The notes under the pieces: generated by a model | Seen by the model: only the letters and a program-made list of their open reading frames with translations | Database searches by the model: none | Told to the model about the DNA's origin: nothing | Made by a program: the position numbers and the translations under genes | Assembly (NCBI GenBank): GCA_023954415.1 | Contig: JAMLIB010000003.1 | Location: 186,001 to 250,000, forward strand | Source: Trueperaceae bacterium | GTDB taxonomy: Bacteria; Deinococcota; Deinococci; Deinococcales; Trueperaceae | Direction: 5' to 3' | Length of the DNA stretch: 64,000 nucleotides | Shown here: in pieces, positions 1-64,000 of the stretch | Layout of the letters: each line of letters begins with the position of its first letter | Numbering within the stretch: position 1 is the stretch's first letter

Positions 1-860
1 GCGCGCTCATGTGGGAGCCGCGTGGGCACGCCGACATGTACGGCTGCTACGTCACCGAGCCGGTGACCCCCGGCGCGGACCTCGGCGTGATCTTCATGCA
101 TAACGAGGGCTACTCGGACATGTGCGGCCACGGCATCATCGCCCTGGCCACCGTGGTCGTGGCGCAGGGGCTCGTCCCGCGCACGCCTGGCGAGACGCGC
201 GTCGGCATCGACAGCCCCGCCGGTTTCATCGAGGCGTTCGTCGCGTGGGACGGGCGGCGGGTCGGACGCGTGCGGTTCCTCAACGTGCCGTCGTTCCTCT
301 ACCTGCGGGACGCCGTAGTGAGCACGCCCGGTTTCGGGGAGGTGAGCGTCGACATCGCGTTCGGAGGCGCGTTCTACGCGTACCTGGACGGCGCCGCCGT
401 CGGCCTGGCGGTCGTGCCGGAGAACGTGCGCGAGCTCGTGGAGCTCGGCGACCAGGTGAAGCGCGCCGTCATGGCCGCCGTGCCCATCCAGCACCCCGAG
501 GTGCCGGAGCTGAACAGGCTGTACGGCACCATCATCGCCGGGCCGCCGCGCGACGCGGCCAACCACCAGGCGAACGTGTGCGTGTTCGCCGAGCGGGAGG
601 TCGACCGCTCGCCAACGGGCACGGGCACGTCCGGCCGCGTGGCGCAGCTCGTCGCCCGGGGTCTACTCGGCATGGGCGAGGAGTTGCGCAACGAGAGCAT
701 CATCGGTTCGGTCTTCGCGGGGAAGGCGGTCTCGCGCAGACGGGTCGGCGGCTTCGACGCCGTCGTGCCGGAGGTGAGCGGCACCGCCGCCATACTCGGC
801 TTCAACCAGTGGGTGGTCGAGCCGGGCGACGCGCTCGGCGAGGGCTTCCTTGTGCGCTGA
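1..860 (+). CDS. trans-3-hydroxy-L-proline dehydratase-like protein (proline racemase family), 5' end outside window
   Basis: This proline racemase superfamily enzyme probably dehydrates trans-3-hydroxy-L-proline to delta-1-pyrroline-2-carboxylate. The frame is open to the window edge. Only 283 residues follow the first visible Met, against about 340 in the family, so the true start lies upstream. The first catalytic cysteine is in MCGHG (Cys codon 123-125). The second site reads DRSPTGTGTS, with Thr (codon 615-617) where racemases and epimerases carry Cys. Cys/Thr is the known pattern of the dehydratase branch, and the paralogue at 2229 is Cys/Cys. It converges on the prolyl aminopeptidase gene, whose stop is 4 bp away. 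The specificity is inferred from the two active-site positions. Confidence 0.85.
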   Translation, partial: ALMWEPRGHADMYGCYVTEPVTPGADLGVIFMHNEGYSDMCGHGIIALATVVVAQGLVPRTPGETRVGIDSPAGFIEAFVAWDGRRVGRVRFLNVPSFLYLRDAVVSTPGFGEVSVDIAFGGAFYAYLDGAAVGLAVVPENVRELVELGDQVKRAVMAAVPIQHPEVPELNRLYGTIIAGPPRDAANHQANVCVFAEREVDRSPTGTGTSGRVAQLVARGLLGMGEELRNESIIGSVFAGKAVSRRRVGGFDAVVPEVSGTAAILGFNQWVVEPGDALGEGFLVR

Positions 861-864
861 GGCG

Positions 865-2181
865 CTAACCCCGCTCCACGTGCGGCAGCATGGCGAAGAG
901 CTTGTCGAGGATGCGCTTGCCGTCCGTGCGCAGGCCGTTGTGCTCGTACTCGCTCGTTACCCACGTCTCGACGTTGGGCACGCGCGCGACCGTCTCCATG
1001 GCGAGGCCGAGGTCGACGTACATGTCGTGGTAGTAGAGCGCCGCGGCCACGGGCACGCGGTTCTCGGCGAGGACGTCCAGGTCGTAGAGCGCGGGCCAGT
1101 CCGACTTGGCGGCGAGGAGCTCGGCCGCGCCCTTCAGGGGCCGCAGGGTCTCGAACTCGTCGCACATCCAGGGGTAGACCATCTCGCCGGTGAAGAGGAA
1201 CTCCTTGCCCGGCGCGTAGTCGAACTGCGGGAAGTCCGCCTGCACGCGCTCGGCCGCCCAGTTCGAGGCGGTGCCCTGGCAGTAGATCGCCTCGTGCAGC
1301 ACGGTGAAGATGGGGTTCGTGTGGAAGCTCGTAGCGCCGAAGACGCCGTGCAGGAAGGGGTAGGAGAGCTCGTCGCGCCCGTCGACGGTCACGAAGGCGC
1401 GCTCGAGGAGGTCCATCACGGCCTCGGAGCCGCCGGCACCGCCGAAGGCGAGGCCGAGCTGCTGGAACTGCCGCGCCGTGAGCCGTTGACCGTTCGGCAG
1501 GCTCACGTCGTTCTTCAGGAGGTGGTCGGCGATGCGCCGGCACGTGAGCTGCGCGTGCGGGTAGCGGGCGAAGAACGCGCGGTTCTTGGCCTCGACGCGC
1601 GGGAAGGTGGCGCGGTAGACGTCCTCCGCGGGGCGCGTGAGGGACGGGATACCGCCCGTGATGAGCGCGGCGCGCAGGCCGCCTGGCGCCGCGGAGAGGT
1701 AGCGCAGCGCGCAGAAGCCGCCGAAGCTCTGCCCGAGGACCGTCCACGGCTCGTCGCCGATCAGCTCGCGGCGGATGAGCTCGGCGTCCGCCACGATGGC
1801 GTCGGCGCGGAAGTGGGCGAGGTAGGCGGCCTGCTCCTCGGCCGTGCCGCGCTCCGCGACCGTCTGGTAGCTCACGGGCGAGGAGATGCCCGTGCCACGC
1901 TGGTCGAGGAGGAGCACCCGGTGGTCCTGCAACGCCCTGTCGAGCCAGCCGCTGCGCGACTCGGGCCGCGGCGACGCGGAGCCGGGCCCGCCCTGGAGGA
2001 AGACGAGGTAGGGGAGCTCGGCGCCGGCGCGCTCGCTGGGCGCCAGCTCGCGCGCGAACACGCTCAGGCGCTCCCCATCGGGGTCGGCGTGGTCGAGCGG
2101 CACGGTGAAGCGGCGGTTCGTGACGAGCATGCCTGGGAGGGTGTAAGACTCGCGGGCGGAAGAGGAGCTGGTCGTCGGCAT
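865..2181 (-). CDS. prolyl aminopeptidase (proline iminopeptidase), alpha/beta hydrolase family S33
   Basis: This 438-residue alpha/beta hydrolase is expected to release N-terminal proline from peptides in the cytoplasm, and no signal peptide is visible. The oxyanion-hole GGPG is at residues 64-67, DQRGTG at 93-98, and the nucleophile elbow GQSFGG places the serine at residue 152. The length fits the long S33 prolyl aminopeptidase subgroup. The ATG at 2181 is used here; Met18 is a possible later start. The gene lies between two proline-racemase-family genes and is divergent from the one at 2229 (47 bp apart). This supports a role in feeding free proline or hydroxyproline into that pathway. 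Confidence 0.85.
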   Translation of the reverse strand: MPTTSSSSARESYTLPGMLVTNRRFTVPLDHADPDGERLSVFARELAPSERAGAELPYLVFLQGGPGSASPRPESRSGWLDRALQDHRVLLLDQRGTGISSPVSYQTVAERGTAEEQAAYLAHFRADAIVADAELIRRELIGDEPWTVLGQSFGGFCALRYLSAAPGGLRAALITGGIPSLTRPAEDVYRATFPRVEAKNRAFFARYPHAQLTCRRIADHLLKNDVSLPNGQRLTARQFQQLGLAFGGAGGSEAVMDLLERAFVTVDGRDELSYPFLHGVFGATSFHTNPIFTVLHEAIYCQGTASNWAAERVQADFPQFDYAPGKEFLFTGEMVYPWMCDEFETLRPLKGAAELLAAKSDWPALYDLDVLAENRVPVAAALYYHDMYVDLGLAMETVARVPNVETWVTSEYEHNGLRTDGKRILDKLFAMLPHVERG

Positions 2182-2228
2182 TATGAGGGAATGGTAACTG
2201 GCCGTATGCGGCTGCTGGAGGTAGCGGC

Positions 2229-3257
2229 GTGAGGGAAGCGCGAACGGATGAAGGCACGCGGCGGCTGCGGTTCGTCGACTCGCACACGGGCGGCGAACCC
2301 ACGCGGCTCGTGGTCGAGGGCGGTCCCGAGCTCGGCACCGGGCCGCTGGCGGAGCGCCTGCGGCTGTTCCGCACGGAGCACGACCGGTTCCGCTCGGCCG
2401 TGGTCAACGAGCCGCGCGGCTCGGATGTGCTCGTCGGCGCCCTCCTGTGCCGGCCGCACGACCCGGCGGCGGCGGCCGGGGTGATCTTCTTCAACAACGT
2501 CGGCTACCTCGGCATGTGTGGCCACGGCACCATCGGGCTCGTCGCCACCCTCGCGTACCTGGGGCGGCTGGGGACCGGCAGGCACCTCATCGAGACCCCC
2601 GTCGGGAACGTGACCGCCGAGCTGCACGCCGACGGCCGCGTGAGCGTGCACAACGTGCCCGCCTACCGGCGCCTGGCGGGCGCGCGGGTGAGCGTCGAGT
2701 GGCGCGGCGCGCGCGTGAGCGTGACGGGCGACGTGGCCTGGGGCGGCAACTGGTTCTTCCTCGTGACCGACCCCGTCGAGCGCTTCGGCGTCTCCGTCGC
2801 CACCTCGGACCTCGAGGCGCTGACCGAGCTGGCCTGGCGCGTCAAGCAGGCGCTCGCCGTGGCGGGCATCACGGGCGACGGCGGCGCGGAGGTCGACCAC
2901 GTCGAGCTGTTCGTGCCGGGCGAGGCCGGGGCCGACTCGCGCTCGTTCGTGCTCTGCCCGGGCAAGGCCTACGACCGCTCGCCGTGCGGCACCGGCACGA
3001 GCGCCAAGCTCGCGTGTCTCGCGGCCGATGGGGTCCTGGCTCCGGGGGAGACGTGGGTGCAGGAGAGCGTCATCGGAAGCCGGTTCGAGGGGCGGTACGC
3101 GGTACGGGAAGACGGGGCTTTCGCGGGCGCTGGTCGGCAGGACGGGGCGCCAGCCGGCACGAGCGTCCTCCCCGTGATCACTGGCCGCGCGCACGTCATG
3201 GCCGAGGGGACGCTGATCGTCGACCCGGCCGACGAGTTCGCTTGGGGGATCTCGTGA
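2229..3257 (+). CDS. 4-hydroxyproline 2-epimerase / proline racemase
   Basis: This 342-residue proline racemase family enzyme is probably cofactor-independent and epimerises trans-4-hydroxy-L-proline to cis-4-hydroxy-D-proline, or racemises proline. Both catalytic cysteines are present: Cys97 in MCGHGT and Cys253 in [10 protein letters not shown]. The start is a GTG at 2229. The stop overlaps the GTG start of the next gene by 4 bp (GTGA), so translation is coupled to a D-amino-acid dehydrogenase. That pairing is typical of hydroxyproline catabolism, where the D-isomer made here is oxidised next. Proline racemase and hydroxyproline epimerase cannot be separated from these motifs alone. Confidence 0.85.
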
Positions 3258-4534
3258 GCCGCCACGTCCTCGTCATCGGCGCGGGCGTCATCGGCCTGAT
3301 GAGCGCCTACCACCTGCGCCGGCGCGGCTTCGCCGTCACCGTCCTCGAGCGCGAGGGCGCGGACCGCGGGTCCGGCGAGCACGCGCCCGCGTCGTACGGC
3401 AACGCCGGCATGATCGTGCCAAGCCACTTCGTGCCGCTGGCCGCCCCCGGCGTCGTGGCGCAGGGACTGCGCTGGATGGCCGACCCCAAGAGCCCGTTCT
3501 ACGTGCGCCCACGCCTGTCGTCGGACCTGCTCACGTGGGGTTGGCGCTTCTGGCGCGCAGGCACGGCCGCGCACGTCAGGGCGAGCGCGCCTCTGCTCCT
3601 CACGCTCAACCTCGCGAGCCGCGACGAGTACGTCGCGCTCGACGACGAGTTGGGCGGCGGCATCGGCTTCGAGCGGCTGGGCCTCACCATGCTGTGCGCC
3701 ACGCAGCACGCTTTGGAGGAAGAGGCGAAGGTGGCCGAGATGGCGCGCGCGCTCGGTGGCGGGGCCGAGGTGCTCGACGCCGCCGCGGTGAGGGCGCTCG
3801 AGCCCGGCATCGAGCTGAACGTGGTGGGCGGCGTGCACTTCCCGGACGACGCACACCTCAACCCCGGTGCGCTCATGCGGGCTCTGCAGGCGCGCCTGCA
3901 GGCCGACGGGGTGGAGTTCCGCTTCGGCGCACGGGTCGTGGGGTTCGAGCTCGGCGATCGCGGCGTGCGCGGCGTGACGGTGCGGCCGTCCGGCGGGGTC
4001 GACGAGACGGTGACCGGCGACGAGGTCGTCCTGGCCGCCGGCGCCTGGACGGGGCGCATCGCGCGCCTCGCCGGCCTGAGCCTGCCGATGCAGCCCGGCA
4101 AGGGCTACACCATGACGTTGGAGAGCCCGTCGCAGCGCCTGAGCGTGCCGTCCATCCTGACGGAGGCGCGCGTGGCCGTGACGCGCATGGGGGAGAGGCT
4201 GCGCATCGGCGGCACCATGGAGCTGGGCGGCTTCGACGAGGGCGCCAACGACCTGCGCGTGCGGGGGATCGTCGAGGCGGCGCGGAGGTACTTCCCGCGC
4301 CTGACGGAGGTCGAGCTGGCCGAGCCGCCGCGCTGGCACGGCTTCAGGCCCCTGTCGCCCGACGGGCTGCCGTACCTGGGCCGGTCGCGGCGCGTTCCCA
4401 ACCTCACCGTGGCGTCCGGCCACGGGATGATGGGGCTGAGCCTCGCGCCCATCACGGGGAAGCTGGTCGGGGAGGTCGTGGCGGGGGAGGAGCCCTCTTT
4501 GCCTATCGGGGCCATGAGCGTGGAGAGGTTCTAG
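3254..4534 (+). CDS. FAD-dependent D-amino acid dehydrogenase (probable D-hydroxyproline/D-proline dehydrogenase)
   Basis: This 426-residue DAO-family flavoprotein has an N-terminal dinucleotide-binding motif, [15 protein letters not shown], directly after the GTG start, followed by [13 protein letters not shown]. The C-terminal [15 protein letters not shown] is typical of DadA-like dehydrogenases. A longer open frame exists upstream, but the GTG at 3254 overlaps the epimerase stop and places the Rossmann motif at the N-terminus. Because the gene is translationally coupled to the hydroxyproline epimerase, the likely substrate is cis-4-hydroxy-D-proline or D-proline, oxidised to the corresponding pyrroline carboxylate with electrons passed to the respiratory chain. 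The substrate is inferred from context. Confidence 0.87.
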
Positions 4535-4657
4535 GGCAGGTCAGATACCAGGCGCGGCCCCGGGCCTCGAGCTCGTGCGGCTGCTGGGGTGCCTCTTACG
4601 TGCGTCGAGTGCCTCAACGAGACCTCGACGTCACCGTCGCCTAACTTAAGTTGTCTG

Positions 4658-5251
4658 CTAAGCCACCGGCCGAAGACAACGGGCAAGGACGGATTCCAGG
4701 AGACCGGAGTCGGCGGTCACTCCATGGACCATGGCCTCGATCACTTCGTCGGGTCCGACGTTGTCCCAGGCGACGCTCTGCCCAACCGTGTTCGCCCAAA
4801 GCTCGACGAAGAGTCGCATGGTCCTGCCGTTACCTTCCCGGAACGGATGGATGACGTTCAGTTCGATCAGGAACGGTGCCGCAGCCTGAACGAACCAGCG
4901 ACCGAGGTCGGCCTCGTCCGCGTCCGGCCCCTTGGCGGTACGTTCGAAGAGCCGCTGCGCCTCGCTCTCGATCTGTCCCCAGACAGCGAACCGGGTGTCG
5001 CCCTTGGATATGTCCACCTGCCTGGTCTTCCCGGCCCACTCGTAGACATCCCTGAACAACGACCGATGCAGTTGGCAAACGAACTCGAAGGTGAAGTCGA
5101 AGGGATGCTGCTGCCTTACTACCTCAGCTGATCTGATGGCGACGACATGCGCATCCCACTCGGCCAGTTCACGGGCGTCCCGGTACCCTCCCAGGTTCTT
5201 CAGGGTGGCGCTGTTCGGATAGCAGTAGCGACTATCTTGACTTGTGTACAC
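4658..5251 (-). CDS. Fic-domain toxin (putative AMP-transferase)
   Basis: This 197-residue Fic protein would transfer AMP from ATP to a target hydroxyl. The active-site loop HPFREGNGRT is intact, with His at residue 135 and the Asn and both Arg positions present. The upstream helix has RDVYEWAGKTR and the flap region contains DTRFAVWG, as in VbhT/Fic class I toxins. A longer frame begins at 5308, but that would overlap most of the antitoxin gene. The GTG at 5251 overlaps it by 20 bp and gives the usual N-terminus leading into RYCYPNS. There is no mobile element beside it. The start choice is moderately certain and the family very certain. Confidence 0.88.
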   Translation of the reverse strand: MYTSQDSRYCYPNSATLKNLGGYRDARELAEWDAHVVAIRSAEVVRQQHPFDFTFEFVCQLHRSLFRDVYEWAGKTRQVDISKGDTRFAVWGQIESEAQRLFERTAKGPDADEADLGRWFVQAAAPFLIELNVIHPFREGNGRTMRLFVELWANTVGQSVAWDNVGPDEVIEAMVHGVTADSGLLESVLARCLRPVA

Positions 5252-5429
5252 GCCTCGCCGAGCTGGGTCGGAACTCACGGATCGCTGTCTCGGCGTCGAT
5301 CTGACCATCGATCACGGCGGCGACAAGATACGTCTGCTGGGCCGAGAGGCTCTGCCCCTCGATCTTGGCGCTCGCGACTATCGAGCGAGCTAGGGTCTGC
5401 GCCCGCATCGTAGGTTCCTTTGGCTTCAC
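5232..5429 (-). CDS. VbhA-like antitoxin of the Fic toxin
   Basis: This 65-residue protein precedes and overlaps the Fic gene. It carries the inhibitory motif (S/T)xxxE(G/N) as SAKIEG near residues 20-25, which in class I Fic antitoxins inserts a Glu finger into the ATP site. A conserved C-terminal pattern VDG-type helix (VIDGQIDAETAI) follows. Translation starts at GTG 5429, six bases after a TAGAAT box, so the message is probably leaderless. The order antitoxin then toxin, with a short overlap, is the standard layout for such pairs. Identification rests on the motif and neighbour. Confidence 0.8.
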   Translation of the reverse strand: MKPKEPTMRAQTLARSIVASAKIEGQSLSAQQTYLVAAVIDGQIDAETAIREFRPSSARRVHKSR

Positions 5430-5435
5430 TTCTCC

Positions 5436-5441
5436 ATTCTA
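5436..5441 (-). promoter_or_regulatory. -10 box of a leaderless promoter for the Fic antitoxin
   Basis: TAGAAT on the minus strand is separated by exactly 6 nt (ggagaa) from the GTG start at 5429. The same geometry recurs at about ten other genes in this window. Confidence 0.55.
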
Positions 5442-5606
5442 TCTCGTCGACCAAGCACGAATCGTCCGCCTGGTCGTGTTGAGGCCCCTCGTCTCTTCAC
5501 CTCGTGCTGCCTGACCCGGCTCCTTCTCTCGTGCGGTGGGTTCATGCCGACTCATCATCAACGCTGCGCCTCCCGGTGCTACCCTCGCCTAGTGGAGGTC
5601 CGTGCG

Positions 5607-6068
5607 ATGCGACGACCAGTCACCAGAAGCCATTTGAAGAGGGCCGCAGCCCTGTTGGCGGTCCTGCTGCTCCTGACGAGCTGCGGCCTCGGGAAGAAGT
5701 CCACCGCCGGCTCGTTCGACTACACGGGCACCTGGCGCGGCAGCCTCACAGACGAGACGAGCGGTGCCGGCACCTTCATGACCACGCTGCAGCAGGTCGA
5801 CTTCGCCGTCACGGGCACGTGGCATAGCGTCATGGGGAGCGACGCCACGCGGCAGGACGGCGGCGCCCTCAGTGGCCAGCTCTTCGTGGGCAAGGACAGC
5901 GACCTGCTCGAGGTGACGCTCAGCCCGGCCGTGGCCGGCCGGTGCTCGTACAAGCTGACGCTGTCGCGCACGCAGGAGACGATCAGCGGCAGCTACGTGC
6001 CCGTCGGCACCGGCGCGGAGTGCGGCGACCTGACGCGCGGGACGGTTCAGGTCGGCAAGCAGCAGTAG
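5607..6068 (+). CDS. small lipoprotein of unknown function
   Basis: This 153-residue protein has a charged N-terminus, a Leu/Ala-rich hydrophobic stretch and the lipobox LLTSC at residues 22-26, so it is probably a lipid-anchored cell-envelope protein. The frame extends upstream to 5544, but the ATG at 5607 follows an AGTGGAGG ribosome-binding site and gives a normal signal peptide. The mature part (FDYTGTWRGSLTDETSG) is beta-rich and resembles small lipocalin-like or calycin folds, with paired cysteines near the end (GRCSYKLTL and AECGDL). That fold suggestion is weak. The stop codon lies within a palindrome shared with the convergent peptidase gene. Confidence 0.7.
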   Translation: MRRPVTRSHLKRAAALLAVLLLLTSCGLGKKSTAGSFDYTGTWRGSLTDETSGAGTFMTTLQQVDFAVTGTWHSVMGSDATRQDGGALSGQLFVGKDSDLLEVTLSPAVAGRCSYKLTLSRTQETISGSYVPVGTGAECGDLTRGTVQVGKQQ

Positions 6069-6072
6069 GCGC

Positions 6073-7845
6073 CTAACGCACCGCCGCCGTCCGCTCCGCC
6101 AACCAGGCCCGAACGTCCTCGGGCAGGTGCGGGCTGAGCGTCTCGCGGACCCTGCGGTGGTACGCGTCGAGCCATTCGGCCTCCTGGTCGGTGAGCAGGT
6201 CCACGTCGACGAGGTCGCGGTCGAAGGGGCACAGCGTGAGCGTGTCGAACGTCAGGAACTCGCCGAAGACGCTCGTGCCCGCCGGCGCGACGGCGATAAC
6301 GTTCTCTAGGCGCACGCCGAACACGCCCTCGAAGTAGACCCCCGGCTCGTTGGAGTTGACGTGGCCGACCTCGAACACGACGTCGTTCGTCTTGTTGATC
6401 CGCTGCGGCCCCTCGTGCACATGGAGGTAGCTGCCCACGCCGTGGCCGATGCCGTGGCGGCACTCCCAGTCGTTCGCCCAGATGTGATAGCGGCCCAGCG
6501 CGTCCAGCTTCTGGCCCGTCGTGCCCTTGGGGAAGCGCGCGGAGCTGAGCATGATGAGGCTCTTGAGGACCGTGGTGTAGGTGCGCTTGTGCTCCGCGGT
6601 CGGCGCGCCGAGGGCGACGGTGCGCGTCGTGTCGGTCGTGCCGGTCAGGAACTGCGCGCCGCAATCGATCAGGAGGAGCGACTCGGGGGCCAGCGGCTGC
6701 GGGTTCTCGCGGTTCAGCTTGTAGTGGCCGACGGACGAGTTGGGCCCGAAGCCGACGATGGTGTCGAAGCTGGCCCCGCGGTAGTCCGGCAGGCCCTCGC
6801 GGAAGGACTGGAGCTTCTCGGAGACGGAGAGCTCGGTCTCGGCGTTCAGGTCGGTCGTGCTCAGCCAGTGCAGGAGCCGCGTGACCGCGGCGCCGTCGTA
6901 CATGTGGGCGAGGAGGGCGCAGCGCAGCTCGGTCTCGTTCTTCCTGGCCTTCATGGCGCCTAACGGGCTGGGGCCCTCGACGCGGCGCAGGTGGCGCGTC
7001 GCGTCGTACAGGAGCACGTTCGTCTTGGCCGGGTCGACGAGCAGCGGTGTGCCGTCGGCCAGTTCGCCGAGGCCGGCCGCGACCGCGGCGTACGGCCGGA
7101 TCTCGACCTCGCCGGGCAGCGCGGCGCGCAGGCCGGCGCTCACCCGGTCCTCGTGCGCGAAGAGTTGGACGCCGTCCGGGCCGACGATGCAGTAAGCCAG
7201 CGCCACGGGGTTCATGGGGATGTCGTTCCCGCGGAGGTTGAGGAGCCATGCGACCTCGTCGAGCGCGGTGACGAGCATGCCGGCGGCCCCGAGCTCGGCG
7301 AGCCGGGCCCGGAGCCGGCTCAGCTTGCTGGTGGCGGCCTCGCCGGCGAACTCGAGCGGGTGGTCGACCACGGGCATGGGCCGATCGGCCGGCCTGTCGG
7401 TCCACACCTCGTCGATCAGGCCCTGGCACGCCTTGGTCGTCAGCCCGGTCGGCGCCAGCCTCGCCTCGAGCTCGCGGAGGGCCTCCGCGCTGAGCGCCTC
7501 CGGGTCGAAGCCGACGACGCTGCCTGACGGGAGGGTCTCGCTGAGCCAGGCCGTGAGCTCTGGCGTGCCGGGCTTCCCTTCCTTGAAGACCGTGATGGCG
7601 GTGCCGGCGGTCTCGGTGTCGGCGCGCATGTGGTAGCGCGGGTCGACCCACAGCCCGGCCTGGTCCGCCGTGACGACGAAGCGCCCGGCCGAGCCGTTGA
7701 AGCCGCTGAGGTAAGCGCGCGTGCGCCAGCGTTCCGAGAGGTACTCGCTCAGGTGGGCGTCGCCGGTGGTAGCTAGCCAGGCGTCGACCCCGGCGGTGCG
7801 CATGCTCTTCCTCAAGCGGTCGATCCTCGCTGTCGCGTTCGGCAT
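6073..7845 (-). CDS. Xaa-Pro aminopeptidase, M24B family (copy 1)
   Basis: This 590-residue, three-domain aminopeptidase P of the long (XPNPEP1-like) type removes N-terminal residues preceding proline. It has two creatinase-like N-terminal domains and a C-terminal pita-bread metallopeptidase domain. The metal-binding motifs are visible: LLIDCG...TTDTTRTV (two Asp), RHGIGHGVGSYLHVHEGPQ (His), and NEPGVYFEGVFGVRLENV (two Glu). The frame opens at 7884, but the ATG at 7845 follows TTGGAG and gives the same length as copy 2 at 12822. There is no signal peptide. It is divergent from a peptide-binding protein, so it probably processes imported proline-containing peptides. Confidence 0.9.
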   Translation of the reverse strand: MPNATARIDRLRKSMRTAGVDAWLATTGDAHLSEYLSERWRTRAYLSGFNGSAGRFVVTADQAGLWVDPRYHMRADTETAGTAITVFKEGKPGTPELTAWLSETLPSGSVVGFDPEALSAEALRELEARLAPTGLTTKACQGLIDEVWTDRPADRPMPVVDHPLEFAGEAATSKLSRLRARLAELGAAGMLVTALDEVAWLLNLRGNDIPMNPVALAYCIVGPDGVQLFAHEDRVSAGLRAALPGEVEIRPYAAVAAGLGELADGTPLLVDPAKTNVLLYDATRHLRRVEGPSPLGAMKARKNETELRCALLAHMYDGAAVTRLLHWLSTTDLNAETELSVSEKLQSFREGLPDYRGASFDTIVGFGPNSSVGHYKLNRENPQPLAPESLLLIDCGAQFLTGTTDTTRTVALGAPTAEHKRTYTTVLKSLIMLSSARFPKGTTGQKLDALGRYHIWANDWECRHGIGHGVGSYLHVHEGPQRINKTNDVVFEVGHVNSNEPGVYFEGVFGVRLENVIAVAPAGTSVFGEFLTFDTLTLCPFDRDLVDVDLLTDQEAEWLDAYHRRVRETLSPHLPEDVRAWLAERTAAVR

Positions 7846-7903
7846 CCTGGCTCCAATCATCGCCGCGGAGGCGCCGGGTCGCATGCCCGGTACGCCTTCA
7901 GAG

Positions 7904-7932
7904 CTTTCTCATACTGTTGACAATCTAGCATG
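7904..7932. promoter_or_regulatory. conserved 29-bp bidirectional promoter/operator element, copy 1
   Basis: These 29 bp are identical to 14586-14614. Rightward they supply TTGACA (7917-7922), followed 18 bp later by TACGCT (7941-7946), for the binding-protein gene. Leftward they contain TAGATT, which is 9 nt before an ATG (7912). In this copy that ATG opens only a four-codon frame (MRKL) and is not the peptidase start. A partial dyad TGTTGACA overlaps the -35. Conservation beyond the promoter hexamers suggests a regulator site. Confidence 0.7.
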
Positions 7933-8040
7933 CCCGAGGCTACGCTTCGGCCATTCAGTTCTCGTGAGTGGGGTCCGGCCATGCCTGTGCAAGTTCGCTC
8001 AGCAGCCTCCACCGCAAGGTTCGAAGGGAGAAGCGCAACG

Positions 8041-9609
8041 GTGAAAAGAGTTCTGTTGTCCCTCTTGGTCGCGTTTGGGCTGCTCGGCAGCGCATTCGCA
8101 CAACAGCCCGGCTCGACCCTCGTGGTCGGCATGAGCATCCTGCCGAACACGATCGACTCGGGTGACGCGAACGACGCCAACGCCATCGCGGTCACCCGCC
8201 AGATCGTCGAGCGCCTCGTCGAGTTGGCCCCGGGTAACGAGGGCCTCGTCCCCGGACTGGCCAGCAGCTGGGAAGCGAACGACGACTCGACGGAGTGGAC
8301 GTTCCACCTGCTGCAGGGCGTGAAGTTCCACGACGGCACCCCGTTCAACGCCGAGGCCGTGAAGTTCAGCCTCGACCGTTGGAACGACGCTGCCAACCCG
8401 TACCACTTCGGAGCTGAAGGCAAGGCTTACGTGGGTTGGCGCAACCTGTTCGGCGGCTTCCTCGGCGACGGCTCGGCCGTCAGCGAGGTCGTCGTGGACG
8501 ACGAGTACACGGTGACGCTCAAGCTCACGCGCTCCATCTCGTTCCTCCCGTCCCTGCTCGCCGGTGGCTACTTCGGCTTCGATAGCCCCACGGCCGTCAT
8601 GGCGGCCGGCGCGAACTACGGCACGCCGTCCGTCGGCTCCGTCGGCACGGGCCCGTACCGCTTCGAGCGTTGGGAGGAGGGCAGCCGCGTGGTGCTCACG
8701 GCCAACACGGAGTACCGTGACGGCCCACCGCCCACCGAGACGGTCGTCTTCGTAGGCGTGAGCGATCCGACGGCGCGCCTGGCCCAGCTCAAGGCGGGTG
8801 CGCTCGACATCGCGGCGGCCATCTCGCCGTCCGACCTGGACAGCGTGCTCAGCGACCCGAACCTCGAACTCGTCCAGGGCGAGGGCGGTCTGAACACGAG
8901 CTACCTGGCCATGCACCAGAACCAGAAGCCCATGGATGACGTGCGCGTGCGTCAGGCTGTCGCCTACGCCGTCGACAGGGTCGCCATCGTCGATGCCTTC
9001 TACGCCGGCCAGGCGGTGGCGGCGGAGGACATCATCCCGGACTCCCTGTGGGGCCATGCGGACGGCGTAGGTGGCTACCCTTACGACCCGGCCAAGGCGC
9101 GCGAGCTGCTCACGGAGGCGGGCTACCCGAACGGTTTTGATACTGAATTGTGGTATCGGAACTCCGGTCTCGAGCCCGTCATCGCCGAGGCCATCGCCTC
9201 CTACCTGGCCGACGTCGGCATTCGCGCTGCCCTCAAGACCGAGGACTGGGCCGCGTTCCTCGCGGACTACATGGCGGGCAACTTCCCGCTCTACACGCTC
9301 GGCTGGAACGCCGACTTCGCGGACCCGGACACGTTCATCTACACGTTCTACGGTCCGCAGGCCGTGCGCCGCTTCGGCTGGAACGCTCCCGAGGTCGTCG
9401 CGCTCACCCAGGAAGCCAGGCAGGTCCCCGGCCAGGCCGAACGCGCCGCGCTCTACGCGCAGGTCGTGACCGCGGCCCACGAGGCCATGCCGATGCTTCC
9501 GCTCGCGCACCAGTCGCAGTTCTTCGTCGTGCGCAAGGGCGTGACGGGCCTCGTCCTGAACCCCCTCGGCGCCTTCCCGGTGCTGACGGGCACGAGCAAG
9601 GCCCAGTAG
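8041..9609 (+). CDS. peptide ABC transporter substrate-binding protein (SBP family 5), copy 1
   Basis: This 522-residue extracytoplasmic solute-binding protein is of the DppA/OppA type. The GTG start at 8041 follows a purine-rich GAAGGGAGAAG and opens a signal peptide ending SAFA|QQPG. Family landmarks are FHDGTPFNAEAVKFSLDRW and VGTGPYRFERW. It is clearly homologous to the protein at 14721, including the stretch FGFDSPTAVMAAGA, and probably arose by duplication. Two permease genes follow, but no ATPase. Together with the divergent Xaa-Pro aminopeptidase this suggests uptake of proline-containing oligopeptides. The ligand cannot be read from the sequence. Confidence 0.9.
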   Translation: MKRVLLSLLVAFGLLGSAFAQQPGSTLVVGMSILPNTIDSGDANDANAIAVTRQIVERLVELAPGNEGLVPGLASSWEANDDSTEWTFHLLQGVKFHDGTPFNAEAVKFSLDRWNDAANPYHFGAEGKAYVGWRNLFGGFLGDGSAVSEVVVDDEYTVTLKLTRSISFLPSLLAGGYFGFDSPTAVMAAGANYGTPSVGSVGTGPYRFERWEEGSRVVLTANTEYRDGPPPTETVVFVGVSDPTARLAQLKAGALDIAAAISPSDLDSVLSDPNLELVQGEGGLNTSYLAMHQNQKPMDDVRVRQAVAYAVDRVAIVDAFYAGQAVAAEDIIPDSLWGHADGVGGYPYDPAKARELLTEAGYPNGFDTELWYRNSGLEPVIAEAIASYLADVGIRAALKTEDWAAFLADYMAGNFPLYTLGWNADFADPDTFIYTFYGPQAVRRFGWNAPEVVALTQEARQVPGQAERAALYAQVVTAAHEAMPMLPLAHQSQFFVVRKGVTGLVLNPLGAFPVLTGTSKAQ

Positions 9610-9619
9610 CGGATCGCGG

Positions 9620-9652
9620 GAGCAGGGCCGGGCCTCCGACGCGGGCCCGCTC
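9620..9652 (+). terminator. intercistronic hairpin between binding protein and permeases
   Basis: GAGC-(A)-GGGCC pairs with GGCCC-GCTC around a 14-nt loop, 10 bp after the binding-protein stop. There is no T tract. It may attenuate transcription or stabilise the upstream message, a common arrangement that gives more binding protein than permease. Confidence 0.4.
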
Positions 9653-9774
9653 TTCGCACCCGGCTATCGCATACGGTCGCACGCGCTCTCACCGGCGCGT
9701 GCGGCCACTCGGACGCAGCCGCGCTGCGTGCGGTCGCTCGAACCAAGCCACCCAACGCTAGGGGAACCTGACCA

Positions 9775-10827
9775 GTGACGACATACCTGATCCGGCGCGT
9801 GCTCGGCATCATCCCCGTTCTTCTCGGGGTCACGTTCTTGGTGTTCGCCATCAACCGGATCGTGCCGAGCAACCCGGCCGTCGCCATCCTCGGCGACAAG
9901 GGCACGGTCGAGTCGCAACGCCAGCTCGCCGAGGAGCTGGGGCTCAACAAGCCCGTGTTCTTCGACGTCGAGGGCTACCGCAGTAGCGGCAGGTTCGGCC
10001 AGCTCTTCGACAGCCAGTACTTCAAGTACATGGGCGAGCTCCTGACGGGCAACCTCGGCAAGTCGTTCATGACGCGCGCGCCGGTCACGGACAGCCTCAA
10101 GGTCCGGTTCCCCGCCACCATGGAGCTCGCGCTCTTCTCGATCCTGATCGGTAGCACGCTCGGGATCGTCCTTGGGGTCGTCGCCGCGCTCCGGCGCGGC
10201 ACGTGGGTAGACACGGGCATGCTGTTCATCGCCGTGTCGGGCGTGTCGTTCCCCGTGTTCTGGACCGCGATCGTCCTCATCTATCTCTTCTCCGTTCAGC
10301 TCGGTTGGTTCCCGCCCGCCGGGCGCTTGAACGTCACGAGCACGCTCCAACCGGTGACGGGCCTGTTCGTGCTCGACACGCTGCTGCGCGGCCAGTACAA
10401 GATGTTCCTCGATTCGCTGCACCATCTGGTGCTGCCGGCGTTCGCGCTCGGCACGCACGCCATGGCGCTGATCATGCGCATGACGCGGTCGTCGATGCTC
10501 GACGTGCTGCGGCGCGACTACGTGCGCACGGCGGCCTCCAAGGGCGTGCCCCCACTGGTCGTAGTCATGAAGCATGCGTTCCGCAACGCGCTGGTGCCTG
10601 TCATCACCGTCATGGGCCTATCGTTCGGCTCGTTGCTCTCCGGCGCCATCCTGATCGAGGCCATCTTCAACTGGCCTGGCGTCGGGAGCTGGATATTCAA
10701 CGCCATCACGCAGCGCGACTACCCCGTCATCCAGGGCGGCGTCCTGTTCGTGGCGGCCGTGTTCATCGTGCTCAACATGCTCGTCGACCTCTCTTACGTC
10801 CTTATCGACCCGAGGATCAGGTACTGA
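9775..10827 (+). CDS. peptide ABC transporter permease, DppB type
   Basis: This 350-residue inner-membrane permease has six expected transmembrane helices. The N-terminal TYLIRRVLGIIPVLLGVTFLVF is the family's start signature. The cytoplasmic EAA-type loop DYVRTAASKGVPP...HAFRNAL, which contacts the ATPase, is at about residues 245-275. It starts with GTG. The stop TGA overlaps the ATG of the DppC-type gene (TGATG), so the two are translationally coupled. It is slightly longer than usual because of an insert after residue 60 (VFFDVEGYRSSGRFGQLFD). It serves the binding protein at 8041 and perhaps the orphan at 14721. Confidence 0.9.
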   Translation: MTTYLIRRVLGIIPVLLGVTFLVFAINRIVPSNPAVAILGDKGTVESQRQLAEELGLNKPVFFDVEGYRSSGRFGQLFDSQYFKYMGELLTGNLGKSFMTRAPVTDSLKVRFPATMELALFSILIGSTLGIVLGVVAALRRGTWVDTGMLFIAVSGVSFPVFWTAIVLIYLFSVQLGWFPPAGRLNVTSTLQPVTGLFVLDTLLRGQYKMFLDSLHHLVLPAFALGTHAMALIMRMTRSSMLDVLRRDYVRTAASKGVPPLVVVMKHAFRNALVPVITVMGLSFGSLLSGAILIEAIFNWPGVGSWIFNAITQRDYPVIQGGVLFVAAVFIVLNMLVDLSYVLIDPRIRY

Positions 10828-11648
10828 TGCGGCGCTTCCTCAGGAACCGCTCCGGCGTCATCGGCCTGGCGATCGTCCTCTTCTTCACCGTGGTCACGCT
10901 CCTCGCGCCCGTGCTCAGGCCGTACAACGCCGGCACCGACAGGAACCTCGCCAAGCGCCTCAAGCCGCCCAGCGCCGAGCACGTCCTCGGCACGGACGAG
11001 CTCGGTCGGGACGTGCTCACGCGCGTGTGGCACGGCGGCCGCGTGAGCCTCAGCGTGTCGCTGCTCGTCGTGGGGTTCTCGGCGCTGCTCGGCACGGCGC
11101 TGGGGGTGCTCGCCGCGATCATGCGCGGTTGGCTCGACCTCACGCTCTCCTGGTTCGTCGACATCCTGCTGGCGTTCCCCGGCATCCTGCTGGCCATCGC
11201 GATAGTCGCCGCGCTCGGCGCGAACCTGACGAACGCGCTGGTCGCCATCTCCATCATGGGCATCCCCGGTTACTACCGCGTCATGCGTTCCGCGATCATC
11301 GGCCTGCGCGACCTGGAGTTCGTGCAAGCTGCGGAGGCGCTCGGCTCGTCGAAGTTCCGCGTGGCCGTCAAGCACCTGCTTCCCAACGCCCTCTCTCCCC
11401 TCATCGTGCAGGTCACCTTGGCCATCGGCCGCACGGTGCTCGCGATCGCGTCCCTCGGCTTCCTCGGCCTTGGGGCGCAACCGCCGACGCCCGAGTGGGG
11501 GCTCATGATCAAGGCCGGTTACAGCCAGTTCCTCACGGCGCCGTGGCTCTCCATCGCCCCCGGTTTCGCCATCTACCTGGCCGTTCTCGGCTTCAACATG
11601 CTGGGGGACGCGATCCGCGACCACTTCGATCCGCAGCTGAGGACGTAG
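10827..11648 (+). CDS. peptide ABC transporter permease, DppC type
   Basis: This 273-residue partner of the preceding permease has the N-terminal signature RNRSGVIGLAIV, then LGTDELGRDVLTRVWHGGR, and an EAA-type loop EFVQAAEALGSSKFRVAVKH. The ATG at 10827 overlaps the upstream stop. The same frame is open further upstream inside the DppB gene but is not used. The C-terminus FNMLGDAIRDHFDPQLR is typical and the protein looks complete. No ATP-binding subunit follows: the next gene is an aminotransferase. Confidence 0.9.
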   Translation: MRRFLRNRSGVIGLAIVLFFTVVTLLAPVLRPYNAGTDRNLAKRLKPPSAEHVLGTDELGRDVLTRVWHGGRVSLSVSLLVVGFSALLGTALGVLAAIMRGWLDLTLSWFVDILLAFPGILLAIAIVAALGANLTNALVAISIMGIPGYYRVMRSAIIGLRDLEFVQAAEALGSSKFRVAVKHLLPNALSPLIVQVTLAIGRTVLAIASLGFLGLGAQPPTPEWGLMIKAGYSQFLTAPWLSIAPGFAIYLAVLGFNMLGDAIRDHFDPQLRT

Positions 11649-11754
11649 GGCTTGGCCGCGACTCGCATCTCGCCCGACCGCGCCGCGCCGCCGCCGCTCT
11701 CGAAGGCGCCGCACCGCCACCGCTTCGTTCTCACACCTTCAGGAGAGGAACACC

Positions 11755-12714
11755 ATGACCACCGCGAGTAGCTCCAGCTGGGGCACCCACGACGCCCTGC
11801 CCGACGACCGCAACAAGGACGTGCTCATCTACGTGAACGGCGAGCTGGCGCCGCGCGCCGAGGCCAAGGTGTCCGTCTTCGATAGCGGTTTCCTCGTCGG
11901 CGACGGCGTCTGGGAGGGCCTGCGGCTCCAGGGCGGCGTGCTCCTGTTCCTCGAGCAGCACCTCAGGCGGTTGTACGAGGGAGCCAAGGCCATCGCGCTC
12001 GACATCGGCTTGACCCCCGAGCAGCTCACGGCCGAGCTGTGGAAGGTCCTCGACGCGAACGGCATGAAGGACGGCGTGCACGTGCGGCTCATGGTCACGC
12101 GCGGCAGCAAGCGCACGCCCTCGCAGGACCCGCGCTTCGTGGTCGCCGGACCGACCATCGTGATCATCGCAGAGTACAAGTCGAGCAACCCGGACGTGCG
12201 TGCCACGGGCGTCAAGCTGTTCACGTCGAGCGTCAGGCGCCCGTCGCCGGACGTTCTCGACCCCAAGCTCAACTGCCATAGCAAGCTTCACGAGGTCATC
12301 GCGCTGCACCAGGCGCTCCTGGCGGGCGCCGACGAGGCCCTCATGCTCGACCCGCACGGCGCCGTGAGCACCTGCAACGCCACCAACTTCTTCTGCGTGC
12401 GCGGGGGCGAGGTCTGGACCTCGACGGGCCAGTACTGCATGAACGGCATCACGCGCGGCACCGTCATCAGGCTCTGCAAGGAGAACGGCATCCCCGTCCA
12501 CGAGCGGGACTTCTCCCTCACGGACGTGTACGGCGCGGACGAGGCCTTCGTGACGGGCACCTTCGGCGGGCTCACGCCCGTGGCCGTGGTGGATGGGCGG
12601 GGCATCGGGAGCGGGATCCCGGGGCCCGTCACGACCAGGTTGACGGAGCTCTACGTCGCCGAGAAGGCACGCTACGTGCGGGAGCGACAGGCTGTCGGGA
12701 GCGCTGAGAGCTGA
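11755..12714 (+). CDS. class IV (branched-chain/D-amino acid type) aminotransferase
   Basis: This 319-residue PLP enzyme is of fold type IV, the family of branched-chain aminotransferase, D-alanine aminotransferase and aminodeoxychorismate lyase. Visible landmarks are VSVFDSGFLVGDGVWEGLR near residues 40-60, the likely Schiff-base lysine in DPKLNCHSKLHEV, and the phosphate-binding region NGITRGTVIRL. A strong AGGAGAGGAACACC precedes the ATG. It follows a peptide transporter and lies among D-amino-acid genes, so it may transaminate residues released from imported peptides. Whether it prefers L- or D-amino acids cannot be decided here. Confidence 0.8.
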   Translation: MTTASSSSWGTHDALPDDRNKDVLIYVNGELAPRAEAKVSVFDSGFLVGDGVWEGLRLQGGVLLFLEQHLRRLYEGAKAIALDIGLTPEQLTAELWKVLDANGMKDGVHVRLMVTRGSKRTPSQDPRFVVAGPTIVIIAEYKSSNPDVRATGVKLFTSSVRRPSPDVLDPKLNCHSKLHEVIALHQALLAGADEALMLDPHGAVSTCNATNFFCVRGGEVWTSTGQYCMNGITRGTVIRLCKENGIPVHERDFSLTDVYGADEAFVTGTFGGLTPVAVVDGRGIGSGIPGPVTTRLTELYVAEKARYVRERQAVGSAES

Positions 12715-12821
12715 GCTCGCGCGGGTCTGCATGACCCGGTCCGCCGGTGCCGTCGGTGGTCGCTGATGCCGGGGGTGGGCCTCGGCCTAGCGTCCGCTCG
12801 TCGCGGGGCTCGGACGGGCGT

Positions 12822-14594
12822 TCATAGGGGCGCGGTCTCCTCCCGCAGCCACGCGCGCTCGGGCTCGGTCAGGTGGGGGCTCAGGGACCGCTCCACGCGT
12901 GCGTGGTACTCGTTCAGCCACTCCGTCTCGTCGCTCGTGAGCATGCCGGTCTCGATGAGCGCCGGGTCGAACGGGCACAGGGTGAGCGTCTCGAAGCGGT
13001 AGAACTCGCCGAAGGCGTTCGCTTCGTCCGGGCTCGTCACGATGACGTTCTCGAGCCGCACCCCGAAACGGCCCTCGAAGTAGACGGCGGGTTCGCAGGA
13101 GTTCACCATGCCTGGCCCGAAGGGCTCCTCGTTGCGCGGGTGGATGCGCTGCGGCCCCTCGTGCACGTGCAGGTAGCTCCCCACGCCGTGGCCTATCCCG
13201 TGCGGGCAGTCGAGCCCGGCGCGCCACAACGGTGCGCGAGCCAGCGCGTTGAGCTGCTTGCCCACCGTGCCCTTCGGGAACCGCGCCGAGCTCAGCCCGA
13301 TCACGCTCTTGAGGACGAGCGTGTACGTACGGCGCTGCTCGGCCGTGGGGTCGCCGAGGGCGACGGTCCGCGTCGTGTCGGTCGTGCCGTAAGGGAAGTG
13401 GCTGCCGCAGTCGATGAGTAGTAAACCGTCCCCGAGCGGTTGCCTGTCGCCCGCGTCGGTACGGTAGTGGCCCTCGGATGAGTGCGGCCCGAACGCCACG
13501 ATGGTCTCGAAGCTCGGCCCGCGGTACCCGGGCAGCCCCGCCCGGAACTCCTCGAGCTTGCGCGCAACGCCCGCTTCGCTCTCCGCGGCCAAGTCGCACT
13601 CGCTCAGCCAGTGTAGGAGCCTCGTGAGGGCGATGCCGTCCTGGAGGTGTGCGGCGGCCGCACCGGCCAGCTCCGTAGGGTTCTTGACCGCCTTCAGGTG
13701 GGCGACAGGGCTCGGGCGCGGCACGAGCCGAACGTGCCTCGCGGCGTGCCCGAGGGCGACGCTCACCTTGCCGGGGTCGAGGAGCAGCGCCGTGGTGACC
13801 GGAAGACCGGCCAGACCCTCGGCGATCGTCCCGTAATCGGAGAGCTCGACTTCGGCTGGCAGTGCGGCCCCGAGCGCCTCGTCGACCCGGCGCATGTGCA
13901 CGTAGAGGCGCACGGAGTCCATCCCCACCAGGCAGAACGCCAGTGCGACAGGGTTCAGGGGGACGTCGTTGCCGCGGACGTTCAGCAGCCACGCGATCTC
14001 GTCCAGCGTCGTGAGCAGCCCGACGTCGGCGCCCGCTGCGGCGATGCAGGTCCGCAACCGCGCGATCTTGCTTTCGGCCGTCTCGCCCGCGTACTCGGGC
14101 GGATGGGTGAAGAGCGGCGATGTGGCCTCTTCCGGTCTGTCGAGCCAGACCTCGTCGATCAGACCGTGAGCCGGCCTCGGCTCGAGGCCGGCGGGCGACA
14201 GGCGCGCCTGGTACTCCGCGAACGCCTCCATGCTCAGCGTTTCCGGATCGAAGCCGATAACGGAGCCGGCGGGCAGGTTGGTCGCGAGCCAGGCCGCAAG
14301 CTCGGGCGTGCCCGGCCTGCCCTCCTTGAACACGGTGATAGGCGTGCCCTGCGTGTCGGCGTCGGCCCGCTGGTGGTAGCGGGAGTCTACCCACAGGCCC
14401 GCGACGTCCTGCGTGACCACGAGCCTGCCCGCGGAGCCGCGGAAGCCGCTCAGCCAGGCGCGGGTCCGCCACCGCTCGCCGATGTACTCGCTCAGGTGGG
14501 CGTCTCCGGTGGTCGCTAGCCAGGCATCGATGCCGCGCGTGGCCAGCGCGGAGCGCAGGCGGTCCAGCCGCTCACCGACCGGGTTCTTTCTCAT
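12822..14594 (-). CDS. Xaa-Pro aminopeptidase, M24B family (copy 2)
   Basis: This 590-residue paralogue of the protein at 6073 has the same length and domain order. The strings DAWLATTGDAHLSEY and LRLHVHEGPQ-type metal-site sequences are shared. The metal ligands are in LLIDCGSHFPYGTTDTTRT, CPHGIGHGVGSYLHV and CEPAVYFEGRFGVRLENV. The start ATG at 14594 is itself part of the conserved 29-bp element and has no Shine-Dalgarno sequence. A TAGATT box lies 9 nt upstream, so the mRNA may be leaderless, unlike copy 1. It is divergent from a second peptide-binding protein. Substrate preference may differ between the copies. Confidence 0.9.
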   Translation of the reverse strand: MRKNPVGERLDRLRSALATRGIDAWLATTGDAHLSEYIGERWRTRAWLSGFRGSAGRLVVTQDVAGLWVDSRYHQRADADTQGTPITVFKEGRPGTPELAAWLATNLPAGSVIGFDPETLSMEAFAEYQARLSPAGLEPRPAHGLIDEVWLDRPEEATSPLFTHPPEYAGETAESKIARLRTCIAAAGADVGLLTTLDEIAWLLNVRGNDVPLNPVALAFCLVGMDSVRLYVHMRRVDEALGAALPAEVELSDYGTIAEGLAGLPVTTALLLDPGKVSVALGHAARHVRLVPRPSPVAHLKAVKNPTELAGAAAAHLQDGIALTRLLHWLSECDLAAESEAGVARKLEEFRAGLPGYRGPSFETIVAFGPHSSEGHYRTDAGDRQPLGDGLLLIDCGSHFPYGTTDTTRTVALGDPTAEQRRTYTLVLKSVIGLSSARFPKGTVGKQLNALARAPLWRAGLDCPHGIGHGVGSYLHVHEGPQRIHPRNEEPFGPGMVNSCEPAVYFEGRFGVRLENVIVTSPDEANAFGEFYRFETLTLCPFDPALIETGMLTSDETEWLNEYHARVERSLSPHLTEPERAWLREETAPL

Positions 14595-14614
14595 ACTGTT
14601 GACAATCTAGCATG
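14586..14614. promoter_or_regulatory. conserved 29-bp bidirectional promoter/operator element, copy 2
   Basis: Identical to 7904-7932. Rightward it has TTGACA (14599-14604) and, after 18 bp, TACCCT (14623-14628). Leftward it has TAGATT (plus strand 14604-14609), 9 nt before the ATG of the peptidase. Here the first three codons of the peptidase lie inside the repeat. Confidence 0.7.
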
Positions 14615-14720
14615 GACGTTGCTACCCTCACACTGCAAAGCCATCCAACTGACCGGCCACGGTGCCGCCACGTCTACCCAGGACGGGTCGAAGCTCACCG
14701 AGCGGCGCGTTAGGAGCGCA

Positions 14721-16292
14721 ATGAACATCGTCCAGAAGCTCATCGCAACACTGCTGGTGCTCGTGCTGGCCGGGATGGTGCTCGCGCAGCGGTCCGGCGG
14801 GGCCATAATCATCGGCACGGGCAACCTGCCCACGACCCTGGACTCGGGCGACGCTAACGACGGCAACTCGATCGCCGTCACCAGCCAGATCACCGAGAAG
14901 CTCATAACGCACGCGCCCGGGACCACGACCCTCATGCCCGCGCTGGCCAAGAGCTGGACGGGCAACGAAGACTCGACCGTATGGGTCTTCGAGCTCGAAC
15001 AGGGCGTGCGCTTCCACGACGGCACGCCGTTCAACGCCGAGGCCGTCAAGTTCAGCCTGGACCGGTGGAACGACCCCGAGAACCCGTACCGCTACTCCGC
15101 GTCCGGCAAGGCCTACCCGGGCTGGGGCGCGCTCTTCGGCGGCTTCCTCGGCAGCGGCAGCGCGCTCGACCGCGTGACGGTGCTGGACGAGTACACCGTT
15201 CAGCTCGAGCTGAACCGCTCCGTGTCGTTCCTCCCGGCGATCCTCGCCTCCGGCTACTTCGGCTTCGACAGCCCCACGGCCGTGATGGCCGCCGGCGCCG
15301 ACTACGGCACGCCGAAGGTCGGCTCCGTCGGCACCGGGCCGTTCGAGTTCGGCCTCTGGGAAGAGGGCACCCGCATCGTGCTGAACGCCAACCCCGACTA
15401 CCGCAAAGGCCCACCGGCCTCGGCGCAGCTAGTGTTCGTGGGCGTCGGCGACGCCACCGCGCGCATCGCCCAGCTCAAGGCTGGGGCGCTCGACGTCGTG
15501 TACGGGCTCGCGCAGGGCGACCTGCCGTCCTTGGAGAGCGACCCGAACGTGGAGATCGTCCGCAGCAGCACCGGCGGGCTTAACACGAGCATGCTCTCGA
15601 TGCACCAGAGCCAGCCCCCGTTCGACGACGTGCGCGTGAGGCAGGCCGTCTCCTACGCCATCGACAGGCAGGCCCTCGTGGACGCCTTCGACAACGGCGA
15701 GGTCCCGGCCGCGAAGGACATCCTGCCGCCCAACCTCTGGGGCCACGCCGACGTCGAGCCGTACACCTACGACCCCGAGCGGGCGCGCGAGCTGCTGGCC
15801 GAGGCCGGCTACCCGAACGGGTTCGACACCGAGTTGTGGTACCGCGAGACGGCCCGGTTCCGGCTCGGCATGGTCGAGGCGATGGCGTCCTACCTTGCCG
15901 AGGTCGGCATTCGCGCCTCGCTCAAGACGGAGGACGCTGCGGCGTTCCTGCAGGACCAGTTGACCGGCAAGTTCCCCCTCTACACGGCGGGCTGGAACGC
16001 CGACTTCGCCGACCCCGACACGTTCATCTACACGTTCTACGGCCCGACCTCGATGCAGCGCTTCGGCTGGGATGCCCCGGACGTCGTGGCACTCACGGAG
16101 CAGGCTCGCAAGGCTCCCACGCAGGCAGAGCGCGCCGTGCTGTACGCGGAGGTCATGGCCATCGCCCACGAGGCCGCGCCGTCACTCCCCCTCGCTCACG
16201 GCACCCCGTTCATGGCGATCCGGAAGGGCGTCCAGGGCGTCGTCATCAACCCGCTCGGCGGTCTGCCGTCCATGGCGGGCGTCAGCAAGTAG
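14721..16292 (+). CDS. peptide ABC transporter substrate-binding protein (SBP family 5), copy 2, no linked permease
   Basis: This 523-residue homologue of the protein at 8041 shares FHDGTPFNAEAVKFSLDRWND and FGFDSPTAVMAAGA. The start at 14721 follows TAGGAGCG and opens a signal peptide ending VLA|QRSGG. A longer frame starts at 14619 but would add an unlikely N-terminus. No permease or ATPase genes accompany it. The next gene is a GntR regulator, so this protein probably docks on the permease at 9775-11648 or another set. The shared promoter element suggests co-regulation with copy 1. Confidence 0.88.
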   Translation: MNIVQKLIATLLVLVLAGMVLAQRSGGAIIIGTGNLPTTLDSGDANDGNSIAVTSQITEKLITHAPGTTTLMPALAKSWTGNEDSTVWVFELEQGVRFHDGTPFNAEAVKFSLDRWNDPENPYRYSASGKAYPGWGALFGGFLGSGSALDRVTVLDEYTVQLELNRSVSFLPAILASGYFGFDSPTAVMAAGADYGTPKVGSVGTGPFEFGLWEEGTRIVLNANPDYRKGPPASAQLVFVGVGDATARIAQLKAGALDVVYGLAQGDLPSLESDPNVEIVRSSTGGLNTSMLSMHQSQPPFDDVRVRQAVSYAIDRQALVDAFDNGEVPAAKDILPPNLWGHADVEPYTYDPERARELLAEAGYPNGFDTELWYRETARFRLGMVEAMASYLAEVGIRASLKTEDAAAFLQDQLTGKFPLYTAGWNADFADPDTFIYTFYGPTSMQRFGWDAPDVVALTEQARKAPTQAERAVLYAEVMAIAHEAAPSLPLAHGTPFMAIRKGVQGVVINPLGGLPSMAGVSK

Positions 16293-16425
16293 GCGAGCCC
16301 GCCGGCGTCGCCGGGACGGTATCGTACGGTCAGAACAGCGTGCGGCACCGAACCAGGTCAGGCTCTTGGGGAGCGGTCTCCCGGTCTTCGAGCAGGGCGT
16401 GTGAGGCGGCGCCTGGAGGTCGTTA

Positions 16426-17157
16426 GTGCTGGGACGGCTGGAGCCGATCGATAGAGAGCAGGGGGCCGGCAGGACGCTGCGCGAGCAGCTGGTCATCGTG
16501 CTGCGCAAGGCGATCCTGGAGGCGGCCCTGCCGCCCGGCGAGCGCCTCGTCGAGACGACGCTGGCCGAGCAGCTCGGCGTGAGCCGCGGTCCGCTGCGCG
16601 AAGCCATCCGGCAGCTGGTGGAGGAGGGTCTGGTCGACCAGACCCCCTTCACCGGCGCGGTGGTCAGGTCGCTGTCCGTGGAGGACATCCAGGAGATCTA
16701 CTCCTTCCGCACCCTGCTCGAGTCGTTCGCATTCAAGATCGTGTGGGACAAGCGGACCCCGGAGTTCTTCCGCGCGCTCGACTCGCGCCACAGGGCGCTG
16801 GCCTACGCCATCTACTCCGGTGACCAACAGCAGGCCATCACGCGCGAGATGGACCTCCACGGCCTCGTGTACGAGTTCTCGAAGCACCGCAGCCTCGTCG
16901 AGTCGTGGAACCTGCTGCGCGGGAGGCTCCACTTCTACTTCACGCTCCACCACGAGGCCCACCACCGCAAGGGCGCCTTGCCAGAGGCACACGACACCTA
17001 CGTGGCCTTGGCCAAGGGCGACGACCTCGACGCGATGCTGCGCGAGGTGGAGGAGCACATGCGCCGGGGCCTCGGGACGCTGGAGGCGTTCGTGGAGGAG
17101 CGCAGCGCCAGGTTGCGCGGTCAGGACGTGGCGGTGTCTTCCGGGGTGCCGACCTAA
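16426..17157 (+). CDS. GntR family transcriptional regulator, FCD subfamily
   Basis: This 243-residue regulator has an N-terminal winged helix (GERLVETTLAEQLGVSRGPLREAIRQLVEEGLV, residues about 39-72) and a C-terminal all-helical FCD ligand domain with a His/Asp-rich metal-type pocket (RHRALA, MDLHGLVYEF). It starts with GTG. It lies 133 bp after the second binding protein in the same direction. It is a candidate regulator of the two cassettes sharing the 29-bp element, whose TGTTGACA core resembles FadR-type half sites. That link is an inference. Confidence 0.88.
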   Translation: MLGRLEPIDREQGAGRTLREQLVIVLRKAILEAALPPGERLVETTLAEQLGVSRGPLREAIRQLVEEGLVDQTPFTGAVVRSLSVEDIQEIYSFRTLLESFAFKIVWDKRTPEFFRALDSRHRALAYAIYSGDQQQAITREMDLHGLVYEFSKHRSLVESWNLLRGRLHFYFTLHHEAHHRKGALPEAHDTYVALAKGDDLDAMLREVEEHMRRGLGTLEAFVEERSARLRGQDVAVSSGVPT

Positions 17158-17159
17158 GG

Positions 17160-17816
17160 TCAGTGCCGCACCGGGCACCCGCCGGCTTCCAGCCTGTCCG
17201 CCAGCATGTCGCCGACCTCCGCGTGGCCGCCTCCGCGCTCCAGCAGTCCGAGCGCCGTGCCTTGCTGGTCGGCCACGCTGCGGTTCTGGCTCAGCTTCCA
17301 CTTGCCGCGCAGCTCCGTGACCTCGATGCTCACGCCGACGATGCCCTTCATCTGCGCCGCCAGGTACTCCTCCGGCGCGTCGGTCATGCGCCACGGCTCG
17401 TCGAAGGACTCCTCGTTGTGGTCGACGAGCTCCGCGAGGTGGCGTCGCAGCCAGGCGCGGTCCTCGATCACCGTTGGCAGGCCGCGCGCCTGCGCGATGA
17501 CGTAGTTCCAGGTAGGCACGACCTTGCCGTGCTCGCGCTTCGCCGGGTACCACGACGGGGTGACGTAGGCCTGTGGGCCTTGGAAGACGACTAGGCACTC
17601 CGTGGCGGTCTGCAGGTCGCGCCACTGCGGGTTGGCGCGGGCGAGGTGACACTCGAGCTTGCCGAGCGCGGCGTCTTCCGCGTGCAGGACGAACGGGATC
17701 GGGTTCACCACAGGACCACCGCTGCCGGCGCTGACGAGCAACCCGAGGGGGTGGGCGCGGATCAGCTGGTGCATGACCTCGGGGCGCTCTTCGCGGTTGT
17801 GCGGCGGCACGTACAT
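17160..17816 (-). CDS. PaiB-like FMN-binding protein
   Basis: This 218-residue protein is of the PaiB family, which has a split-barrel flavin-reductase-like fold and was named after a Bacillus negative regulator of sporulation and protease genes. The hallmark N-terminus MYVPPHN is present, followed by HPLGLLVSAGSGGPVVNPIPF and QAYVTPSWYPAKREHGKVVPTWNY. The stop is 2 bp from the convergent GntR gene. The start is 6 nt after a TACACT box, suggesting a leaderless message. The biochemical role of the family is poorly defined, and nothing here links it to a ligand. Confidence 0.88.
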   Translation of the reverse strand: MYVPPHNREERPEVMHQLIRAHPLGLLVSAGSGGPVVNPIPFVLHAEDAALGKLECHLARANPQWRDLQTATECLVVFQGPQAYVTPSWYPAKREHGKVVPTWNYVIAQARGLPTVIEDRAWLRRHLAELVDHNEESFDEPWRMTDAPEEYLAAQMKGIVGVSIEVTELRGKWKLSQNRSVADQQGTALGLLERGGGHAEVGDMLADRLEAGGCPVRH

Positions 17817-17822
17817 GCGGGG

Positions 17823-17828
17823 AGTGTA
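17823..17828 (-). promoter_or_regulatory. -10 box of a leaderless promoter for the PaiB-like gene
   Basis: TACACT on the minus strand ends exactly 6 nt before the ATG at 17816. No Shine-Dalgarno sequence is present. Confidence 0.5.
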
Positions 17829-17973
17829 CGGCGTTGGGGTGGTGGGCGCTCGTCGAGGCGGACCGGACCGCGTGCGTCGACCGGTGACATGGGATCTGGG
17901 CGGCGCTGGAGGGGCCCGGGTTCAAATGGCGGCGGAGAGTCCGCCTATCCGACAAGGCCCGGTATAACCGTGG

Positions 17974-17979
17974 TAGGAT
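17974..17979 (+). promoter_or_regulatory. -10 box of a leaderless promoter for mazE
   Basis: TAGGAT is followed by 6 nt and the ATG at 17986. A weak -35-like CCGACA lies at 17949-17954 and a GGCGGA-GAG-TCCGCC hairpin at 17931-17945. The direct repeat CGGTAT flanks the box and could be the MazE/MazEF autoregulatory site. Confidence 0.5.
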
Positions 17980-17985
17980 TGCGGT

Positions 17986-18222
17986 ATGAAAACGGCGATC
18001 TCCTTGCCAGACGACATATACCGGGATGCCGATCGCTTGGCGAAGAGCATGGGGGTGTCACGCAGCGAGCTGTACGCCACGGCGGTCAGGGAGTTCTTGG
18101 CCAGACACCGACACGCCGACGTGACTTCGCGCCTCAATGAACTCTACGCGCGTGAGCAGAGCGGTTTGGCGTCCGACCTACGCGAGGCCCAGGCCGGTAG
18201 CGTTGGTGCGGACGATTGGTAG
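17986..18222 (+). CDS. MazE-like ribbon-helix-helix antitoxin
   Basis: This 78-residue protein begins MKTAISLPDDIYRDADRLA, followed by GVSRSELYATAVREFLA, a standard ribbon-helix-helix DNA-binding N-terminus. The acidic C-terminal tail would wrap the toxin. It is expected to neutralise the adjacent MazF and repress its own promoter as a complex. Translation probably begins on a leaderless mRNA. The last codons overlap the toxin gene. Confidence 0.85.
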   Translation: MKTAISLPDDIYRDADRLAKSMGVSRSELYATAVREFLARHRHADVTSRLNELYAREQSGLASDLREAQAGSVGADDW

Positions 18223-18584
18223 TTCATCGCGGTGAGATCTGGTGGGCGGATCTGGGCGAACCGCGAGGGTCTGGCCCTGGGTTCCGGCGGCCGCTCCTGA
18301 TCGTTCAAGCGGATGCTTTCAACCGTAGTCGCATCCGCACGGTGCTGTGCGTTGTCCTCACTTCCAACCTCGCGCTACTCGATGCCCCCGGAAACGTGCT
18401 CATAGAAGCGGGCGGGGCGGGGTTGCCCAAGGACTCGGTCGCGAACGTGTCGCAAGTCGTGACGTTGGATCGCGACTACCTCATCGAGCGCGTCGGCCGC
18501 GTGGACCCTGACCTCCTTGCTGGGGTCGATGCCGGGCTGAGGCTCGTGTTGGACGTGTGGGAGGAGTCGAGCTACCAGGGATGA
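18216..18584 (+). CDS. MazF/PemK family mRNA interferase toxin
   Basis: This 122-residue toxin has the family N-terminus HRGEIWWADLGEPRGSGPGFRRPLLIVQ, with the conserved Arg and the substrate-loop region, and TNLALLDAPGNV-type central strands ending ANVSQVVTLDRDYL. It cleaves single-stranded RNA. The only plausible start is a TTG at 18216, inside the last codons of the antitoxin (7-bp overlap), which may keep toxin synthesis below antitoxin synthesis. All core elements look intact, so the pair should be functional. Confidence 0.87.
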   Translation: MVVHRGEIWWADLGEPRGSGPGFRRPLLIVQADAFNRSRIRTVLCVVLTSNLALLDAPGNVLIEAGGAGLPKDSVANVSQVVTLDRDYLIERVGRVDPDLLAGVDAGLRLVLDVWEESSYQG

Positions 18585-18627
18585 GCGAGCGTTCCTGGGT
18601 TCGCCGGCTAGGCGGAGGTCGCAGACT

Positions 18628-19509
18628 TCATGCGTCCGCGGTGAGCCGCGTGTCCAGCACGTCCCTGATCCAGTCGCCGACGATGTTCACCGAGAGCACC
18701 GTCAAGGCGATCGCCAAGCCGGGGAACGTGATGACCCACCACGCGAAGATGATGTAGTCGCGCCCCTCGGACACCATCCCTCCCCAGGAGGGCGTCGAGG
18801 GAGGGACGCCAAGGCCGAGGAAGGAGAGGGCCGCCTCGGCGAGGACCATCTCGGCGAAGGCGAAGGAAGCGACGACTATGAGGGCCGAGGTCACGTTGGG
18901 AAGGATGGTCCTGGCGAGTATGCGTGAGTCGCGGGCGCCTAGGGCATGCAGAGCCTCGACGAACTCGAGTTCGCGTAGCGCCAGCACTTGCCCCCGCGTC
19001 ACCCGTGCGAAGGTCACCCAGGCGGAGAGGCCGAGGACGAGCACGAGGTTCCAGATTCCGGCCCCGAGTACGACCAGTAGGGCGATCGCGAGGAGGATGA
19101 ACGGGAACGCCAGTTGCACGTCCGCTACGCGCATGAGCAGGTCGTCTAGCCAGCCGCCGCGGTAACCCGCCAGCAGGCCAGCCGTGACCCCCATGAGCGC
19201 GGCGAGCACTGTGCCGGCGACCCCAACCAGCATCGAGACGCGCGCGCCGTAGATCAGCCGCGAGAGGATGTCGCGGCCAAGGGCGTCCGTGCCGAGGAAG
19301 TAGCTCGAAGTGCCTCCAGCACTCCAAGCGGGCGGCAGGAGGCGTTTGGCGACCTCGCCTTGGTCGGGCGAATGCGGCGCCAGCCATGGGGCGAAGACGC
19401 TCATGAGGACGACCGTTACTAGCAAGACGAGAGCGGGCATCACGGTGTAGTTCCTGAGCAGGCGCTTGAGCCATCTCGGGTACCGGACGTTGGCGCTGGA
19501 GCCGATCAT
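18628..19509 (-). CDS. peptide ABC transporter permease, DppC type
   Basis: This 293-residue inner-membrane permease carries FLGTDALGRDILSRLIYGARVSM and an EAA-type loop ELEFVEALHALGARDSRILART, ending SVNIVGDWIRDVLDTRL. The start ATG at 19509 overlaps the DppB stop (ATGA). The frame extends far upstream, but only as a shadow of DppB. It is the last gene of the leftward unit that begins with a D-glutamate-cyclase-like protein at 24896. No ATPase gene follows before the convergent MazF. Confidence 0.9.
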   Translation of the reverse strand: MIGSSANVRYPRWLKRLLRNYTVMPALVLLVTVVLMSVFAPWLAPHSPDQGEVAKRLLPPAWSAGGTSSYFLGTDALGRDILSRLIYGARVSMLVGVAGTVLAALMGVTAGLLAGYRGGWLDDLLMRVADVQLAFPFILLAIALLVVLGAGIWNLVLVLGLSAWVTFARVTRGQVLALRELEFVEALHALGARDSRILARTILPNVTSALIVVASFAFAEMVLAEAALSFLGLGVPPSTPSWGGMVSEGRDYIIFAWWVITFPGLAIALTVLSVNIVGDWIRDVLDTRLTADA

Positions 19510-20423
19510 CGCAGCCTTATCCTCGGGTTCAGCACCGCGTAAAGAAGGTCGGTCAGCAAGTTGACGACCATGAACGTGGCCGCGATGAGGACCACGCCGG
19601 CCTGGATGACGGGGAAGTCGCGGCCTTGCACGGCTTGCACCATGAGGCGTCCGATGCCAGGCCACGCGAAGATCGTTTCTACGATGACGGCACCACCGAG
19701 AACGAAGCCTATCTGGAGCCCGACTATCGTCACGAACGGTATGAGCGCGTTCCTGAGGACATGCTTTCGCACTACAACGTGCTCTGCCAGCCCCTTGGAG
19801 CGTGCGGTCCTGACGAAGTCCATGTTGAGCGTCTCTATCACCGATGAGCGCAGCATGCGGATGTTGCGGGCGGCGGGGAAGAAGCTCAGCGTGACAGCCG
19901 GTCCGATCAGGTGGAGCCAACTGCCCATGCCTGAGATCGGCAGCACGCGCAAGGTCACCCCGAACACGAGGATGAGCATGAGTCCCAGCCAGAAACTCGG
20001 CAGCGACTGACCGAACAGAACCACTGCAGTGGCGAGCGTGTCGTAGGCCGTGCCGCGTCTGACGGCCGTGAACGTCCCGACCGGGACCGCCACGAGCACC
20101 GAGAGCGCCAACGCGGTGAGCCCGAGCAAGGCCGTGGCAGGAACGCGTTCGGCCACTACCTGGATGGCCGGCCGGCCCTGCCTGAGCGAGTTGCCGAAGT
20201 CGCCCCGCAGGGCGTTCGTGAGGAAGCGCCAGTACTGCACGTGCAGCGGCTGGTCGAGGCCGAGGCGCTGGGTGAGCGCCTCGACCTGGGCCCGCCCGGC
20301 GTCGGGCGGAAGGAGCAGCGCAGCGGGGCTACCGGTCAGGTTGGTGATGGCGAACGTCACGGCGCTCACGCCCAAGAGGACGAGGGCGAACTGCCACAGC
20401 CGCCGCAGCAAGTAAGACGTCAA
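19506..20423 (-). CDS. peptide ABC transporter permease, DppB type
   Basis: This 305-residue permease begins TSYLLRRLWQFALVLLGVSAV, the usual family start. An EAA-type loop (NMDFVRTARSKGLAEHVVVRKH) precedes EAIFAWPGIGRLM-like sequence (VETIFAWPGIGRLM). It lies 35 bp downstream of the S9 peptidase gene and overlaps the DppC gene. It is predicted to form the translocation channel with the protein at 18628 for the binding protein at 22396. Confidence 0.9.
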   Translation of the reverse strand: MTSYLLRRLWQFALVLLGVSAVTFAITNLTGSPAALLLPPDAGRAQVEALTQRLGLDQPLHVQYWRFLTNALRGDFGNSLRQGRPAIQVVAERVPATALLGLTALALSVLVAVPVGTFTAVRRGTAYDTLATAVVLFGQSLPSFWLGLMLILVFGVTLRVLPISGMGSWLHLIGPAVTLSFFPAARNIRMLRSSVIETLNMDFVRTARSKGLAEHVVVRKHVLRNALIPFVTIVGLQIGFVLGGAVIVETIFAWPGIGRLMVQAVQGRDFPVIQAGVVLIAATFMVVNLLTDLLYAVLNPRIRLR

Positions 20424-20458
20424 GGCTTACCGCCCGCTCCCCGCCGTCACGAGCGTCC

Positions 20459-22399
20459 TCAACCACCCAGCTCTTCGCGCCAGAACTTGACGATGCGCCC
20501 GGCGGCGTCGAAGACGTGCTCTGGCTCGTCGAAGCCGTGACCCTCACGCGGGTACTCGACGTAGCCCACCCGCTTTCCTTGGGCTACCAGGGCGTCGTAG
20601 ACGAGGCGCATCTGGTCGAAGGGCACGCCTTCGTCCGCCGCACCCTGCAACATCAGCAAGGGGCCGCGAACGGAGGAGAGGTGCCGGCCAGTCGAGGAGC
20701 GTGCGTAGCTTTCCGCCTGCTCGCTCGGGTGACCGAAGTTATGGATCATGAGGTGCCGGACGGTCGTCTCCTCGTAGAAAGCCGCCAGCTCGATCGGGCC
20801 GAAATGGGCGATGCCCGCGGCGAACGTGTCCGGTTCGAGAGCCAGCCCCCTTACGGTGCTGTAGCCGCCGTAGCTGCGTCCCCAGATGCCGATCTTGGCG
20901 TCCGCCACGTACGGCAGCGTCCTCAGGTACCGCACGGCTGCTACCCAGTCGCGCCGGTCTCCCTCACCCCAATCGTGGATGTTCGCGTCCATCCACTCGC
21001 GCCCGTAACCGGTGCTGCCACGGCAGTTGGGCGCCAATACGACGAACCCGTTCTCGACGAGGCGGTGGAAGAGCGGCCAGTAACCGTTCGTGTGCTGACC
21101 GTTCGGGCCGCCGTGTATGAAGACGACGGCCGGGTAGCCGCCCCCGCCATGCCGCTCGCCCTGAGGTGCGTAGAGGACTCCGTCCACGATCTGCCCGTCG
21201 AACGCTTCGAAGGCGACCTGGGTGATGCTCACCCCGGGCACGGGCTCGGGGGCAGCGGCGAGGACTACCTGACCGCCCGTCAGGGAGTAGACGGCGGGCT
21301 CGGCCGGCTGCCACGGGGTCTCGCGTCTGACGAGAACGCGCTCGCCGCCAGGCTCGAGCACGGGCCAGTGATGGACGCCGTGACCAGTGTCGAGCCGTTT
21401 GACGTCGCGTCCGGCGCGATCGACGCTCCACAGCTCCACGTCGGTCCGCTGGTAGGCTACGTAGACGACGTGAGAGCCGTCGGACGAGACGGCGAACTCA
21501 CCCACGTCCGCCTGGCGTTTCGGTGAGACGCGAGTCATCCTGGTAGTCGTCGGGTCAATACGCCACACCGCGTCGTAACCGTATACGTCCGAGAGGACGT
21601 AGAGCTCGCTTGCACCGCCCTCCGACCTTGCCCAGGCCGGGAAGCGGCTATGTACGTTGCCCGTTGGGGTCACGATCCTGAGCTTGTGCGTCGCCAGCTC
21701 CAGCACGCCTACTTGGCAGCTGAGCGCGTCGGCGCCGGTCGCGCACGTGAAGGCCAAGTACCTACCGCATGGTGAGAAGGCGGGATGGAATGCGCCGAAC
21801 TCCCTGGAGACGAGCTCTGTCGCGGCGCCGCCTGTCACGGGCACGACCCAGATCGAGTCGACTCCGTTGGAGTTGGCCACGAACGCCACCCGAGTACTGT
21901 CGGGTGAGAAGACGGGGTGCCTGTGGTTCCCGAAGCGCCGGGTCAGGCGCCGGTACTCACCGGGGGCGGTGAAGACGTAGATTCCCTGGCCCGTTTCCGG
22001 TCCGTCGGAGCCGGTCACCGCGATCATGGAGCCGTCGGGGGAGAACGCCGGTCCGCCCGCGAACGTGCGGTCCATGATGGACCCCTGCCCGGCGGAAGCC
22101 TTGAAGGGGTCGGTGCTCCATCTGACCGGGGCTCCGCCGGGCTCTCCGACCCATAGCTGGAGCGTCAGGCCGTCCGCCTGCCCGACTCGGTAGTAGGCGA
22201 CCTGGTCGCGGTTGGACCATGCGGCCGGGCCCGGACCACGCCTCAACTGGGCATCGCTAGTTATGACCGGGTCGCGGAGTAACCGTGTGTCCCTAAGGGG
22301 TTCCGAGAGCATGTCTAGGTCGTGCGAACTCACGGGGGTGACGGCCGTCAGGCCGTCACCCCCACCGCTACCGGAAGTAGCGGAACGCTCGCCGCTCAC
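20459..22399 (-). CDS. S9 family (prolyl oligopeptidase-like) serine peptidase
   Basis: This 646-residue enzyme has an N-terminal TolB-like beta-propeller (repeated SPDG/SPDST/SPCGRYLAFT blades, residues about 60-360) and a C-terminal alpha/beta hydrolase domain. The catalytic motifs are visible: HGGPNGQHTNGY, the serine elbow WGRSYGGYS, the Asp in GAADEGVPFDQM, and the His in REGHGFDEPEH. It probably cleaves short peptides, as acylaminoacyl peptidases do. There is no signal peptide, so it acts on imported peptides in the cytoplasm. The GTG start overlaps the stop of the binding-protein gene (GTGA). A propeller gate restricts such enzymes to small substrates. Confidence 0.88.
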   Translation of the reverse strand: MSGERSATSGSGGGDGLTAVTPVSSHDLDMLSEPLRDTRLLRDPVITSDAQLRRGPGPAAWSNRDQVAYYRVGQADGLTLQLWVGEPGGAPVRWSTDPFKASAGQGSIMDRTFAGGPAFSPDGSMIAVTGSDGPETGQGIYVFTAPGEYRRLTRRFGNHRHPVFSPDSTRVAFVANSNGVDSIWVVPVTGGAATELVSREFGAFHPAFSPCGRYLAFTCATGADALSCQVGVLELATHKLRIVTPTGNVHSRFPAWARSEGGASELYVLSDVYGYDAVWRIDPTTTRMTRVSPKRQADVGEFAVSSDGSHVVYVAYQRTDVELWSVDRAGRDVKRLDTGHGVHHWPVLEPGGERVLVRRETPWQPAEPAVYSLTGGQVVLAAAPEPVPGVSITQVAFEAFDGQIVDGVLYAPQGERHGGGGYPAVVFIHGGPNGQHTNGYWPLFHRLVENGFVVLAPNCRGSTGYGREWMDANIHDWGEGDRRDWVAAVRYLRTLPYVADAKIGIWGRSYGGYSTVRGLALEPDTFAAGIAHFGPIELAAFYEETTVRHLMIHNFGHPSEQAESYARSSTGRHLSSVRGPLLMLQGAADEGVPFDQMRLVYDALVAQGKRVGYVEYPREGHGFDEPEHVFDAAGRIVKFWREELGG

Positions 22400-23946
22400 T
22401 TGAGCTCGACGCGCCGGAGGTCGAGGACCTCGTCAGGACGCGGCTCCCAGCCTACGAGGCGGTTGCTGACGCCGTAGTTGTCGTACTGCCTGTAGAGGAA
22501 GATCCAAGGCGCGCCTTCCATGGCGAGCTCCTGGAGCCTATCCACCTTCTGCTTGCGAGTGGCGTCGTCGAGCGTCGCGCGCATGTCCGCGTAGAGGTCC
22601 TCGAACTCTTGCGACTGCCACCGGATCTCGCGGTCGCGGTCGGAATACTGCGGGGTCGGGGTGACCCAGCGCATCTCCCCGACGCCGTTGAAGAGGCCGC
22701 CCAGGCCGCCGAGGCTCAGAGGCGCCAACGCACCGGAGTTCTGGCGCTGCGTCCTGACCGACCATTCGAGCGGTTCGACCTCGACTACGAGACCCAGTCG
22801 CCGGAGGTCGTCGCGAACGGCCTGCGCCACCTCGACGTCCTTGAGGTAACGGCCCGAGGGCGTGTCGAGCGTAACGACGATGGCCTCACCAGCAGCGTTG
22901 CGGAGCACGCCGTTGGCGTCGGGCGTATAGCCGACCTCGGCGAACAGTTCGAGCGCCTTGACGCGGTCGAACGGGTAGGGCTGGATGTTCTCGTTGCGCC
23001 ACGGGCCGTTGGCGATGCCCGCGAGCGGTGTGCCGAGCCCGAGGAAGAGGTTGTCGATGATGGCCTGCTTGTCGACACCGTAGTTGAGGGCCAGGCGCGC
23101 GCGGAGGTCGTTGAACGGCACGACGCTGTTGTCGATCATGATGTGGATGACGCGACCGCTCTCGACGCTCTTGACCGTGGTGTTCGCGTCGCGTTCGATG
23201 AGGAGCGTCTGGTCCGGCGGCACGTTGACGACCAGGTCGGCTCCGCCCGTGACCAGTTCCGCGATGCGGGTCGATGCTTCAGGAACGGAGCGCACCACGA
23301 TGCGCTCGATGCTCGGCTTGTCACCCCAGTAGTCGTCCCAGCGCTCCAGGACGATGGCCTCGTCGCGCGTCCAGCTCACTAGCTTGTACGGACCGGAACC
23401 GACGGGATGAGAGGCAAGCTCCGTGAGGTCGGTGCTCGAGTAGTAGCCCTGCGGTACGACGAACACGAAGCGCAGCAGCTCGGCAACGAGAGCCGAAGGC
23501 TGCTTCGTCTTGATCTCTATGGTGTAGTCGTCGATCACGCGCGAGGACTCGAAGTCAGCGTCGGCCACGAAGAACCAGGCGTAGGCACCGACCGTGGGGT
23601 CGACGAGCCGTTCGAGGTTGTACTGCATGACGTTCGCGTCGAACGGTTCACCGTTCTGGAAGGTGACGCCTTCGCGGAGGTGGAAGCGCCACGTCAGGTC
23701 GTCGATGATCTCCCAGCTGGTAGCGAGCTTGCCGACGAGCTGGCCGGTCTCCCAGTCGAGTTCCGTCAGCGTGTCGAAGATGTGCGTGAAGAGCGTCTGC
23801 TGCGTGGTGGAGGCGAACTTGGCCGGGTCGAGCGTCCCGGGGTCTACGCCCTGGAGGACCGTGGCCGTGTTGCTCTGAGCCAGGCTCGTCGCCGCCAACG
23901 ATAGGGCTGCCACGAGGACCGTCAGGCGCTTGAGAAGCTTCGTCAT
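22396..23946 (-). CDS. peptide ABC transporter substrate-binding protein (SBP family 5)
   Basis: This 516-residue binding protein has a signal peptide ending TSLA|QSN, then TVLQGVDPGTLDPAKFASTTQQ, the family's first signature, and FHLREGVTFQNGEPFDANVMQYNLERL. It lies 32 bp downstream of the D-glutamate-cyclase-like gene and overlaps the S9 peptidase gene, so the whole set is probably one transcript. The ligand is unknown. The linked peptidase and cyclase point to peptides or peptidoglycan-like fragments containing D-glutamate, which is speculative. Confidence 0.88.
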   Translation of the reverse strand: MTKLLKRLTVLVAALSLAATSLAQSNTATVLQGVDPGTLDPAKFASTTQQTLFTHIFDTLTELDWETGQLVGKLATSWEIIDDLTWRFHLREGVTFQNGEPFDANVMQYNLERLVDPTVGAYAWFFVADADFESSRVIDDYTIEIKTKQPSALVAELLRFVFVVPQGYYSSTDLTELASHPVGSGPYKLVSWTRDEAIVLERWDDYWGDKPSIERIVVRSVPEASTRIAELVTGGADLVVNVPPDQTLLIERDANTTVKSVESGRVIHIMIDNSVVPFNDLRARLALNYGVDKQAIIDNLFLGLGTPLAGIANGPWRNENIQPYPFDRVKALELFAEVGYTPDANGVLRNAAGEAIVVTLDTPSGRYLKDVEVAQAVRDDLRRLGLVVEVEPLEWSVRTQRQNSGALAPLSLGGLGGLFNGVGEMRWVTPTPQYSDRDREIRWQSQEFEDLYADMRATLDDATRKQKVDRLQELAMEGAPWIFLYRQYDNYGVSNRLVGWEPRPDEVLDLRRVELK

Positions 23947-23978
23947 AATGCTTGTCCGTCCTGCGCGTCTGGCGCTGG

Positions 23979-24896
23979 TTAGAAGTGCCTGTCGTTAGGG
24001 TTGAAGTGTTGGCGCGCGATGACGCCCATCAGGTCGATGTAAGCCGCGATGCCGACCATGGGTATGCCGTCGTCGCCGATGAAATCTGGGTCGACGGTGC
24101 CGCCGTCCAGGCAGCCCATCGAGTTCGCCAGCCTGATCAGCTCTTCGACGTGCTGCGAGGTCGGCACGAGGTCGAGGCGTTCGTGCATCACGGCAAGGCT
24201 CGTAGCGATACCGTACGCGCCGAGGTTGGAGACGCATACGGGCAGGACCTGCTTCGTGGCGGTCGTCGTCCAGGCGTCCGGATGGGGCGAGGTGCGCCCA
24301 ACGCTCTCCAGGATCTTGCCGAACCCGATCTCGTTGCCGCCGTCGCCAAGTCCGATCGTCGGTTTGCCGGCGGCGTTCATCCCCTCGACGATCGCATCGC
24401 CGATGGTGTAGCCGCCCTCGAAAGGCGTGCCGACGATGGTGTGGCGCCGACCGTCCTCGGCTACCCCGATGCGTTCGATGCTCACGAGAGCCGACCAGGA
24501 GCCGACCACCTGATCGATGGTGACCGAGCTGACGGGTATCGCCTTGACGTGCCCGGCGCCTTTCTGCGAGAGAGCGTCGATGAGCGGCACGAGATGGTCC
24601 TCGACTAGGACCTCGGTCTTGTGACCCAGTGCTCCGAGAACGTTGCCCAGTACGACGGTGCCGATCGGCCCATCGATCTCGCCCATCTCGAAGTGCGGGG
24701 GGAAGTGCACGCCCGTCAGGAAGCCGATGGTGCCCGCGACTGAGTCCAACTCCTTGGCTGCCTGGTACACTAGCGGCTCACCAGCGCCGCGCACCACGTC
24801 GTAGGCTCGTTGCATAACGCCTTGCGGAAGCCCGTCTGGACGGACCTCCACGTTCAGGAGCCTGTCTATGTTCTCGAACGGAACCAGTTTGCCCAC
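23979..24896 (-). CDS. D-glutamate cyclase-like protein (DUF4392 family)
   Basis: This 305-residue protein resembles the C-terminal domain of D-glutamate cyclase, which converts D-glutamate to 5-oxo-D-proline. Recognised stretches are MGEIDGPIGTVVLGNVLGALGH (the ETDGP-type motif), TIGLGDGGNEIGFGKI and VSNLGAYGIATSLAV. The frame opens at 24986, but the GTG at 24896 follows a strong GGGAGG with 5-nt spacing and leads straight into the conserved FENIDRLLNVEVRP. It is the first gene of a peptide import and peptidase unit. It is divergent from a DauR-like regulator and RidA. The exact substrate is unproven. Confidence 0.72.
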   Translation of the reverse strand: MGKLVPFENIDRLLNVEVRPDGLPQGVMQRAYDVVRGAGEPLVYQAAKELDSVAGTIGFLTGVHFPPHFEMGEIDGPIGTVVLGNVLGALGHKTEVLVEDHLVPLIDALSQKGAGHVKAIPVSSVTIDQVVGSWSALVSIERIGVAEDGRRHTIVGTPFEGGYTIGDAIVEGMNAAGKPTIGLGDGGNEIGFGKILESVGRTSPHPDAWTTTATKQVLPVCVSNLGAYGIATSLAVMHERLDLVPTSQHVEELIRLANSMGCLDGGTVDPDFIGDDGIPMVGIAAYIDLMGVIARQHFNPNDRHF

Positions 24897-25012
24897 GCTT
24901 GCCTCCCAGCAGATCGACATCGGTCTACGCCCCGGTAGCTTGTTCGGTGCCTCACGCGCTCCCTCTCTGCGTGAGACAAGACGCATGCAAGCACGCCCAG
25001 TGGTGCGGGGAA

Positions 25013-25042
25013 AGCATACAACAATTTGTCCAATCGTTGTAA
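25013..25042 (-). promoter_or_regulatory. promoter with embedded operator upstream of the D-glutamate cyclase-like gene
   Basis: On the minus strand TTACAA (25042-25037) and TATGCT (25018-25013) are 18 bp apart. The inverted repeat ACAAC-N13-GTTGT (25018-25040) spans the spacer, with an inner ACAATTTGT palindrome at 25021-25029. A protein bound here would block polymerase. The adjacent DauR-like protein is the obvious candidate. Confidence 0.55.
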
Positions 25043-25156
25043 GTGTCGCCTCTTGGGGCTCGGGTGTTCTTGGTAGAGGCTTGTGCAGGGCATGCGGACT
25101 TTATCGCTGCCAGTCGTGTATGCTCGCACTTGGCGGGGCTTGCTAAGGGAGGTCGT

Positions 25157-25915
25157 ATGGCCAGATCGTCTGCACAAGAAATTGGGAACGAGGGTGTTGG
25201 AAGAGATGGGCAAGCCCGCCCGTCCAGCCCGTCCGTGCCCACCGCCGGCCGCGACGAGGAGTTGATCATCGCCAGCCTCGCTGCCGCGGTCCCATCGATA
25301 GCGGCCATCACAGGCAGGGAGTGCGAGGTCGTCGTTCACGACTTGCGGTGTCCCGAGCGGTCGATAGTGGCCATAGCCAACGGCCATGTCTCCGGGCGGC
25401 AGATAGGGAGCCCTCTCATCGGCGGTCCGATGAACGATGTCGCGCTCAAGGCCCTAGCCCGCGGGGTCAATCCCAACCCGGAGATCCTCGCTTACCAGAC
25501 GAAGACGAGCGACGGTCGTGTGCTCAAGTCGACCACGACGCTCTACTACAACCTTGACTGCGCCCCTTTCGCCGCGCTGTGCCTCAACCACGACCTGAGC
25601 GTCCCGTTGGCCGCCGCCAGATGGCTGGACCAGCTAGTGGGCGCTACCGGGGCAGTCGTCGAACCCGGGAGCGAGCCAGGGCACCCTTCGCGTGACTTCG
25701 GGCTAGTCCTCGACGAGCTCATCGCTGAGTGCCTCGGGCGCGAGCCTGGCCCCGTAAGCGAACTCGACCGGGAGGCACGGCTACGCATCGTCGGGGAACT
25801 GGAAGGACGGGGCGCTTTCCTGCTCCGCGGCTCCGTGGTTCGGGTGGCGGATGCGCTCGGGATCTCGAAGTTCACCGTCTACAGCTACCTGGACGAGATC
25901 AGGTCCAGCGGCTGA
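25157..25915 (+). CDS. DauR/YheO-like transcriptional regulator (PAS plus helix-turn-helix)
   Basis: This 252-residue protein has an N-terminal YheO-like PAS domain (residues about 35-150, with CEVVVHDLRCPERSIVAIANGHVSGRQIGSPL) and a C-terminal helix-turn-helix ending VRVADALGISKFTVYSYLDEIR. This architecture matches DauR, the repressor of D-arginine catabolism in Pseudomonas. The start at 25157 follows AAGGGAGGTCGT. A longer frame from 25043 would cross the promoter region. It is divergent from the D-glutamate-cyclase-like gene and precedes RidA and an M20 peptidase. It probably senses a D-amino acid or derivative. Confidence 0.85.
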   Translation: MARSSAQEIGNEGVGRDGQARPSSPSVPTAGRDEELIIASLAAAVPSIAAITGRECEVVVHDLRCPERSIVAIANGHVSGRQIGSPLIGGPMNDVALKALARGVNPNPEILAYQTKTSDGRVLKSTTTLYYNLDCAPFAALCLNHDLSVPLAAARWLDQLVGATGAVVEPGSEPGHPSRDFGLVLDELIAECLGREPGPVSELDREARLRIVGELEGRGAFLLRGSVVRVADALGISKFTVYSYLDEIRSSG

Positions 25916-25946
25916 CGCACGAATCCACTGTCTGGAGGCCCATCGA

Positions 25947-26318
25947 ATGGGTACTGACGCCCCCCGTACCAACCGTGTCCCACTCTCTGCCTACCTGAAG
26001 CGCGGGAACCATATCTACGTGTCCGGGCAGGTCCCTTTCGACGCCGACGGGAAGCTCGTCGGGGGCGACATAGGCGACCAGACCGAGCAGGTCATCGACA
26101 ACTTGGAGCGCGTCCTCAACGAGGCCGGCGCGAGCTTGGCGGACGTCGTCAAGACCACTGTCTATCTGAGCGATGTCAAGCGTGACTTCGCCGGGATGAA
26201 CGAGACGTACGCTCGTCGGTTCGGAACGAACCTACCGACGCGGTCGACGGTCGGGGCGGAGCTGGCCATCGACGCCCTCATCGAGGTCGAGGCGATAGCG
26301 GTGGTAGACGGGGAGTAG
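25947..26318 (+). CDS. RidA family enamine/imine deaminase
   Basis: This 123-residue RidA (YjgF/YER057c/UK114) protein hydrolyses reactive enamine or imine intermediates left by PLP enzymes and amino-acid oxidases. Family landmarks are YLKRGNHIYVSGQVPFD, TEQVIDNLERVLNEAGASLADVVKTTVYL and the C-terminal LPTRSTVGAELAIDALIEVEAIAV, including the conserved Arg. The start at 25947 follows CTGGAGG, 31 bp after the regulator. Its presence implies that the unit generates imino acids, in keeping with D-amino-acid oxidation. Confidence 0.9.
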   Translation: MGTDAPRTNRVPLSAYLKRGNHIYVSGQVPFDADGKLVGGDIGDQTEQVIDNLERVLNEAGASLADVVKTTVYLSDVKRDFAGMNETYARRFGTNLPTRSTVGAELAIDALIEVEAIAVVDGE

Positions 26319-26416
26319 TTCATGGGGTCGGGGCTGGTCCGGACCTTGTGGGGTCTGCTACACGGCTCGGGCGGTACTGTGAAGACAGTCCTCCTGACTG
26401 CGTAAAGGAAACCTCC

Positions 26417-27580
26417 ATGCCCCACGACGTCCACTCCGCTCTAGAGCCGCTGATCGCTGAACTGGTCAGTATCGACTCCGTCAACCCCACCCTAGACCCC
26501 GACCACCCCGGCGAAACGGAGCTGGCCCGCTTCGTGGCGACGTGGTGCGAGGAGCGCGGCCTGAAGGTCGAGTGGCTGGAGTCCTACGCCCCCGGCCGGC
26601 CGAGCGTGATCGTCACGGCCCCCGGCACCGGCGGCGGCCGCAACGTCCTGCTCTACTCGCATCTGGACACGGTGGGTGTGAAGGGTATGCCCTCCCCGTT
26701 CACGCCGCGCGTGGAGGGCGGCCGCATGTACGGCCGCGGCACCATCGACATGAAGGCGAGCCTGGCCGTGTGCATGCTGCTGCTGGCCGCCGCCGCCGAG
26801 CGCGGCCTGACGGGCGACGTCGTCCTCATGTGCGTGGCGGACGAGGAGCACGACAGCATCGGCACCCGCGAGGCGCTCGCGCACCTGGCGCGCACGGCGA
26901 AGCTCGACGCCGCCATCGTCACCGAGGTCACGAGCATGGAGTTGCACGTGGCGCACCGCGGGTTCGCGCTGTTCGAGGTCGAGTTCGAGGGCAAGGAGTC
27001 GCACACTTCCAGGCCGGCCGACGGCGTCAACGCCCTCACGCACCTGGGCAGGCTGCTCGCGGCCGTGGAGCGCCACGACGAGGAGCTGCGCCGCCGCCCG
27101 CCGCACCCGCTGCTGGCGCACGGCTCGCTGCAGGCGGTGCTGGCCGCTGGCGGGCAGGAGCTCTTCACCACGCCGAGCAGGGCGACCGCGACCATCGAGC
27201 GGCGCACGTTGCCGGGGGAGACGGCCGCCACGACCCTCGCCGAGATGGAGTCGCTGCTCGCAGAGCTGACCGCGGCGGACCCGGCGGTGAAGCCGACCGT
27301 GCGCCAGGTGCTGGCGCGTTCGCCGTTCGAGGTCGCGCCCGGCGCCGAGGTCTTGGAGCTACTCGGCGCCGCCATCGCGGCCGAGACCGGCGCCACACCT
27401 GCCAGGGTCGGCGCGCCCTACTGGACCGACGCGGCGCTGATCGCCGATGCCGGCATCCCCACCGTGCTGTTCGGACCGATCGGCGGTGGCATCCACCAAC
27501 TGGACGAGTGGGTGGACCTGGGGAGCGTGCACGCGGTCATGCGGGTCCTGGAGCGGGTGGTGGGGGAGTTGGCGAAGTAG
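26417..27580 (+). CDS. M20 family metallopeptidase (ArgE/DapE/CPG2-like)
   Basis: This 387-residue dizinc amidohydrolase has metal-site motifs LLYSHLDTVGVKG (His, Asp), GRGTIDMKASLAV (bridging Asp), VADEEHDSIGTRE (catalytic and ligand Glu) and a C-terminal FGPIGGGIHQLDEWV (His). A lid/dimerisation domain sits in the middle (HVAHRGFALFEVEFEGKESH). The ATG at 26417 follows AAAGGA. A longer frame exists upstream without support. It lies 98 bp after RidA in the same direction and may be cotranscribed. Candidate reactions are deacylation of N-acyl amino acids or cleavage of dipeptides. Confidence 0.87.
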   Translation: MPHDVHSALEPLIAELVSIDSVNPTLDPDHPGETELARFVATWCEERGLKVEWLESYAPGRPSVIVTAPGTGGGRNVLLYSHLDTVGVKGMPSPFTPRVEGGRMYGRGTIDMKASLAVCMLLLAAAAERGLTGDVVLMCVADEEHDSIGTREALAHLARTAKLDAAIVTEVTSMELHVAHRGFALFEVEFEGKESHTSRPADGVNALTHLGRLLAAVERHDEELRRRPPHPLLAHGSLQAVLAAGGQELFTTPSRATATIERRTLPGETAATTLAEMESLLAELTAADPAVKPTVRQVLARSPFEVAPGAEVLELLGAAIAAETGATPARVGAPYWTDAALIADAGIPTVLFGPIGGGIHQLDEWVDLGSVHAVMRVLERVVGELAK

Positions 27581-27600
27581 GGTGAACGTCGGCGGCGCTC

Positions 27601-27945
27601 GTGCGGCGCCTCGCCCTTCATGCCCCGACCGAGATGGCGGTGCCGGCTATCGTCGCGGGCGAACTCGCCTTCGGTGCCTACGACTCGACGCGCGTGGCCG
27701 AGAACTTGAGGCTCGTCTCGGACTTCCTGGCGCCGTATGCCATCGTTCCCTTCGATTCTCAGGTCGGTTACCACTACGGCCGGATATGGGCGGATCTGAA
27801 GCGTCGAGGCGCGCCTATCGGCGCCAACGACCTGCTCATCGCGGCTACCGCGGTGGCCAGCGACCTCGTCCTCGTCACCAATAACACCGGGGAGTTCGGG
27901 CGGGTCGTCGGTCTGCGTTTGGAGGATTGGGAGGCTGGCACCTAG
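27601..27945 (+). pseudogene. VapC-type PIN domain toxin, N-terminally truncated
   Basis: These 114 residues match the body and C-terminus of a VapC ribonuclease: EMAVPAIVAGELAFGAYDS, IGANDLLIAATAVASDLVLVTNNTGEFGRV and LRLEDW. The family N-terminus with the first catalytic Asp (an LDT motif, about 25 residues) is missing, and I could not find it in any frame just upstream. No antitoxin gene is present: only 20 bp separate this gene from the M20 peptidase stop. The protein is probably inactive, the remnant of a decayed toxin-antitoxin locus. The frame downstream is undamaged. Confidence 0.65.
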
Positions 27946-27971
27946 CGCCAGCACCGGGTCTCGGGTCGATG

Positions 27972-28427
27972 CTACTGCTTGTCTGCGCCTCCCTGCGGCG
28001 CCCGACTGAAGGTGGCCGTACCGATCGCCACCAGCGTTCCGTTGGCGTCGCTCACATCGATGCGCACCACGATCACGCGGCGCCCGCACCGCATCACGCG
28101 CGCGTCGGCCGTGAGGAGGTCGCCGCGGCCCGGCTCGAGGTAGTCGACGCGCATGTCGATGGTCGCCACCGCCACCGCCTCGCGCAAGTCCGGGAGTTGC
28201 AGCGCCGCGGCGCCGCCGGCCGCCGCGTCGATGAGCGCGGACATCGCTCCGCCGTGGACGATGCCGCGGTAGGCGTTTCCGATCAGCTCCTCGCGCAGCG
28301 GCATCTCCAGGACCAGCCTGCCGGCTTCCGGATCCGTTGACACGAGCCGCACGCCGAGCAGCTTGTTGAAGGGGATCATCTCCTCCAGCATCGTCTTGAG
28401 GTCGAGGTTCAGCTGGGTGGCCGACAT
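27972..28427 (-). CDS. PaaI-type hotdog-fold thioesterase
   Basis: This 151-residue acyl-CoA thioesterase-like protein has the PaaI motif YRGIVHGGAMSALIDAAAGGAA (the catalytic HGG region) at about residues 53-75, followed by VATIDMRVDYLEPGRG. It hydrolyses short or aromatic acyl-CoA esters in the cytoplasm. It lies between the truncated VapC and a CAP-domain gene and appears monocistronic. The start is 6 nt after a TAGCAT box, suggesting leaderless translation. The substrate cannot be predicted. Confidence 0.87.
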   Translation of the reverse strand: MSATQLNLDLKTMLEEMIPFNKLLGVRLVSTDPEAGRLVLEMPLREELIGNAYRGIVHGGAMSALIDAAAGGAAALQLPDLREAVAVATIDMRVDYLEPGRGDLLTADARVMRCGRRVIVVRIDVSDANGTLVAIGTATFSRAPQGGADKQ

Positions 28428-28433
28428 GTGGTC

Positions 28434-28439
28434 ATGCTA
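28434..28439 (-). promoter_or_regulatory. -10 box of a leaderless promoter for the thioesterase
   Basis: TAGCAT on the minus strand ends exactly 6 nt (gaccac) before the ATG at 28427. No ribosome-binding site is seen. Confidence 0.5.
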
Positions 28440-28591
28440 TCCCTGGCCGGCGCGAAGCGGCCTGAACCGGAGTCCACTCGTGCGAGTTCAGGCATGGGGC
28501 AACGCCTGGCCCAGAGCGCCTGTCGCCGTCCACGGATCGAACGCGGGCTTCGCCGGCGGCGTTCTTCTCCTGCTTGGCCCGTATGGATCCT

Positions 28592-28634
28592 GGATCCCGA
28601 GCGCATGGCCAAGCGGCCACGCGCTGTGCGATCC
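28592..28634. other. nested imperfect hairpin upstream of the CAP-domain gene
   Basis: Three paired arms nest: GGATC (28592-28596) with GATCC (28630-28634), AGCGC (28600-28604) with GCGCT (28621-28625), and GGCC (28607-28610) with GGCC (28615-28618) around an AAGC loop. It lies upstream of the predicted promoter box of the CAP gene, so it may act as DNA structure or end an undetected transcript. Confidence 0.3.
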
Positions 28635-28660
28635 GCCCAGCATGTCGCCATGGCAGCGAG

Positions 28661-28666
28661 TAGCAT
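28661..28666 (+). promoter_or_regulatory. -10 box of a leaderless promoter for the CAP-domain lipoprotein
   Basis: TAGCAT is followed by 6 nt (tcgccc) and the ATG at 28673. No Shine-Dalgarno sequence lies between. Confidence 0.55.
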
Positions 28667-28672
28667 TCGCCC

Positions 28673-29179
28673 ATGCGAACGGTCCTGAAAGTACTACTGG
28701 TGCTCGGGTTCGTGTGCGTGTTGGCCGGTTGTGCGACTACGAAGCCCCCCAAGGGCGATGAGGACCCTGATCCCGGTAAGCCGACCTTGGCCGAGGCGAT
28801 GTTGGCCGCCGTCAACGAAGTTCGGACGGCCGGTACGACCTGTGGCGGTGTTGCAGCGCCGCCGGTAGATCCATTGACGTTGAACGACCTGCTCGCGCAG
28901 GCAGCACAGGGCCACAGCGACGACATGTTCGCGCATGGGAGCATGTCCCATGCGGGCTCGGACGGCAGCACCCCAGACACGCGCATCGCCGCGACCGGTT
29001 ATCGCGCGAGCTGGTGGGGCGAGAACGTCGCCGCCGGTTTCGAGACCGTGGATGAGGTCATGGATGCCTGGCTGAAGAGCTCCGGTCACTGCTCGAACAT
29101 CATGAACTCCCACTTCACCGAGCTGGGCGTGGGCGAGGCGGGCCACTACTGGACCCAAGTGTTCGGCCGGCCCTTCTAG
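28673..29179 (+). CDS. CAP/SCP-domain lipoprotein (YkwD-like)
   Basis: This 168-residue envelope protein has a signal peptide with lipobox VLAGC near residue 21 and a CAP (SCP/TAPS) domain. Conserved elements are MLAAVNEVR, LAQAAQGHSDDMFAHGSMSHAGSDGSTPDTRIAATGY, WWGENVAAG and the C-terminal ELGVGEAGHYWTQVFG. The two His and two Glu of the CAP cavity are present. Bacterial CAP lipoproteins are mostly of unknown function. It is a complete gene with its own promoter. Confidence 0.87.
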   Translation: MRTVLKVLLVLGFVCVLAGCATTKPPKGDEDPDPGKPTLAEAMLAAVNEVRTAGTTCGGVAAPPVDPLTLNDLLAQAAQGHSDDMFAHGSMSHAGSDGSTPDTRIAATGYRASWWGENVAAGFETVDEVMDAWLKSSGHCSNIMNSHFTELGVGEAGHYWTQVFGRPF

Positions 29180-29241
29180 CGCGGGGACGCTACATTGTCA
29201 GGAATTGGCTGTAAGGCCCTCTGGAGCCGAGTCTCATGACG

Positions 29242-29269
29242 ATGGGACTAGAACAGCCTGTCGTCCCAT
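29242..29269. terminator. possible hairpin between convergent CAP and LRR genes
   Basis: ATGGGAC (29242-29248) pairs with GTCCCAT (29263-29269) around a 14-nt loop. A second small hairpin CCGGC-GCAA-GCCGG (29313-29326) lies just beyond the LRR-gene stop. Neither has a T tract. The rest of this 153-bp gap shows nothing. Confidence 0.35.
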
Positions 29270-29332
29270 AGATAGTCGAGCCTGCGCAGTTCCCGTTGCC
29301 AGGCGGCTGCCCCCGGCGCAAGCCGGCCTCAC

Positions 29333-30547
29333 TCAAGGCAACACGGCCTCACACAGCTCCTCGTCCTGATAAGGCGTGTAGTTGAAGTTCACCCCGCGCG
29401 CCTGCAAGGTATAGATCGCGTCGTTGTTGCTCGGGTAGAGGTAGGGCAAGGCCCCGTTGAGCCCGAGGCAGTTCAGCCGCAGGTACAGCCAGGCGCCGGG
29501 CGCGAACATGTCGGGGTTCACGGTCAGCGGCCCGAGCTCCCAGATGAGGTTGTTCGCGAGGTCCAGGTTCTCGATGCCGTCGGCCAGGTCGGCCAGCGGC
29601 AGCAGGTCGGTCAGCCGGTTGTTGTCCAGGAGGAGCTTCGTGATCTTCGGGCTCCGGGCTATGCCGTTGAGGTTGGTGAGCTGGTTGTAGCTGAGGACGA
29701 GCACGTCGAGGTTCACGGGCGGCAGGACCGGCACGGCGGTGAGCTGGTTGCGGGCGAGGTAGATCTCCTCGAGGTTCGTCATGCTGGTCAGGTCCGGCAC
29801 GCTCGCGAGCTTCGCCCCGTTAACGCGCAGCACGCGCAGGGTCGCGAGCTGCGTGATACCGCTCAGGCTCGTCAGCTCGCTGTTCTCGATCTCCAGGTTC
29901 GTGAGCGAGCTCGACTGCACGAGCTGCCCAAGGCTCGTGACGGGGTTCCCGAGCGAGCGGAAGAACGTGAGGGCCGGCAGGCTGCCGAGTGCGTCCAGGT
30001 TGGCGAGCACGCCGTGGTCGACGACGACCGAGGCTAGCACCGGCAAGCCGCGCAGCGGCTCCAGGCTGGTCACCTGCGTCCGGTCGAGCGAGAGCGACTC
30101 GAGGTCGGTCATCTTGGACGCGAACGCGAGCGTGTCCAGCGGCACTTCCCAGAACGTGAGGTCCTTGACCTTCGTGAGCGCGGCGAGCTTCGCCGCGTGG
30201 GAGGGTGGGAACGGGCTGTTGTCGAAGCTCACGCGCGTGGCGTTGACGAGGTACTGGACCCCCTCCAGCGAACCAAGGGTGACGCCGCGGATATTCAGCT
30301 GCTTGACCACGGCGAGGTTCGCGCAGGTGAGCTCCTCGCTCCCACCCGTGTCGCGCCGCACGGCCGTGGTGATGCTTGCCCGCAGGTTCTCGTCCGGGAT
30401 GCTCACGAGAGAGCTGGGGTCCGTGCACTGCGGTTCGGGGTCGCGCGGCGGCGTGGGGGTCCCGCAGGCGGCGAGGAGGACGAGCAGGAGCGCGAGAGCT
30501 GCTAGGCGCCGCGAAGGGCTGGGGGAGGTGAGGGGACGGTGGCGCAT
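29333..30547 (-). CDS. leucine-rich-repeat lipoprotein (internalin-like)
   Basis: This 404-residue protein has a signal peptide with lipobox LLAAC near residue 28, then a cap resembling internalins (SLVSIPDENLRASITTAV). About ten irregular 21-23-residue leucine-rich repeats follow, such as LSLDRTQVTSLEPLRGLP, IENSELTSLSGITQLATL, LVLSYNQLTNLNGI and LLDNNRLTDLLPL. It is probably displayed on the cell surface and binds protein or carbohydrate. A GGAGG site precedes the ATG. It lies 101 bp downstream of another large lipoprotein gene in the same direction. Confidence 0.8.
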   Translation of the reverse strand: MRHRPLTSPSPSRRLAALALLLVLLAACGTPTPPRDPEPQCTDPSSLVSIPDENLRASITTAVRRDTGGSEELTCANLAVVKQLNIRGVTLGSLEGVQYLVNATRVSFDNSPFPPSHAAKLAALTKVKDLTFWEVPLDTLAFASKMTDLESLSLDRTQVTSLEPLRGLPVLASVVVDHGVLANLDALGSLPALTFFRSLGNPVTSLGQLVQSSSLTNLEIENSELTSLSGITQLATLRVLRVNGAKLASVPDLTSMTNLEEIYLARNQLTAVPVLPPVNLDVLVLSYNQLTNLNGIARSPKITKLLLDNNRLTDLLPLADLADGIENLDLANNLIWELGPLTVNPDMFAPGAWLYLRLNCLGLNGALPYLYPSNNDAIYTLQARGVNFNYTPYQDEELCEAVLP

Positions 30548-30648
30548 CTGGAGCCTCCAACGGGCAGGGCGACCTAGACCGGTCGTCGCTTCCGTCAGCT
30601 TGGCCCCAGGTGGGTTAAGCCAGGTTTAAACCGCCGTCCCCTCGACCC

Positions 30649-32961
30649 TCAGAACGGGATCGTGAACGTGTGCGTGTGCACCACCCCTTGGTTGCCCGTC
30701 GGCCTCCCGCAGCCGAGATCGAAGCCCGGGTCGGCAACTGCCGACCGCTTGCCCTTGACGAGGTAGACCTGCCCGAGCCCGCTGCAGTAGCCGTACGAGT
30801 CCGTCACTTCGAAGACCAGCGAGTCGCCCTGCTTGGCGACGAACGCGATCGGCCCGCGCGTGCCGGCCGCGGCACCGGCGTCGTCGTAGATCACCTTGCC
30901 GTTCAGCGTCACCTTCAGGCTATCGTCTACGCCGATCCCGGCCGTCCCCTCGGCGTTGCCGGCGAGGACGTAGTCGTTGCGCTCGACGTAAGTCACGCTC
31001 GCCCGCGCCTCCCCGAGGATCGTCTTGGTGCCGGCGTCGTCGACCACGACCGTCACGTTCACGGTCTGCACGGCTCCGTCCTCCGTGTCGGACTCGCGGA
31101 AGACGACCGTGTCGCTCGGCCCGACCTTCGTCTGCTCCCCGCCGACGAACGTGCTCTTCCCGTAGGTCACGAAGACGTAGCTGAGCGTGCCGCTAGTGGG
31201 CATGGGGTCGACGGTGGCCGTGAGCGTCTGCTCCTCGCCGAACCCGAGCTCCGAGCTCTTCGGCGTGAGCGTGATGGTGCTCTCCTTGACGGTCACGGTG
31301 GCGCTGGCCCTGGCGATGACGGCCTCGGTGCCGTTCTGGTTCTGCACGGCCTCCACGGTCACGGTGTCGGTGCCGTAGACGACGTTGATCGTGTCGCGGT
31401 GCTTGTACGTGATGGTCGTGCTGTTAGTGGTGAACGGGAACGCCTTGTCCGTGCCAGAGTCTGTCGCGTAGCCGGCCAACGCGCCCGTCAGGGTGTAGCG
31501 GTAGGCGATCGTCGCGGGGTCGGCGCCCACGGGGAGCTTGATCGTGGCCGTCAGGACGACCTCGCCGCCCTTGCCGATGGTCGACTCCGCCGGCGTGAGG
31601 CGGAGGCTTACGGGCTTGCTAACGATCTTGAACGTCTCGATGCGCTTCGAGGCGGTGATCGTGCCGATGATGCCGCTGCCGTTGGTGCTGACGCTACGGG
31701 CCGTCGCGCCGAGGAGGCTCCTGAGGCTGCGCGTCAGGCGCTCGCGCATGTTCTGCAGGCTGTCGCGGGTGCGCACGTTCGGGTAGTAGACGGCCAGCAC
31801 GCGCTCGACGGTCGTCGGCAGGGCGCTGGAGTTGAAGAGGTCGGCGAAGGCGCCATTGATGCCCGTGGCGAAGTCGCCGGACTCGATCGCCTGCACCGTG
31901 CCGTTCGAGAGGCCCTGCAGGATGGGGCCGAGGTCGGCGGCGGTGCGCTGCTTCGCCCCGGCCTCCAGCGCGCTCGCGATCGTCGGCGCCAGGAAGCGCT
32001 CGATCGCGGTGCGCATCGCGAGTTCCTTGGCCTTCTGCGCCTGGTCGCTCGGGGCCACGCTGGAGAGCGGGTCGCCGCCCGGCCCGACCACCGTGACGGT
32101 GTAGATGGTGGTCTCGTCCTCTTGGCCGGGAACGGCGACGTCCCCCGACTTGATGGCGCTGCGCGGCACGTCGCCGGTAGGGAAGCCGGTGAGGGCCTGG
32201 AACGTGCTGGCCGTCGCGGGCTGCTCGATGGCCGCGCCCTCCAGGTCGAAGCTCGTGACGGCGCCGGGGTTGGGGCTCACGCGGTCGACGTAAACGAACA
32301 CGGGGCGCCTGAACGCGTTGTAGACGTTGATGGCGTCGTTGAGCGGGGCGGTCTCGCGCACGAAGACGCCGCTCGCCTGGTAGTCGGGGGAGATCGTCAG
32401 GTTCGCAGGGGTCAGTTCGAAGCCGGAGCTCGTCGTCTCGGGGGCGAACACGGCGAGCATGGCTTGCAGGGCGGCGTCGATGTCCGGGTCGTCCGCGCTC
32501 ACCCGTGGCGGGCTCGCGAGCACCGCGGCGAGCACGGCTTCCGCCACCGGGCCTACGGCGGAGCTCCTGGAGAGGTAGTCGATCAGGCTCGCCTGCATCG
32601 CCGGTTCCAGGAACTGGCCCTGCAGGGCGTAGAACGCGAACGCCTCGGCCGTGGTGCGGACGCTCAGCGTGGTGCGCTCGTCAGACACGAAGCCCATGAG
32701 GAGCAGGTCGCTGCCCCGTTGCGCCGTGGCGAGCGTCGCCCCGAGCCCGGTGACCCCCGCCTTGCCCGAACCGCCCGTGACGGGGCCGGCGCCGTACGGG
32801 GTCGACAAGGTGATCGTGCCGGGTGCCGCCCCGGCCGGCAGCGAGACGGTGACCGACACGTCGTGAACGGCGCTCGGGTCCGGCGGACCGCCGCGTCCGC
32901 ACGCCGGCACCGTCAGCAACGCGAGTAGCAAGACCAAGCCGAAGTTGATCCTACGAGTCAT
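30649..32961 (-). CDS. large lipoprotein of unknown function with Ig-like repeats
   Basis: This 770-residue protein has a signal peptide and lipobox TVPAC near residue 21. I do not recognise the N-terminal half. The middle (residues about 440-680) looks like repeated beta-sandwich units with recurring KPVSLRLTPAESTIGKGGEVVLTA and ESTITLTPKSSELGFGEEQTLTA phrases, as in bacterial Ig-like adhesin domains. The C-terminus (DSLKVTLNGKVIYDD...GYCSGLG) is a separate small domain with two Cys. It is probably surface-exposed. A GGAGG site precedes the ATG. Confidence 0.6.
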   Translation of the reverse strand: MTRRINFGLVLLLALLTVPACGRGGPPDPSAVHDVSVTVSLPAGAAPGTITLSTPYGAGPVTGGSGKAGVTGLGATLATAQRGSDLLLMGFVSDERTTLSVRTTAEAFAFYALQGQFLEPAMQASLIDYLSRSSAVGPVAEAVLAAVLASPPRVSADDPDIDAALQAMLAVFAPETTSSGFELTPANLTISPDYQASGVFVRETAPLNDAINVYNAFRRPVFVYVDRVSPNPGAVTSFDLEGAAIEQPATASTFQALTGFPTGDVPRSAIKSGDVAVPGQEDETTIYTVTVVGPGGDPLSSVAPSDQAQKAKELAMRTAIERFLAPTIASALEAGAKQRTAADLGPILQGLSNGTVQAIESGDFATGINGAFADLFNSSALPTTVERVLAVYYPNVRTRDSLQNMRERLTRSLRSLLGATARSVSTNGSGIIGTITASKRIETFKIVSKPVSLRLTPAESTIGKGGEVVLTATIKLPVGADPATIAYRYTLTGALAGYATDSGTDKAFPFTTNSTTITYKHRDTINVVYGTDTVTVEAVQNQNGTEAVIARASATVTVKESTITLTPKSSELGFGEEQTLTATVDPMPTSGTLSYVFVTYGKSTFVGGEQTKVGPSDTVVFRESDTEDGAVQTVNVTVVVDDAGTKTILGEARASVTYVERNDYVLAGNAEGTAGIGVDDSLKVTLNGKVIYDDAGAAAGTRGPIAFVAKQGDSLVFEVTDSYGYCSGLGQVYLVKGKRSAVADPGFDLGCGRPTGNQGVVHTHTFTIPF

Positions 32962-33023
32962 GGCTTCCTCCAGAACCCCCAGCGGAGTGTAGTGCCGGCG
33001 TGCTTAAGGTGCGATTAATGCGT

Positions 33024-33045
33024 CACCGGGCGGTTCGGCCCGGTG
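33024..33045 (-). terminator. terminator hairpin after the IclR gene
   Basis: A perfect 8-bp stem, CACCGGGC / GCCCGGTG, with loop GGTTCG lies 38 bp past the IclR stop in its direction of transcription. There is no T tract, as is usual in GC-rich genomes. Confidence 0.6.
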
Positions 33046-33083
33046 TAGTCCCGTGCTGGCGGCCAAGGATTGCTTCCAGACCC

Positions 33084-33803
33084 TCAAGCGACCGAGGCTG
33101 CCATAGCCTTCTCGATCTCCTTCGCGCAAGCCCTGATGGTCGGCGCCAACTCCACCAGTCGCTCCCGCGTTAGGTCGGTGATGGCCCCGTTGAAGCTCAC
33201 CCCCGCCACCACCTGCCCGGACGGGCCGTAGATGGCGGTCGCCACACAGGCGACGCCGCTTGCGCTCTCCTCCAGGTCGAGGGCGTAGCCCCGCTCCTTG
33301 ATCTCGGCGAACTCGACCAGTTGGCGGGTCCGCTCCTTGCGTCCGATGCCGTTAAGGAAGAAGAGCCATTCGCGCTCGGGTTGGCTGGCGATCATCGCCT
33401 TGCCGGCGCCCGTTCTGTACGCCAACGTGCGCTGACCGACGTAGGCGTTGACCTGGAGCTGCCTACTGCCGATTATGCGATCGACGACCATACTGTAGAT
33501 GCCGTCTAGAACGGCGATGTGCACCGTCTCGCCTGTTCGCTCGCAGTAGTTCTGCGCGATCGGCTTGGCGGCCTTCGTGAACTGCAGGCTCGACTTCTTC
33601 TTCTCGCCGAGTTCGAGGAAGCGGTAGCCGAGGCTGTAGCGCTGCGCCTTGTTCTCCAAGTACCGGTGCTTGACCAAGGAGGCCGCGAGGCGATGCGTGG
33701 TGCTACGCGAGAACCCGGATGCCTGACAGAGTTGTTGCAGCGACAGGTCACCGTCACTCACGAGCTCGACGAGCTGGAGTGCCTTCTCTAGAGTGGTGCT
33801 CAC
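33084..33803 (-). CDS. IclR family transcriptional regulator
   Basis: This 239-residue regulator has an N-terminal winged helix (TLEKALQLVELVSDGDLSLQQLCQASGFSRSTTHRLAASLV) and a C-terminal effector domain with TVHIAVLDGIYSMVVDRI and the signature YALDLEESASGVACVATAIYG. It starts with GTG, 6 nt after TAGGAT, so it is probably leaderless with its own promoter. It sits at the 3' side of a five-gene peptidase operon (40246 to 33919) and likely controls it. The ligand is unknown. Confidence 0.9.
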   Translation of the reverse strand: MSTTLEKALQLVELVSDGDLSLQQLCQASGFSRSTTHRLAASLVKHRYLENKAQRYSLGYRFLELGEKKKSSLQFTKAAKPIAQNYCERTGETVHIAVLDGIYSMVVDRIIGSRQLQVNAYVGQRTLAYRTGAGKAMIASQPEREWLFFLNGIGRKERTRQLVEFAEIKERGYALDLEESASGVACVATAIYGPSGQVVAGVSFNGAITDLTRERLVELAPTIRACAKEIEKAMAASVA

Positions 33804-33809
33804 GTCGAC

Positions 33810-33815
33810 ATCCTA
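33810..33815 (-). promoter_or_regulatory. -10 box of a leaderless promoter for the IclR gene
   Basis: TAGGAT on the minus strand ends 6 nt (gtcgac) before the GTG at 33803. Confidence 0.5.
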
Positions 33816-33918
33816 GAACGACCTGCGCTGCCGCCGGAGCGCGAGGAGCCGACCTCGCCCGGCCAGGTCGCCCGGGCGTCTCGGGAAGCTGACGTAGGCC
33901 GACGCTGGTCCTGGTGGG

Positions 33919-35682
33919 CTAGTCGCTTCCCGCCAGCCCTAGCCGCAACCGCAGTACTTCGATGACCTCGATGGCGGCGGTGAGGGCGTCCGTGAAGCGG
34001 TGCCTGACCCGCATCAACTCGGTTGTCAGGAGGTGCCGTTCCGGGTCGCCGGCGACCAGCCTGCGGTAGCGGCTCAGCGGGGCGAGCATGGGGACGGGCT
34101 CCTTGAGGTCGCTGAGCCCGTAGCTGTCCTGACCGTACTTACCCACCACGGTGGCACGCAGAGGCGTGATGTGGCGGCTGAGGCGCAGGAGCGCCTCGTT
34201 GCGGGCCAACACGGCTTCCTTGGTGTCGGCCTGCAGTGCGTCCAGCCACGCCGCGCGCTCCGCCAGTCGGTCGAGCAGCGGCCGCACGCGGCCCAGTTCG
34301 GCCGGGTCTTCGCCTTCCGAAAGCATCGTGTCGAAGCGCGCCCTCAGCTCTTGGGCCGCTGGCGAGGCCAGATGGGGCAGAAGCTCGGTGCTCACCAGGT
34401 CGTGTATCAGGCCCGCCCAGAAACGGCCGTCGCGCTCGAGCACCGCCTCGTCGAGCGTGTCGAAAGTGTCCTTGTCGGTATGGTTCCACCAGCCGAGGGT
34501 AGCGCCGTTCCAGGCCTGCACGACGGCGTCGGGCAGGGCGTGGCGTGCCGCGATGGCGGGTACGCCGACGCCGAAGAAGGACTGGTCGCCGATCCGCTCC
34601 AGCCGCTTGCTCGGCAGTCGCTCGCCGAAGAGCTCCTCCGCGATCGCCTGATGCGCGTCGCGCAGCTCCGGGCTGCTGTTGACGGCGAGACGGTCGGCAC
34701 CACGCATGCCGACCGAGTCGATGTTGGTGTACGCCACTCCGTAGCGGTTCAGCTCCTCCCAGTGGGTGTCGACGAAGTAGGTCGAGCCGGCGGCCTCCGC
34801 GATCTCATGACCGTTCCAGAAGCAGAAGACCACCGAGCGGCGCAGCTCGTCACGGCGCTCGGCCAGCAGCCTGGCGATCTCGATCATCACGCCGTTGCCG
34901 CTGGCGTTGTCGGTCACGCCCGGCTCCCAGGCGTCGAGGTGCCCCGAGACGACCACGAACTGCTCGCGCTCTGGGCTTGACTCCGGTGCGCGCAGCCAGG
35001 CGATCGGCTGGGCGACCCGCGCCCAGAGGCGTTGGCCCGTCACGCGGAGCCTCACCTCCACCCCTCCCTGCTTGCACTGCGCCTTGAGCCGCTCGCCGTC
35101 GCGTCGAGTGATCGCGAGGGCGTGCAGCCTGGGGATCTCGTTCCACGTGGCCCGGGTGGGGTTACCCCACACGGCCTTCAGGGCGCGCCAGGGGATGTTG
35201 TCCTGGTCGGAGGTTCCCCAGTTCATCAGGACGATGCCGATGGCGCCCTGCTCGTAGGCCAGCCGCGCCTTCTCCGGCGTCGCTGGGGCGTAGCTGACCT
35301 CTGCCAGGACGATCTTGCCGCGCACGTCGAGGCCGGCGTAGTCCTCGCGGCCGCCGGGGCCTACCGCCACGAGCTCGGCCACCACTCCCTCCGGAGGGGT
35401 CGGGTCGATGTGCAGGCACGGTTTGACGACGGGTGTCCAGGGCTCCGGGGAGAGGACATCGAGGGCGCCGCTGCCGATGGTGCTGGTGTAGGTGTCGAAC
35501 TCCTGCAGCTTGGCCGCCAAGCCGTAGGAGGCGAGGGTGTCGCGGATGTACTCGGCGGCCAAGCGGTCCTGGCCCCCGCCGGAGATGCGGTTGGGTGTGC
35601 GCTCGCTCAGCCACCGGACATGGGTCATGGCCCGGTCGAGGTCGAAAGCTTGAAGGATCGGTGGCAGAGCCGAGGTCGTCAT
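33919..35682 (-). CDS. M28 family metallopeptidase with inserted PA domain
   Basis: This 587-residue aminopeptidase-like enzyme has an N-terminal segment and a PA-type insert (residues about 90-180, with VRGKIVLAEVSYAPATPEKARLAYEQGAIGIVLMN). The M28 domain carries zinc ligands in VVSGHLDAW, GVTDNASGNGVMIEIARLL (bridging Asp), FWNGHEIAEAAGS (Glu), YTNIDSVGM (Asp) and WWNHTDKDTFDTLDE (His). There is no signal peptide, unlike most secreted M28 enzymes. Its ATG overlaps the stop of the M20 gene (ATGA). A long helical C-terminus (after residue 430) is unusual. Confidence 0.88.
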   Translation of the reverse strand: MTTSALPPILQAFDLDRAMTHVRWLSERTPNRISGGGQDRLAAEYIRDTLASYGLAAKLQEFDTYTSTIGSGALDVLSPEPWTPVVKPCLHIDPTPPEGVVAELVAVGPGGREDYAGLDVRGKIVLAEVSYAPATPEKARLAYEQGAIGIVLMNWGTSDQDNIPWRALKAVWGNPTRATWNEIPRLHALAITRRDGERLKAQCKQGGVEVRLRVTGQRLWARVAQPIAWLRAPESSPEREQFVVVSGHLDAWEPGVTDNASGNGVMIEIARLLAERRDELRRSVVFCFWNGHEIAEAAGSTYFVDTHWEELNRYGVAYTNIDSVGMRGADRLAVNSSPELRDAHQAIAEELFGERLPSKRLERIGDQSFFGVGVPAIAARHALPDAVVQAWNGATLGWWNHTDKDTFDTLDEAVLERDGRFWAGLIHDLVSTELLPHLASPAAQELRARFDTMLSEGEDPAELGRVRPLLDRLAERAAWLDALQADTKEAVLARNEALLRLSRHITPLRATVVGKYGQDSYGLSDLKEPVPMLAPLSRYRRLVAGDPERHLLTTELMRVRHRFTDALTAAIEVIEVLRLRLGLAGSD

Positions 35683-36848
35683 GAATGGTCCTTTCTATGC
35701 CCTGATTGCCCTGAGGTCCAGGTTCGCTCCGAGGTCGCGAGCGCCACGTAGAAACGCGCCGCCTCGCCGATCTGCCGCACGTCCACCCACTCGTCGGCGG
35801 CATGCAGGTTCGCTCCGGACGGCCCGAACATGACCGTGGGGATCCCGCTGTCGGCCAGCAGGTTGGCGTCGCTCACTCCGCGGCCGTAGGCGAAAGCGGG
35901 GTCGTGGCCGAACTCGCGGCGGTAGGTCTCAGTGAAGTGCCGCAGGAAGGGGTGGTCGGGTGCGGTCAGGTAGCTGGGGTAGGCGGGGGGTAGGACGTCG
36001 AAAATGGCGTCCACCGCCGGCGATACGCTCTCCGCCAGCGCCCGCAACTCGCCGACCACGTCGTCGGCGCTCTCGCCGGGCACCAGATGCCAGTTGACCA
36101 GGCAGGAGCAGCGATCGGGGACCCTGATCTCGTAGGGGCCGTCGCCGCTCTGGATGCGCAGCACGCAGCGACTGCCCCGCCCGACGAGCGGATGCTCGCG
36201 CACCGGCGATGCCTGAAGGGCGTGCAGCAGCCGCGCCATGGCGTCGATGGCGTTGACCCCCTCCTCGGGGCGACTGCCGTGCGCGCTGCGCCCACGGCAC
36301 GTGATCCTGACGTTGATCTTGCCGACGCCGCCGACGACCGGATCGTCGAAGTGCGGCTCACACACCACGGCGGCGTCGAACCGCAGCCCGCGGGCGATCA
36401 GGTCGACCGCGCCCCTCGAGGAGGCCTCCTCGTCCGCCACCGATGCGAAGCTGACCGTGCCACACCAGTCGGAGCGGCGGGCCAGCTCGCGCATGGCCAG
36501 CATCGCGGCGGCTAGGCCGGCCTTCATGTCGACGGCCCCACGTCCGTACAGACGGTGGCCCTCCAGGACGCCCGAGTACGGGTCGTGGGTCCATCCGTTG
36601 CCCGGCAGGACGGTGTCGGCGTGGCCGAGTAGCAGCAAGCTGGGCGCCGCCTCGCCATGTCGGTCGCCTCTGACCGTGGCGAAGACGTTGCTGAGCCCGT
36701 CCGCGGTGGTTTGTAGGGTCGTGGCGACGCCGTTCAGCCGCAGCCAGTCGGCGATGAGGCGCTGCACGGCCTCCTCCTGCCCGGAAGGGCTTGGGCACTG
36801 CACTAGGCTGCGCAGCAGGACTACCGTCTCGTCGGTGGCCTCGGTCAT
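35679..36848 (-). CDS. M20 family metallopeptidase (ArgE/DapE-like)
   Basis: This 389-residue dizinc amidohydrolase has metal and catalytic motifs LLLLGHADTVLPG, GRGAVDMKAGLAAAML and SVADEEASSRGAVD, and a C-terminal FGPSGANLHAADEWVDV. It probably deacylates amino acids or cleaves dipeptides in the cytoplasm. It overlaps the M28 gene by 4 bp and lies 37 bp after an M24 gene. Three different exopeptidase families are thus cotranscribed, consistent with stepwise degradation of peptides brought in by the divergent transporter. Confidence 0.88.
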   Translation of the reverse strand: MTEATDETVVLLRSLVQCPSPSGQEEAVQRLIADWLRLNGVATTLQTTADGLSNVFATVRGDRHGEAAPSLLLLGHADTVLPGNGWTHDPYSGVLEGHRLYGRGAVDMKAGLAAAMLAMRELARRSDWCGTVSFASVADEEASSRGAVDLIARGLRFDAAVVCEPHFDDPVVGGVGKINVRITCRGRSAHGSRPEEGVNAIDAMARLLHALQASPVREHPLVGRGSRCVLRIQSGDGPYEIRVPDRCSCLVNWHLVPGESADDVVGELRALAESVSPAVDAIFDVLPPAYPSYLTAPDHPFLRHFTETYRREFGHDPAFAYGRGVSDANLLADSGIPTVMFGPSGANLHAADEWVDVRQIGEAARFYVALATSERTWTSGQSGHRKDHS

Positions 36849-36885
36849 GCCCTGACTTCCTCCTCCTCGGCCGGCGGCCCGGCCC

Positions 36886-38538
36886 TCAAGCCGTGATGGG
36901 GATGGCTCCGGACTCGGTCACCAGGTAGGCGTCCTCGATCGCGACCACCGCCTCGTCCACCGGCCAGACGAACTCGACGCAGCCGGACATACCCGCCTCG
37001 ATCCGTTGCTCGCAGCCGGGTTCCAGATAGATGGTGCAGATCGTTTGCCGGTTGATCACGTGGCCGCAATCCCTGGCGTACTCCTTGCCGCTGCGACCAT
37101 GCGGCAGCAGACCCCAGCCGCGCACCCGATCGTCTTGCTCGGCCAAGGCTTCTGTGGCCGCCTCGTGGACGACGGCGCCGCTGACCCCCGGGCGGATCGC
37201 GGGGATGACGCGGTCGAGCAGAGTGGCGCGCAGGAACGCCTGGAACTCCTCCAGCTCGGGAGAGTTGCAGAGGGTCTTCGCGATGTCGGAGCAACCCCTC
37301 ACGCGTCCGGCCAGGTCGAGGACCTGGGTGCCCATGTCGAACTTGACGGTGCGGTTCCGTCCGCTCACGAGGTTCGGGGTCGGCGCGGCCGGGACCAGGG
37401 TCCGCTCCCCGGGGTGGATGATGCGGAAGTAGGGACGGAACATGCCGTGCAGGTCGCACTCGCCGGCGAACTCCCCAAGGAAGGCATCGAAGGCGAGCGC
37501 CAACTCCGACTCGCGCAGCTCGCCGCCCCGCGCCAGGCGCCCGGCCGCGTACTTGACGGCGCGCTCGGTGGCCACGCGGGCCGAGTTGGCGGCGAGGACG
37601 TAATAGGGGAGCTGGCTCGCGGCCCGCAACTCCTGCCAGCGGTACAGCAGCGGCGAGGCGCTCGGCAGCAGCAGGGGGTCGGCGTCGAGCGCGCGCGCGA
37701 GGCCCAAGTCGGCGTGGCCTGGCTCGACGGCCAGGGTGCCGGGCGCGATGGCGGCGACGGCGCTGCCAACGTCTCGGTAGGTCGAGCGCTCCACGGTCCC
37801 GGGCAGTTGACCTCGTCCCGGCAACAGGAGGTGGAGTCGTTCGTCGCCCCTGACGAAGAGCATGACGGCGCCTGCCCGCTCCAGCCAGGCGCTCGGATGA
37901 CCGCTCAGCTCCTCCATCTGGAAGGGGGAGGTGACGAGAAGGGCATCGACGCCGGCCCTCTCGAGCTGCGCGTCGAGCAGGGCGAAGTCGTGCTCCGGCT
38001 GGCGCTGGAGCAGCTCCGCCAGCCGCTCCTCGAAGCGAAAACCCTCGACGACTCGCCTCGCCGCCCGTCGGTAGCGCTCCACGTCAGACTCCATCGCCGC
38101 CGCTACCCGGGGGCGCTCGAGCGTGAGGTGCCGGAGCGTCCGGTCGGTCAAGGTCCGGTAGGTGACGTCTAGATCTAGGGAGCCATGCAGAGCGCGGTAG
38201 CTCGCCACCGGCAGGGTGTCGTCGACCTCGACCGCGCGGCCGGGCGCTAGCTCGTCGATGAGCTGCGGCAGGGCCGGCGCGGCTGGCCGCTCGTTCCAAC
38301 TGAAGTAACCGCCGTAGACGGCGAAGCGGTGGGGGGTCGCCGGTTGCGCAGTGGCCATGGCGCTGTCGGAGTCGCGCAGCAGCACCGTGCACCTGCCGTC
38401 GAGCTCGAGGACGTAGGGCAGGACCGTCTTGGTGGCGTCCTTCACGATGTGCGGGTAGACCATGGCGTCAAGGTAGTCGGCCCCCAGCAGCCGGACGAGG
38501 TCGTGGTGGGCGTGCCACAACCGGGCCGTCTTCTTCAC
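36886..38538 (-). CDS. M24 family peptidase-like protein (divergent Xaa-Pro type)
   Basis: This 550-residue protein has a creatinase-type C-terminal domain. VKFDMGTQVLDL and RGCSDIAKTL give the two Asp ligands. CGHVINRQTICTIYLEPGCEQRIEAGM and AIEDAYLVTE supply the His and Glu region. The N-terminal half (residues 1-240) is unlike the two Xaa-Pro aminopeptidases earlier in the window. The His region is atypical, so catalytic competence is not certain. Its GTG start overlaps the stop of the racemase-like gene (GTGA). Confidence 0.78.
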   Translation of the reverse strand: MKKTARLWHAHHDLVRLLGADYLDAMVYPHIVKDATKTVLPYVLELDGRCTVLLRDSDSAMATAQPATPHRFAVYGGYFSWNERPAAPALPQLIDELAPGRAVEVDDTLPVASYRALHGSLDLDVTYRTLTDRTLRHLTLERPRVAAAMESDVERYRRAARRVVEGFRFEERLAELLQRQPEHDFALLDAQLERAGVDALLVTSPFQMEELSGHPSAWLERAGAVMLFVRGDERLHLLLPGRGQLPGTVERSTYRDVGSAVAAIAPGTLAVEPGHADLGLARALDADPLLLPSASPLLYRWQELRAASQLPYYVLAANSARVATERAVKYAAGRLARGGELRESELALAFDAFLGEFAGECDLHGMFRPYFRIIHPGERTLVPAAPTPNLVSGRNRTVKFDMGTQVLDLAGRVRGCSDIAKTLCNSPELEEFQAFLRATLLDRVIPAIRPGVSGAVVHEAATEALAEQDDRVRGWGLLPHGRSGKEYARDCGHVINRQTICTIYLEPGCEQRIEAGMSGCVEFVWPVDEAVVAIEDAYLVTESGAIPITA

Positions 38539-39224
38539 GCCGCCCCGGCTCCCGCCGCAGCCGCCAGCCGCACGCGGCTCAGAGCCAGACCTACGGCGGC
38601 CTGCGTCGGATCGACCACAGGCAGCCCAACCGCCTGCTCCAGCTGCGCGCAGTAGCGGCCCATGCCGGCGCCGGCGAACAGCAGCGAGCCGGCCCCGAGC
38701 TCCCTGAGGCTCGCGCCGACCTCGATGAGCCGACCCAGCACGCGCTCCGGCCGGCGCAGGTCGCCGTAGTCGAGGCCGAGCGCGGCCGCGCCGGCCAGCC
38801 TCGCCTCCACTCCGAGCGCTCGCAACGCGCGGCGGTTCTTCCCCTCGCTACCCGCCGAGACCGAGATCAACCCGAGCTGACCGCCGAAAGCCAGGGCCGT
38901 CATGACGCCCGCCTCGCCGATGCCGAGCACCGGTCGGCTACTGAACTCCCGGGCAGCGGCGATGCCCGGGTCCGAGAAGCAGGCCACGACGAATGCGCCC
39001 GTGTCCGGTAGCTCATGCCGCTCCTCGATGAAGCGCGCCACCGCCACAGCGGCCAAGTCGCTATCCCTGCTGGTGGTGATGCCGTTGGGGCCGTCTTCCA
39101 GCGTGACGCAGTCGATCTCCGGCCCACCCGGGAAGCGCAGGGGTTCCAAGGTGCGCGACAGCTCCTCGGTGATCCCAGTGTCCTTGCGACTGCTGGCGTT
39201 CATGACGTGGATGATCTTGGCCAT
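38535..39224 (-). CDS. Asp/Glu/hydantoin racemase superfamily protein lacking the second cysteine
   Basis: This 229-residue protein begins MAKIIHVMNASSRKDTGITEEL, the hydantoin-racemase-type start. The first catalytic Cys is present in FVVACFSDPGI. The second site, normally GCxGM, reads FAGAGMGRYC with Ala at the cysteine position. Two-base racemisation therefore looks impaired. Relatives with a single Cys include decarboxylases. A long frame upstream is a shadow of the quinone oxidoreductase gene. The ATG at 39224 follows GAGGAG. It lies in a peptide-catabolic operon. Confidence 0.78.
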   Translation of the reverse strand: MAKIIHVMNASSRKDTGITEELSRTLEPLRFPGGPEIDCVTLEDGPNGITTSRDSDLAAVAVARFIEERHELPDTGAFVVACFSDPGIAAAREFSSRPVLGIGEAGVMTALAFGGQLGLISVSAGSEGKNRRALRALGVEARLAGAAALGLDYGDLRRPERVLGRLIEVGASLRELGAGSLLFAGAGMGRYCAQLEQAVGLPVVDPTQAAVGLALSRVRLAAAAGAGAA

Positions 39225-39259
39225 CGCTGCTCGACTCCTCCTGTCAGGCCCCGCTGCCC

Positions 39260-40246
39260 TCAGTGCTCGCGGACGGTGAGGATGATCTTGCCTACGTTCT
39301 TGTTCTCCGCCATGCGCTGGTGCGCCACCTCCGCCTCCTGGATGGGGAACACGCGGTCCACCACCGGCTTCAGCCGGCCGTCGTCGAGGGCCTCGCCGAA
39401 GTCGCGCAAGAAGGCATCCTTCATGTCCGCCAGCTCGGCGACCGAGTACTTGCTCAACGTGTCCCCGAGGACGGCGAGGCGCTTGGAGATGATCTGGCGC
39501 ATGTTGATCTCGGTCTGGGTTCCCCCGAGGATGCCGATGAGGAGCAGGCGGCCCTTCAACGCGAGCAGCTCGAGGTTGCGTTGCAGGTAGCCGGCACCGA
39601 CGGTGTCGAGGATGACGTCGACACCCTCGCCACCCCCGAACTCCATGGCCCGCGCGACGAAGTCCTCCTCGTGGTAGCGGATGGCCAGGTCCGCGCCCAT
39701 GGCTTCGCATAGGCGCGCCTTCTCGGCCGAACCAACGGTGACGATGACGCGGCAACCGGCCAGACGGGCGAGTTGGATGGCCGCCGTGCCGACGCCGCTG
39801 GCGCCGCTGTGAATCAGGACCGTCTCGCCCGCCTGGAGGCGGGCGTTGACGAACAGGTTGCCGTAAGCGGTGAGGTAGGCCTCGGGGAGCGCCGCGGCCT
39901 CCGCCATGCTCAGTCCGGCGGGCACCGGCATGAGCAAGCGCTGCGGCACGCGGACCCTCTCGGCGTAGCCCCCACCCAGCGTCAGGCAGACCACGCTGTC
40001 GCCTACGGACCATGCCCGGACGGCGGAGCCGCGCTGGCTTATGCGCCCGGCAGCCTCGCCTCCAAGGATCTCGGAGCGACCCGGGGTCGTCGGGAAGTTG
40101 CCTTCTCGGTGTAGCAGGTCGGCGCGGTTGAGCGCGGTGGCTTGGACGTCGATGATCACATCGTCTTCGCCGCATGCGGGGTCGGCCACGTCTTGCCATA
40201 ACAGGGGGCGGCCAGGGCGGTTCCGGTCCACGACGATCGCCTTCAT
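39260..40246 (-). CDS. NADPH:quinone oxidoreductase-like protein (zinc-independent MDR family)
   Basis: This 328-residue medium-chain dehydrogenase/reductase has an N-terminal catalytic domain (TALNRADLLHREGNFP) and a nucleotide-binding domain with LIHSGASGVGTAAIQLARLAGCRVIVT. It lacks the cysteines of the structural zinc loop. This matches the PIG3/quinone oxidoreductase subgroup. It is the first gene of the leftward operon, divergent from a peptide-binding protein across a 273-bp promoter region, and 35 bp before the racemase-like gene. Its link to peptide catabolism is unclear. Confidence 0.88.
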   Translation of the reverse strand: MKAIVVDRNRPGRPLLWQDVADPACGEDDVIIDVQATALNRADLLHREGNFPTTPGRSEILGGEAAGRISQRGSAVRAWSVGDSVVCLTLGGGYAERVRVPQRLLMPVPAGLSMAEAAALPEAYLTAYGNLFVNARLQAGETVLIHSGASGVGTAAIQLARLAGCRVIVTVGSAEKARLCEAMGADLAIRYHEEDFVARAMEFGGGEGVDVILDTVGAGYLQRNLELLALKGRLLLIGILGGTQTEINMRQIISKRLAVLGDTLSKYSVAELADMKDAFLRDFGEALDDGRLKPVVDRVFPIQEAEVAHQRMAENKNVGKIILTVREH

Positions 40247-40412
40247 CTACCTATGACCTCGCTCTCCGCTCGTGCGGCCTGGATGCTAGCACAGCCTGGT
40301 GGGCGGTCGCCCCTTTCGGAGATTAACGCCGTCACAGACGGGCTTTCTAGATCATCATCGAGCTCGCTGGGCCGATCTTTTCTCCCATATGTTGGGACGG
40401 CTATCCTTGTAG

Positions 40413-40441
40413 TTGACATGCATGATAGGTGCCTCTATAGT
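40413..40441 (+). promoter_or_regulatory. sigma70-type promoter of the binding protein/permease operon
   Basis: TTGACA (40413-40418), 17 bp, then TATAGT (40436-40441): the closest consensus match in the window, 78 bp before the start at 40520. A CATGCATG repeat lies at the start of the spacer. The rest of the 273-bp gap to the divergent gene shows no other structure. Confidence 0.75.
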
Positions 40442-40519
40442 GGCGCGCACGTACAGCGGAGCAGGCCGGCGCCGCGGCGTACTGTCGACCATCGGTTCAG
40501 CAACGTAAGGGAGGAACGG

Positions 40520-42079
40520 ATGAAGTCCCCCAGGTTCGCCGTCTCGTATCGCCTATTGGTGGCAGTGGGGCTTGCGCTATGCTGCCTCCTCCCGACCGCC
40601 GCCGCGCAACAGACGGGCGGGAAGCTGACGGTCGCCATCGGCGTGCCAGCCGTGACCCTTGCCCCGGGCAAGTCGATCGCGTCGATCGTGAACAGCATCA
40701 CCGAAGGCATCTACGAAGGACTCGTCGAGAGGGACGCCAGCGGAGCCGTCCTACCAGGTCTGGCGACCTCGTGGAGCCTCGCCGAGGACGACGTCACCTG
40801 GACCCTGACCTTGCGGCAGGGCGTCCGGTTCCACGACGGCACCGAGTTCTCCGCCGATGACGTCAAGGCCACGTTCGACCGCATCCTGAACCCCGACTTC
40901 GCGTTGCCGCTGAGCTCCGTCCTTAAAGTCGTCTCGCGCGTCGAGGTGGTGGACCCTTACACGGTCAAGATCATCACCGGCAGTCCGACGCCCGACTTCC
41001 TCAACCGTCTCGCCTACGGCGTGGCCGTCATCATCAGCAGCGATGCCGTCGAGAAGTACGGCGCCGACATCGACTGGACGCCGGTCGGCACCGGCCCGTA
41101 CCGCCTGGAGTCCTACGTTCCCAACGAGAGCGTCACCCTGGTCGCCTTCCCCGACTACTGGGGCGGCACCCCGTTGCTCGATCGCGTCGAGTTCCGCACG
41201 GTTCGCGAGCCGGGCACGCGCGTCGCGCTGCTCGAGGCGGGCGAGGTCGACATCATCGTCGACGTGCCGGCCACCGACCTGCCTGGCCTGAAGGCGCAGG
41301 CCGACAAGGCCGTGCTGTTGGCGCCGAGCACGCGAGTCATGCACATCGGCGTCAACACTCAGGTGGCGCCTTTCGACAACGTCCTCGTTCGCCAGGCGCT
41401 CAACTACGCCATCGATCAGGACGGTTTGGTCAACGGCGTGCTTCAGGGCGTCGGACAACCCGCCCGCTCTATTATCTCCCCGGTGGTCACCGGCTTCTCG
41501 CCGGTGAGCGAGTACCGCTACGATCCGGATACGGCTCGGCGCCTGCTCGCGGAGGCCGGCTATCCGAACGGCTTCAGCGCAACGCTCTGGACGCCGGAAG
41601 GCCGCTACTTCCAGGACCGCGCCACGGCGGTGGCCGTGCAGAGCATGCTGGGTGACATCGGCGTGAACGTGGATGTAAGGGTCATCGACTGGGCCACGTA
41701 CCTGGAGATCCTCCGGCGCCCTGTCGACTCTAGCGAGACCCAGCTCTACCTGCTCGGCTGGGAGTCGGGCACCGGCGACATCGGTTACGTGCTGGACCTG
41801 ATCTTCCACACCTCGACGTGGCCACCCGCCGGCTGGAACACGATGTTCTACAGCAACCCGGAGGTCGACGCCCTGATCGAGACGGCTCGCGTCACCATGG
41901 ATCCGGATACGCGCCAGGCGCTGGCGACGCAGATCCAGGAGCGCATCGTCAGTGACGCCCCGTGGGTCTTGCTCAACGTGACCGAGGAAACGGCCGCCAT
42001 GAGCAGCAAGGTGAACGGCCTCGAGCTGCTGCCGGGCGATGTCTACTCGCTGAAGACGGTGTGGCTGGACAAAGACTAG
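40520..42079 (+). CDS. peptide ABC transporter substrate-binding protein (SBP family 5)
   Basis: This 519-residue binding protein has the ATG at 40520 after AAGGGAGG. The signal peptide ends TAAA|QQTGG. The mature protein has GKLTVAIGVPAVTLAPGKS, FHDGTEFSADDVKATFDRI and VGTGPYRLESY, all family signatures. The frame extends upstream to 40253 without support. It heads a three-gene transporter operon without an ATPase, divergent from the peptidase operon. The two units probably act together under the IclR protein. Confidence 0.9.
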   Translation: MKSPRFAVSYRLLVAVGLALCCLLPTAAAQQTGGKLTVAIGVPAVTLAPGKSIASIVNSITEGIYEGLVERDASGAVLPGLATSWSLAEDDVTWTLTLRQGVRFHDGTEFSADDVKATFDRILNPDFALPLSSVLKVVSRVEVVDPYTVKIITGSPTPDFLNRLAYGVAVIISSDAVEKYGADIDWTPVGTGPYRLESYVPNESVTLVAFPDYWGGTPLLDRVEFRTVREPGTRVALLEAGEVDIIVDVPATDLPGLKAQADKAVLLAPSTRVMHIGVNTQVAPFDNVLVRQALNYAIDQDGLVNGVLQGVGQPARSIISPVVTGFSPVSEYRYDPDTARRLLAEAGYPNGFSATLWTPEGRYFQDRATAVAVQSMLGDIGVNVDVRVIDWATYLEILRRPVDSSETQLYLLGWESGTGDIGYVLDLIFHTSTWPPAGWNTMFYSNPEVDALIETARVTMDPDTRQALATQIQERIVSDAPWVLLNVTEETAAMSSKVNGLELLPGDVYSLKTVWLDKD

Positions 42080-42120
42080 GCTAGGGGCCTCGTCCCAACC
42101 GGCCGGGTCTCCCAGAGCCT

Positions 42121-43041
42121 ATGCTGCGCCTCCTTCTCTATCGGGTGCTGGGGCTGGCCGTGATCCTGGTGCTGGTCTCGGTCATCTCGTTCTCGATCAC
42201 CTACGTTGTGCCCGGCGATGTCGCTCTCGTCATCGCCGGGCCCGGCGCCAGCCAGGCCTCGATCGAGAAGATCCGCAGCGACCTGCTCCTCGACGAGCCC
42301 TTCCTGGTTCGTTACGGCACGTGGCTCGGCTCCGTGATGCGCGGCGACTTGGGTGCCTCGGCCATCACCAGGCAACCGGTGGCCGAGATCGTCGGCTTCC
42401 GGCTGGTCAACACGATGAAGCTAGCCCTGGCCGGCATCGTCCTCGCCATCGTTCTTGGCATCGCGCTCGGTCTGGTGGCGGCCCTGTACCGCAACAGCCT
42501 TGTCGACTACGGGGCCATGCTCGTATCGGTCCTGGGCATATCCGCGCCCGTGTTCTGGGTGGGGTTGATGCTGATATACGTCTTCAGCGTCCGCCTGCGC
42601 TGGCTGCCCATCACCGACCAGGGTGGTGTCGCCCACCTGATCCTCCCAGCCATAACCATCGGGATGTACTCCGTGGCGGTCATCGCCCGCGTGACCCGCT
42701 TCAACCTGCTCGAGGTGCTCGGTCGGGACTACATCCGCACGGCCAAGGCCAAGGGCGCCTCCACCGCGCGGATGTCACTGAAGCACGCGCTCAAGAACGC
42801 CCTCATCCCGGTGGTCACGGTGATCGGACTCCAGTTCGGTTACCTCATGGGTGGGGCGGTCCTCACCGAGACCGTGTTCGCCTATCCGGGCATCGGCCGG
42901 CTCTTCGCCGACGTCGTGTTCACCCGCGACTTCCCGGTCATGCAGATCCTCATGCTGCTGCTCGCCGCCATCTTCGCCGTCACCAACTTCCTGGTCGACA
43001 TCTCCTACGCCCTGCTCGATCCTCGGATCCGTCATGCCTGA
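42121..43041 (+). CDS. peptide ABC transporter permease, DppB type
   Basis: This 306-residue six-helix permease begins RLLLYRVLGLAVILVLVSVISF. Its EAA-type loop is GRDYIRTAKAKGASTARMSLKHALKNAL. ETVFAYPGIGRLFADVVFTRDFPV follows. It lies 41 bp after the binding protein and 6 bp before the DppC-type gene, in one operon. Confidence 0.9.
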   Translation: MLRLLLYRVLGLAVILVLVSVISFSITYVVPGDVALVIAGPGASQASIEKIRSDLLLDEPFLVRYGTWLGSVMRGDLGASAITRQPVAEIVGFRLVNTMKLALAGIVLAIVLGIALGLVAALYRNSLVDYGAMLVSVLGISAPVFWVGLMLIYVFSVRLRWLPITDQGGVAHLILPAITIGMYSVAVIARVTRFNLLEVLGRDYIRTAKAKGASTARMSLKHALKNALIPVVTVIGLQFGYLMGGAVLTETVFAYPGIGRLFADVVFTRDFPVMQILMLLLAAIFAVTNFLVDISYALLDPRIRHA

Positions 43042-43047
43042 GGCGCC

Positions 43048-43878
43048 ATGACGGGCCGCCGCTTCTGGAAGGCGTTGCGGCGCAACAAGGCGGCGCTGGT
43101 CGGCTTCGTCCTCTTCGCCATCTTCCTGACCTGCGCCGTGTTCGCCCCGGCCCTCGCGCCGGCCAACCCCAACAGGGCCAACTTCTCCATGGTCCTGCAT
43201 CCACCCAGCGCCGCCGCCATACTCGGCGCCGACGAACTGGGGCGCGACATCCTCAGCCGCATCCTCTTCGGCGCGCGAGCCTCCTTCCTCGTCGCCGCGT
43301 CGACCACCGCCATCGCCGCCGTGATCGGCGTGCTGCTCGGGTTGCTGGCCGGCTACTACGGCGGGTTGGTCGACGCGATCATCATGCGCGCGGCCGACTT
43401 GCTGTTGGCCTTCCCCAGCTTCCTGGTGGCGTTGGTCATCGTCGGCATCCTCGGTCCTGGTCTCGTGAACGTGATCCTGGCCGTCGGCGTCCTCTTCGTG
43501 CCGCGCTTCGTGCGGCTGATGCGCGCCTCCGTGCTCTCCGTGCGGGAGAACGAGTACGTGGAGGCCATGGCGGCCCTCGGCAGCCGGACGCCGCGCATCA
43601 TCTTCCACCACGTCCTGCCCAACGCCATGGCGCCGATAATCGCCTTGACCGCCATCGTCAGCGGCGAGGCCATCCTCATCGGCTCAGGACTGGGCTTCCT
43701 CGGCCTCGGCGCGCAACCGCCACTTGCCGAATGGGGAGCGATGTTGAGCGAGGGTCGGGTCTACCTGACCACCGCGCCGCATGTCGCTGCTTTCCCAGGC
43801 CTAGCCATCATGGGCCTAGTCGTGGCTCTCAATCTCATAGGCGATGGGGTCAGGGACGCGTTGGACGTGCGGCTCTAG
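43048..43878 (+). CDS. peptide ABC transporter permease, DppC type
   Basis: This 276-residue permease begins RRFWKALRRNKAALVGFVLFAIF. It has LGADELGRDILSRILFGARASF and an EAA-type loop NEYVEAMAALGSRTPRIIFHHVLPNA. It is the last gene of its operon. Convergent with it, after 118 bp containing a small CGCCGG-TCCCG-CCGGCG hairpin (43968-43984), lie two small envelope genes. No ATPase gene is nearby. Confidence 0.9.
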   Translation: MTGRRFWKALRRNKAALVGFVLFAIFLTCAVFAPALAPANPNRANFSMVLHPPSAAAILGADELGRDILSRILFGARASFLVAASTTAIAAVIGVLLGLLAGYYGGLVDAIIMRAADLLLAFPSFLVALVIVGILGPGLVNVILAVGVLFVPRFVRLMRASVLSVRENEYVEAMAALGSRTPRIIFHHVLPNAMAPIIALTAIVSGEAILIGSGLGFLGLGAQPPLAEWGAMLSEGRVYLTTAPHVAAFPGLAIMGLVVALNLIGDGVRDALDVRL

Positions 43879-43996
43879 GTAGACGTAATACAGCATGGGT
43901 TACTGGCCCGCCCCCATTCATGAACGCGCTTACGTCGTACTGGCATGTACCGGTCGGCCAGAGCGAGCGCCGGTCCCGCCGGCGAAAGCTACCGGC

Positions 43997-44284
43997 TCAG
44001 CCCTTGCGACTACGCGAGCCGGCCGACCAGATGAACACGCCCCCGAACAGCGCTAGCAGTACCGCGCAGGCCGCGGCGGAACCGGCTTTGCCCCAGTAGG
44101 GCAGCAACGCCTGGTACAGGGCCCAGGCCAGCAGGGCGGCTGCCGCGGCCAGGAGCCCGATGCCGACGGTCGCAAGGGCTACGCTCGTGCCGGCGCGCAC
44201 GAGGCCGACGCGAACGGCGCTGGTCGCCTCGGCCTCGAACAGTTCCAGCAAGGCGATGACGTAAGCGGTGAAACGCCGGAGCAC
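43997..44284 (-). CDS. small membrane protein (putative Actino_phage_holin/DUF1469-like)
   Basis: This 95-residue protein has two adjacent hydrophobic segments (residues about 33-57 and 67-90, VALATVGIGLLAAAAALLAWAL and AACAVLLALFGGVFIW) after an amphipathic N-terminus. The pattern resembles phage-holin-like/DUF1469 proteins that accompany DUF883 proteins. It lies 7 bp after the DUF883 gene, so the two are cotranscribed. Family assignment is tentative. Confidence 0.55.
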   Translation of the reverse strand: MLRRFTAYVIALLELFEAEATSAVRVGLVRAGTSVALATVGIGLLAAAAALLAWALYQALLPYWGKAGSAAACAVLLALFGGVFIWSAGSRSRKG

Positions 44285-44291
44285 GGCGCCC

Positions 44292-44594
44292 TCAGCTCAT
44301 CTTGCGTCGCAACAGCCAGCCGAGCGCCACGCCGACGCCCAGGGTCATCAGCACCGAGGTCAGCGGCTTCTCGGAGATCTTCTCCTCGGTGCGGCGCAGG
44401 ACCTCTTCGCCCTGCTCGACAGCCGAGCTTCCTGCGCTCTTGATGCTCTCCATGAGCTCCTCGGCCTTGGCTTCCAACTGGCTGCGGGCGGCCTCGAGGA
44501 GGTTGCCGCCATCGCTTGCCATGCCCTTGAACTCCTTCTTCAATGCTTCCACATCTTTGCGGAGTGCTTCGATATCTTTACTTGAAGTAGCCAT
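44292..44594 (-). CDS. DUF883 (ElaB/YqjD-like) membrane-anchored protein
   Basis: This 100-residue protein is mostly a long charged helix (DIEALRKDVEALKKEF, then LEAKAEELMESIKSAG). The C-terminal segment KPLTSVLMTLGVGVALGWLLRRK is the DUF883 signature with a single transmembrane helix. Escherichia coli relatives are inner-membrane proteins that bind ribosomes in stationary phase. A strong AAGGAGGG site precedes the ATG. It pairs with the small membrane protein downstream. Confidence 0.78.
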   Translation of the reverse strand: MATSSKDIEALRKDVEALKKEFKGMASDGGNLLEAARSQLEAKAEELMESIKSAGSSAVEQGEEVLRRTEEKISEKPLTSVLMTLGVGVALGWLLRRKMS

Positions 44595-44712
44595 ACGGTA
44601 GCCCTCCTTCTCGCCGCGGTGCAGGCCGCATTAGGCCTTGCGCCGTTCAAGGAAGATAGCACCAGATCGTGAGAGTCGGGGTGCCGGCGTCACGCCGCGG
44701 TTACAGGGTGGT

Positions 44713-44718
44713 TACAGT
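44713..44718 (+). promoter_or_regulatory. -10 box of a leaderless promoter for the phosphodiesterase-like gene
   Basis: TACAGT is followed by 6 nt (ggccgc) and the ATG at 44725. The phrase GGTTACAG occurs twice in tandem just before it (44698 onward). Confidence 0.5.
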
Positions 44719-44724
44719 GGCCGC

Positions 44725-45945
44725 ATGCCGAAGGTCTTCCTGATCATGCTGGACGGCGTGAGCGCCGACACGTTCCGGTCTCACCACAGCCGGTTGCCGT
44801 TCCTCTCGCGTTTGGCTGCCGGCGGCTTCAGCGTCGAGAGGTTGCGCTCGCTTGTGCCCGGCATCTCTTTGCCTGGCAGGACGTCGATCCTCACGGGGCG
44901 CGGCGCGGCCGAGGCCGGCGTGTACGGCAACAACGTGTGGCACGACACGCGCTTCAGCTACGCCGACCCGGACGACGTGCGGGTCCCGACGTTGCCGCGG
45001 TTGGCGCTGGCGGCCGGGCTGGACGTGGCTTGCGTCGGCTTCGGGATGGTGAGACCGGAGGACGCGACCGTCTTCAAGCGGCCGTGGTGGGCGGACAACT
45101 TCGTGCAGCGGGCCCGCGACGACGTCGGGGAGCCCGCGCAAGGCGCCTGGCGCCGCGCGGCCGACCACGTCGACCCGACGGGGCGCCTGGTCGCCGCGGC
45201 GACGGCCGCGGGCTACCCGAGCGACTACCCCGAGCGCTTCCCGGACAGGCGCGTCTACGCCTTCACCGGCGACATGCACGTGGCCAACTGGGTCGGCTTG
45301 CTCGCCGCGGCCGACCCGGCGCCCGACTTCGTCCTGACCGAGTTCCTGGTGACCGACTCCGTCCAGCACAGCCACGGTTTCGACACCGAGGCGTCGCTGT
45401 GGGCGCTCGGCTACCTCGACGCGCTGGTGGGCGTGACGCTGAGCCGCCTCGGGGAGCGCGCCGCCGAGTACAACTTCGTGATCCTGAGCGATCATGGCCA
45501 TTGGCACGTGCAGAAGGCTTTGCGACCGGAGGCCATCCTGCCGGGCATGCAGGCGGACTGCCAGGGCGCCATGCTGCACGTGAAGGTCGACTCGGCGGCC
45601 GACGAGGCACGGGCCACGGCCGCGCTCGCCGAGCACGGCGTGGTGCCTTACGACCCGGCATACCTACCGGAGGACCACCGCGCGTTCCTGCGTCCTTACC
45701 TCGCGCCGGACGGCTTCTCCTTCGAGTCCGGACCCTCGGAGCTGCCCGTCACGGAGCCGAAGAACATCTCCAGCCACGGTCTGCGGCCGGGGCATCCGGC
45801 GGACGACCGCTTCATGTTCATGAGCGGACCCGACGTGCCGGCGGGTACCGTCGCCATGGCGGACGCCGACCAGGTGGCGCCGACCGTGGCCCAGCTGCTC
45901 GGGATCGCGACGGGCGTGTTCCCGGGGCGGTCGTTGCTGGGGTGA
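44725..45945 (+). CDS. alkaline phosphatase superfamily protein (nucleotide pyrophosphatase/phosphodiesterase-like)
   Basis: This 406-residue metallo-phosphoesterase has metal and nucleophile motifs in order: FLIMLDGVSADTF (Asp), SLPGRTSILTGRG (Thr nucleophile), TDSVQHSHGFDTE (Asp, His), ILSDHGHW (Asp, His) and ISSHGLRPGHP (His). This is the ENPP-type layout. There is no signal peptide, so it is probably cytoplasmic. The frame opens at 44638, but the ATG at 44725 sits 6 nt after a -10 box and starts directly in the core fold. Its stop is 3 bp from the convergent GntR gene. The substrate is unknown. Confidence 0.82.
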   Translation: MPKVFLIMLDGVSADTFRSHHSRLPFLSRLAAGGFSVERLRSLVPGISLPGRTSILTGRGAAEAGVYGNNVWHDTRFSYADPDDVRVPTLPRLALAAGLDVACVGFGMVRPEDATVFKRPWWADNFVQRARDDVGEPAQGAWRRAADHVDPTGRLVAAATAAGYPSDYPERFPDRRVYAFTGDMHVANWVGLLAAADPAPDFVLTEFLVTDSVQHSHGFDTEASLWALGYLDALVGVTLSRLGERAAEYNFVILSDHGHWHVQKALRPEAILPGMQADCQGAMLHVKVDSAADEARATAALAEHGVVPYDPAYLPEDHRAFLRPYLAPDGFSFESGPSELPVTEPKNISSHGLRPGHPADDRFMFMSGPDVPAGTVAMADADQVAPTVAQLLGIATGVFPGRSLLG

Positions 45946-45948
45946 GGC

Positions 45949-46605
45949 TCAGGGAAACGCGACCGACTGCCCGCGCATATACGCCGCCGTGCGCAGGCGG
46001 TGCTCCCGTCCGATGCGTTCCAACTCCCAGGGGTCCGTGGCGGGGTCAACTAGCAGCCGTGTGATCAGCTCGTGCTCCCGCAGGTCTTCCGCCGCGCGGT
46101 TGGGCACGAGGTGGAACGCGGTGACAGCCAGCATGGCGTCGAGTTGACTCCAGAAGACCCTGATGCTGTCAAGGAGCTGCGCATTGCCAGCGGCCTCGTA
46201 GATGGTGAAGTGGAAACTCCGATTGAGTTCGATGAACCACTCCCACATACCCTGGTTCAGCGCCAGTTGAAGCTTCTCGTTGAGTGCGGTCAACTCGGGA
46301 GCGAGGTGCGCGCGATGCGCGGCCGCTTCCACCGTGCCGTAGCCTTCCAGCACTGCTAACAGTCGGATGACGTCGTATATCTCCTCGGCAGATACCCAGG
46401 AGACCACGGCGCCGACATACGGAGTTATCGAGACAAGGCGCTCGGCTTCGAGCTTCAGCAGCGCCTCCCGAACGGGCAGGACACTGATCCCGATCTCGTC
46501 GGCAAGATGGGCAGCCGTTATGCGTTGGCCTGGGAGTAGGCGCTTCTCGCGGATGCAGCGCTTTATGTAGTCGTAGGCTAGATCTTTCTTGGTCTGCCGT
46601 GCCAT
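45949..46605 (-). CDS. GntR family transcriptional regulator, FCD subfamily
   Basis: This 218-residue regulator has an N-terminal winged helix (GQRITAAHLADEIGISVLPVREALLKLEAERLV, residues about 26-58) and an FCD domain with ELNRSFHFTIYEAAGN, whose His residues usually bind a metal and a carboxylate ligand. GGGTGGAGG precedes the ATG. It is divergent from the MaoC gene across 83 bp containing a perfect 16-bp palindrome, which is probably its operator. It likely controls the whole rightward operon and itself. Ligands of the FCD group are usually small organic acids. Confidence 0.88.
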   Translation of the reverse strand: MARQTKKDLAYDYIKRCIREKRLLPGQRITAAHLADEIGISVLPVREALLKLEAERLVSITPYVGAVVSWVSAEEIYDVIRLLAVLEGYGTVEAAAHRAHLAPELTALNEKLQLALNQGMWEWFIELNRSFHFTIYEAAGNAQLLDSIRVFWSQLDAMLAVTAFHLVPNRAAEDLREHELITRLLVDPATDPWELERIGREHRLRTAAYMRGQSVAFP

Positions 46606-46621
46606 CCTCCACCCCCTTCTG

Positions 46622-46637
46622 ATATCTTATAAGATAT
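46622..46637. promoter_or_regulatory. perfect 16-bp palindromic operator (GntR candidate)
   Basis: ATATCTTATAAGATAT is an exact palindrome between the divergent GntR and MaoC genes. It is strikingly AT-rich against its surroundings. Its position 17 bp before the regulator start suits autoregulation. A related TCTTATATAATCTAAGG lies at 47213-47229. Confidence 0.7.
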
Positions 46638-46688
46638 AGCTCTGATTTCAAAGCCTGGTCAGGCTCGACGCGAAGGGAGCGACCAACG

Positions 46689-47165
46689 ATGGCTGACGCA
46701 ACGATACTCGACCGCGGCAGGTTCTACGAGGACTTCGAGGTCAACGAGGAGTTCCGTCATTGGCCGGGGAGAACCATCTCCGAGGCGGACAATACGTGGT
46801 TCACGCTGCTCACGATGAACACGCACCCGCTGCATTTCGACGTGCAGTACGCTGCCGGTACCGTGTTCGGCCGACCCATCGTGAACAGCTGTTTGACTTT
46901 TTCCATCGTGGCCGGTATGTCCGTCAGAGACATCAGTCAGAACGCCATCGCTAATCTCGGGTTCGATGCCATCGAGATCCCGGCGCCCTTGTTCAACGGC
47001 GACACGTTGTATGCCTCGACCGTCATCTTGGATAAGCGGCTGTCGCGTTCGGATCCGAGTCGGGGGATCGTGAAGGTGCGCACCACAGGCGTGAATCAGC
47101 ATGGTCAAGAGGTGTTGAGGTTGCAGCGCTCGATCCTGGTGCCGGTGCGCTCGGTCGAAGGCTGA
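46689..47165 (+). CDS. MaoC-family hotdog hydratase (enoyl-CoA/mesaconyl-CoA hydratase-like)
   Basis: This 158-residue MaoC-like dehydratase/hydratase begins RGRFYEDFEVNEEFRHWPGRTISEADNTWFTLLTMNTHPLHFD, the family's hallmark, with the Asp/Asn...His catalytic pair in the hydratase 2 motif. FGRPIVNSCLTFSIVAGMS and VRTTGVNQHGQEVL follow. Relatives hydrate short unsaturated CoA esters such as mesaconyl- or itaconyl-type thioesters. GAAGGGAGC precedes the ATG. Downstream lie a transporter, a CoA-transferase and a CitE-like lyase, which together fit CoA-dependent C5-dicarboxylate catabolism. Confidence 0.82.
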   Translation: MADATILDRGRFYEDFEVNEEFRHWPGRTISEADNTWFTLLTMNTHPLHFDVQYAAGTVFGRPIVNSCLTFSIVAGMSVRDISQNAIANLGFDAIEIPAPLFNGDTLYASTVILDKRLSRSDPSRGIVKVRTTGVNQHGQEVLRLQRSILVPVRSVEG

Positions 47166-47179
47166 GCTCAGGCGCGGCG

Positions 47180-47229
47180 TTGACAGATGCTGCGACAAAT
47201 GCGTATAACCTCTCTTATATAATCTAAGG
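47180..47229 (+). promoter_or_regulatory. promoter and operator-like site upstream of the binding protein
   Basis: TTGACA (47180-47185), 18 bp, then TATAAC (47204-47209). TCTTATATAATCTAAGG (47213-47229) follows directly, at the expected transcription start. It shares TCTTATA with the palindrome at 46622 and may be a second, weaker GntR site. The remaining 166 bp to the ATG at 47396 show no clear structure. Confidence 0.6.
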
Positions 47230-47395
47230 TTTCCGGAAGGAGCGCCCAGCTGTCGACAGCGGTGTCAATAGGCTCTCGCCGAGGCTCGGCCGAGCGCGGA
47301 CCAGGGAGTCAAGCGACGCCGTCTAGGATCCATGCTCACGGCATTTCAGGATCGGCGCCACCGAATGGAGGCGCATTCAGAGAGGGGTACCCCAC

Positions 47396-48952
47396 ATGAT
47401 TCGACGGCATACGTTGAACGTGATAGCGCTCATCATCGCGATGGCGGCGACGCTCTTGAGCGTAGCCGCGGCCCAGGCGACGCCCAAGGCCGGAGGCATC
47501 CTGAGGGTTGCGATCACGGGTGACCCGCCTGGCCTCGACTCTGCGGTGACGACCTCCGCCATAACGGCAGAGATCAATAACCACATCACGGAGATGCTCT
47601 ACGCCTTTGACGGGGACGGGATCGTACGGCCGATGTTGGCCGCCGCCCTCCCCGACATCAGCGCAGACGGTCTGACGTACACGATTCGCCTGCGGGCCGG
47701 CGTCATGTTCCACGACGGCAGCCTTCTCGACTCGGGAGACGTCAAGGCCTCCCTGGAGCGTTGGCACCGCCTCAGCTATGGCAAGACGGTCCTGAAGAAC
47801 TTGGTGGCGATAGACACACCGGATGAGCTCACCGTCGTGATCAGGTTGTCGGCGCCCGTGGGGATCCTCACGTCCGCGTTAGGCTTCGATAACTACGCTT
47901 CCGGCATCTACACGGCAGAGCAGTTGGCAGGTGCTGGCGATGATCCCATCGCTGTGCCGATCGGTACTGGCCCTTACCGACTCAAAGAGTGGATACGTGG
48001 CCAGAGCGTCGTCCTGGAGCGCTTCCCCGAGTACTCTGCTCGTTCCGAGGAGCCTTCCGGTGACGCGGGCCGCAAGAACGCATGGCTTGATGAGATCCAC
48101 TTCATCAGTGTTCCCGACGCCGCTACCCGCCAGGGAGGACTAGAGTCCGGCGAATACGACGTCAACTACAGAGCGGCTGGAGAGGATTACGAGTTCATCG
48201 AGTCGTCCTCCAAGATGTGGCCTTGGATGCCGCCAGTCGGCTACAACTACACCCTCCTCTTGAACTTCAACTCGCCACTGATTCAGAACCTCAAGCTGCG
48301 GCAGGCTATCCAGGCTACCCTCGATATGGATGCGATCGCTCTGGGCGCCTTCGGTAATGAGGCGCTCTACGACCTCAATCCCGGCGTGCTTCCGCCTGGG
48401 TTCGGCGGCATGTACACCGACGCGGGTAAGGAACTGTACGATCAGCGGAACCCGGAACTTGGCAGGAAGCTGCTCGAGGAATCGGGTTACGACGGCACGC
48501 CGATCCGGTGGATCACCACGCGCGATTTCTCGTATCAGTACGCAGGCACGCTGATCGCCGTAGATCAATTGGAGGCGATCGGCCTCAAGAGCGAGATCAT
48601 CGTTCGCGACTGGGCGACCACGGTCGAGACCAGGTCCAAGCCTGACGCCTGGGAGATCTTCGTAGGTAACCAGATCTCCGGCCCCGAGCCGGAGATGATC
48701 GCGATCATCAACCCTGGCTGGGTCAACGCGTACGACGGCTCGCCCGAGTTCGCCGACCTCATGGCGGAGTTGCGCGTCACCGCGGATCCGGTGAAGCGTG
48801 CCGAGCTTTGGGCCCAGGCGCAGGAGGCCTACTACGAGGACGTCGGCAGCGTGAGGGTGTCCGACACCTTCCTACTGGTGGCCTACTCATCCAGAGTGCA
48901 CGTGCAGGCAAGGTACATCGCCTTCCAGGCCTGGAACACCTGGATAGAGTGA
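47396..48952 (+). CDS. peptide-type ABC transporter substrate-binding protein (SBP family 5)
   Basis: This 518-residue binding protein has a signal peptide ending VAAA|QATPKAGG, then GILRVAITGDPPGLDSAVTTSAITAEINNHITEML, FHDGSLLDSGDVKASLERW and IGTGPYRLKEWIRGQ. It lies within the GntR-controlled unit and heads its own transporter genes, with a separate promoter. Family 5 proteins usually bind peptides, nickel chelates or peptide-like opines. The ligand here is likely related to the acid processed by the adjacent CoA enzymes. Confidence 0.9.
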   Translation: MIRRHTLNVIALIIAMAATLLSVAAAQATPKAGGILRVAITGDPPGLDSAVTTSAITAEINNHITEMLYAFDGDGIVRPMLAAALPDISADGLTYTIRLRAGVMFHDGSLLDSGDVKASLERWHRLSYGKTVLKNLVAIDTPDELTVVIRLSAPVGILTSALGFDNYASGIYTAEQLAGAGDDPIAVPIGTGPYRLKEWIRGQSVVLERFPEYSARSEEPSGDAGRKNAWLDEIHFISVPDAATRQGGLESGEYDVNYRAAGEDYEFIESSSKMWPWMPPVGYNYTLLLNFNSPLIQNLKLRQAIQATLDMDAIALGAFGNEALYDLNPGVLPPGFGGMYTDAGKELYDQRNPELGRKLLEESGYDGTPIRWITTRDFSYQYAGTLIAVDQLEAIGLKSEIIVRDWATTVETRSKPDAWEIFVGNQISGPEPEMIAIINPGWVNAYDGSPEFADLMAELRVTADPVKRAELWAQAQEAYYEDVGSVRVSDTFLLVAYSSRVHVQARYIAFQAWNTWIE

Positions 48953-49007
48953 CTTCAGCCGGTCCTGGCCACGCGAGGCGCGCGCGTGGCCAGGACCGCT
49001 CTCGACC

Positions 49008-49952
49008 ATGGTCGCCTACCTCCTTAGACGCCTGGTTTCGTTGTTGTCCATCCTGGTCGTGGTCGGGCTGGTGGTCTTCTTCCTTGTCCGGCTCGTCCCC
49101 GGCGATCCGACCTCGGCACTGCTCGGCGAGAACGCCACGGCCGAGCAGGTCGAGGCGCTGCGCACGCGCCTAGGATTGGACCGCACGCTACTCGCTCAGT
49201 TCGGCGCTTGGATGGAGAGCGTCGCCCGGGGCGACCTCGGCATGAGCATCTACATGCGGATACCGGTCGTCACGGCCGTCATCCAACGCATCGAGCCGAC
49301 AGGCATGCTCGCTTTGGCTGCCACGCTAGTCGCGGTTCTTCTCGGCGTGAGCCTAGGGGTGATCGCCGCCATAAAACACAACACCGGGGTCGACTACGCG
49401 GTGATGGTCATAGCCATGCTCGGGCTCTCCTTGCCGACCTTCTGGCTGGGGCTTCTGATGATCATGCTCTTCGCCGTGACGTTGCAGTGGTTGCCCGCTG
49501 CCGGCTACGTTTCCATCCTGCAGGAACCAGTGGCTAGTCTCAGGTACCTCCTCATGCCCGCCCTGGCTCTCGGGTTCAGCCAGGCCGCCATCATCGCTCG
49601 CATGACGCGCGCGAGCGTCCTTGACACCCTGGGTGAGGACTACGTGCGAACGGCCCACGGCAAGGGACTTCCGGCTTCGAGGGTCGTCATCGGCCATGCC
49701 CTGCGCAACGCCATCTTGCCGATCGTGACGGTCATCGGGCTCTCGATAGCCACGTTGGCCGGCGGCGTCGTTGTCACGGAGACGGTGTTCAATATCCCCG
49801 GCGCAGGGCGTTTGGTGATCGACTCCGTGTTGCGGCGCGATTATCCGGTCATCCAGGGGTCTGTGCTCATGGTGGCGTTCGTCTACGCGTTCGTCAACCT
49901 GTTAGTGGACCTGAGTTACGCGTTCTTCGATCCTCGAATCAGGTATCAGTGA
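49008..49952 (+). CDS. peptide-type ABC transporter permease, DppB type
   Basis: This 314-residue six-helix permease begins AYLLRRLVSLLSILVVVGLVVFF. The EAA-type loop is GEDYVRTAHGKGLPASRVVIGHALRNA, followed by ETVFNIPGAGRLVIDSVLRRDYPV. It lies 55 bp after the binding protein and 21 bp before its partner. Confidence 0.9.
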   Translation: MVAYLLRRLVSLLSILVVVGLVVFFLVRLVPGDPTSALLGENATAEQVEALRTRLGLDRTLLAQFGAWMESVARGDLGMSIYMRIPVVTAVIQRIEPTGMLALAATLVAVLLGVSLGVIAAIKHNTGVDYAVMVIAMLGLSLPTFWLGLLMIMLFAVTLQWLPAAGYVSILQEPVASLRYLLMPALALGFSQAAIIARMTRASVLDTLGEDYVRTAHGKGLPASRVVIGHALRNAILPIVTVIGLSIATLAGGVVVTETVFNIPGAGRLVIDSVLRRDYPVIQGSVLMVAFVYAFVNLLVDLSYAFFDPRIRYQ

Positions 49953-49973
49953 CTCGGGCGTCCTGGGTAGAGC

Positions 49974-50840
49974 ATGGCGTCTGAGACCGCGTCCGTGACC
50001 GCGCCACGAAGAAGGGCCGGCTTGAGACGCCTGCTGTCACGTCGGATAGCGGTGGCCGGCGGGGTTCTCATCATCGTCATCGCTATCGTCGGTCTGGCCG
50101 CCCCGCTGTTGACCCCCTACGACCCGAACGGGCTGCAGATCAGCGACCGCCTGAGGCCGCCCTCTAGCGCGCACCCTCTCGGCACCGACAACTTCGGGCG
50201 TGATGTCTGGGCGAGGACCGTGTTCGGCACGCGACTCTCCCTGGTCGTTGGCCTCAGTACCGCCCTGATCACTGCCGTTCTAGGCACTCTCTTGGCTTTG
50301 CTCGCTGGGACATACCGCTTCCTGGGCGAACTCATCATGCGTGTCATGGACGGGCTCATGGCCTTGCCGGCAACGTTGCTGGCGATCGCCATCATGGCGG
50401 CCGTCGGACCAAGGGTCGAGAACATGGTGGTGGCGTTGAGCTTGGTCTACTTGCCCCGCTCCACCCGCGTCGCGCGGGCTGCTGTCCTTGTGGTGCGAGA
50501 GCAGATCTTCGTGGAGGCCGCCATCGCGCTAGGCGCAGGTAACCGCGGGATCATGCGGCGCCATATCTTGCCTGGTGTCCTCTCGCCCGTGATCGTGCAG
50601 GCCACGTACGTCTTCGCGACGGCGGTCCTACTCGAGGCCTCGCTGTCGTTCCTCGGGGTCGGCGCGCCGCCCGAAGTGCCGAGCTGGGGGATCATGTTGT
50701 CAGAGGGGCGCCTGCTCATGCGCAACGCACCCTGGATGACGGTGTTCCCCGGAACCCTTCTAGCCCTGACCGTTCTGTCCGTCAACATGCTCGGCGACGG
50801 CCTGCGGGACGCCCTGGATCCCAAGATGAAGAGAGGCTGA
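49974..50840 (+). CDS. peptide-type ABC transporter permease, DppC type
   Basis: This 288-residue partner permease has LGTDNFGRDVWARTVFGTRLSLV and an EAA-type loop EQIFVEAAIALGAGNRGIMRRHILPG, ending SVNMLGDGLRDALDPKMK. It lies 6 bp before the CoA-transferase gene, so transporter and CoA enzymes are on one transcript. Confidence 0.9.
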   Translation: MASETASVTAPRRRAGLRRLLSRRIAVAGGVLIIVIAIVGLAAPLLTPYDPNGLQISDRLRPPSSAHPLGTDNFGRDVWARTVFGTRLSLVVGLSTALITAVLGTLLALLAGTYRFLGELIMRVMDGLMALPATLLAIAIMAAVGPRVENMVVALSLVYLPRSTRVARAAVLVVREQIFVEAAIALGAGNRGIMRRHILPGVLSPVIVQATYVFATAVLLEASLSFLGVGAPPEVPSWGIMLSEGRLLMRNAPWMTVFPGTLLALTVLSVNMLGDGLRDALDPKMKRG

Positions 50841-50846
50841 CGACAT

Positions 50847-52178
50847 ATGTCCGAGTCAAGTGCCAGGCTGCCTGGGGGCGAGCCTGACGCAACGAGGCCA
50901 CTACGCGGAGTGCGTGTCCTAGCGATCGAGCAGTACGGTGCCGGCCCTTTCGCAACGCTCGTGCTCGCCGACCTTGGTGCCGAAGTGATCAAGATCGAGC
51001 TACCCGAGCAGGGCGACGTAGGACGCGGCATCCCCCCATGGACGGACGGGGCAGACAGCTTGTTCTTCCAGAGCCTCAACCGCGGGAAGCGGAGCGTCGC
51101 CGTCGATCTGAAGGAGCGGCGCGGCAGACAGCTCTTCGAGCGCTTGGTGGCCAACTCCGACGCGGTGTTCGCGAACACGCGCGGCCTTTCCCCTAGTAAG
51201 CTCCGCATCACTTACGCCGACCTGGCCCGCTTCAACCCCGCGATCGTCTGTGCGTTCCTCACGGGCTTCGGGCGAACCGGACCGCGCGCAGACGAGCCCG
51301 GCTACGACTACATAGTCCAGGCGATGAGCGGCATGGCATCGCTAGGTGGGGAGCCGGAGGGGCCACCAACGAGGGCGGGCGTCAGCGTCGTCGACTTCGC
51401 CACGGGCCTTGCCGCCGCCTTGGGGTTGCTCGCCGGCCTGCATAGGGCCAGAACGACAGGGGTAGGCGGCGACGTCGACACGAGCCTGCTCCTCACGGCG
51501 CTGAACCTCACGAACTACGTCTCCAGTTGGGTCCTGACAAGAGGTTTCCAACCGGAGCGACTGCCGCATGGAGCGCACCCGTCGGTCGTGCCCTCCCAGC
51601 TCTTCGAGGCGAGCGACGGGTGGCTCATGGTGATGAGTCAGACTGACGCCTTCTTCCGCGAACTCGTCAAGCGGATCGACCTCCCCGAGGTACTGGCTGA
51701 TTCGCGGTTCGGGACGATGGCCGGACGCCTCGAGAACCGCGAGGCGCTGCTCGGGCTGCTCGAAGCGAGGTTCCGGGAGCGAACCGTGGCCCAGTGGCTT
51801 GACCGACTCGAGGGCGCAGTGCCTGTGGCACCCGTGAACGACCTCCCGACCGCCCTGCGTGAGCCTCAGGTGGTGGAGACCTCCATGCTCGTGTCTTTCC
51901 AGCACCCGACCTTCGGGGAGGTCAGGCAAGTCGCCGGACCCGTGCAGGTGTCCTCGCCACCGCCACCTCCGACTCCGGCGCCGGCGCTTGGGGCGGATAC
52001 CTGGAGCGTTCTGCACGCCTTCGCTGGTCTCGACGAGGACACGTTCCAAGAGCTGCTGGCCGACGGCGTCGTCGCTCAAGCACCCTCGGACGCCGGCGGA
52101 GCGGGCGGGAACGCTGAACCGACGTTGGACTCAGACGAGCAGCCGGTGGTCACCGGTGCACGAACCGATAGGAAGTGA
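50847..52178 (+). CDS. family III CoA-transferase (CaiB/BaiF)
   Basis: This 443-residue enzyme moves CoA between carboxylic acids. It starts its fold at PLRGVRVLAIEQYGAGPFATLVLADLGAEVIKIE, with RGKRSVAVDLKERRG and the catalytic Asp in VSVVDFATGLAAALGLL. Family members activate C5 acids such as mesaconate, itaconate and citramalate using succinyl-CoA. The C-terminal 40 residues are a low-complexity extension. The stop overlaps a GTG, but the next gene probably starts at ATG 52187. Given the MaoC and CitE partners, a C5-dicarboxylate is the leading candidate substrate. Confidence 0.85.
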   Translation: MSESSARLPGGEPDATRPLRGVRVLAIEQYGAGPFATLVLADLGAEVIKIELPEQGDVGRGIPPWTDGADSLFFQSLNRGKRSVAVDLKERRGRQLFERLVANSDAVFANTRGLSPSKLRITYADLARFNPAIVCAFLTGFGRTGPRADEPGYDYIVQAMSGMASLGGEPEGPPTRAGVSVVDFATGLAAALGLLAGLHRARTTGVGGDVDTSLLLTALNLTNYVSSWVLTRGFQPERLPHGAHPSVVPSQLFEASDGWLMVMSQTDAFFRELVKRIDLPEVLADSRFGTMAGRLENREALLGLLEARFRERTVAQWLDRLEGAVPVAPVNDLPTALREPQVVETSMLVSFQHPTFGEVRQVAGPVQVSSPPPPPTPAPALGADTWSVLHAFAGLDEDTFQELLADGVVAQAPSDAGGAGGNAEPTLDSDEQPVVTGARTDRK

Positions 52179-52186
52179 GGAAGAGG

Positions 52187-53800
52187 ATGAAGGGAATAGT
52201 CGTTGCGCCCCAACCGGTAGCGGTAGAGCTCGGGGCCAAGGTACTCGAGGACGGCGGCAACGCCTTCGACGCGGTCATCGCTGCCGCCTTCGTGCAGATG
52301 GTCAGCGATCCGTTCATGTGCGGTCTGGGCGGCTGGGGCTCCGGCGTGTTCTATCGGGCCGAGACCGACACGTTCGAGAACATAGGGTTCTGGGCGCGCA
52401 TCGGCTCGAAGATGCGGCCGGACATGTGGGAGAAGGACGTAAAAGGGTTCACCGACATCTGGCGCTTCGCGCTCTTCGATGACCATCGGAACCTCTACGG
52501 CTACACGTCCATCATGACGCCGGGTACGGTCGCGGGCTTCGCCGAGGTCCATCGCCGTTACGCGACCAAGCCGTGGGCGGAACTGCTGCGGCCGAGCATC
52601 GAGCTCTCGGAGAACGGCTTCCACGTTCCTGAATACATGGCCCAGCACTATCGTCAGCTCTTCCTCCCCGGACTCCCGCACCCTCGGGACAAGTACGCGC
52701 ATAACCCGGCGGCGCGTGCCCTCTTCCGTAACTCCGACGAGAGTGACCTGAAGGAACGCGGTGAGTTCTACAGCAACCCCGACCAAGCGCGGGTGCTCAG
52801 GCGGCTTGCCGAGGCTGGTCCCGAGGACTTCTACACGGGCGAGATCGCGGAGGTCATCGCGAACGACTTCGAGGCCAACGGTGCCTTCGTTACCCGCGAG
52901 GACCTGGCCAGCTACCGGCCGGTCGTGGAGCCCGCCCTTGACTCGACCTACCGCGGCTACGACGTGGTGAGCACGGCGCTACCTGGCGGAGGGCTGCTCT
53001 TGCTCCAGATCCTGAACATCCTGGAGCAGTTCGACCTCTCCTCCATGGAACACAACGGCCCTGAGCACGCCTTCATCGTCGGTGGCGCTCTCGCGTGGGC
53101 CGGCGTGACACGCGGCCGACACCTTGCCGACCCTGCTTACCGCGATGTGCCGGTCGCCGAGCTCCTCTCGAAGGAGTACGCGGCAGACATCGCGGAGCGT
53201 ATTCGCCGGAGTGAACTCCCTACCGAAGTGCAGCTCAACCGGCCTGGCTACACGACCCACATCTCGGTCATGGACGAGCTGGGTAACTGCGCTTCGATCA
53301 CTCACACGCTGACCACGTGCGCGGGGATAGTCGTCCCCGGCACGGGGTTCACATGGAACAACTGCGTGTCTTTGATGGACCCGATACCGGGTCGCCCGAA
53401 CTCGTACGAACCGGGCAAGGCGCGCGCCAGCGCGATAGCGGCGACCATCGTCATGCGGGAGGGTCGTCCCTGGATCGTGTTGGGAGCGCCGGGCGGGTGG
53501 TCGGTCACGTCGGCTGTCGCGCAGTCGATAAGCAACATCATCGACTTCGGGATGTCGCCGGTCGAAGCGGCGGCCGCCGCGCGGTTCCACAGCGAGGGCA
53601 ATCCGGTCTACTGCGAAGGTAGGGTCTCGGCCCGCACGGTCGCGGCCCTGCGCGGCCGGGGCATGACGGTCGAGCAGTCGCTCATGAACTTCGAGAACAA
53701 GTTCGGCTCCATCCAGATAGCCATGCATGACGAGAACGGCTTCCGTGGCGGGTCGGACCCGCGCCGCGACGGCGGCACGTTCGCCGTGGCCCATGGTTGA
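52187..53800 (+). CDS. gamma-glutamyltransferase family Ntn hydrolase, no signal peptide
   Basis: This 537-residue gamma-glutamyltransferase-like protein has GGNAFDAVIAAAFVQMVSDPFMCGLGG near the N-terminus and the self-cleavage site with nucleophile Thr in NRPGYTTHISVMDELGNC. It ends in GGSDPRRDGGTFAV. It should split into two chains at that Thr and hydrolyse or transfer gamma-glutamyl or similar amides. Most bacterial homologues are exported, but here the first residues (MKGIVVAPQPVAVELG) are already core fold, so it is cytoplasmic. GAGGAAGAGG precedes the ATG. It sits between the CoA-transferase and the lyase. Confidence 0.85.
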   Translation: MKGIVVAPQPVAVELGAKVLEDGGNAFDAVIAAAFVQMVSDPFMCGLGGWGSGVFYRAETDTFENIGFWARIGSKMRPDMWEKDVKGFTDIWRFALFDDHRNLYGYTSIMTPGTVAGFAEVHRRYATKPWAELLRPSIELSENGFHVPEYMAQHYRQLFLPGLPHPRDKYAHNPAARALFRNSDESDLKERGEFYSNPDQARVLRRLAEAGPEDFYTGEIAEVIANDFEANGAFVTREDLASYRPVVEPALDSTYRGYDVVSTALPGGGLLLLQILNILEQFDLSSMEHNGPEHAFIVGGALAWAGVTRGRHLADPAYRDVPVAELLSKEYAADIAERIRRSELPTEVQLNRPGYTTHISVMDELGNCASITHTLTTCAGIVVPGTGFTWNNCVSLMDPIPGRPNSYEPGKARASAIAATIVMREGRPWIVLGAPGGWSVTSAVAQSISNIIDFGMSPVEAAAAARFHSEGNPVYCEGRVSARTVAALRGRGMTVEQSLMNFENKFGSIQIAMHDENGFRGGSDPRRDGGTFAVAHG

Positions 53801-53830
53801 GCCCATGTCGTGGGATGGAGGACCGAGCGC

Positions 53831-54727
53831 GTGAGCGCCGGGCCGCCGGCGAGCGGAGGGCCTAGCCCGTTGCGGAGTTGGCTGTTCATGCCGGCCGACC
53901 GCCAGCGCTTCCTTGCGAAACTCCCGCGGACTAGCGCGGACGCGGTCGTGCTCGATCTCGAGGACGGTGCGGGTGCGGCGGCTGATGGCGCGCGCGCGAA
54001 CGTGGCCTGGTGGGTGTCGGCGGAAGCGCCCCAGGTACCGCCAGCGCTGTTCGTGCGGACGCGTGAGGTCGATCATCCCGGTTTCGCCGAAGATGTGAGG
54101 GCTGCCGTCGGCCCTAGGCTGACCGGTCTGGTACTACCGAAGGTAGCGGGCACGACCCAGGTCAAGGCCGCCGCCCAAGCGTCTGCCGCCGCAGCCGCTG
54201 CCCATGGTCTGCCGGCTCCGCCACTCGTCCTGATAGTCGAGTCCGCCCGCGGTCTCGAGGCGCTCCAAGCGATGCTTGCGGCCACCGATCGCGTCCGCGC
54301 CGTGGGGTTCGGGGCCGAGGATCTCTCTGCTGACCTGGGATTGCCGCCCCGGGGCGAGCGCGAGACATCCGAAGACGTGATCCTCGATCATGCCCGCGCT
54401 CGCGTGGCGGTCGCATGCGCGGCGGCAGAGGTGGCGATCAGGATCGATACGCCCTGCCTGAGGATCGACGACGAGGAAGGTCTGGTCGGCGAGGTCGTCC
54501 GCGCGTTGAGCTTCGGGTTCGGTGCCAAGTTCCTGATCCACCCCGGGCAGGTGGAACCGCTCCACCGAGCCTTGCTGCCGAGCCCGGAAGAGATCTCCTG
54601 GGCGGAGCGGGCGCTTGCCGCGTCCCCGACTGGTGGTGGGGCGCTACGAGTGGACGGACGCATGGTCGACGAGGCCATACTGCGGCAGGCCAGGGCCGTG
54701 TTGACGCGAGCTGCCGGAGGACGTTGA
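53831..54727 (+). CDS. CitE-like CoA-ester lyase (HpcH/HpaI aldolase family)
   Basis: This 298-residue TIM-barrel lyase has RSWLFMPADRQRFLAKLPRTSADAVVLDLEDGAG, where the Asp/Glu pair binds Mg and the Arg binds substrate. LVLIVESARGLEAL and the C-terminal GFGAKFLIHPGQV follow. Relatives are citrate lyase beta, malyl-CoA, beta-methylmalyl-CoA and citramalyl-CoA lyases. The GTG start at 53831 follows ATGGAGGACC. With the CoA-transferase and MaoC hydratase, cleavage of citramalyl-CoA to acetyl-CoA and pyruvate is the simplest reading. Confidence 0.83.
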   Translation: MSAGPPASGGPSPLRSWLFMPADRQRFLAKLPRTSADAVVLDLEDGAGAAADGARANVAWWVSAEAPQVPPALFVRTREVDHPGFAEDVRAAVGPRLTGLVLPKVAGTTQVKAAAQASAAAAAAHGLPAPPLVLIVESARGLEALQAMLAATDRVRAVGFGAEDLSADLGLPPRGERETSEDVILDHARARVAVACAAAEVAIRIDTPCLRIDDEEGLVGEVVRALSFGFGAKFLIHPGQVEPLHRALLPSPEEISWAERALAASPTGGGALRVDGRMVDEAILRQARAVLTRAAGGR

Positions 54728-54740
54728 GGGCCGTGCGGCG

Positions 54741-54746
54741 TACGAT
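54741..54746 (+). promoter_or_regulatory. -10 box of a leaderless promoter for the isoaspartyl peptidase gene
   Basis: TACGAT lies 5 nt before the ATG at 54752, suggesting this gene is transcribed separately from the upstream lyase operon. Confidence 0.45.
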
Positions 54747-54751
54747 GCACC

Positions 54752-55639
54752 ATGATCGCGATCGTGATTCACGGTGGGGCGGGCAAGATCGCCGCGGATG
54801 ACCGCGTGCCTTACCTGGCAGGGCTCGAGCGGGCTCGTGACGTCGGTTACCGGGTGCTGGCGGACGGCGGGACGGCGGTCGCCGCGATCCTGGCGGCCGT
54901 CACGACCATGGAGGACGACCTAGCGGCGTTCAACGCCGGCACGGGCGGGTCGCCTAACCGCGACGGGGCCGTGGAGTGCGACGCCGCCATCATGAGCGCC
55001 GATGGCACCAGCGGCGCGGTCGCGGCCGTCACGCGCGCGAAGAACCCCATCCTCCTCGCCGACAAGGTGCGCACGGCGACGCCGCACGCCCTGATCGTCG
55101 GGGCGGGCGCAGACGCGCTCGTCGAGCACCCGATCGACAACGCCCAACTCCTCACCCCTCGCACCCGGCGGGCACTCGAGCGTTGGCGCGAGGACCGTGA
55201 CCTCGGGCCGAAGGGCTCCGCTACGGTCGGGGCGGTGGCCCTGGACGACCACGGCATGCTCGCCGCGGCCACGAGCACGGGCGGCATGCTGGGCAAGTGG
55301 CCCGGCAGGGTCGGTGACGCGCCGCTCATCGGCGCCGGCACGTACGCGGCGCGGCACGTCGGCGTCTCGTGCACGGGCGACGGCGAGGCGTTCATCCGCG
55401 CCGTGACGTCGAAAGGGCTCGCCGACCGGCTTCGGGCGGGCGTCGAGCTGGGCGCGGCGGTGCGATCGGCCCTCGACGAGGTCGCCGTCCAGAACGCCAC
55501 GGGCGGCGTGATCGTCCTGACGGCGGACGGCCATATCGCCAGCGGTTTCAACGCCCGCGACATGGCCTACGCGTGGCGCACTCCTGGCGGAGCCGACGCG
55601 TGCGTCTCGGCGGAGCCGGGCGTGCGGTTGGTCGGCTGA
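54752..55639 (+). CDS. isoaspartyl peptidase / plant-type L-asparaginase
   Basis: This 295-residue Ntn hydrolase starts directly with IAIVIHGGAGKI and has NAGTGGSPNRDGAVECDAAIM. The autocleavage site is in KGSATVGAVALDDHG, with the nucleophile Thr, and the substrate-binding GGMLGKWPGRVGDAPLIGAGTYA follows. It hydrolyses beta-aspartyl dipeptides and asparagine. It is a second self-processing amidase beside the gamma-glutamyltransferase. Its stop is 7 bp from the convergent OsmC gene. Confidence 0.88.
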   Translation: MIAIVIHGGAGKIAADDRVPYLAGLERARDVGYRVLADGGTAVAAILAAVTTMEDDLAAFNAGTGGSPNRDGAVECDAAIMSADGTSGAVAAVTRAKNPILLADKVRTATPHALIVGAGADALVEHPIDNAQLLTPRTRRALERWREDRDLGPKGSATVGAVALDDHGMLAAATSTGGMLGKWPGRVGDAPLIGAGTYAARHVGVSCTGDGEAFIRAVTSKGLADRLRAGVELGAAVRSALDEVAVQNATGGVIVLTADGHIASGFNARDMAYAWRTPGGADACVSAEPGVRLVG

Positions 55640-55646
55640 CCGGCGC

Positions 55647-56093
55647 CTAACCCTCCAGCAGCGCCGCCTCTACGGTGATCTTCGCGCCAGCGAACAGCCT
55701 GGAGACGGGGCACAGCTTCCCGGCCTCGTCCACGATGGACGCGAACTGCTGCGCAGAGGCGCCGGGGACCTTGCCGTGCACCGTTAGGCTCGAGCGGTCG
55801 ATGGTGGGCAGCCCGTTCACCTCGCTGAGCGAGACCGTGGCGGTGACCTCGAGCCGTTCCGCTTCCAGCTTGTGCTCCGCGAGCTTGAGCGACAGCGCCA
55901 TGGAGAAGCAGGACGAATGGGCGGCGGCCAGGAGCTCCTCCGGGCTCGTCTTGCCGCCGGGCGCCTCCGTACGCGAGGCCCATGTGAGGGCGAGACCGTC
56001 GAGCGCGGTGCTGCTGCTCTTACCCAGCTTGCCCGAGCCCTTGGCTAGCGATCCCAGCCAGGTCGTCTGAGTGGTCCTGTCGGCGATGCTCAT
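55647..56093 (-). CDS. OsmC family peroxiredoxin
   Basis: This 148-residue OsmC-type protein reduces organic hydroperoxides. The two redox cysteines are in LLAAAHSSCFSMAL and DEAGKLCPVSRLF, and TSPEELLAAAHS is the family signature. AAGGAGGAGACACC precedes the ATG. It is a single gene converging on the isoaspartyl peptidase. It protects against peroxides and shows no evident link to its neighbours. Confidence 0.9.
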   Translation of the reverse strand: MSIADRTTQTTWLGSLAKGSGKLGKSSSTALDGLALTWASRTEAPGGKTSPEELLAAAHSSCFSMALSLKLAEHKLEAERLEVTATVSLSEVNGLPTIDRSSLTVHGKVPGASAQQFASIVDEAGKLCPVSRLFAGAKITVEAALLEG

Positions 56094-56263
56094 GGTGTCT
56101 CCTCCTTAAGCGGTCTAGTGCCGCTGTGGCCTTGGTTGGCTACTTGTCCGGCCACGTCTCCTCACCCTACTTCGCTTGTGCGTAGGCGCACTTGGCCGCA
56201 GGAACGGACGGGGGAGAGGTGCGTGGCCAGGGCGGGTACGGGGCGGCAGACTAGGGGGCAGCC

Positions 56264-57541
56264 TCACTCCTCGAGTTGGGCGGAGAGCGGCGGCAGTGTC
56301 ATCGTGAACCGCGTACCGCCTCCCGGGATCGGCTCCGCTACAATCCGCCCACCATGCATCTCCACCAGCTCCTTCACGATCGTCAGACCGATGCCTGAGC
56401 CGCCTTGTGCAGCCTTGCTGGTGAAGTTCCGCTCGAACAGGCGCCTCGACGCCTCGTCCGTGAGGGTCGGCCCGTCGTCCGCCACGCTCAGGGTCACTTC
56501 GCCCGTTGTCTCCGTGACCGTGATGACGACCTGCTCCGGCGCCGTCGCCGCTTGTACCGCGTTGCGCACGAGGTTCCTCACCGCCTGGGCGAGGCGCTCG
56601 CGACTGCCGAGCACGAGTCCGGCCGCCGGGCGGTCGCAGACGACCCCGGGGTACTCGGCGCATACCCGTTCGGCGACCTCCGCCAACGGGACGACGCTCG
56701 GCTCGAGCGCTACCTGGAGCTCGCCACGGGCCAGGGTGAGCAGGTCCTGCGACGTGTAGAGGAGTTCGCGGGCCGCGTCCCGAGCGGCCCTGATCTGCGG
56801 CGAAGGGTCGGCCGCCGCCAGCCCTTCCAGCTGCCCGGCCACGACCGATAGAGGCGCGGCCAGCTCGTGCGCTATGCCCGCCAGCGCGTCGCGCTCAGCC
56901 TGCTGCCTTTGGCGGATGGCGGAGACGGCGCCTTCCAGGGCCCGCCCGACCTCCCCCACCTCGTCCACTGGCAGGTGTGGCAAGGTCAAATGCGGGTCCG
57001 ATGGGTCCAGAGCGGCTGCCTCCTCGGCTAAACGACGCAGCGGTCGCAACTGGCGCCTGAGCAGCTGCAGGCCGATGGCGGCGCTGATCAACGCGATCAG
57101 CCCCGCTGCAATGAGCAGACTGCTGCGCAGGGCGCGACGTGTGGCGAGCGCTTCCGAGACGTCGTAGCTCAGCCGGACCGTGCCGAGACGGACCCCACCT
57201 CCGAGTATCCACGGTGCCGACGCCACCACCACGTCCTTGCCACCCCACACCGCCCGGCCGTTGCCTAGCGGGATGGGTTCTGGATCCCCCTCCGGCACGA
57301 ACACTTCGCCTGCCGGACCGACGAGCTGCAGGTTCAGGTGCTCGAACTCGGCGGTCAGGAGGTGCTCTCCGACCGTAGGGTCGGCCATCAGCGCTGTCAC
57401 CCGCTGCAGCTCTCGTCGCAGTAGTGCGGTCAACTCGCGCGTCTGGTGTCGCTCGAACAGCGCTACGCTGAGGAGCACCGATGCACCGAGGGCGGCAAGC
57501 AGTGATGCGCCGAGGAGCACCGCCAGCCGCGTCCTCAGCAT
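56264..57541 (-). CDS. sensor histidine kinase
   Basis: This 425-residue membrane kinase has a first transmembrane helix at residues about 6-29, a periplasmic sensor loop of about 110 residues and a second helix at about 141-163. HAMP, then HisKA with GIAHELAAPLSVV (phospho-His), follow. The ATPase domain has RNLVRNAVQAA, VADDGPTL and GGSGIGLTIVKELVEMHGG. It lies 7 bp after the response regulator. The Asp-rich secreted proteins encoded just upstream hint that envelope metal or charge could be sensed. Confidence 0.9.
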   Translation of the reverse strand: MLRTRLAVLLGASLLAALGASVLLSVALFERHQTRELTALLRRELQRVTALMADPTVGEHLLTAEFEHLNLQLVGPAGEVFVPEGDPEPIPLGNGRAVWGGKDVVVASAPWILGGGVRLGTVRLSYDVSEALATRRALRSSLLIAAGLIALISAAIGLQLLRRQLRPLRRLAEEAAALDPSDPHLTLPHLPVDEVGEVGRALEGAVSAIRQRQQAERDALAGIAHELAAPLSVVAGQLEGLAAADPSPQIRAARDAARELLYTSQDLLTLARGELQVALEPSVVPLAEVAERVCAEYPGVVCDRPAAGLVLGSRERLAQAVRNLVRNAVQAATAPEQVVITVTETTGEVTLSVADDGPTLTDEASRRLFERNFTSKAAQGGSGIGLTIVKELVEMHGGRIVAEPIPGGGTRFTMTLPPLSAQLEE

Positions 57542-57548
57542 CTTCGCC

Positions 57549-58235
57549 TCACACGACCACGTAGCCGCGGTTGCGCACCGTGCGGATGACCTCTCCTAGG
57601 CCCATGCCCCTGAGCTTGCGCCTGACGTTGTATACGTACACCTCGATCGTGTTCGAGTCGGGAGGGACGACTCCGTAGAGAGCCCTCTCGAGGTCCTCCT
57701 TGGTGAAGATGCGCCCGCGGTACCGGACGAGCAGGTGTAACAGTTCGAACTCGCGCTCCGGCAGGTACTCGACGGCCTCGCCGACGGTGCATGCGTGCGT
57801 CTGCCGGTCAAGGATCAAGTCACCGTACGCGACCACGCCTCGGGCCCCCGCCTCGCGCAGCTGCACGTGAACGCGTGCCAAGAGTTCCGCGACGTTGAAC
57901 GGTTTGGTGAGGTAGTCGTTAGCCCCGGCGTAGAGACCGGCGACGCGGCTCTTGACGTCGGCGCGGGCGGTGAGCATGAGAACGGGCGTGCTGCCGTCCT
58001 GCCTTACCTCCGCGGCCAGGTCGAGCCCGTCGCCGTCAGGCAGGTTGAGGTCGAGGACGATCAGGTCGAAGCGCGCTCCCGCCAGGCGTTCGCGCGCCTC
58101 GCCGAGTCGCCCGGTCACCGTGACGGCGTAGCCCGAGAGACCTAGTTGCTCGCTCAGGAGCCGCGCCAGCTCACGATCGTCCTCCACCACTAGGACGTGG
58201 GCAGCGGACCCCTTGCCAGCATGGTCTGCCGGCAT
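57549..58235 (-). CDS. OmpR/PhoB family response regulator
   Basis: This 228-residue regulator has a receiver domain with VVEDDRE, the phospho-Asp in LIVLDLNLPDGDG and Lys in YLTKPFNVAELLARV. A C-terminal winged helix follows (LPEREFELLHLLVRYRGRIFTKEDL...EVYVYNVRRKL). The ATG at 58235 overlaps the stop of the upstream Asp-rich protein gene (TGATG), so expression of the three genes is coupled. A longer frame to 58349 would lie inside that gene. Confidence 0.9.
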   Translation of the reverse strand: MPADHAGKGSAAHVLVVEDDRELARLLSEQLGLSGYAVTVTGRLGEARERLAGARFDLIVLDLNLPDGDGLDLAAEVRQDGSTPVLMLTARADVKSRVAGLYAGANDYLTKPFNVAELLARVHVQLREAGARGVVAYGDLILDRQTHACTVGEAVEYLPEREFELLHLLVRYRGRIFTKEDLERALYGVVPPDSNTIEVYVYNVRRKLRGMGLGEVIRTVRNRGYVVV

Positions 58236-59044
58236 CAGGCCGTCGCCAAGCCGAGAGGCGAAGGTGCGGCCGGGCCCGGTGCGGTCGCTTGCCAGGGACC
58301 GACCGATGTCGGCGGGGAGCCGACTGATGCAGCGGCTGCGCCGGTCCACACCTCGCCGGTCTCGCCCTGGTCGCCGTCGTCCTCCGGATCGTCACTCTCG
58401 TCCTGGTCATCGTCGCCGGTCTCATCGTCCTGCTCGTCGTCGCCGCTCTCGTCGGCGTCAGCGGCGTCGTCCTGCTCGTCTGGATCGCCCTCGTCCTCCC
58501 CGTCGGACGGTCGGTCGTCCTCGCTGTCGTCGTCTTGGCCGTCGGTGTCGCCGTAGTCGCCGTCAGTGTCCCTGTCGCCGTTCTCACCGTGCCCGTCGTC
58601 GTCTCCGTCGTCTCCCTCGTCGTCGACCGCCGGGCCGGCAGGGTCGTCGTCTGGCTGAGGGGTCCGCGCCGCGCCCGGACCGCCGAAGAGCAACTCGATC
58701 CCGCGCTTCGCGAAGAAGTCCGAGATCCCGACCTGGACCCCGTCCGCCAGCTGGAGGACGAGGCGAGCATCGGGGGTCAGGGCGCCTAGGTAGCGTTCGA
58801 CGTTCCCGTCGTCGTCGATCAGAAGGAGCACGAAACGGCCGCTGATGTCTGCGAGGTCGAGCGTCAGCCTGTCCGCCCGGACTTGACCGTGGCCGAGGAG
58901 GCGCGTACCGGAGGCGTCGATCACTATGGCCTCGGAGGTGCGGAAGGTCGACTCGGCGCCTTGGGCGCGGGCGGCCGGCTGGGTCAGCTGGCTAGCTAGT
59001 ACCGCCAGGAGCGAGAACGCGACTATCCTTACCTTCACGAGCAT
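58235..59044 (-). CDS. secreted protein with long Asp/Glu-rich tail
   Basis: This 269-residue protein has a signal peptide ending ARAQ and a folded domain of about 95 residues (VIDASGTRLLGHGQVRADRLTLDLADISGRFVLLLIDDDG...VQVGISDFFAKRGIELLF). An extremely acidic segment follows (residues about 130-235, runs of Asp, Glu, Gly), then an Ala/Pro tail. The domain resembles that of the protein at 59176, so they are paralogues. I know no family for it. Translational coupling to the response regulator is unusual and suggests a role in signal input, perhaps through cation binding. Confidence 0.7.
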   Translation of the reverse strand: MLVKVRIVAFSLLAVLASQLTQPAARAQGAESTFRTSEAIVIDASGTRLLGHGQVRADRLTLDLADISGRFVLLLIDDDGNVERYLGALTPDARLVLQLADGVQVGISDFFAKRGIELLFGGPGAARTPQPDDDPAGPAVDDEGDDGDDDGHGENGDRDTDGDYGDTDGQDDDSEDDRPSDGEDEGDPDEQDDAADADESGDDEQDDETGDDDQDESDDPEDDGDQGETGEVWTGAAAASVGSPPTSVGPWQATAPGPAAPSPLGLATA

Positions 59045-59175
59045 GACATCGCCATCGTACAGTTCCCCTCTCTGACATCGTTGCTAGCCGCCATGGGCCA
59101 CGGTTCGAGCGTCGACGCCGTCAATGGGCGTCGACGCTCTGCGATGTGTCACGGCCGGTTCTCGGCTACCGGGGA

Positions 59176-59670
59176 TCAGTCGTCGTCGCGGTCGTCCTCG
59201 TCGTCGTCATCGTCGTGGTCGTGGTCGTCGTCATGACGGTCGTCCCGATCGTCGTCCTCGTCGTCATGGCGATCACGATCGTCGTAGCTGTCGTCGTCCC
59301 AAGGCTCGTCCAGGACGTTCTCGACGTCCAGGTCCAGCCGTAGCCCCTCGGAGACCGCGAAGTCGGCCAAGCTTACGACCGCGCCGTCCACGACGAGGAG
59401 GATCTCGCCGGTGTCCGAGTAGCGAACGTCGTAGATGGTGACCGTGCCGTCGAAGGACGACACCGTCAAGGTGGCGGTGCCGGCTTGACCAGCGAGCACG
59501 TCGAGCTCGAGTTCCTTGCCTTCGAGTTCACCGTACCCGACCAGGCTGCCTTGGTCGTCGTGCAGCTGCAGGCGGGCGTACGTAGGGAGTGGCGCCGCCA
59601 GGGCCGTTACGGTCAGGGTGATGGCGGCGAGTAGGGCGGCGGTCTTGGGGAGCTTACGGGTGCTGTTCAT
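59176..59670 (-). CDS. secreted protein with Asp/His/Arg-rich tail
   Basis: This 164-residue protein has a signal peptide (ending about PTYA) after a very strong TAAGGAGG site. A domain of about 100 residues (LQLHDDQGSLVGYGELEGKELELDVLAG...VVSLADFAVSEGLRLDLDVENVL) and a 35-residue C-terminal tail of Asp with His and Arg follow. It is paralogous to the protein at 58235 and lies 131 bp upstream of it in the same direction. The tail resembles metal-buffering segments. The start is the ATG at 59670. The frame upstream to 59778 is not supported. Confidence 0.7.
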   Translation of the reverse strand: MNSTRKLPKTAALLAAITLTVTALAAPLPTYARLQLHDDQGSLVGYGELEGKELELDVLAGQAGTATLTVSSFDGTVTIYDVRYSDTGEILLVVDGAVVSLADFAVSEGLRLDLDVENVLDEPWDDDSYDDRDRHDDEDDDRDDRHDDDHDHDDDDDEDDRDDD

Positions 59671-59788
59671 GTCCAACCTCCTTACGCCATCCTCCCGGCC
59701 GTCGCTGAAGGCTGCCTGAAGTCCGCGGCTCGTTGGCCGAGCCGGGCCGGGCCGACCGCGCCGGCGACCGCTCGCCAAGCTGTCGCCC

Positions 59789-59794
59789 TACAAT
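59789..59794 (+). promoter_or_regulatory. -10 box of a near-leaderless promoter for the inositol monophosphatase gene
   Basis: TACAAT, close to consensus, ends 8 nt before the ATG at 59803. No Shine-Dalgarno sequence lies between. Confidence 0.5.
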
Positions 59795-59802
59795 GGCGAG
59801 TC

Positions 59803-60588
59803 ATGAACGAGTACCTCGCCATCGCCATCACGGCCGCGCAGGCCGCCGCAGCCATCCACCGCTTCTACGCCGCCGACCCAGACAAGCAGGTCGGTACGAA
59901 GGCCAACTACGCCGACATCGTCACCAAGGTGGACAAGCTGAGCGAGACGCGCATCCGCGAGGTGATCTCGGCGGCCTACCCCGACCACGCCGTGCTGGGC
60001 GAGGAGCAGGGGCAGCGCGGGGCGGGCGGCGGCACGCACAGGTGGATCGTCGACCCGCTCGACGGGACCATCAACTACACCAGCGGCTTCCCCTTCTACA
60101 GTGTCTCCATCGCGCTCGAGGTGGAGGGTCGGCTGGAGGTCGGTGCCGTGCTGGACAGCGTGAGCGGCCGGCTCTTCACGGCCGTGCGGGGCGAGGGGGC
60201 ACAAGCCGATGGGGTCCCCATAAGGGTCAGCGGTGTCGATCGGGTGTCGAACGCGGTGCTGTCGACCGGGTTCAACGCCGACGAGCAAGGGATAACGGCG
60301 AGCCTGCCACTGTTCGAGAAGGCGTTGCGTGAGGCGCGCGGCGTGCGGCGCGCCGGTTCGGCCGCCCTCGACCTCTGCATGGTGGCCTGCGGCCAGGCCG
60401 ACGGTTTCTGGGAACTGAGCCTCAACCCCTGGGACGTGGCGGCGGGCGTGCTCATAGTGCGCGAGGCCGGCGGGCGGGTGACGGACGAATGCGGACGCGA
60501 CTTCGAGGTGGAGAAGCCGTTGCTCGTCTCCAGCAACGGGCTCGTCCACGACGAGATGCTGAGGGTGCTCGGGTTCATGGTGGACTGA
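59803..60588 (+). CDS. inositol monophosphatase family protein
   Basis: This 261-residue Mg-dependent phosphatase has metal-site motifs GEEQG (Glu), WIVDPLDGTINYTSGFPFYSVSIALE (Asp and Asp) and LNPWDVAAGVLIVREAGG (Asp), all in their usual order. Candidate substrates are inositol phosphates, histidinol phosphate or 3'-phosphoadenosine phosphates. Sequence alone does not separate them. It is a single gene with its own promoter. Confidence 0.9.
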   Translation: MNEYLAIAITAAQAAAAIHRFYAADPDKQVGTKANYADIVTKVDKLSETRIREVISAAYPDHAVLGEEQGQRGAGGGTHRWIVDPLDGTINYTSGFPFYSVSIALEVEGRLEVGAVLDSVSGRLFTAVRGEGAQADGVPIRVSGVDRVSNAVLSTGFNADEQGITASLPLFEKALREARGVRRAGSAALDLCMVACGQADGFWELSLNPWDVAAGVLIVREAGGRVTDECGRDFEVEKPLLVSSNGLVHDEMLRVLGFMVD

Positions 60589-60644
60589 CCGCCGCTGACG
60601 AGACGATGCGACCTCCACCACGCCGCCACCGGTGCGAGGGACCA

Positions 60645-60650
60645 TAGGAT
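60645..60650 (+). promoter_or_regulatory. -10 box of a leaderless promoter for the DUF6498-like gene
   Basis: TAGGAT is followed by 6 nt (ggcgga) and the GTG at 60657. Confidence 0.5.
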
Positions 60651-60656
60651 GGCGGA

Positions 60657-61409
60657 GTGAGTTCGACTACCAGGCGCGCGCCCGCCAACCGGTGGGCTCT
60701 GCTGTCCTTGCTGCTCGCCAACCTCGTTCCGGTAGCGGGCGTCTTCTTATGGGACTGGCAGCTCGGCGACCTGGTCCTCCTGTACTGGCTCGAGAGCGGC
60801 GTGGTGGGCCTCTACACGGTGGCGAAGATGCTCGTGGCCAGTACGGATAAGCTGCCGCGGTCGGTGCAGTTGGCGGGCAAGGTCTTCGGCGTTCCGTTCT
60901 TCATCGCCCACTACGGCATCTTCTGGCTCATCCACGGGCTCTTCGTCGTGGTGCTCTTCGGCGGCTCAGGCCCCACCATCCCCGTCAGGCCGGACACGTT
61001 CTTCTTCGCTGCCGTGATCGTCACGGGGATGCGCGCCGACGTGCTCGCCTGGCCCGTTGCGACGATGCTGGTATCGCACGGCGCGTCGTTCGTGACCGAC
61101 TACCTGGCATCCGGCGAGTACCGTCGCGTCGGCGTCAACGACCTGATGTCGCAGCCGTACGGCCGCGTGGTCGTGCTGCACCTGACGATCATCGCTGGCG
61201 GCTTCCTGGCGCTGCTGATCGGGCCGTCTCAGCTCGTGTTGCTGCTGTTCGTGGCCGTCAAGGTAGGCGTGGACGTGTGGGCGCAACTGCGGGAGTCCCG
61301 AGCCGCGACCAGGACGGCCGTAGGCCCGTCGGCGGAGTCGCCCCCGGCCGGCGGCGCGGCGCGCACGCAGCCCGAGACCCTGACACCGGTCTCCCGGACG
61401 GAGCCTTAG
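60657..61409 (+). CDS. multi-pass membrane protein, DUF6498-like
   Basis: This 250-residue protein has about six hydrophobic segments. Its most conserved-looking stretch is GDLVLLYWLESGVVGLYTVAKML near residues 36-60, and FFIAHYGIFWLIHGLFVVVLF follows. This YWxE...N/K pattern is seen in uncharacterised DUF6498 proteins. The C-terminal 30 residues are Pro/Ala-rich and probably disordered. It starts with GTG, leaderless. The function is unknown. Confidence 0.7.
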   Translation: MSSTTRRAPANRWALLSLLLANLVPVAGVFLWDWQLGDLVLLYWLESGVVGLYTVAKMLVASTDKLPRSVQLAGKVFGVPFFIAHYGIFWLIHGLFVVVLFGGSGPTIPVRPDTFFFAAVIVTGMRADVLAWPVATMLVSHGASFVTDYLASGEYRRVGVNDLMSQPYGRVVVLHLTIIAGGFLALLIGPSQLVLLLFVAVKVGVDVWAQLRESRAATRTAVGPSAESPPAGGAARTQPETLTPVSRTEP

Positions 61410-61528
61410 CGCGGCCCTACGCACCCCAACGGCGCTCCCACGCATCAGCCGGGTGGTTCCCGACCGATGGTCGGCACGCGACCAAAGGCCTTACGAGCCG
61501 GCGGTCCCACTCGATCGGCGGTCGCACT

Positions 61529-61557
61529 TACTCCGATCGCCGCCCGGGCATACGATG
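61529..61557 (+). promoter_or_regulatory. promoter of the deoxyhypusine-synthase homologue
   Basis: TTACTC (61529-61534), 17 bp, TACGAT (61552-61557). A 44-nt leader with AAGGAG follows before the ATG at 61602. Confidence 0.5.
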
Positions 61558-61601
61558 GCGCCAGAGGGAGCGGCCTGCCCGCTCCAGCATAAGGAGCCAC
61601 C

Positions 61602-62606
61602 ATGTCGACCACTACCGCCAACCTAGCCACGGCCGCCCGAGGCCCGATCAGCACCTTCCTCCGCCACCACTACCGACACTTCAACTCCGCCGCCCTCATC
61701 GACGCGACCGACGCGTACATCGAGCACCTGAACAGGGGCGGCGCCATGATGATCACCCTCGCCGGTGCCATGAGCACCGCCGAGCTGGGGCTCTCGCTCG
61801 CCGAGATGATCCGCCAGGACAAGGTGCAGATCATCACGTGCACGGGCGCGAACCTTGAGGAGGACGTCTTCAACCTCATCGCGCACGACTTCTACGAGCG
61901 CGTGCCCCACTACCGCGACCTCACGCCCGAGGACGAGCAGGCGCTGCTCGACCGGCACATGAACCGCGTCACGGACACGTGCATCCCGGAGGGGGAGGCC
62001 ATGCGTCGCCTCGAGGGAGCCCTGGTGGACGAGTGGACGCGCGCCGACAAGGCGGGTGAGCGCTACTTCCCGCACGAGTTCCTCTACCGCATCCTGCTCT
62101 CAGGGAAGCTCGAGCAGTACTACCAGATCGACCCACAGGACTCCTGGCTGCTCGCCGCGGCGCGGAAGAACCTCCCCATCATCGTGCCGGGCTGGGAGGA
62201 CTCGACGAGCGGCAACATGTACGCCGCGCACAACCTCCTGGGCGAGATCAAGAACGTGCACACGGTGCGCACGGGCATCGAGTACATGATGTTCCTCGCC
62301 GAGTGGTACACGGCCATGGCCGAGGAGCGCTCGGTCGGCTTCTACCAGATCGGCGGCGGTATCGCCGGCGACTTCCCGATCTGCGTCGTTCCCATGCTCG
62401 AGCAGGACATGCAGCGCTCCACGCCGCTCTGGGGCTACTTCTGCCAAGTGAGCGACTCGACCACGAGCTACGGCTCGTACTCCGGCGCCGTGCCGAACGA
62501 GAAGATCACGTGGGGCAAGCTCGGCATCGACACGCCGAAGTTCATCATCGAGTCCGACGCGACCATCGTGGCGCCGCTCATGTTCGCGATGATCCTGGGG
62601 CAGTAA
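61602..62606 (+). CDS. deoxyhypusine synthase family protein
   Basis: This 334-residue homologue of deoxyhypusine synthase has GGAMMITLAGAMSTAELGLSLAEMI and CTGANLEEDVFNLIAH (the NAD-site region). PIIVPGWEDSTSGNMYAAHNL, the glycine-rich GGGIAGDFPICVVPML and the C-terminal GAVPNEKITWGKLG follow, where the Lys corresponds to the enamine-forming residue. Bacteria lack the eIF5A substrate, so such homologues are thought to act in polyamine metabolism, transferring an aminobutyl group from a polyamine to a small acceptor. AAGGAG precedes the ATG. No other polyamine gene is nearby. Confidence 0.85.
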   Translation: MSTTTANLATAARGPISTFLRHHYRHFNSAALIDATDAYIEHLNRGGAMMITLAGAMSTAELGLSLAEMIRQDKVQIITCTGANLEEDVFNLIAHDFYERVPHYRDLTPEDEQALLDRHMNRVTDTCIPEGEAMRRLEGALVDEWTRADKAGERYFPHEFLYRILLSGKLEQYYQIDPQDSWLLAAARKNLPIIVPGWEDSTSGNMYAAHNLLGEIKNVHTVRTGIEYMMFLAEWYTAMAEERSVGFYQIGGGIAGDFPICVVPMLEQDMQRSTPLWGYFCQVSDSTTSYGSYSGAVPNEKITWGKLGIDTPKFIIESDATIVAPLMFAMILGQ

Positions 62607-62694
62607 CCGGCTCGGGCGGCAGGCAAGAAGCCGCTGTCCCCTGAGGAGAGGCCGCCGTCAGGCGCTGTCGGATCTGCGTGATGGCGGCGTACAT

Positions 62695-62736
62695 GGCGCA
62701 GCGGCCGGCCCCGCGAAAGGGGGCGGCCGCTGCGCC
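62695..62736. terminator. strong bidirectional terminator hairpin
   Basis: An 18-bp stem with one mismatch (arms 62695-62712 and 62719-62736, starting GGCGCAGCGGCC) closes on loop GCGAAA. It lies between two convergent genes. It has no T tract. A second hairpin, CCGATCA-GTTGT-TGATCGG (62782-62800), overlaps the stop codon of the leftward gene. The rest of this gap shows nothing. Confidence 0.7.
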
Positions 62737-62785
62737 ACGTACGCTAGGCGTCGCTAGCGGACGCCGGGATGTTCTGGCGGACCGA

Positions 62786-64000
62786 TCAGTTGTTGATCGG
62801 CGTGATGGTGAAGCGGATGTTCACCACGCAATCCTCCGGGTTGGCCGAGGCTTGGGTCTGACGGAACACGTCCTGCTTGATGGAGTCGAACAGGCCGTCG
62901 CTCGTCAGGTAGTTCTGGTTGAGGTTGTTGAGGTTGTAGCCGATGGCGCCGTCCCAACGCGTCAGGGCGGTGGTGAAGGCTTGCAACGTGGCGCCTTGGG
63001 CGGCGGTCAGGACCAGCAGGTCGTTGCGGACCGACACGTAGTCCGTCCCGAGGTTCTTGCCGCCCGTGCTGTAGCTGCCGCCGTGGGTGGTGCCCACGAG
63101 GCTGTAGTGGAAGTTGCCGGTGACGTACGCGTTGCCGCCCCCCGCCTCGCCGCAGATGTTGTTGAACGACGTGCGCACGCCTTGCATCTCGTACGTGATC
63201 CGCAGGAGCTGGTCGCGCACCAGCGGGTCGGTGTCGTTGTTCGAGTCGGTGTCGGCCATGCGGGCGCCTTCTACCGTGTCGCTAGCGCCGTCCCCGTCGG
63301 TGTCGTACTTCGTCGGGTCGGTGCCGAGCGTGACCTCCTGACCGTCGACGAGGTTGTCGAGGTCGACGTCCGCCACGAGCGGGTCGGAATGGACGACGTA
63401 AGGCGCCGCCCCCGTCACCTGGATGCGGCGCGGCGTGGTGACCTCCACCCCGTCGCTCAGCAGGTCGTCGTCCGTGTCCGCGTCGAGCGGGTCGGTGCCG
63501 AGCTGGACCTCTTCGAAGTCCGTGAGGCCGTCGCCGTCGGTGTCGGCCAGGCGCGGGTTTGTGCCGAGTTGGAACTCGACGTCGTCGCGCAGGCCGTCGC
63601 CGTCGGTGTCGGCCAGGTCCCTCGCGGACGTCACGTGTAAGGCGACCGCGGTCGGCTGCACGTACGGCGCCGTGCTCACCGGGTAGTACGTGACCGTCCA
63701 GCCGTCGTCCTCCTGCGCGTTGACGAGCGTGTCGCCGTCGTCGTCGAAGACGAGGTCGCCGTCGTTCACGTTGGGGTTCGTGCCCAGGGTACGCTCGGCG
63801 CCGTCCGGCAGGGTGTCGCCGTCGGAGTCCGGGTTGAGCGGGTCCGTGGTCACGCCGGTGAGCAGGACGCCGCCACGCGTGCGCATCGTGAAGCCGCGAA
63901 CCTCGTCGCTGTCCGTGATGCCGTCCTTGTCGGTGTCGCGTTGCTGGGCGTCGGTCCCAAGGGTGAGTTCCTCGGCGTCGGTCAGGCCGTCGAGGTCGGT
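62786..64000 (-). CDS. thrombospondin type 3 repeat protein, C-terminal part (N-terminus outside window)
   Basis: The frame is open from the window edge to the stop at 62786, 404 residues visible. About seven calcium-binding thrombospondin type 3 repeats of the form DTDGDGLTDFEEVQLGTDP run from the edge to about residue 250. They are followed by a 150-residue C-terminal domain (LLRITYEMQGVRTSFNNICGEAGGGNAYVTGNFHY...CVVNIRFTITPINN) with two Cys that I do not recognise. The protein is probably a large secreted or surface protein needing calcium. A Met at 63886 exists, but the repeats continue upstream of it, so it is not the start. Confidence 0.82.
   Translation of the reverse strand, partial: TDLDGLTDAEELTLGTDAQQRDTDKDGITDSDEVRGFTMRTRGGVLLTGVTTDPLNPDSDGDTLPDGAERTLGTNPNVNDGDLVFDDDGDTLVNAQEDDGWTVTYYPVSTAPYVQPTAVALHVTSARDLADTDGDGLRDDVEFQLGTNPRLADTDGDGLTDFEEVQLGTDPLDADTDDDLLSDGVEVTTPRRIQVTGAAPYVVHSDPLVADVDLDNLVDGQEVTLGTDPTKYDTDGDGASDTVEGARMADTDSNNDTDPLVRDQLLRITYEMQGVRTSFNNICGEAGGGNAYVTGNFHYSLVGTTHGGSYSTGGKNLGTDYVSVRNDLLVLTAAQGATLQAFTTALTRWDGAIGYNLNNLNQNYLTSDGLFDSIKQDVFRQTQASANPEDCVVNIRFTITPINN

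Follow-up and report, generated by a model that had tools for sequence, protein, structure and literature searches.

A candidate catabolic unit for amide-type conjugates of branched C5 dicarboxylic acids in a Trueperaceae bacterium

Gene content and candidate operators

The window considered here, a stretch of 64,000 nucleotides from the genome of a Trueperaceae bacterium (G000), carries a GntR-FCD regulator gene (45949..46605, minus strand; Pfam GntR and FCD, each at 49.1 bits and above cut-off) that is divergent from a plus-strand unit. This unit comprises genes for a MaoC hydratase of the RipB/Ich type (46689..47165; Pfam MaoC_dehydratas, with RipB_Ich as the best NCBIfam model), a family 5 SBP with a Sec-type signal peptide (47396..48952; SBP_bac_5 193.8 bits), a DppB-type permease (49008..49952; BPD_transp_1 and BPD_transp_1_N), a DppC-type permease (49974..50840; BPD_transp_1 and OppC_N), a family III CoA-transferase (50847..52178; CoA_transf_3 373.7 bits), an Ntn-hydrolase of the gamma-glutamyltransferase (GGT) fold (52175..53800; G_glu_transpept 374.7 bits), and a CitE-like C-C lyase of the Ccl/RipC type (53810..54727; HpcH_HpaI 108.8 bits). 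All of the genes called in the initial annotation are present and intact at their positions; the end of the unit, however, had been placed one gene early, as an Asparaginase_2 or isoaspartyl-peptidase-like gene (54752..55639, plus strand; Asparaginase_2 244.5 bits), a possible accessory member, follows 24 bp after the lyase gene. Several junctions are tight, including 6 bp between the DppC and CoA-transferase genes, a 4 bp overlap of the latter with the GGT-fold gene, and 9 bp between the GGT-fold and lyase genes, and the sole large gap in the unit, of 230 bp, separates the MaoC and SBP genes. The unit contains no ATPase gene; four oligo_HPY (DppD/F) matches lie in other parts of the genome.

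A perfect palindrome, ATCTTATAAGAT, lies between the GntR and MaoC genes (46624..46635) as a candidate operator; the 3.2 Mb genome holds no other exact copy, and two congeners, G005 and G003, likewise carry it once each, in the corresponding position. Upstream of the SBP gene, a promoter-like TTGACA-N18-TATAAC element together with a degenerate second candidate operator, TCTTATATAATC (47213-47224), occupies positions 47180..47224 of the plus strand; the corresponding position in G003 holds an exact TCTTATAAGA, with which TCTTATATAATC aligns. Exact TCTTATAAGA copies (one in the window genome, one in G005, and two in G003) all fall within this locus, where they precede the MaoC and SBP genes. 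A search for a wider regulon used the exact 12-base palindrome in 21 genomes; an extra site in G007 was dropped as a regulon member because no GntR gene lies beside it. The distribution of the candidate operators thus marks the genes as one predicted regulatory unit, and the earlier proposal of a single unit faced by the GntR-FCD regulator is borne out by gene order and by the restriction of these sites to the locus.

Family placement of the enzymes and the importer

All proteins of the unit score below their NCBIfam cut-offs. The MaoC hydratase reaches 172 bits on RipB_Ich (cut-off 340), compared with 188-219 bits for MaoC homologues in C5-diacid clusters, to whose MaoC proteins it is 46-56% identical. 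The lyase, in which the metal and lid residues are retained, scores 157.1 bits on RipC_Ccl, practically the 157.7 bits of the proven Pseudomonas aeruginosa Ccl, both being below the cut-off of 375; on the citE model it scores 91 bits. One column, occupied by Asn in seven of seven reference lyases, holds Arg in the window, His in G004, and Asn in G003. The CoA-transferase forms a clade with enzymes of Azospirillum, Amycolatopsis, and Rhodococcus, apart from Escherichia coli Frc and YfdE and outside the fully supported clade of P. aeruginosa Ict, to which it is 32% identical; it is also not of the acetyl-CoA hydrolase type of RipA. An enzyme set of the Ict-Ich-Ccl type, as initially proposed, is supported as to type, whereas orthology of the CoA-transferase to Ict is not, and because this enzyme belongs to a separate clade, itaconate, mesaconate, and methylsuccinate all remain candidates. 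The initial annotation had also named malyl-CoA and oxalate enzymes as groups in which the lyase or the CoA-transferase might instead fall; neither groups there, and both identities are rejected on the family scores and the tree.

The GGT-fold protein keeps the catalytic threonine and the oxyanion glycine pair, with T360, G440, and G441 aligning to T391, G483, and G484 of E. coli GGT. In GGT, the glutamate alpha-amino group is held by N411, Q430, and D433 (PMC6769717). These residues are changed in the window protein (N411T, Q430C, and D433L, in E. coli numbering), and the carboxylate-holding residues R114 and S463 are likewise lost (R114W and S463A), with S462 kept as Ser. The resulting combination of W, T, C, L, S, and A at positions 114, 411, 430, 433, 462, and 463 is common to the proteins of the window, G003, G004, and L034. 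R75 may substitute for the lost carboxylate-holding residues. The protein scores 339.8 bits on NCBIfam TIGR00066, below the curated cut-off of 357.85, and begins at the mature N-terminus without a signal peptide, and a separate canonical GGT with a signal peptide is encoded in the same genome. The label gamma-glutamyltransferase that the gene had received is thus contradicted by the absence of the residues that bind the alpha-amino and alpha-carboxylate groups, and so is the earlier suggestion of a gamma-glutamyl derivative as the imported compound; with the missing signal peptide and the separate canonical enzyme, this residue loss makes a gamma-glutamyl conjugate unlikely. The favoured candidate substrate is an amide whose diacid has no amino group. 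In E. coli GGT, replacement of D433 by Asn allows the enzyme to act as a glutaryl-7-ACA acylase and so to hydrolyse the amide of a C5 diacid (PMC8062742).

Fold matches of this protein include 2nlz (26% identity), the HpxW chain 5hft (24%, E 1.9e-11), and structures of LmbA (22%). A literature search on the residues of HpxW returned nothing useful. Outside the genus, the nearest relative (55% identity) is encoded between an SSF symporter gene and the two subunit genes of a class I fumarase-type hydratase. As for the importer, the nearest solved structure to the SBP is AgaA (6hlx), and its best-scoring models, which are weak, include GsiB (94.5 bits against a cut-off of 594). The rhizobial relatives of the SBP (37%), which adjoin a metallohydrolase and RidA, offer no hint on the ligand.

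Conservation and distribution

The gene order is common to the window genome and to the congeners G005 and G003, and in a third congener the tail of the gene set is present at a contig end. Protein identity to the window is 87-98% in G005 and 55-72% in G003, except for the lyase (41%), and GntR-FCD orthologues occupy the same position in both (96% and 64%, respectively). Between the window and G005, dN/dS is 0.04-0.15 for the unit genes and 0.31 for the lyase, which changes quickly; these values indicate purifying selection. This selection, together with a gene order maintained in G003 at such identities, shows that the arrangement is not a product of chance. The Asparaginase_2 gene is present in G005 and missing from the more distant copy in G003, and its dS is twice that of the unit.

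On the question raised initially, whether the set is conserved beyond this genome, the answer is divided: two congeners keep the order, and none outside the genus does so in the data searched. The gene set was found neither outside the genus among 111 Deinococcota genomes, nor in 343 Planctomycetota genomes, nor beside eight Gemmatimonadota GGTs, the genome contig scan having used two exact 7-residue patterns that diverged copies outside the genus may escape. It was also absent from plasmids, where the best GGT is 41% identical and adjoins an SBP and an alpha/beta hydrolase. A literature search on this gene combination returned nothing useful, and the combination of importer, GGT-fold enzyme, and C5-diacid CoA route looks new.

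Partial arrangements occur more widely. Other Deinococcota carry SBP-GGT-like-DppB-DppC modules without CoA genes, and related modules of importer and GGT-like protein are found in Rhizobium and Terrarubrum. In G010, which represents another Trueperaceae genus, a C5-diacid set adjoins two isochorismatase-fold hydrolases and an SBP-DppB-DppC importer, and at individual loci ordinary amidases adjoin other C5-diacid sets.

Proposed pathway, alternatives, and known systems

We read the locus, with a probability of about one half (0.48), as a catabolic unit dedicated to a branched C5 dicarboxylic acid that is taken up in amide-conjugated form. The first proposal, in which a conjugate is imported and then hydrolysed inside the cell, is supported, and of the conjugates then considered the amide of a C5 diacid survives; the most likely substrate is an amide of mesaconic, itaconic, or methylsuccinic acid, either a half-amide or a peptide-like one. 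We infer the substrate, every reaction, and the repression from the gene set, the residues, and the family placements. The SBP and DppB/DppC would import the intact conjugate, using ATPases encoded elsewhere, and the cytoplasmic GGT-fold enzyme, after self-cleavage before T360, would hydrolyse the amide to release the free diacid. The family III CoA-transferase would then form the CoA ester of the diacid from succinyl-CoA, the RipB-type MaoC hydratase would yield citramalyl-CoA, and the Ccl-type lyase would split this into acetyl-CoA and pyruvate. The GntR-FCD regulator is predicted to bind TCTTATAAGA and to repress both promoters until released by an intermediate. Besides gene order, candidate operators, residues, and family scores, the surroundings of the 55% GGT-fold relative and of the C5-diacid set in G010 speak for this reading. 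Against it stand the scores below the NCBIfam cut-offs, the place of the CoA-transferase outside the proven Ict clade, the quick change of the lyase with its variable Asn column, the restriction of the set to a single genus in the data searched, and the loss of R114 and S463. It is possible, at somewhat long odds, that the hydrolase represents a new GGT-fold amidohydrolase branch, specific for unsaturated C5 (or C4) diacids in half-amide or peptide-like amide form and set within a complete pathway from import to central metabolism.

The same import and hydrolysis might instead deliver an acid other than a branched C5 diacid, such as fumarate (via fumaryl-CoA and malyl-CoA to acetyl-CoA and glyoxylate) or a homologue with a longer chain or a hydroxyl group. 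Such an acid is unlikely, though it deserves weight, given that no member of the CoA-transferase clade has been characterised, that the neighbourhood of SSF symporter, GGT-fold protein, and fumarase would suit mesaconate, fumarate, and tartrate equally, and that the lyase scores higher on the malyl-CoA model (62 bits) than does P. aeruginosa Ccl (28 bits). On the other side, RipC_Ccl beats the malyl-CoA model by 95 bits for this lyase, the best hydratase model is RipB_Ich, and free fumarate would need no CoA route.

Two neighbouring modules with different substrates, one an amide or peptide importer with its GGT-like hydrolase and the other a pathway for a free C5 diacid, would agree with the importer modules that lack CoA genes in other Deinococcota and with those of Rhizobium and Terrarubrum. 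This division is improbable in view of the CoA-transferase gene, which sits between the DppC and GGT-fold genes and overlaps the latter, and of the conserved gene order and dedicated candidate operators. More improbable still is the import of glutathione or another gamma-glutamyl compound, cut by a true cytoplasmic GGT, with the CoA enzymes taking the acid part: GisABCD-Ggt of Staphylococcus aureus does couple a peptide-type importer to a cytoplasmic GGT (PMC10355420) and GsiB is among the models of the SBP, but the gamma-glutamyl-binding residues are lost in all orthologues, and the TIGR00066 score and the separate canonical GGT also speak against it. Cleavage of a C-C or other acyl bond, as by LmbA and Ant6, is the least probable, amide hydrolysis being the usual activity of the fold, identity to LmbA being low despite its place among the fold matches, and ordinary amidases adjoining other C5-diacid sets.

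If a conjugated C5 diacid is indeed the substrate, conjugated diacids, and not free acids alone, would feed C5-diacid CoA pathways; mesaconate, itaconate, or a similar acid would occur in nature as amide conjugates that serve as nutrients and are still to be found, and a new GGT-fold specificity would be readable from sequence. Our residue comparison also indicates that the gamma-glutamyl-binding residues are often missing from proteins that are annotated as gamma-glutamyltransferases and encoded next to peptide importers, so that it would be wrong to read such loci as glutathione-related.

Among known systems, LmbA and Ant6 of 4-alkyl-proline biosynthesis, at 21-22% identity to the window protein, are GGT homologues without gamma-glutamyl activity; theirs is a biosynthetic C-C cleavage (PMC5519988). 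GisABCD-Ggt shares the link between a peptide-type ABC importer and a GGT-fold protein without a signal peptide, whereas the window locus has no ATPase gene of its own (GisA), has lost the gamma-glutamyl-binding residues, and adds CoA enzymes. HpxW, which we take to be a GGT-fold oxamate amidohydrolase, presumably hydrolyses an oxalyl amide. Class IV cephalosporin acylases combine the GGT fold with glutaryl amide hydrolysis and an altered D433 position (PMC8062742), which is Asn in the acylases and Leu in the window; identity to the GGT-fold acylases and HpxW is low, as the 2nlz and HpxW matches show. The closest parallel in the CoA route is offered by Ict-Ich-Ccl of P. aeruginosa and RipABC of Yersinia, acting on itaconate and methylsuccinate, which share the set of CoA-transferase, MaoC hydratase, and CitE-like lyase; the P. 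aeruginosa pathway, like the unit described here, uses a family III CoA-transferase. Compared with these systems, the unit pairs a RipB-type short hydratase with a family III transferase of another clade, has a peptide-type ABC importer in place of a TRAP transporter, lacks acyl-CoA dehydrogenase and MmgE/PrpD genes, and adds a GGT-fold hydrolase.

Gene layout and regulation of the unit

The most likely role of the unit at 45949-54727 is uptake and breakdown of a putative substrate, a branched C5-diacid amide. Its plus-strand genes encode MaoC, SBP_bac_5, DppB, DppC, CoA_transf_3, G_glu_transpept, and HpcH/HpaI proteins and diverge from a minus-strand GntR-FCD gene, a set and layout on which ORFs and domain calls concur with the initial annotation. 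The genes from SBP through lyase are closely packed, including a 4 bp overlap between the CoA-transferase and GGT (gamma-glutamyltransferase)-fold genes, and an Asparaginase_2 gene starts 24 bp past the lyase gene. The phosphodiesterase gene upstream, convergent with the regulator, is outside the unit. This type I phosphodiesterase/nucleotide pyrophosphatase-like gene (44638-45945) is kept in two further genomes of the genus, G005 and, on a different contig, G004. Also nearby, in a divergent cluster, minus-strand M28, M20, and M24 peptidase genes and a gene for an Asp/Glu/hydantoin racemase-domain protein face a plus-strand SBP-DppB-DppC set (33919-43878), the importer part of which adjoins the unit in G005 too.

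The 83 bp GntR-MaoC intergenic stretch contains a perfect palindrome, ATCTTATAAGAT, which is retained in G003, a more distant member of the genus, despite change in most surrounding bases. A single exact copy occurs per genome in G000 (the genome of the window), G005, and G003. Of the core TCTTATAAGA, G000 and G005 have one occurrence each and G003 has two, the second of them in the MaoC-SBP gap; shuffled versions of the G003 stretch gave zero matches. In the window, a degenerate second site, TCTTATATAATC (47213-47224), is preceded by TTGACA-N18-TATAAC. Given this distribution, the regulator looks dedicated to the unit, with the MaoC gene and the SBP-lyase segment apparently sharing control; it would bind the palindrome and act as a repressor.

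CoA enzymes and the GGT-fold enzyme

The initial annotation had likened the CoA enzymes to those of the Pseudomonas aeruginosa itaconate route (Ict-Ich-Ccl); neither the lyase nor the CoA-transferase sorts with malyl-CoA or oxalate enzymes. On the RipC_Ccl model, the lyase (157.1 bits) is level with the proven Ccl of P. aeruginosa (157.7), and it scores far lower on rival models (citE, 91; malyl-CoA, 62 bits). The hydratase is RipB-like. In the tree, the CoA-transferase shares a clade of full support with Azospirillum, Amycolatopsis, Rhodococcus, Tistrella, Variovorax, and Aminobacter enzymes and stands apart from Escherichia coli Frc and YfdE as well as the Ict clade of P. aeruginosa; its grouping with the succinate-glutarate enzyme is weakly supported. 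Genes of these clade relatives neighbour MaoC, lyase, acyl-CoA dehydrogenase, or MmgE/PrpD genes, the usual company in itaconate/methylsuccinate clusters (PMC12290011).

The GGT-fold enzyme retains the nucleophile and oxyanion glycines of E. coli GGT, and its fold was confirmed with Foldseek and an AlphaFold model whose mean pLDDT is 73. In E. coli GGT, R114, S462, and S463 contact the glutamate carboxylate, and N411, Q430, and D433 the alpha-amino group (PMC6769717); here the aligned residues are changed as R114W, N411T, Q430C, D433L, and S463A, identically in G003, G004, and a Planctomycetota relative (L034). Since D433N confers glutaryl-7-ACA acylase activity on E. coli GGT (PMC8062742), a gamma-glutamyl enzyme is known to be able to turn to diacid amides by losing the amino-group contact. 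R75, two residues past the R114 position (now W), is invariant in an 11-sequence alignment and may bind the distal carboxylate. Of the two conjugates initially proposed for import, the diacid amide is strengthened, and the gamma-glutamyl derivative is disfavoured by the lost gamma-glutamyl-binding residues. The second GGT of the genome (G000:C7) has a clear signal peptide and the canonical residues, with Q430 replaced by E, as is the case in Bacillus subtilis GGT (PMC8062742); unlike it, the unit's enzyme begins at the mature N-terminus. Three other Deinococcota loci (L065, L066, and L067) hold SBP, GGT-like, DppB, and DppC modules without CoA genes, and their GGT-like proteins likewise miss the canonical gamma-glutamyl residues.

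Conservation and distribution

The entire block is present in G005 (87-98% identity), and G003 has identical gene order at 55-72% identity, except for the lyase at 41%; a contig end in G004 carries the GGT and lyase genes and the end of the CoA-transferase gene. No GGT match was found in the congeneric G001 and G002 at the threshold used. Among 111 Deinococcota genomes, the GGT profile recovered four orthologues above 1,150 bits, the next best protein scoring 382 bits. A scan of ~85,000 species with two exact 7-residue GGT patterns yielded 11 loci, at all of which, except two genus members, the remaining genes of the unit are missing; the L034-type GGT is the sole instance among 343 Planctomycetota genomes. 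Within the data searched, the full combination is limited to a single genus.

Between the window and G005, dN/dS is 0.04-0.15 within the unit except for the lyase (0.31), its fastest-changing protein. The lyases of the four genomes fall in a single clade (support 0.993), so their low identity reflects divergence rather than replacement. An otherwise invariant Asn column in the lyase is R in the window, H in G004, and N in G003. The lower dS in the unit (0.20-0.28) than in the asparaginase (0.57) and upstream (0.36) genes suggests that unit and flanks differ in history.

Related neighbourhoods and known systems

In the literature searched, we found no GGT-fold acylase combined with both a peptide-type importer and the C5-diacid CoA trio. 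In the Planctomycetota MAG locus L034 (8386-13133), the 55% identical GGT relative has an SSF symporter directly on one side and, on the other, the two subunits of a hydratase of the class I fumarase/tartrate-dehydratase type; class I fumarase hydrates mesaconate (PMC12290011). On an Amycolatopsis plasmid (L071, 8489-19251), two MaoC and lyase sets lie on opposite strands, with CocE, isochorismatase, aminotransferase, and lysine 2,3-aminomutase genes between them.

C5-diacid sets are adjoined by an amidase in Azospirillum, isochorismatase-type and CocE-type hydrolases in Amycolatopsis, and amidase and hydantoinase genes in Rhodococcus, a co-occurrence that is no more than suggestive of C5-diacid catabolism coupled to amide hydrolysis by interchangeable hydrolases. 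No amidase gene of this sort adjoins the clusters examined in P. aeruginosa, Thermus, and Deinococcus. In G010, from another Trueperaceae genus, a P. aeruginosa-like set of Ccl, Mcd, Ict, and MaoC (L030, 2488-14006) may be an independent variant on this theme: its neighbours are an IclR regulator, a LeuA-like synthase, two isochorismatase-fold hydrolases, and an SBP-DppB-DppC importer.
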